DNA from: Saccoglossus kowalevskii
Lineage: Eukaryota > Hemichordata > Enteropneusta > Harrimaniidae
Length of the DNA stretch: 26,866 nucleotides
NCBI RefSeq assembly: GCF_000003605.2
Contig: NW_003155052.1
Span: 1 to 26,866 of the forward strand
Direction: 5' to 3'
Made by a program: the position numbers and the translations under genes
The notes under the pieces: model-generated
Told to the model about the DNA's origin: nothing
The model's database searches: none
Seen by the model: the letters and a program-made list of their open reading frames with translations, nothing else
Shown here: in pieces, positions 1-26,866 of the stretch
Layout: each line of letters opens with the position of its first letter
Position numbering within the stretch: the stretch's first letter is position 1

Positions 1-22
1 ATTAGTGGGAATCATATTGACA

Positions 23-554
23 GGCGTGAATAGTGGAAATCATATTGACAGTCGTGATTAGTAGGAATCATATTGGCAGTCGTGATTAGTAAGAACCATA
101 TTGACAGGCGTGATTAGTGGGAATCATATTGACAGTCGTGATTAGTGGGAATCACATTGACAGGCGTGATTAGTGGAAATCATACTGACAGCCGTGATTG
201 GTGGGAATCATATTGACAGTCGTGATTAGTGGGAATCAAATTGACAGCCGTGATTAGTGGGAATCACATTGGCAGTCGTGATTAGTGGGAATCATATTGA
301 GAGTCGTGATTAGTGGGAATCATATTGACAGTCGTGATTAGTGGGAATCAAATTGACAGGCGTGATTAGTGGAAATAATTTTCACAGTCGTGATTAGTGG
401 GAATCATATTGACAGTCGTGATTAGTGGGAATCACATTGACAGTCGTGATTAGTGGGAATCAAATTGACAGTCGTGATTAGTGGGAATCATATTGACAGT
501 CGTGATTAGTGGGAATCATATTGACAGTCGTGATTAGTGGGAATCATATTGACA
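23..554 (+). repeat. Diverged X-tail, B and linker module
   Basis: Five units at 23-162 resemble the last five units of block X, with extra changes (T8A in the first, a GTAAGAACC run in the third). B-like units follow at 163-414: B1 and B2 are exact, an extra T21A unit is inserted, the B3 and B4 equivalents lack some marker changes, and the B7 equivalent at 359-386 has G15A, A22T and G25C but not G14A and carries C19A. Units 415-554 are a linker with T21C, T21A and three consensus copies. The order matches the modules further right, so this is probably an older or rearranged copy. Assignment is by shared private changes. Confidence 0.7.
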
Positions 555-834
555 GTCGCGATTATTAGGAATCATATTGACAGTCGTGATTGGTGGGAAT
601 CATATTGACAGCCGTGATTACTGGGAATCATATTGACAGTCATGATTAGTGGGAATCATATTGACAGCCATGATTTGTGGGAATCACATTGACAGGCGTG
701 ATTAGTGGGAATCACATTGACAGTCGTGATTAGTTGGAATGACATTTGCAGTCGTGATTAGCGGGAATCATATTGACAGTCGTGATTAGTAGGAATCATA
801 TTGGCAGTCGTGATTAGTGGGAATCATATTGTCA
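555..834 (+). repeat. Block A, complete 10-unit copy
   Basis: All ten A units occur in order with no indel: the GTCGCGATTATTAGG unit first, then A10G, G11C, G4A, the TTTGTGGGAA unit (A5, 667-694), T2G/T21C, the TTGGAATGACATTTGCA unit (A7), the AGCGGG unit (A8), GTAGG with TTGGCA (A9), and TTGTCA (A10). Other full copies are at 3157-3436, 9739-10018, 12705-12984 and 16205-16484. These ten variants in fixed order are the strongest marker of higher-order structure in the window. Confidence 0.88.
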
Positions 835-1366
835 GGCGTGATTATTGGGAATCATATTGACAGTCGTGATTATTAAGAATCATATTGACAGGCGTGATTA
901 GTGGAAATCATACTGACAGCCGTGATTAGTGGGAATCACATTGACAGGCGTGATTAGTGGGAATCATATTGACAGTCGTGATTAGTGGGAATCACATTGG
1001 CAGGCGTGATTAGTGGGAATCATATTGACAGTCATGATTATTGGGAATCATATTGGCAGGCGTGATTAGTGTGAATCATATTGACAGGCGTGATTAGTGG
1101 GAATCATATTGGCAGTCGTGATTAGTGGGAATCATATTGACAGCCGTGATTAGTGGGAATCACATTGACAGGCGTGATTAGTGGAAATCATATTGACAGT
1201 CGTGATTAGTGGGAATCATATTGACAGTCGTGATTAGTGGGAATCATATTGACAGTCGTGATTAGTGGGAATCACATTGACAGGCGTGATTAGTGGAAAT
1301 CATATTGACAGTCGTGATTAGTGGGAATCATATTGACAGTCGTGATTAGTGGGAATCATATTGACA
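835..1366 (+). repeat. Mixed units passing into C-type repeats
   Basis: Units 835-1030 are a mixture (G11T units, one B1-like unit at 891-918, T2G and T21C units) that I cannot place in one block. From 1031 to 1254 the order is C5 to C12, including the G14T form of C6 (GTGTGAATC) also seen at 18891 and 24599. Units 1255-1366 repeat a T21C, a C10-like and two consensus copies. This is C-type sequence at the left edge, about 17 kb from the main C domain. Confidence 0.7.
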
Positions 1367-1814
1367 GTCGAGATTAGTGGGAATCACATTGACAGTCGTG
1401 ATTATTGGGAATCATATTGACAGCCGTGATTAGTGGGAATCACATTGAGAGGCGTGATTAGTGGGAATCATATTGACAGTCGGGATTAGTGGGAATCACA
1501 TTGACAGTCGTGATTATTGGGAATCATATTGACAGCCGTGATTAGTGGGAATCACATTGAGAGGCGTGATTAGTGGGAATCATATTGACAGTCATGATTA
1601 TTGGGAATCATATTGGCAGGCGTGATTAGTGGGAATCATATTGACAGGCGTGATTAGTGGGAATCATATTGGCAGTCGTGATTAGTGGGAATCATATTGA
1701 CAGCCGTGATTAGTGGGAATCACATTGACAGGCATGATTAGTGGAAATCATATTGACAGTCGTGATTAGTGGGAATCATATTGACAGTCGTGATTAGTGG
1801 GAATCATATTGACA
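1367..1814 (+). repeat. Block C with a 4-unit internal duplication
   Basis: C1-C4 occur at 1367-1478 (C1 with T5A), then a complete C1-C12 at 1479-1814 (C1 with T5G). The two C3 units, marked by ATTGAGAGGCG, are 112 bp (4 units) apart. The same 112-bp doubling, with the same T5A-then-T5G order, occurs at 20764-20987, so both loci descend from one duplicated ancestor. Confidence 0.82.
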
Positions 1815-1982
1815 GCCGTGATTAGTGGGAATCACATTGACAGGCGTGATTAGTGGGAATCACATTGACAGTCGTGATTAGTTGGAATGACATTTGCAGT
1901 CGTGATTAGCGGGAATCATATTGACAGTCGTGATTAGTAGGAATCATATTGGCAGTCGTGATTAGTGGGAATCATATTGTCA
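1815..1982 (+). repeat. Junction from block C into A6-A10
   Basis: A T2C/T21C unit at 1815-1842, which continues the C pattern, is followed by A6 to A10 at 1843-1982 (TTGGAATGACATTTGCA, AGCGGG, GTAGG and TTGTCA markers). A1-A5 are absent. The register is unbroken, so the join occurred in phase, as expected for unequal exchange between aligned units. Confidence 0.75.
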
Positions 1983-2458
1983 GGCGTGATTAGTGGGAAT
2001 CACATTGGCAGTCGTGATTAGTGGGAATCATATTGAGAGTCGTGATTAGTGGGAATCATATTGACAGTCGTGATTAGTGGGAATCACATTGACAGGCGTG
2101 ATTAGTGGAAATCATTTTCACAGTCGTGATTAGTGGGAAACATATTGACAGTCGTGATTAGTGGGAATCAAATTGACAGTCGTGATTAGTGGGAATCATA
2201 TTGACAGTCGCGATTATTAGGAATCATATTGACAGTCGTGATTAGTGGGAATCATATTGACAGTCGTGATTAGTGGGAATCATATTGACAGCCGTGATTA
2301 GTGGGAATCATATTGACAGTCATGATTAGTGGGAATCATATTGACAGTCGTGATTAGTGGGAATCACATTGACAGTCGTGATTAGTGGGAATCACATTGA
2401 CAGTCGTGATTAGTTGGAATGACATTGGCAGTCGTGATTAGCGGGAATCATATTGACA
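1983..2458 (+). repeat. B-like precursor units followed by variant block A-prime
   Basis: Units 1983-2150 follow the order B3-B8, but B4 lacks G14T and B6 lacks A7G, while the B7 equivalent at 2095-2122 lacks G14A. After two linker-like units, 2207-2458 is a 9-unit variant of block A: A1, two consensus, T2C, G4A, two T21C units, then A7 and A8 equivalents in which A7 ends TTGGCA. The same 9-unit order is at 16709-16960. These look like earlier states of the modules that dominate 3-18 kb. Confidence 0.7.
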
Positions 2459-2486
2459 GTCGTGATTAGTGGGAATCATATTGACA

Positions 2487-3156
2487 GTCGTGATTAGTGG
2501 AAATCATACTGACAGCCGTGATTAGTGGAATCATATGACAGTCGTGATTAGTGGGAAGCAAATTGACAGTCGTGATTAGTGGGAATCATATTGACAGTCG
2601 TGATTATTGGGAATCATATTGACAGCCGTGATTAGTGGGAATCACATTGACAGGCGTGATTAGTGGGAATAATATTGACAGTCATGATTATGGGGAATCA
2701 TATTGGCAGGCGTGATTAGTGGGAATCATATTGAAAGGCGTGATTAGTGGGAATCATATTGACAGTCGAGATTAGTGGGAATCATATTGACAGCCGTGAT
2801 TAGTGGGAATCATATTGACAGGCGTGATTAGTGGAAATCATATTGACAGTCGTGATTAGTAGGAATCATATTGGCAGTCGTGATTAGTGGGAATCATATT
2901 GACAGGCGTGATTAGTGGGAATCATATTGACAGTCGTGATTAGTGGGAATCACATTGACAGGCGTGATTAGTGGAAATCATACTGACAGCCGTGATTGGT
3001 GGGAATCATATTGACAGTCGTGATTAGTGGGAATCACATGGCCAGTCGTGATTAGTGGGAATCAAATTGACAGTCGTGATTAGTGGGAATCAAATTGACA
3101 GTCGTGATTAGTGGGAATCATATTGACAGTCGTGATTAGTGGGAATCATATTGACA
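2487..3156 (+). repeat. Extended X-like block, short B and short linker
   Basis: X1-X3 at 2487-2568 include the GGGAAGCAAATT marker. X2 (2515-2540) is 26 bp because it lacks one G and one T, the first register shift in the window. Extra units, including a G11T copy, precede the X4-like unit at 2653 (AATAAT) and X5 at 2681 (GATTATGGGG); the tail runs to 2960. B1-B3 follow at 2961-3044, B3 having CATGGCCAG. A four-unit linker ends at 3156. A related extended X occurs around 8850-9066. Confidence 0.7.
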
Positions 3157-3940
3157 TTCGAGATTATTAGGAATCATATTGACAGTCGTGATTGGTGGGA
3201 ATCATATTGACAGCCGTGATTACTGGGAATCATATTGACAGTCATGATTAGTGGGAATCATATTGACAGCCATGATTTGTGGGAATCACATTGACAGGCG
3301 TGATTAGTGGGAATCACATTGACAGTCGTGATTAGTTGGAATGACATTTGCAGTCGTGATTAGCGGGAATCATATTGACAGTCGTGATTAGTAGGAATCA
3401 TATTGGCAGTCGTGATTAGTGGGAATCATATTGTCAGGCGTGATTAGTGGAAATCATATTAACAGTCGTGATTAGTAGGAATCATATTGGCAGTCGTGAT
3501 TAGTGGGAATCATATTGACAGGCGTGATTAGTGGGAATCATATTGACAGTCGTGATTAGTGGGAATCACATTGACAGGCGTGATTAGTGGAAATCATACT
3601 GACAGCCGTGATTGGTGGGAATCATATTGACAGTCGTGATTAGTGGGAATCACATTGGCAGTCGTGATTAGTGTGAATCATATTGAGAGTCGTGATTAGT
3701 GGGAATCATATTGACAGTCGTGGTTAGTGGGAATCACATTGACAGGCGTGATTAGTGAAAATCATTTTCACAGTCGTGATTAGTGGGAATCATGTTGACA
3801 GTCGTGATTAGTGGGAATCATATTGACAGTCGTGATTAGTGGGAATCATATTGACAGTCGTGATTAGTGGGAATCATATTGACAGTCGTGATTAGTGGGA
3901 ATCATATTGACAGTCGTGATTAGTGGGAATCATATTGACA
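3157..3940 (+). repeat. Module A - X-tail - B - L5 (784 bp)
   Basis: Block A at 3157-3436 has A1 altered to TTCGAGATTATTAGG. The five-unit X tail is at 3437-3576, beginning with the ATTAACAG unit. Block B at 3577-3800 is complete, with B6 at 3717 and the palindromic B7 at 3745. Five perfect consensus units fill 3801-3940. Together these make 28 units, the same content as 9375-10158 read from a different starting block. Confidence 0.85.
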
Positions 3941-4387
3941 GTCGCGATTATTAGGAATCATATTGACAGTCGTGATTGGTGGGAATCATATTGACAGGCG
4001 TGATTAGTGGGAATCATATTGACAGTCGTGATTAGTGGGAATCACATTGACAGGCGTGATTAGTGAAAATCATTTTCACAGTCGTGATTAGTGGGAATCA
4101 TGTTGACAGTCGTGATTAGTGGGAATCATATTGACAGTCGTGATTAGTGGAATCACATTGACAGTCGTGATTAGTGGAAATCACATTGACAGTCGTGATT
4201 GGTGGGAATCATATTGACAGTCGTGATTAGTGGGAATCATATTGACAGTCGTGATTAGTGGGAATCACATTGACAGTCGTGATTAGTGGAAATCATACTG
4301 ACAGCCGTGATTAGTGGGAATCATATTGACAGTCGTGATTAGTGGGAATCATATTGACAGCCATGATTAGTGGGAATCACATTGACA
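3941..4387 (+). repeat. Truncated A1-A2 joined to B7-B8, then mixed units
   Basis: A1 and A2 (3941-3996) are followed by a T2G unit and a T21C unit, then B7 and B8 at 4053-4108. The same junction is at 14554-14721. Units 4109-4387 are mostly consensus or T21C; the unit starting at 4137 is 27 bp (one G of the GGG run lost), shifting the register. Confidence 0.72.
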
Positions 4388-4779
4388 GTCGTGATTAGTG
4401 GGAATCATATTGACAGTCGTGATTAGTGGGAATCATATTGACAGTCGTGATTAGTGGGAATCATATTGACAGTCGTGATTAGTGGGAATCATATTGACAG
4501 TCGTGATTAGTGGGAATCATATTGACAGTCGTGATTAGTGGGAATCATATTGACAGTCGTGATTAGTGGGAATCATATTGACAGTCGTGATTAGTGGGAA
4601 TCATATTGACAGTCGTGATTAGTGGGAATCATATTGACAGTCGTGATTAGTGGGAATCACATTGACAGTCGTGATTAGTGGGAATCATATTGACAGTCGT
4701 GATTAGTGGGAATCATATTGACAGTCGTGATTAGTGGGAATCATATTGACAGTCGTGATTAGTGGGAATCACATTGACA
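4388..4779 (+). repeat. Homogenised consensus run
   Basis: Nine consecutive units at 4388-4639 match the consensus exactly. One T21C unit (4640-4667), three more perfect units (4668-4751) and another T21C unit (4752-4779) follow, so 14 units contain two substitutions. This points to very recent local amplification, or to a collapse or expansion artefact of assembly. Confidence 0.93.
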
Positions 4780-5255
4780 GGCGTGATTAGTGGAAATCAT
4801 ACTGACAGCCGTGATTGGTGGGAATCATATTGACAGTCGTGATTAGTGGGAATCACATTGGCAGTCGTGATTAGTGTGAATCATATTGAGAGTCGTGATT
4901 AGTGGGAATCATATTGACAGTCGTGGTTAGTGGGAATCACATTGACAGGCGTGATTAGTGAAAATCATTTTCACAGTCGTGATTAGTGGGAATCATGTTG
5001 ACAGTCGTGATTAGTGGGAATCATATTGACAGTCGTGATTAGTGGGAATCATATTGACAGTCGTGATTAGTGGGAATCATATTGACAGTCGTGATTAGTG
5101 GGAATCATATTGACAGTCGTGATTAGTGGGAATCATATTGACAGTCGCGATTATTAGGAATCATATTGACAGTCGTGATTGGTGGGAATCATATTGACAG
5201 GCGTGATTAGTGGGAATCATATTGACAGTCGTGATTAGTGGGAATCACATTGACA
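4780..5255 (+). repeat. 476-bp (17-unit) module, first of a tandem pair
   Basis: Block B at 4780-5003, five perfect consensus units at 5004-5143, A1-A2 at 5144-5199, then a T2G and a T21C unit. The next block B starts at 5256, giving a 476-bp period. The same pair, with the same truncation of A after two units, occurs at 13714-14189. Confidence 0.85.
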
Positions 5256-5815
5256 GGCGTGATTAGTGGAAATCATACTGACAGCCGTGATTGGTGGGAA
5301 TCATATTGACAGTCGTGATTAGTGGGAATCACATTGGCAGTCGTGATTAGTGTGAATCATATTGAGAGTCGTGATTAGTGGGAATCATATTGACAGTCGT
5401 GGTTAGTGGGAATCACATTGACAGGCGTGATTAGTGAAAATCATTTTCACAGTCGTGATTAGTGGGAATCATGTTGACAGTCGTGATTAGTGGGAATCAT
5501 ATTGACAGTCGTGATTAGTGGGAATCACATTGACAGTCGTGATTAGTGGAAATCAAATTGACAGTCGTGATTAGTGGGAATCAAATTGACAGTCGTGATT
5601 AGTGGGAATCATATTGACAGTCGTGATTAGTGGGAATCATATTGACAGTCGCGATTATTAGGAATCATATTGACAGTCGTGATTGGTGGGAATCATATTG
5701 ACAGCCGTGATTACTGGGAATCATATTGACAGTCATGATTAGTGGGAATCATATTGACAGCCATGATTTGTGGGAATCACATTGACAGGCGTGATTAGTG
5801 GGAATCACATTGACA
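5256..5815 (+). repeat. Module B - L6 - A1-A6
   Basis: Block B at 5256-5479 is followed by the six-unit linker at 5480-5647 (consensus, T21C, G15A/T21A, T21A, two consensus) and A1-A6 at 5648-5815, including the TTTGTGGGAA unit at 5760. A7-A10 are missing. The same truncation follows L6 at 10383-10718 and 14722-15057, so L6 with A1-A6 travels as a unit. Confidence 0.85.
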
Positions 5816-6403
5816 GTCGTGATTAGTGGGAATCATATTGACAGCCGTGATTAGTGGGAATCATATTGACAGTCGTGATTAGTGGAAATCATACTGACAG
5901 CCGTGATTAGTGGGAATCATATTGACAGTCGTGATTAGTGGGAAGCAAATTGACAGTCGTGATTAGTGGGAATAATATTGACAGTCGAGATTAGTGGGAA
6001 TCATATTGACAGCCGTGATTAGTGGGAATCATATTGACATGCGTGATTAGTGGAAATCATATTAACAGTCGTGATTAGTAAGAATCATATTGGCAGTCGT
6101 GATTAGTGGGAATCATATTGACAGGCGTGATTAGTGGGAATCATATTGACAGTCGTGATTAGTGGGAATCACATTGACAGGCGTGATTAGTGGAAATCAT
6201 ACTGACAGCCGTGATTGATGGGAATCATATTGACAGTCGTGATTAGTGGGAATCACATTGGCAGTCGTGATTAGTGGGAATCATATTGACAGTCGTGATT
6301 AGTGGGAATCATATTGACAGTCGTGATTAGTGGGAATCATATTGACAGTCGTGATTAGTGGGAATCACATTGACAGGCGTGATTAGTGGGAATCATGTTG
6401 ACA
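5816..6403 (+). repeat. Shortened block X and mixed B units
   Basis: After two linker-like units, X starts at 5872 but lacks X5-X7, so X4 (AATAAT) is followed directly by X8 (T5A). It runs to 6179 as 11 units, with X11 carrying GTAAG. B1 is at 6180 and B2, as GATTGATGGG, at 6208. The unusual GTAAG and GATTGATG markers recur together at 9273 and 9406, an offset of 3195 bp. Units 6264-6403 are mostly consensus with T21C and A22G forms. Confidence 0.75.
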
Positions 6404-6602
6404 GTCGTGATTTATTGGGAATCATATTGACAGTCGTGATTAGTGGGAATCATATTGACAGTCGTGACTCAGTGGGAATCATATTGACAGTCGTGATTAG
6501 TGGGAATCATATGACAGTCGTGACTAGTGGGAATCATATTGACAGGCGTGATTTAGTGGGAATCACATTGTACAGGCGAGATTAGTTGGAATAATATTGA
6601 CA
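6404..6602 (+). repeat. Indel cluster in seven adjacent units
   Basis: Unit lengths here are 29 (6404-6432), 28, 29 (6461-6489), 27 (6490-6516), 28, 30 (6545-6574) and 28: five single-base indels, net +3, where thousands of bases on the right have none. Changes include GATTTATT, GACTCAG, CATATGACA, GATTTAG and TTGTACA. By restoring frame between units the indels create a chance 75-codon open frame (GTG at 6358, TAG at 6583-6585) whose translation is only the repeat. I do not regard it as a gene. Poor consensus sequence or a degenerated patch are the likely causes. Confidence 0.85.
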
Positions 6603-6658
6603 GTCATGATTATCGGGAATCATATTGACAGGCGTGATTAGTGGGAATCATATTGACA

Positions 6659-7498
6659 GTCGTGATTAGTGGAAATCATACTGACAGCCGTGATTAGTGG
6701 GAATCATATTGACAGTCGTGATTAGTGGGAAGCAAATTGACAGTCGTGATTAGTGGGAATAATATTGACAGTCATGATTATGGGGAATCATATTGGCAGG
6801 CGTGATTAGTGGGAATCATATTGACAGGCGTGATTAGTGGGAATCATATTGACAGTCGAGATTAGTGGGAATCATATTGACAGCCGTGATTAGTGGGAAT
6901 CATATTGACATGCGTGATTAGTGGAAATCATATTGACAGTCGTGATTAGTAGGAATCATATTGGCAGTCGTGATTAGTGGGAATCATATTGACAGGCGTG
7001 ATTAGTGGGAATCATATTGACAGTCGTGATTAGTGGGAATCACATTGACAGGCGTGATTAGTGGAAATCATACTGTCAGCCGTGATTGGTGGGAATCATA
7101 TTGACAGTCGTGATTAGTGGGAATCACATTGGCAGTCGTGATTAGTGTGAATCATATTGAGAGTCGTGATTAGTGGGAATCATATTGACAGTCGTGATTA
7201 GTGGGAATCACATTGACAGGCGTGATTAGTGAAAATCATTTTCACAGTCGTGATTAGTGGGAATCATGTTGACAGTCGTGATTAGTGGGAATCATATTGA
7301 CAGTCGTGATTAGTGGGAATCACATTGACAGTCGTGATTAGTGGAAATCAAATTGACAGTCGTGATTAGTGGGAATCAAATTGACAGTCGTGATTAGTGG
7401 GAATCATATTGACAGTCGTGATTAGTGGGAATCATATTGACAGTCGCGATTATTAGGAATCATATTGACAGCCATGATTTGTGGGAATCACATTGACA
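6659..7498 (+). repeat. Module X - B-like - L6 - truncated A
   Basis: Complete 14-unit X at 6659-7050, with GGGAAGCAAATT, AATAAT and GATTATGGGG markers and the TGCG-starting X10. Block B at 7051-7274 lacks the A7G change in B6, and B1 ends ACTGTCAG. L6 is at 7275-7442. Block A is cut to A1 (7443) joined to A5 (7471), losing three units in phase. A matching X lies at 10775-11166. Confidence 0.85.
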
Positions 7499-8142
7499 GG
7501 CGTGATTAGTGGGAATCATATTGACAGTCGAGATTAGTGGGAATCATATTGACAGCCGTGATTAGTGGGAATCATATTGACATGCGTGATTAGTGGAAAT
7601 CATATTAACAGTCGTGATTAGTAGGAATCATATTGGCAGTCGTGATTAGTGGGAATCATATTGACAGGCGTGATTAGTGGGAATCATATTGACAGTCGTG
7701 ATTAGTGGGAATCACATTGACAGGCGTGATTAGTGGAAATCATACTGACAGCCGTGATTGGTGGGAATCATATTGACAGTCGTGATTAGTGGGAATCACA
7801 TTGACAGGCGTGATTAGTGAAAATCATTTTCACAGTCGTGATTAGTGGCAATCATGTTGACAGTCGTGATTAGTGGGAATCATATTGACAGTCGTGATTA
7901 GTGGGAATCACATTGACAGTCGTGATTAGTGGAAATCAAATTGACAGTCGTGATTAGTGGGAATCAAATTGACAGTCGTGATTAGTGGGAATCATATTGA
8001 CAGTCGTGATTAGTGGGAATCATATTGACAGTCGCGATTATTAGGAATCATATTGACAGTCGTGATTGGTGGGAATCATATTGACAGCCGTGATTACTGG
8101 GAATCATATTGACAGTCATGATTAGTGGGAATCATATTGACA
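7499..8142 (+). repeat. X tail, compact B, L6 and A1-A4
   Basis: Units 7499-7722 equal X7-X14. Block B at 7723-7862 has five units: B1, B2, a single T21C unit in place of B3-B6, B7, and B8 with GGCAATCATG. L6 is at 7863-8030 and A1-A4 at 8031-8142. The same compact B with the same GGCAATC change is at 12397-12536, so the three-unit deletion was copied between loci. Confidence 0.82.
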
Positions 8143-9094
8143 GTCGTGATTAGTGGGAATCACATTGACAGTCGTGATTAGTGGGAATCACATTGACAGT
8201 CGTGATTAGTTGGAATGACATTTGCAGTCGTGATTAGCGGGAATCATATTGACAGTCGTGATTAGTGGGAATCATATTGACAGTCGTGATTAGTGGGAAT
8301 GACATTGGCAGTCGTGATTAGCGGGAATCATATTGACAGTCGTGATTAGTGGGAATCATATTGACAGTCGTGATTAGTAGGAATCATATTGGCAGTCGTG
8401 ATTAGTGGGAATCATATTGACAGGCGTGATTAGTGGGAATCATATTGACAGTCGTGATTAGTGGGAATCACATTGACAGGCGTGATTAGTGGAAATCATA
8501 CTGACATCCGTGATTGGTGGGAATCATATTGACAGTCGTGATTAGTGGGAATCACATTGGCAGTCGTGATTAGTGGGAATCAAATTGACAGTCGTGATTA
8601 GTGGGAATCATATTGACAGTCATGATTAGTGGGAATCATATTGACAGTCGTGATTAGTGGGAATCACATTGACAGTCGTGATTAGTGGGAATCACATTGA
8701 CAGTCGTGATTAGTTGGAATGACATTGGCAGTCGTGATTAGCGGGAATCATATTGACAGTCGTGATTAGTGGGAATCATATTGACAGTCGTGATTAGTGG
8801 GAATCATATTGACAGTCGTGATTAGTGGGAATCATATTGACAGTCGTGATTAGTGGGAAGCAAATTGACAGTCGTGATTATTGGGAATCATATTGACAGT
8901 CGTGATTATTGGGAATCATATTGACAGCCGTGATTAGTGGGAATCACATTGACAGGCGTGATTAGTGGGAATAATATTGACAGTCATGATTATGGGGAAT
9001 CATATTGGCAGGCGTGATTAGTGGGAATCATATTGAAAGGCGTGATTAGTGGGAATCATATTGACAGTCGAGATTAGTGGGAATCATATTGACA
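8143..9094 (+). repeat. Mixed A, B and X fragments
   Basis: A7-A8 equivalents occur at 8199-8254 and again at 8283-8338. A9 at 8367, a consensus unit, an X13-X14 pair, B1 at 8479 and an altered B2 starting TCCG at 8507 follow. The segment about 8339-8678 matches about 11755-12094 at an offset of exactly 3416 bp (122 units). An extended X-like stretch with GGGAAGCAAATT, two G11T units, AATAAT and GATTATGGGG ends the region. No indels. Confidence 0.68.
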
Positions 9095-9374
9095 GCCGTG
9101 ATTAGTGGGAATCATATTGACAGTCGTGATTAGTGGGAAGCAAATTGACAGTCGTGATTAGTGGGAATAATATTGACAGTCGAGATTAGTGGGAATCATA
9201 TTGACAGCCGTGATTAGTGGGAATCATATTGACATGCGTGATTAGTGGAAATCATATTAACAGTCGTGATTAGTAAGAATCATATTGGCAGTCGTGATTA
9301 GTGGGAATCATATTGACAGGCGTGATTAGTGGGAATCATATTGACAGTCGTGATTAGTGGGAATCACATTGACA
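9095..9374 (+). repeat. Shortened block X (X2 to X14, lacking X5-X7)
   Basis: Ten units with GGGAAGCAAATT at X3, AATAAT at X4, then X8 and the TGCG unit X10, with X11 carrying GTAAG. It pairs with 5900-6179 through the shared three-unit deletion and GTAAG. It leads directly into block B at 9375. Confidence 0.8.
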
Positions 9375-10158
9375 GGCGTGATTAGTGGAAATCATACTGA
9401 CAGCCGTGATTGATGGGAATCATATTGACAGTCGTGATTAGTGGGAATCACATTGGCAGTCGTGATTAGTGTGAATCATATTGAGAGTCGTGATTAGTGG
9501 GAATCATATTGACAGTCGTGGTTAGTGGGAATCACATTGACAGGCGTGATTAGTGAAAATCATTTTCACAGTCGTGATTAGTGGGAATCATGTTGACAGT
9601 CGTGATTAGTGGGAATCATATTGACAGTCGTGATTAGTGGGAATCATATTGACAGTCGTGATTAGTGGGAATCATATTGACAGTCGTGATTAGTGGGAAT
9701 CATATTGACAGTCGTGATTAGTGGGAATCATATTGACAGTCCCGATTATTAGGAATCATATTGACAGTCGTGATTGGTGGGAATCATATTGACAGCCGTG
9801 ATTACTGGGAATCATATTGACAGTCATGATTAGTGGGAATCATATTGACAGCCATGATTTGTGGGAATCACATTGACAGGCGTGATTAGTGGGAATCACA
9901 TTGACAGTCGTGATTAGTTGGAATGACATTTGCAGTCGTGATTAGCGGGAATCATATTGACAGTCGTGATTAGTAGGAATCATATTGGCAGTCGTGATTA
10001 GTGGGAATCATATTGTCAGGCGTGATTAGTGGAAATCATATTAACAGTCGTGATTAGTAGGAATCATATTGGCAGTCGTGATTAGTGGGAATCATATTGA
10101 CAGGCGTGATTAGTGGGAATCATATTGACAGTCGTGATTAGTGGGAATCACATTGACA
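9375..10158 (+). repeat. Reference 784-bp higher-order repeat: B - L5 - A - X-tail
   Basis: This is the cleanest full period: block B (9375-9598; B2 has GATTGATG), five perfect consensus units (9599-9738), complete block A (9739-10018; A1 has GTCCCG), and the five-unit X tail (10019-10158). The next B starts at 10159. It contains exactly 28 units of 28 bp without an indel. I use it as the model for naming blocks elsewhere. Confidence 0.9.
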
Positions 10159-10774
10159 GGCGTGATTAGTGAAAATCATACTGACAGCCGTGATTGGTGG
10201 GAATCATATTGACAGTCGTGATTAGTGGGAATCACATTGGCAGTCGTGATTAGTGTGAATCATATTGAGAGTCGTGATTAGTGGGAATCATATTGACAGT
10301 CGTGGTTAGTGGGAATCACATTGACAGGCGTGATTAGTGAAAATCATTTTCACAATCGTGATTAGTGGGAATCATGTTGACAGTCGTGATTAGTGGGAAT
10401 CATATTGACAGTCGTGATTAGTGGGAATCACATTGACAGTCGTGATTAGTGGAAATCAAATTGACAGTCGTGATTAGTGGGAATCAAATTGACAGTCGTG
10501 ATTAGTGGGAATCATATTGACAGTCGTGATTAGTGGGAATCATATTGACAGTCGCGATTATTAGGAATCATATTGACAGTCGTGATTGGTGGGAATCATA
10601 TTGACAGCCGTGATTACTGGGAATCATATTGACAGTCATGATTAGTGGGAATCATATTGACAGCCATGATTTGTGGGAATCACATTGACAGGCGTGATTA
10701 GTGGGAATCACATTGACAGTCGTGATTAGTGGGAATCATATTGACAGCCGTGATTAGTGGGAATCATATTGACA
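10159..10774 (+). repeat. Module B - L6 - A1-A6
   Basis: Block B at 10159-10382 (B1 with an added G14A; B7 followed by CACAATCG), L6 at 10383-10550, A1-A6 at 10551-10718, then a consensus and a T2C unit. The truncation after A6 matches 5256-5815 and 14722-15057. With the X block that follows, the B-to-B distance is 1008 bp (36 units). Confidence 0.87.
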
Positions 10775-11166
10775 GTCGTGATTAGTGGAAATCATACTGA
10801 CAGCCGTGATTAGTGGGAATCATATTGACAGTCGTAATTAGTGGGAAGCAAATTGACAGTCGTGATTAGTGGGAATAATATTGACAGTCATGATTATGGG
10901 GAATCATATTGGCAGGCGTGATTAGTGGGAATCATATTGACAGGCGTGATTAGTGGGAATCATATTGACAGTCGAGATTAGTGGGAATCATATTGACAGC
11001 CGTGATTAGTGGGAATCATATTGACATGCGTGATTAGTGGAAATCATATTAACAGTCGTGATTAGTAGGAATCATATTGGCAGTCGTGATTAGTGGGAAT
11101 CATATTGACAGGCGTGATTAGTGGGAATCATATTGACAGTCGTGATTAGTGGGAATCACATTGACA
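10775..11166 (+). repeat. Block X, complete 14-unit copy
   Basis: Units in order: G15A/T23C; T2C; GGGAAGCAAATT with GTCGTAATTAG; AATAAT; GTCATGATTATGGGG with TTGGCA; two T2G; GTCGAG; T2C; the TGCG-starting unit with ATTAACA; GTAGG with TTGGCA; consensus; T2G; T21C. Near-identical copies are at 6659-7050 and 23983-24374. It ends exactly at block B (11167). Confidence 0.87.
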
Positions 11167-12090
11167 GGCGTGATTAGTGGAAATCATACTGACAGCCGTG
11201 ATTGGTGGGAATCATATTGACAGTCGTGATTAGTGGGAATCACATTGGCAGTCGTGATTAGTGTGAATCATATTGAGAGTCGTGATTAGTGGGAATCATA
11301 TTGACAGTCGTGGTTAGTGGGAATCACATTGACAGGCGTGATTAGTGAAAATCATTTTCACAGTCGTGATTAGTGGGAATCATGTTGACAGTCGTGATTA
11401 GTGGGAATCATATTGACAGTCGTGATTAGTGGGAATCATATTGACAGTCGTGATTAGTGGGAATCATATTGACAGTCGTGATTAGTGGGAATCATATTGA
11501 CAGTCGTGATTAGTGGGAATCATATTGACAGTCGCGATTATTAGGAATCATATTGACAGTCGTGATTGGTGGGAATCATATTGACAGCCGTGATTACTGG
11601 GAATCATATTGACAGTCATGATTAGTGGGAATCATATTGACAGCCATGATTTGTGGGAATCACATTGACAGGCGTGATTAGTGGGAATCACATTGACAGT
11701 CGTGATTAGTTGGAATGACATTTGCAGTCGTGATTAGCGGGAATCATATTGACAGTCGTGATTAGTGGGAATCATATTGACAGTCGTGATTAGTAGGAAT
11801 CATATTGGCAGTCGTGATTAGTGGGAATCATATTGACAGGCGTGATTAGTGGGAATCATATTGACAGTCGTGATTAGTGGGAATCACATTGACAGGCGTG
11901 ATTAGTGGAAATCATACTGACATCCGTGATTGGTGGGAATCATATTGACAGTCGTGATTAGTGGGAATCACATTGGCAGTCGTGATTAGTGGGAATCAAA
12001 TTGACAGTCGTGATTAGTGGGAATCATATTGACAGTCATGATTAGTGGGAATCATATTGACAGTCGTGATTAGTGGGAATCACATTGACA
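11167..12090 (+). repeat. Module B - L5 - A and following mixed units
   Basis: Block B at 11167-11390, L5 at 11391-11530, A1-A8 at 11531-11754, one inserted consensus unit, then A9 at 11783. Units to 12090 repeat the X13-X14, B1, TCCG-starting B2 and B3 order also seen at 8423-8600. No indel in this stretch. Confidence 0.8.
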
Positions 12091-12312
12091 GTCCTGATTA
12101 ATGGGAATCACATTGACAGTCGTGATTACTTGGAATGACATTTGCAGCCGTGATTAACGGGAATCATATTGACAGTCGTGATTAGTGGGAATCATATTGA
12201 CAGTCGTGATTATTATAATCATATTGGCAGTCGTGATTACTGGGAATCATATTGACAGGCGTGATTAGTGGGAATCATATTGACAGTCGTGATTACTGGG
12301 ATCATACTGACA
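12091..12312 (+). repeat. Degenerate patch, eight units
   Basis: Six of eight units carry private changes around positions 10-15: GTCCTGATTAATGGG, GATTACTTGG, GATTAACGG, GATTATTATAATC (27 bp), GATTACTGGG and GATTACTGGGATC (27 bp). The stretch aligns with the region right of 8675, where these changes are absent. Two deletions shift the register by -2. Local low sequence accuracy or an older diverged segment are both possible. Confidence 0.75.
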
Positions 12313-12984
12313 GCCGTGATTAGTGGGAATCATATTGACAGTCGTGATTAGTGGGAATCATATTGACAGTCGTGATTAGTGGGAATCACATTGACAGGCG
12401 TGATTAGTGGAAATCATACTGACAGCCGTGATTGGTGGGAATCATATTGACAGTCGTGATTAGTGGGAATCACATTGACAGGCGTGATTAGTGAAAATCA
12501 TTTTCACAGTCGTGATTAGTGGCAATCATGTTGACAGTCGTGATTAGTGGGAATCATATTGACAGTCGTGATTAGTGGGAATCATATTGACAGTCGTGAT
12601 TAGTGGGAATCATATTGACAGCCGTGATTAGTGGGAATCATATTGACAGTCATGATTAGTGGGAATCATATTGACAGTCGTGATTAGTGGGAATCATATT
12701 GACAGTCGTGATTATTAGGAATCATATTGACAGTCGTGATTGGTGGGAATCATATTGACAGCCGTGATTACTGGGAATCATATTGACAGTCATGATTAGT
12801 GGGAATCATATTGACAGCCATGATTTGTGGGAATCACATTGACAGGCGTGATTAGTGGGAATCACATTGACAGTCGTGATTAGTTGGAATGACATTTGCA
12901 GTCGTGATTAGCGGGAATCATATTGACAGTCGTGATTAGTAGGAATCATATTGGCAGTCGTGATTAGTGGGAATCATATTGTCA
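12313..12984 (+). repeat. Compact B, linker with G4A unit, full block A
   Basis: Three units lead to the five-unit compact B at 12397-12536, sharing GGCAATCATG with 7835-7862. Six units at 12537-12704 form an unusual linker containing a T2C and a G4A unit. Block A at 12705-12984 is complete, but A1 keeps T at position 5 (GTCGTGATTATTAGG). Confidence 0.82.
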
Positions 12985-13499
12985 GGCGTGATTAGTGGGA
13001 ATCACATTGGCAGTCGTGATTAGTGGGAATCATATTGACAGTCGTGATTAGTTGGAATGACATTGGCAGTCGTGATTAGTGGGAATCATATTGACAGGCG
13101 TGATTAGTGGGAATCATATTGACAGTCGTGATTAGTGGGAATCATATTGACAGTCGTGATTAGTGGGAATCACATTGACCGTCATGATTAGTGGGAATCA
13201 AATTGACAGTCGTGATTAGTGGGAATCATATTGACAGTCGCGATTATTAGGAATCATATTGACAGTCGTGATTAGTGGGAATCATATTGACAGTCGTGAT
13301 TAGTGGGAATCATATTGACAGTCGTGATTAGTGGGAATCATATTGACAGTCGTGATTAGTGGGAATCATATTGACAGTCGCGATTATTAGGAATCATATT
13401 GACAGTCGTGATTAGTGGGAATCACATTGACAGTCGTGATTAGTTGGAATGACATTGGCAGTCGTGATTAGCGGGAATCATATTGACAGTCGTGATTAG
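12985..13499 (+). repeat. Mixed linker and A-prime fragments
   Basis: Mostly consensus and T21C units with two TTGGAATGACATTGGCA units and two A1 units (GTCGCGATTATTAGG). The GACCGTCATGATTAG change at about 13177-13191 recurs at 16649-16663, exactly 3472 bp (124 units) away, followed by the same T21A unit and A1. No coding content. Confidence 0.62.
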
Positions 13500-13685
13500 T
13501 GGAATCATATTGACAGTCGAGATTAGTGGAAATCATACTGACAGCCGTGATAGTGGGAATCATATTGACAGTCGTGATTAGTGGAAATCATATTAACAGT
13601 CGTGATAGTAGAGAATCATATTGAGCAGTCGTGATTAGTGGAGAATCATATTGACAGGCGTGATTAGTGGAGAATCATATTGACA
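13500..13685 (+). repeat. Indel cluster with inserted A residues
   Basis: Seven single-base indels in about seven units: GTGGAATC (loss), GTGATAGTGGG (loss), GATAGTAGAGAATC (loss plus gain), TTGAGCAG (gain), and GTGGAGAATC twice (gains); net +1. Four of the gains place an A inside or beside a G run, a pattern not seen elsewhere in the window. To the left the region resembles A-prime, to the right a module identical to 4752-5527 begins, so the cluster sits at a block junction. Confidence 0.85.
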
Positions 13686-14461
13686 GTCGTGATTAGTGGG
13701 AATCACATTGACAGGCGTGATTAGTGGAAATCATACTGACAGCCGTGATTGGTGGGAATCATATTGACAGTCGTGATTAGTGGGAATCACATTGGCAGTC
13801 GTGATTAGTGTGAATCATATTGAGAGTCGTGATTAGTGGGAATCATATTGACAGTCGTGGTTAGTGGGAATCACATTGACAGGCGTGATTAGTGAAAATC
13901 ATTTTCACAGTCGTGATTAGTGGGAATCATGTTGACAGTCGTGATTAGTGGGAATCATATTGACAGTCGTGATTAGTGGGAATCATATTGACAGTCGTGA
14001 TTAGTGGGAATCATATTGACAGTCGTGATTAGTGGGAATCATATTGACAGTCGTGATTAGTGGGAATCATATTGACAGTCGCGATTATTAGGAATCATAT
14101 TGACAGTCGTGATTGGTGGGAATCATATTGACAGGCGTGATTAGTGGGAATCATATTGACAGTCGTGATTAGTGGGAATCACATTGACAGGCGTGATTAG
14201 TGGAAATCATACTGACAGCCGTGATTGGTGGGAATCATATTGACAGTCGTGATTAGTGGGAATCACATTGGCAGTCGTGATTAGTGTGAATCATATTGAG
14301 AGTCGTGATTAGTGGGAATCATATTGACAGTCGTGGTTAGTGGGAATCACATTGACAGGCGTGATTAGTGAAAATCATTTTCACAGTCGTGATTAGTGGG
14401 AATCATGTTGACAGTCGTGATTAGTGGGAATCATATTGACAGTCGTGATTAGTGGGAATCA
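13686..14461 (+). repeat. 776-bp segment identical to 4752-5527
   Basis: One T21C unit, block B (13714-13937), L5 (13938-14077), A1-A2 (14078-14133), two units, a second block B (14190-14413) and the start of a linker. Read side by side with 4752-5527 I saw no mismatch. The two loci are 8934 bp apart. They part at 14462, where this copy continues with L5 and the left copy with L6. Confidence 0.85.
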
Positions 14462-15057
14462 TATTGACAGTCGTGATTAGTGGGAATCATATTGACAGTC
14501 GTGATTAGTGGGAATCATATTGACAGTCGTGATTAGTGGGAATCATATTGACAGTCGCGATTATTAGGAATCATATTGACAGTCGTGATTGGTGGGAATC
14601 ATATTGACAGGCGTGATTAGTGGGAATCATATTGACAGTCGTGATTAGTGGGAATCACATTGACAGGCGTGATTAGTGAAAATCATTTTCACAGTCGTGA
14701 TTAGTGGGAATCATGTTGACAGTCGTGATTAGTGGGAATCATATTGACAGTCGTGATTAGTGGGAATCACATTGACAGTCGTGATTAGTGGAAATCAAAT
14801 TGACAGTCGTGATTAGTGGGAATCAAATTGACAGTCGTGATTAGTGGGAATCATATTGACAGTCGTGATTAGTGGGAATCATATTGACAGTCGCGATTAT
14901 TAGGAATCATATTGACAGTCGTGATTGGTGGGAATCATATTGACAGCCGTGATTACTGGGAATCATATTGACAGTCATGAGTAGTGGGAATCATATTGAC
15001 AGCCATGATTTGTGGGAATCACATTGACAGGCGTGATTAGTGGGAATCACATTGACA
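14462..15057 (+). repeat. L5, A1-A2, B7-B8, L6 and A1-A6
   Basis: The L5 begun at 14414 ends at 14553. A1-A2 (14554-14609) and two units lead to a bare B7-B8 pair (14666-14721), the junction also seen at 3941-4108. L6 is at 14722-14889 and A1-A6 at 14890-15057 (A4 with GTCATGAGTAG). The content of this stretch combines junctions found separately at about 4.0 kb and 5.5 kb. Confidence 0.82.
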
Positions 15058-16484
15058 GTCGTGATTAGTGGGAATCATATTGACAGCCGTGATTAGTGGG
15101 AATCATATTGACAGTCGTGATTAGTGGAAATCATACTGACAGCCGTGATTAGTGGGATCATATTGACAGTCGTGATTAGTGGGAAGCAAATTGACAGTCG
15201 TGATTAGTGGGAATCATATTGACAGTCGTGATTGGTGGGAATCATATTGACAGCCGTGATTACTGGGAATCATATTGACAGTCATGATTAGTGGGAATCA
15301 TATTGACAGCCATGATTTGTGGGAATCACATTGACAGGCGTGATTAGTGGGAATCACATTGACAGTCGTGATTAGTTGGAATGACACTTGCAGTCGTGAT
15401 TAGCGGGAATCATATTGACAGTCGTGATTAGTAGGAATCATATTGGCAGTCGTGATTAGTGGGAATCATATTGTCAGGCGTGATTAGTGGGAATCACATT
15501 GGCAGTCGTGATTAGTGGGAATCATATTGACAGTCGTGATTAGTGGGAATCATATTGGCAGGCGTGATTAGTGGGAATCATATTGACAGGCGTGATTAGT
15601 GGGAATCATATTGACAGTCGAGATTAGTGGGAATCATATTGACTGCCGTGATTAGTGGGAATCATATTGACATGCGTGATTAGTGGAAATCATATTGACA
15701 GTCGTGATTAGTAGGAATCATATTGGCAGTCGTGATTAGTGGGAATCATATTGACAGCCGTGATTAGTGGGAATCATATTGACAGTCGTGATTAGTGGGA
15801 ATCACATTGACAGGCGTGATTAGTGGAAATCATACTGACAGCCGTGATTGGTGGGAATCATATTGACAGTCGTGATTAGTGGGAATCACATTGGCAGTCG
15901 TGATTAGTGTGAATCATATTGAGAGTCGTGATTAGTGGGAATCATATTGAGAGTCGTGATTAGTGGGAATCACATTGACAGGCGTGATTAGTGAAAATCA
16001 TTTTCGCAGTCGTGATTAGTGGGAATCATGTTGACAGTCGTGATTAGTGGGAATCATATTGACAGTCGTGATTAGTGGGAATCACATTGACAGTCGTGAT
16101 TAGTGGAAATCAAATTGACAGTCGTGATTAGTGGGAATCAAATTGACAGTCGTGATTAGTGGGAATCATATTGACAGTCGTGATTAGTGGGAATCATATT
16201 GACAGTCGCGATTATTAGGAATCATATTGACAGTCGTGATTGGTGGGAATCATATTGACAGCCGTGATTACTGGGAATCATATTGACAGTCATGATTAGT
16301 GGGAATCATATTGACAGCCATGATTTGTGGGAATCACATTGACAGGCGTGATTAGTGGGAATCACATTGACAGTCGTGATTAGTTGGAATGACATTTGCA
16401 GTCGTGATTAGCGGGAATCATATTGACAGTCGTGATTAGTAGGAATCATATTGGCAGTCGTGATTAGTGGGAATCATATTGTCA
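15058..16484 (+). repeat. Left copy of a 1.6-1.9 kb tandem duplication
   Basis: Contains a GGGAAGCAAATT unit (15181), A2-A10 at 15225-15476 with the private TGACACTTGCAG form of A7, a nine-unit insert with X-like units including GACTGCCG, block B at 15813-16036 with B7 ending TTTTCGCAG, L6 at 16037-16204 and complete A at 16205-16484. One base is lost near 15158 (GTGGGATCA). The private TGACACTT and TTTTCGCAG changes recur only in the right copy. Confidence 0.82.
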
Positions 16485-16975
16485 GGCGTGATTAGTGAAA
16501 ATCATATTGGCAGTCGTGATTAGTGGGAATCATATTGACAGTCGTGGTTAGTGGGAATCACATTGACAGGCGTGATTAGTGGAAATCATTTTCACAGTCG
16601 TGATTAGTGGGAATCATATTGACAGTCGTGATTAGTGGGAATCACATTGACCGTCATGATTAGTGGGAATCAAATTGACAGTCGTGATTAGTGGGAATCA
16701 TATTGACAGTCGCGATTATTAGGAATCATATTGACAGTCGTGATTAGTGGGAATCATATTGACAGTCGTGATTAGTGGGAATCATATTGACAGCCGTGAT
16801 TAGTGGGAATCATATTGACAGTCATGATTAGTGGGAATCATATTGACAGACGTGATTAGTGGGAATCACATTGACAGTCGTGATTAGTGGGAATCACATT
16901 GACAGTCGTGATTAGTTGGAATGACATTGACAGTCGTGATTAGCGGGAATCATATTGACAGTCGTGATTAGTGGG
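16485..16975 (+). repeat. Precursor-type B units and block A-prime
   Basis: A B6 unit (16541) is followed at 16569 by a B7 precursor lacking G14A. Units with GACCGTCATG and T21A lead to the nine-unit A-prime at 16709-16960, which matches 2207-2458 in order. One unit reads GACGTGATTAG. This older-looking segment is sandwiched between the two copies of the 15-18 kb duplication. Confidence 0.72.
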
Positions 16976-17827
16976 AATCATATTGACAGTCGTGATTAGT
17001 GGAAATCATACTGACAGCCGTGATTAGTGGGAATCATATTGACAGTCGTGATTAGTGGGAAGCAAATTGACAGTCGTGATTAGTGGGAATCATATTGACA
17101 GTCGTGATTGGTGGGAATCATATTGACAGCCGTGATTACTGGGAATCATATTGACAGTCATGATTAGTGGGAATCATATTGACAGCCATGATTTGTGGGA
17201 ATCACATTGACAGGCGTGATTAGTGGGAATCACATTGACAGTCGTGATTAGTTGGAATGACACTTGCAGTCGTGATTAGCGGGAATCATATTGACAGTCG
17301 TGATTAGTAGGAATCATATTGGCAGTCGTGATTAGTGGGAATCATATTGGCAGTCGTGATTAGTGGGAATCATATTGACAGCCGTGATTAGTGGGAATCA
17401 TATTGACAGTCGTGATTAGTGGGAATCACATTGACAGGCGTGATTAGTGGAAATCATACTGACAGCCGTGATTGGTGGGAATCATATTGACAGTCGTGAT
17501 TAGTGGGAATCACATTGGCAGTCGTGATTAGTGTGAATCATATTGAGAGTCGTGATTAGTGGGAATCATATTGAGAGTCGTGATTAGTGGGAATCACATT
17601 GACAGGCGTGATTAGTGAAAATCATTTTCGCAGTCGTGATTAGTGGGAATCATGTTGACAGTCGTGATTAGTGGGAATCATATTGACAGTCGTGATTAGT
17701 GGGAATCACATTGACAGTCGTGATTAGTGGAAATCAAATTGACAGTCGGATTAGTGGGAATCAAATTGACAGTCGTGATTAGTGGGAATCATATTGACAG
17801 TCGTAATTAGTGGGAATCATATTGACA
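16976..17827 (+). repeat. Right copy of the 1.6-1.9 kb tandem duplication
   Basis: GGGAAGCAAATT at 17057, A2-A9 at 17101-17324 with TGACACTTGCAG, then the units matching 15721 onward, block B at 17437-17660 with TTTTCGCAG, and L6 at 17661-17827. The offset from the left copy is 1876 bp (67 units) before 17324 and 1624 bp (58 units) after it, so nine units (252 bp) are absent here. L6 holds GTCGGATTAG (one base lost) and GTCGTAATTAG. Confidence 0.83.
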
Positions 17828-18050
17828 GTCGCGATTAGTAGGAATCATACTCCCAGTCGGGATTGATATGAATCACAGTGACATCCGGGATTAATGGGAA
17901 TCATGTTGACAGTCGCGATTCGTGGGAATCATATTGACAGACGGGATATGTGGGAATCACTTTGACAGGCGTGATTAGTGGGAATCACGGGGACAGTCGG
18001 CATTAGTTGGAATGACATTAACAGTCGGGTGAGCGGGAATCATATTGACA
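17828..18050 (+). repeat. Heavily substituted copy of A1-A8
   Basis: Aligned with 16205-16428, each of eight units keeps its A-block identity but carries three to six extra substitutions, about 30 in total, plus one deletion in the last unit (GTCGGGTGAGCGGG). Examples are TACTCCCA, GATTGATATG, CAGTGACATCCGGG, GACGGGATATG and CACGGGGACAG. Many changes introduce G or C. A9 and A10 (18051-18106) on the right are unaltered. Everywhere else copies of A differ by only a few bases. Confidence 0.88.
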
Positions 18051-18750
18051 GTCGTGATTAGTAGGAATCATATTGGCAGTCGTGATTAGTGGGAATCATA
18101 TTGTCAGGCGTGATTAGTGGGAATCACATTGGCAGTCGTGATTAGTGGGAATCATATTGACAGTCGTGATTAGTGGGAATCATATTGACAGTCGTGATTA
18201 GTGGGAATCACATTGACAGGCGTGATTAGTGGAAATCATTTTGACAGTCGTGATTAGTGGGAATCATATTGACAGTCGTGATTAGTGGGAATCATATTGA
18301 CAGTCGTGATTAGTGGGAATCAAATTGACAGTCGTGATTAGTGGGAATCATATTGACAGCCGTGATTAGTGGGAATCACATTGGCAGTCGTGATTAGTGG
18401 GAATCATATTGACAGTCGTGATTAGAGGAAATCATATTGACAGTCGTGATTAGTGGAAATCACATTTACAGTCGTGATTAGTGGGAATCAAATTGACAGT
18501 CGTGATTAGTGGGAATCATATTGACAATCGTGATTAGTGGGAATCACATTGACAGGCGTGATTAGTGGAAATCATATTGACAGTCGTGATTAGTGGGAAT
18601 CATATTGACAGTCGTGATTAGTGGGAATCACATTGACAGCCGTGATTAGTGGGAATCACATTGACAGGCGTGATTAGTGGAAATCATATTGACAGTCGTG
18701 ATTAGTGGGAATCATATTGACAGTCGTGATTAGTGGGAATCATATTGACA
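18051..18750 (+). repeat. End of the A/B domain and transition to C-type units
   Basis: A9-A10 at 18051-18106, then mostly consensus, T21C and T2G units. Unit 18219-18246 carries T2G, G15A and A22T, an intermediate toward the B7 palindrome. The segment about 18330-18702, marked by GATTAGAGGAAATC, CACATTTACAG and TTGACAATCG, matches about 21071-21443 (offset 2741 bp). Confidence 0.75.
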
Positions 18751-19342
18751 GTCGGGATTAGTGGGAATCACATTGACAGTCGTGATTATTGGGAATCATA
18801 TTGACAGCCGTGATTAGTGGGAATCACATTGAGAGGCGTGATTAGTGGGAATCATATTGACAGTCATGATTATTGGGAATCATATTGGCAGGCGTGATTA
18901 GTGTGAATCATATTGACAGGCGTGATTAGTGGGAATCATATTGGCAGTCGTGATTAGTGGGAATCATATTGACAGCCGTGATTAGTGGGAATCACATTGA
19001 CAGGCGTGATTAGTGGAAATCATATTGACAGTCGTGATTAGTGGGAATCATATTGACAGTCGTGATTAGTTGGAATCATATTGACAGCCGTGATTAGTGG
19101 GAATCACATTGACAGGCGTGATTAGTGGAAATCATATTGACAGTCGTGATTAGTGGGAATCATATTGACAGTCGTGATTAGTGGGAATCATATTGACAGT
19201 CGAGATTAGTGGGAATCACATTGACAGTCGTGATTATTGGGAATCATATTGACAGCCGTGATTAGTGGGAATCACATTGACAGCCGTGATTAGTGGGAAT
19301 CACATTGACAGGCGTGATTAGTGGAAATCATATTGACAGTCG
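18751..19342 (+). repeat. Block C, full copy plus partial copy
   Basis: C1 (T5G) to C12 at 18751-19086, with the G14T form of C6 and C12 carrying GTTGG. T2C, T2G and consensus units follow, then C1 (T5A) at 19199, C2, C3 without C27G and a doubled T2C unit. The order of 1479-1814 is reproduced here about 17 kb away. Confidence 0.82.
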
Positions 19343-20207
19343 TGATTATTGGGAATCATATTGGCAGGCGTGATTAGTGGGAATCATATTTACAGGCGTG
19401 ATTAGTGGGAATCATATTGGCAGTCGTGATTAGTGGGAATCATATTGACAGCCGTGATTAGTGGGAATCACATTGACAGGCGTGATTAGTGGAAATCATA
19501 TTGACAGTCGTGATTAGTGGGACTTATATTGACAGTCGTGATTATTGGGAATCATATTGACAGCCGTGATTAGTGGGAATCACATTGACAGGCGTGATTA
19601 GTGGGAATCATATTGACAGTCATGATTATTGAGAATCATATTGGCAGGCGTGATTAGTGGGAATCATATTGACAGTCGTGATTAGTGGGAATCATATTGG
19701 CAGTCGTGATTAGTGGGAATCATATTGACAGCCGTGATTAGTGGGAATCACATTGGCAGTCGTGATTAGTGGCAATCATATTGACAGTCGTGATTAGTGG
19801 GAATCATATTGACAGCCGTGATTAGTGGGAATCACATTGACAGGCGTGATTAGTGGAAATCATATTGACAGTGGTGATTAGTGGGAATCATATTGACAGT
19901 CGTGATTAGTGGGAATCATATTGACAGTCGAGATTAGTGGGAATCACATTGACAGTCGTGATTATTGGGAATGATATTGACAGCCGTGATTAGTGGGAAT
20001 CACATTGAGAGGCGTGATTAGTGGGAATCATATTGACAGTCATGATTATTGGGAATCATATTGGCAGGCGTGATTAGTGGGAATCATATTGACAGGCGTG
20101 ATTAGTGGGAATCATATTGGCAGTCGTGATTAGTGGGAATCACTTTGACAGGCGTGATTAGTGGGAATCATATTGGCAGTCGTGATTAGTGGGAATCATA
20201 TTGACAG
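19343..20207 (+). repeat. 865-bp segment duplicated at 25863-26727
   Basis: C-type units with private marks: CATATTTACAGG, GGGACTTATATTG (19521), GATTATTGAGAATC, GGCAATCATATTG (19771), CAGTGGTGATTAG (19871) and ATGATATTG (19971). All recur 6520 bp to the right. I saw two mismatches: 19574 T against C at 26094, and 20144 T against A at 26664. Confidence 0.88.
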
Positions 20208-20315
20208 CCGTGACTAGTGGGAATCACATTGACAGTCGTGATTAGTGGAATCAAATTGACAGGCGTGATAGTGGGAATCATATGACAGTCGTGATTAGTG
20301 GAAATCATATTCACA
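20208..20315 (+). repeat. Small deletion cluster at a junction
   Basis: GTGACTAG at 20211, then three one-base losses within about 40 bases: GTGGAATCAAATTG, GTGATAGTGGG and CATATGACAG, shifting the register by -3. It lies between the duplicated 865-bp segment and a run of 12 perfect units, so it marks a boundary between two differently aged segments. Confidence 0.8.
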
Positions 20316-20651
20316 GTCGTGATTAGTGGGAATCATATTGACAGTCGTGATTAGTGGGAATCATATTGACAGTCGTGATTAGTGGGAATCATATTGACAG
20401 TCGTGATTAGTGGGAATCATATTGACAGTCGTGATTAGTGGGAATCATATTGACAGTCGTGATTAGTGGGAATCATATTGACAGTCGTGATTAGTGGGAA
20501 TCATATTGACAGTCGTGATTAGTGGGAATCATATTGACAGTCGTGATTAGTGGGAATCATATTGACAGTCGTGATTAGTGGGAATCATATTGACAGTCGT
20601 GATTAGTGGGAATCATATTGACAGTCGTGATTAGTGGGAATCATATTGACA
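20316..20651 (+). repeat. Twelve consecutive perfect consensus units
   Basis: The longest exact run in the window: 12 units, 336 bp, with no substitution, bounded by a TATTCACAG unit on the left and a T21C unit on the right. I take the consensus from here. Such purity implies very recent expansion by slippage or exchange, or that reads from many loci were merged. Confidence 0.95.
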
Positions 20652-21939
20652 GTCGTGATTAGTGGGAATCACATTGACAGGCGTGATTAGTGGGAATCAT
20701 ATTGACAGTCGTGATTAGTGGGAATCATATTGACAGTCGTGATTAGTGGGAATCATATTGACAGTCGAGATTAGTGGGAATCACATTGACAGTCGTGATT
20801 ATTGGGAATCATATTGACAGCCGTGATTAGTGGGAATCACATTGAGAGGCGTGATTAGTGGGAATCATATTGACAGTCGGGATTAGTGGGAATCACATTG
20901 ACAGTCGTGATTATTGGGAATCATATTGACAGCCGTGATTAGTGGGAATCACATTGAGAGGCGTGATTAGTGGGAATCATATTGACAGTCATGATTATTG
21001 GGAATCATATTGGCAGGCGTGATTAGTGGGAATCATATGGACAGGCGTGATTAGTGGGAATCATATTGGCAGTCGTGATTAGTGGGAATCATATTGACAG
21101 CCGTGATTAGTGGGAATCACATTGGCAGTCGTGATTAGTGGGAATCATATTGACAGTCGTGATTAGAGGAAATCATATTGACAGTCGTGATTAGTGGAAA
21201 TCACATTTACAGTCGTGATTAGTGGGAATCAAATTGACAGTCGTGATTAGTGGGAATCATATTGACAATCGTGATTAGTGGGAATCACATTGACAGGCGT
21301 GATTAGTGGAAATCATATTGACAGTCGTGATTAGTGGGAATCATATTGACAGTCGTGATTAGTGGGAATCACATTGACAGCCGTGATTAGTGGGAATCAC
21401 ATTGACAGGCGTGATTAGTGGAAATCATATTGACAGTCGTGATTATTGGGAATCATATTGGCAGGCGTGATTAGTGGGAATCATATTTACAGGCGTGATT
21501 AGTGGGAATCATATTGACAGTCGAGATTAGTGGGAATCATATTGACAGTCGTGATTATTGGGAATCATATTGACAGCCGTGATTAGTGGGAATCACATTG
21601 AGAGGCGTGATTAGTGGGAATCATATTGACAGTCGTGATTAGTGGGAATCAAATTGACAGTCGTGATTAGTGGGAATCATATTGACAGTCGTGATTAGTG
21701 GGAATCATATTGACAGTCGTGATTAGTTGGAATCACATTGACAGGCGTGATTAGTGGAAATCATTTTCACAGTCGTGATTAGTGGGAATCATATTGACAT
21801 CCGTGATTAGTGGGAATCATATTGACATGCGTGATTAGAGGAAATCATATTAACAGTCGTGATTAGTAGGAATCATATTGGCAGTCGTGATTAGTGGGAA
21901 TCATATTGACAGGCGTGATTAGTGGGAATCATATTGACA
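20652..21939 (+). repeat. Block C domain with 4-unit duplication
   Basis: C1-C4 at 20764-20875, then C1-C9 from 20876, repeating the 112-bp doubling seen at 1367-1590. The 21071-21443 segment matches 18330-18702. C1-C4 recur at 21520-21631. A B7 precursor lacking G14A is at 21744-21771, and an X10-like unit with GAGGAAATC and ATTAACAG lies near 21828. No indels. Confidence 0.78.
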
Positions 21940-22555
21940 GTCGTGATTAGTGGGAATCACATTGGCAGTCGTGATTAGTGTGAATCATATTGAGAGTCGT
22001 GATTAGTGGGAATCATATTGACAGTCGTGATTAGTGGGAATCACATTGACAGGCGTGATTAGTGAAAATCTTTTTCACAGTCGTGATTAGTGGGAATCAT
22101 GTTGACAGTCGTGATTAGTGGGAATCATATTGACAGTCGTGATTAGTGGGAATCACATTGACAGTCGTGATTAGTGGAAATCAAATTGACAGTCGTGATT
22201 AGTGGGAATCAAATTGACAGTCGTGATTAGTGGGAATCATATTGACAGTCGTGATAAGTGGGAATCATATTGACAGTCGCGATTATTAGGAATCATATTG
22301 ACAGTCGTGATTGGTGGGAATCATATTGACAGCCGTGATTACTGGGAATCATATTGACAGTCATGATTAGTGGGAATCATATTGACAGCCATGATTTGTG
22401 GGAATCACATTGACAGGCGTGATTAGTGGGAATCACATTGACAGTCGTGATTAGTTGGAATGACATTTGCAGTCGTGATTAGCGGGAATCATATTGACAG
22501 TCGTGATTAGTGGAAATCAAATTGACAGTCGTGATTAGTGGGAATCATATTGTCA
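21940..22555 (+). repeat. A/B-type island within the C domain
   Basis: B3-B8 at 21940-22107 (B7 with CTTTTTCAC, breaking its palindrome), L6 at 22108-22275 and A1-A10 at 22276-22555. A9 is replaced by a G15A/T21A unit, and one L6 unit reads GTGATAAGTGGG. This is the only B-L6-A module right of 18.1 kb and is most like 16037-16484. Confidence 0.85.
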
Positions 22556-23058
22556 GGCGTGATTAGTGGGAATCACATTGGCAGTCGTGATTAGTGGAAT
22601 CATATTGAGAGTCGTGATTATTGGGAATCATATTGACAGCCGTGATTAGTGGGAATCACATTGACAGGCGTGATTAGTGGAAATCATATTGACAGTCATG
22701 ATTATTGGGAATCATATTGGCAGGCGTGATTAGTGGGAATCATATTAACAGGCGTGATTAGTGGGAATAATATTGACAGTCATGATTAGTGGGAATCATA
22801 TTGACAGCCGTGATTAGTGGGAATCATATTGACAGTCATGATTAGTGGGAATCATATTGACAGTCGTGATTAATGGGAATCATATTGACAGTCGTGATTA
22901 GTGGGAATCATATGACAGTCGTGATTAGTGGGAATCATATTGACAGTCGAAATTAGTGGAAATCATATTCACAGTCGTGATTAGTGGGAATCATATTGAC
23001 AGTCGTGAGTAATGGGAATCATATTGACAGTCGTGATTAGTGGGGAATCACATTGACA
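22556..23058 (+). repeat. Mixed units with scattered indels
   Basis: C- and consensus-type units with three one-base indels (GTGGAATC near 22597, CATATGACAG near 22912, GTGGGGAATC near 23042) and private substitutions (GTCGAAATTAG, GTGAGTAATGGG). No block order is clear. Register is restored by 23059. Confidence 0.68.
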
Positions 23059-23982
23059 GTCTTGATTATTGGGAATCATATTGACAGCCGTGATTAGTGG
23101 GAATCACATTGAGAGGCGTGATTAGTGGGAATCATATTGACAGTCATGATTATTGGGAATCATATTGGCAGGCGTGATTAGTGGGAATCATATTGACAGG
23201 CGTGATTAGTGGGAATCATATTGGCAGTCTTGATTAGTGGGAATCATATTGACAGCCGTGATTAGTGGGAATCACATTGGCAGTCGTGATTAGTGGGAAT
23301 CATATTGACAGTCGTGATTAGAGGAAATCATATTGACAGTCGTGATTAGTGGGAATCATATTGACAGTCGTGATTAGTGGGAATCATATTGACAGTCGTG
23401 ATTAGTGGGAATCATATTGGCAGTCGTGATTAGTGGGAATCACATTGACAGCCGTGATTAGTGGGAATCACATTGACAGGCGTGATTAGTGGAAATCATA
23501 TTGACAGTCGTGATTAGTGGGAATCATATTGACAGTCGTGATTAGTGGGAATCATATTGACAGCCGTGATTAGTGGGAATCACATTGACAGGCGTGATTA
23601 GTGGAAATCATATTGACAGTCGTGATTAGTGGGAATCATATTGACAGTCGTGATTAGTGGGAATCATATTGACAGTCGGGATTAGTGGGAATCACATTGA
23701 CAGTCGTGATTATTGGGAATCATATTGACAGCCGTGATTAGTGGGAATCACATTGAGAGGCGTGATTAGTGGGAATCATATTGACAGTCATGATTATTGG
23801 GAATCATATTGGCAGGCGTGATTAGTGTGAATCATATTGACAGGCGTGATTAGTGGGAATCATATTGGCAGTCGTGATTAGTGGGAATCATATTGACAGC
23901 CGTGATTAGTGGGAATCATATTGACAGTCGTGATTAGTGGGAATCATATTGACAGCCGTGATTAGTGGGAATCATATTGACA
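23059..23982 (+). repeat. Block C copies
   Basis: C2-C9 from 23059 (C2 and C8 with GTCTTG), consensus-rich units, then C1-C9 at 23675-23926 with the T5G C1 and G14T C6. Two further units join it to block X. No indel occurs from here to the end of the window. Confidence 0.78.
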
Positions 23983-24374
23983 GTCGTGATTAGTGGAAAT
24001 CATACTGACAGCCGTGATTAGTGGGAATCATATTGACAGTCGTGATTAGTGGGAAGCAAATTGACAGTCGTGATTAGTGGGAATAATATTGACAGTCATG
24101 ATTATGGGGAATCATATTGGCAGGCGTGATTAGTGGGAATCATATTGACAGGCGTGATTAGTGGGAATCATATTGACAGTCGAGATTAGTGGGAATCATA
24201 TTGACAGCCGTGATTAGTGGGAATCATATTGACATGCGTAATTAGTGGAAATCATATTAACAGTCGTGATTAGTTGGAATCATATTGGCAGTCGTGATTA
24301 GTGGGAATCATATTGACAGGCGTGATTAGTGGGAATCATATTGACAGTCGTGATTAGTGGGAATCACATTGACA
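23983..24374 (+). repeat. Block X, complete 14-unit copy in the C domain
   Basis: Same unit order as 10775-11166, with GGGAAGCAAATT at 24039-24066, AATAAT, GATTATGGGG, GTCGAG and the TGCG-starting X10 (here TGCGTAATTAG). X11 has GTTGG in place of GTAGG. A B1-type unit follows at 24375, but no further B unit, so the block was cut off at B1. Confidence 0.84.
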
Positions 24375-24458
24375 GGCGTGATTAGTGGAAATCATACTGA
24401 CAGTCGTGATTAGTGGGAATCATATTGACAGTCGTGATTAGTGGGAATCATATTGACA

Positions 24459-25862
24459 GTCGGGATTAGTGGGAATCACATTGACAGTCGTGATTATTGG
24501 GAATCATATTGACAGCCGTGATTAGTGGGAATCACATTGAGAGGCGTGATTAGTGGGAATCATATTGACAGTCATGATTATTGGGAATCATATTGGCAGG
24601 CGTGATTAGTGTGAATCATATTGACAGGCGTGATTAGTGGGAATCATATTGGCAGTCGTGATTAGTGGGAATCATATTGACAGCCGTGATTAGTGGGAAT
24701 CATATTGACAGTCGTGATTAGTGGGAATCATATTGACAGCCGTGATTAGTGGGAATCACATTGACAGGCGTGATTAGTGGAAATCATATTGACAGTCGTG
24801 ATTAGTGGGAATCATATTGACAGTCGTGATTAGTGGGAATCATATTGACAGTCGAGATTAGTGGGAATCACATTGACAGTCGTGATTATTGGGAATCATA
24901 TTGACAGCCGTGATTAGTGGGAATCACATTGAGAGGCGTGATTAGTGGGAATCATATTGACAGTCGTGATTATTGGGAATCATATTGACAGCCGTGATTA
25001 GTGGGAATCACATTGAGAGGCGTGATTAGTGGGAATCATATAGACAGTCGGGATTAGTGGGAATCACATTGACAGGCGTGATTAGTGGGAATCATATTGA
25101 CAGTCATAATTATTGGGAATCATATTGGCAGGCGTGATTAGTGGGAATCATATCGACAGGCGTGATTAGTGGGAATCATATTGACAGTCGTGATTATTGG
25201 GAATCATATTGACAGCCGTGATTAGTGGGAATCACATTGAGAGGCGTGATTAGTGGGAATCATATTGACAGTCATAATTATTGGGAATCATATTGGCAGG
25301 CGTGATTAGTGGGAATCATATCGACAGGCGTGATTAGTGGGAATCATATTGGCAGTCGTGATTAGTGGGAATCATATTGACAGCCGTGATTAGTGGGAAT
25401 CACATTGACAGGCATGATTAGTGGAAATCATATTGACAGTCGTGATTAGTGGGAATCATATTGACAGTCGTGATTAGTGGGAATCATATTGACAGCCGTG
25501 ATTAGTGGGAATCACATTGACAGGCGTGATTAGTGGAAATCAGATTGACAGTCGTGATTAGTGGGAATCATATTGACAGTCGAGATTAGTGGGAATCATA
25601 TTGACAGTCGTGATTATTGGGAATCACATTGACAGGCGTGATTAGTGGGAATCATATTGACAGCCGTGATTAGTGGGAATCACATTGACAGGCGTGATTA
25701 GTGGAAATCATATTGACAGTCGAGATTAGTGGGAATCACATTGACAGTCGAGATTAGTGGGAATAACATTGACAGTCGTGATTATTGGGAATCATATTGA
25801 CAGCCGTGATTAGTGGGAATCACATTGAGAGGCGTGATTAGTGGGAATCATATTGACAGTCA
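24459..25862 (+). repeat. Tandem block C copies, variously truncated
   Basis: C starts at 24459 (T5G), 24851 (T5A), 25187 (from C2) and 25719 (T5A, doubled at 25747 with AATAACATTG). C2-C3 pairs are repeated at 24879 and 24963. Two units with GTCATAATTATT and TATCGACAGG occur at 25103-25158 and again at 25271-25326, 168 bp (6 units) apart. Confidence 0.78.
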
Positions 25863-26727
25863 TGATTATTGGGAATCATATTGGCAGGCGTGATTAGTGG
25901 GAATCATATTTACAGGCGTGATTAGTGGGAATCATATTGGCAGTCGTGATTAGTGGGAATCATATTGACAGCCGTGATTAGTGGGAATCACATTGACAGG
26001 CGTGATTAGTGGAAATCATATTGACAGTCGTGATTAGTGGGACTTATATTGACAGTCGTGATTATTGGGAATCATATTGACAGCCGTGATTAGCGGGAAT
26101 CACATTGACAGGCGTGATTAGTGGGAATCATATTGACAGTCATGATTATTGAGAATCATATTGGCAGGCGTGATTAGTGGGAATCATATTGACAGTCGTG
26201 ATTAGTGGGAATCATATTGGCAGTCGTGATTAGTGGGAATCATATTGACAGCCGTGATTAGTGGGAATCACATTGGCAGTCGTGATTAGTGGCAATCATA
26301 TTGACAGTCGTGATTAGTGGGAATCATATTGACAGCCGTGATTAGTGGGAATCACATTGACAGGCGTGATTAGTGGAAATCATATTGACAGTGGTGATTA
26401 GTGGGAATCATATTGACAGTCGTGATTAGTGGGAATCATATTGACAGTCGAGATTAGTGGGAATCACATTGACAGTCGTGATTATTGGGAATGATATTGA
26501 CAGCCGTGATTAGTGGGAATCACATTGAGAGGCGTGATTAGTGGGAATCATATTGACAGTCATGATTATTGGGAATCATATTGGCAGGCGTGATTAGTGG
26601 GAATCATATTGACAGGCGTGATTAGTGGGAATCATATTGGCAGTCGTGATTAGTGGGAATCACATTGACAGGCGTGATTAGTGGGAATCATATTGGCAGT
26701 CGTGATTAGTGGGAATCATATTGACAG
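25863..26727 (+). repeat. Right copy of the 865-bp duplication
   Basis: Matches 19343-20207 through six private markers in the same order, including GACTTATATTG at 26041, GGCAATCATA at 26291, GTGGTGATTAG at 26391 and ATGATATTG at 26491. The left copy ends at a deletion cluster, whereas this one passes in register into ordinary units. Confidence 0.88.
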
Positions 26728-26866
26728 TCGTGATTAGTGGGAATCATATTGACAGCCGTGATTAGTGGGAATCACATTGACAGGCGTGATTAGTGGAAAT
26801 CATATTGACAGTCGTGATTAGTGGGAATCATATTGACAGTCGTGATTAGTGGGAATCATATTGACA
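26728..26866 (+). repeat. Terminal C-type units at the window edge
   Basis: Consensus, T2C/T21C, T2G/G15A and two consensus units, the order of C8-C12. The window stops exactly at a unit end (TTGACA), with no sign of array termination. Confidence 0.85.

Follow-up and report, generated by a model that had tools for sequence, protein, structure and literature searches.

The stretch of DNA analyzed here (26,866 bp, hereafter the window) is a single head-to-tail array of a 28-bp unit whose variants recur in modular blocks. The preliminary description had read their order as a 28-by-28 higher-order repeat. By the test of consecutive near-identical copies, the array is not a 28-unit higher-order repeat but a block-mosaic satellite or giant minisatellite, in which 17, 28, 29, and 36 units are path lengths through shared blocks and 28 is one instance, not a period. 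The mosaic of this non-coding array was probably built by repeated copying of short tracts to distant places, together with occasional tandem duplication.

The array and its 28-bp unit

TRF assigned the whole window to one array of 959.8 copies with 90% matches, and a wrap-around alignment cut it into 959 whole units.

1..26866, + strand: tandem array of a 28-bp unit (TRF), open at both ends, the window holding no flanking DNA

Exactly 28 bp was found for 936 of the 959 units, in keeping with the unit length first reported. The units fall into 149 distinct types, of which the consensus type accounts for 197 units and 81 are singletons. Three core unit motifs occur 362–554 times each on the + strand of the whole 26.9 kb and not once on the − strand, and the GC skew lies at 0.36–0.42 in 26 of 26 one-kb windows, as expected when an asymmetric unit is repeated in one orientation. 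The units abut throughout, and there are none of the unique spacers between repeats that mark a CRISPR array. As a long head-to-tail non-coding array, the sequence fits satellite or large minisatellite DNA. The exact unit had no match in the viral_contigs or genome_contigs collections, nor had degenerate forms of it (26 bases in viral_contigs and 23 bases in genome_contigs); a 784-bp composite described below matched phages and plasmids at E ~10 only (four phage records and one plasmid record), and a text search of open-licence papers with five unit fragments found no paper. That so long a non-coding array has no relatives in these prokaryotic and viral collections suggests a eukaryotic source.

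The possibility that the array is coding was rejected, the longest stop-free run under the standard code being 76 codons; each frame meets the stops of the unit in turn because 28 is not divisible by 3. The sole listed open reading frame (75 amino acids, 6358–6585) runs across a cluster of indels. A structured RNA was also rejected, as nothing in the window matched Rfam at the gathering score and single-strand folding of five pieces of one or two units gave z values of −2.35 to 0.02, too weak to build on. No tRNA genes were found in the window.

It is of interest that CpG is not depleted over the whole array (942 observed versus 938 expected). Within the CpG of the unit, the C is retained in 934 of the 936 full-length units, the adjoining G is A in 59 units, and there is no sign of methylation-driven decay on the + strand at this C. 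Substitution is strand-asymmetric: the inferred events include 32 of G>A and one of C>T in a unit with eight G and three C sites, and the Poisson chance of at most one C>T event with 12 expected is 8e-5. The unit also contains a dyad, TGATT-N6-AATCA (unit columns 23–27 and 6–10), whose arms vary little and whose 6-base loop varies. The lower variability of the arms was apparent from mean variant frequency (0.013 versus 0.078; permutation p 0.0008), from inferred events (p 0.003), and from singleton events (p 0.04). Selection on the dyad was nevertheless not adopted and is kept only as a lead, since rare alleles were not depleted in the arms (p 0.76) and the arms were chosen after the columns had been inspected.

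Sequence quality

Indels were found in 23 units, 11 of which lie in two short stretches (five in 6386–6584 and six in 13499–13695). None of 5000 shuffles placed six indel units within 10 units, and the successive units at 13608, 13638, and 13667 carry an identical inserted A. Both clusters of one-base indels are probably uncorrected local read errors. The exact repeats listed below exceed short-read length, from which we infer a long-read or clone-based assembly.

Modular blocks and composites

With unit types written as letters, the blocks are spelled B = SAEWcBXT, L = AAAAK or ADdIAK, A = OCUVBDYMHZ, and X = eHFAB. Eight-unit windows with a recurring unit string numbered 280, and none of 100 shuffles produced one; this bears out the earlier observation of modular blocks in recurring order. 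Of the 959 units, 539 lie within recurring eight-unit strings that contain more than one type, and the conditional entropy of unit order is 2.04 bits versus 3.39 ± 0.03 in 200 shuffles. The unit variants thus stand in a fixed relative order, as they do in a higher-order repeat.

The B block (eight units) was found 11 times within threshold, 6 of them exact; the letter string adds two compact forms (SABXx) and, near 21.9 kb, one truncated B, in agreement with the twelve B blocks, one truncated, and two compact ones counted previously. The full A block of 10 units was found 9 times within threshold (5 exact), the 6-unit L 9 times (6 exact), and X 12 times (4 exact), whereas the 32 placements of the 5-unit L (5 exact) are a count inflated by runs of consensus units; L in both its 5- and 6-unit forms and an X tail of 5 units had been described and were found. 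The marker of the A block, CATGATTTG, is present at 13 sites and, with a truncated OCU... copy near 8.0 kb, brings the A copies to 14. This equals the number given in the preliminary description, which had placed all fourteen in 3–22.6 kb, but one copy, at 669, falls outside that range. A second block family, whose units run roughly as D J R L P k/F N C B G A, prevails at 1.0–1.7, 18.4–21.5, and 23–26.9 kb, around the B/L/A/X region.

Three composites follow one another within the B/L/A/X region:

9385..10168, + strand: the sole complete 28-unit composite, B8+L5+A10+X5, with 2 mismatches to the ideal (18 at the next-best place)
10169..11176, + strand: a 36-unit composite, B8+L6+OCUVBD+13-unit route+FAB, with 3 mismatches to the ideal (28 at the next-best place)
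11177..11904, + strand: a shortened composite of 26 units, its letter string cut after FAB

The first of these is the segment reported earlier as 9375–10158, in a different unit frame. Between the B blocks at 9385 and 10169 the distance is 784 bp, and between the markers at 9853 and 10665 it is 812 bp, reproducing both of the distances first noted. Past OCUVBD, the array follows either the 6-unit YMHZeH or a route of 13 units, which appears three times, once in the far flank; both end in FAB. These alternative routes between OCUVBD and FAB account for the lengths of 28, 29, and 36 units. When O leads directly to FAB, a 17-unit composite results, of which there are four exact copies (at 3587, 4790, 13724, and 14200), and this is the cleanest recurring composite.

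Absence of a 28-unit period

The claim of a 28-by-28 higher-order repeat fails on its own composite, which is complete once and is followed by 28 units that differ from it at 55 of 784 positions. The background between segments has a mean of 76 mismatches (sd 11), and a value of 55/784 or lower was seen for 2.8% of random segment pairs. The 28-unit composite is most like a segment 64 units (28 + 36) away, from which it differs at 20/784 positions; this match lies inside the lag-64 pair of 9189–9972 and 10981–11764.

Over the whole array, lags 17, 64, and 28 scored 0.335, 0.338, and 0.314 when weighted by rarity, against a shuffle maximum of 0.301 (the highest of 500 shuffles at any lag up to 200). 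Unweighted, they scored 0.092, 0.092, and 0.088, none of them above the shuffle maximum of 0.093. The whole-array value at lag 28 was reached by 0 of 500 shuffles at that lag, and the weighted values at lags 29 and 36 were reached by 62 and 26 of 500, respectively; longer lags (147, 233, 319, and 617) had z of 6.3–8.6. Runs of at least three at lag 28 comprise 30 units, of which 7 lie at the composite site (9385–10168) and 15 beyond 22.6 kb, 12 of the latter at 23.6/24.4 kb in the second block family.

In 3–22.6 kb, after correction for the best of 120 lags, none of 1000 shuffles reached the values at lags 64, 17, and 58, whereas lags 28, 36, and 29 were reached by 461, 758, and 1000 of 1000. 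Without correction, these last numbers were 7, 17, and 194, so that lags 28 and 36 keep nominal support in this region. The preliminary description had called for peaks at 28, 29, 17, and 36 units; in 3–22.6 kb, the peak at 17 survives correction and those at 28, 29, and 36 do not. Ranked by mean mismatch among 120 lags, 58 came 1st, 64 2nd, 17 5th, 28 7th, 36 12th, and 29 24th.

The B blocks are spaced 43, 17, 64, 83, 28, 36, 91, 17, 58, and 58 units apart. The most-repeated lag occurs twice, and 3901 of 5000 random placements do equally well; 10 B pairs fall in recurring lags, which 568 of 5000 random placements equal. The array therefore has neither regular marker spacing nor, as a rule, consecutive near-identical multi-unit copies. 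Single pairs do have such copies, namely those at lag 17 (531 bp exact) and lag 64 (3/784); among long local repeats, that of 64 units is the strongest.

Dispersed and tandem duplicates

Duplicates with their positions are as follows:

9189..9972 and 10981..11764, + strand: pair at a lag of 64 units, differing at 3/784 bases
13672..14678, + strand: tandem duplication of 17 units (476 bp), with 531 bp exact at lag 476
4738..5527 and 13672..14461, + strand: longest exact repeat, 790 bp, its copies 8.9 kb apart
15714..16124, copy at 17338, + strand: exact repeat of 411 bp at a lag of 1624 bp (58 units)
19575..20143, copy at 26095, + strand: exact repeat of 569 bp in the second block family, lag 6520 bp
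23614..23974, copy at 24398, + strand: exact repeat of 361 bp in the second block family, lag 784 bp

The long exact copies include ones of 790, 648, 569, and 560 bp, and the closest 28-unit pairs, with 1–9 mismatches, lie at lags of 233, 319, 64, 175, 379, 235, and 147 units. There are 71 maximal unit-level repeats of at least eight units, a set that leaves out repeats with two or fewer unit types; 87.3% of them have a lag of more than 60 units and 1.4% are in tandem. A single large duplication at lag 319 was considered and rejected, the excess of ~30 units being about the size of one 790-bp segment. All four allele combinations were present in 70 of 393 allele pairs, which is compatible with exchange inside units or with recurrent mutation. 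Runs of the consensus unit (~12 identical units at 20313–20671 and ~9 at 4381–4660) perhaps reflect recent local homogenization.

Simulations of array evolution

Arrays were simulated under mutation with tandem duplication/deletion, with copying of tracts to a random distant place, or with both, in 30 settings (18 with 3 runs and 12 with 8 runs) and with no formal fitting. Distant copying of tracts with a mean of 15 units in an array of 960 units (8 runs) gave a fraction of repeats at lags above 60 units of 0.89 ± 0.04 (observed 0.873), a tandem fraction of 0.009 ± 0.012 (observed 1.4%), 125 ± 14 unit types (observed 149), a longest repeat of 37 ± 16 units (observed 27), and an eight-unit coverage of 0.61 ± 0.06 (observed 0.56). 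The same setting, which matches on these five measures, misses the number of repeat pairs (41 ± 9 versus 71 observed) and the frequency of the commonest type (0.116 ± 0.057 versus 0.205 observed). At 3000 units, two settings of distant copying gave too many types (339 and 431) and too little coverage (0.27–0.29). Tandem duplication/deletion with the same mean of 15 units gave 0.31 ± 0.18 at lags above 60 and 0.16 in tandem; a mean of 40 units went part of the way (0.61–0.75, with a longest repeat of 49–82 units); and means of 80–150 units produced longest repeats of 85–132 units versus the 27 observed. A mixture of tandem and distant events gave 0.70 at lags above 60 and 0.06 in tandem. In these models, short-tract distant copying is favored over tandem duplication; it is not proved and does not prevail on every measure.

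Discussion

Copying of short tracts over a distance would account for the mosaic as follows. Tracts of ~10–30 units (~0.2–0.8 kb) would have been copied repeatedly to other sites in the array, in many cases over kilobases, when misaligned copies engaged in gene conversion, template switching, or break-induced replication; an occasional true tandem duplication, such as the 17 units at 13.7–14.7 kb and the runs of identical units, would have been added; and the reuse of a few block choices would have yielded several path lengths (17, 28, 29, and 36). The array, its blocks, their irregular spacing, and the dispersed near-identical pairs are observed, whereas we infer the copying mechanism, a eukaryotic chromosome as the source, and a heterochromatic place for the array. 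Conversion and break-induced replication are among the published proposals for such arrays, in the accounts given in PMC2599865 and PMC11034957.

A true higher-order repeat of 28, 36, or 64 units, eroded by internal indels and maintained by unequal crossing-over as in alpha satellites, is an unlikely origin, although the forms of 17, 26, 28, and 36 units built from B, L, A, and X resemble deletion variants of one longer composite, the enrichment of lags 64, 17, and 58 in 3–22.6 kb is strong, and lag 28 exceeds all 500 whole-array shuffles at that lag. What speaks against such erosion is that no form of at least 26 units occurs in two adjacent complete copies, that the B blocks are irregularly spaced, and that lags above 60 units make up 87.3% of the long repeats. 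Plain tandem duplication and deletion, by replication slippage or unequal sister exchange and with no distant copying, would explain the exact 17-unit duplication at 13672–14678 and the identical consensus runs near 4.4 and 20.3 kb; as the sole process it is very unlikely, because simulated short tracts leave too few repeats at long lags (0.31 versus 0.873) and simulated long ones make the longest repeats too long (85–132 versus 27 units). Unequal exchange at long offsets followed by deletions could be another source of scattered remnants. That misjoined reads of a simpler array created the block order is highly improbable: the two tight indel clusters, with one inserted base common to three successive units, do point to locally poor reads, but exact copies of 790, 648, 569, and 560 bp have abrupt ends and share many private variants, and 936 of 959 units are exactly 28 bp.

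The pattern needs no function, and a centromeric, pericentromeric, or subtelomeric role is a possible candidate. Quite unlikely, in our estimation, is a functional chromosome-end or centromere array whose unit is under selection. Its single orientation, the skew in all 26 windows, and the low variability of the dyad arms are consistent with such an array, as are the end repeats of sciarids, for which segmental duplication in short-unit arrays is described (PMC7694509); any repeated asymmetric unit gives skew, however, and the arms are not depleted of rare alleles. It is similarly doubtful that the array is a centromere or recombination-maintained end in which the dyad is selected and the mosaic renewed by long-range short-tract copying; if a functional element of this kind were real, one contig would record the tract lengths and distances of satellite conversion.

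Returning to distant copying of short tracts as the preferred origin, the value of the array lies in its distinguishable unit variants, which allow individual copying events to be followed inside a single contig. Such tracing helps to tell unequal crossing-over apart from conversion-like copying as satellites evolve, and arrays of this kind are hard to assemble.

Short-unit arrays with higher-order structure have been described before. The preliminary description had held a multi-level order to be uncommon for so short a unit, a view to which the published accounts of human satellites 2 and 3, muntjac satellite I, and the Chio satellites offer counterexamples. Human satellites 2 and 3, like the present array, are described as having higher-order structure on a very short unit, with an ancestral 5-mer and units of 1.77 and 3.6 kb; they differ in that 5-bp ancestral unit and in that some subfamilies have a defined long unit in tandem (PMC4022460). 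Cervid satellite I, in muntjac a monomer of ~1 kb with internal 31-bp subrepeats, resembles the array as a composite of short units of similar length; in the account given, the cervid composite is a regular monomer in many copies, whereas the 784-bp composite is complete once here (PMC2760882). Chio1 and Chio2 of Chionographis japonica are centromeric satellites with units of 23 and 28 bp, and they share with the array long stretches of such units, a higher-order cluster, and dyad symmetries in the unit (PMC10264360). This likeness is one of description, and CENH3 binding is a feature of Chio; as reported, Chio arrays mix forward and reverse units, whereas none is reversed in the 26.9 kb seen here, although a larger array could differ. 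The M-22 and M-16 end repeats of sciarids also combine a short unit with segmental duplications deduced by the authors, but their units are 14–22 bp, against 28 bp here, and were mapped to chromosome ends (PMC7694509). In human minisatellite MSY1, unit variants likewise form blocks, and its authors infer gene-conversion-like mutation; as described there, the donor allele had 77 units and changes involved 1–3 units (PMC2599865), whereas the array described here comprises ~960 units, with repeats as long as 27 units.
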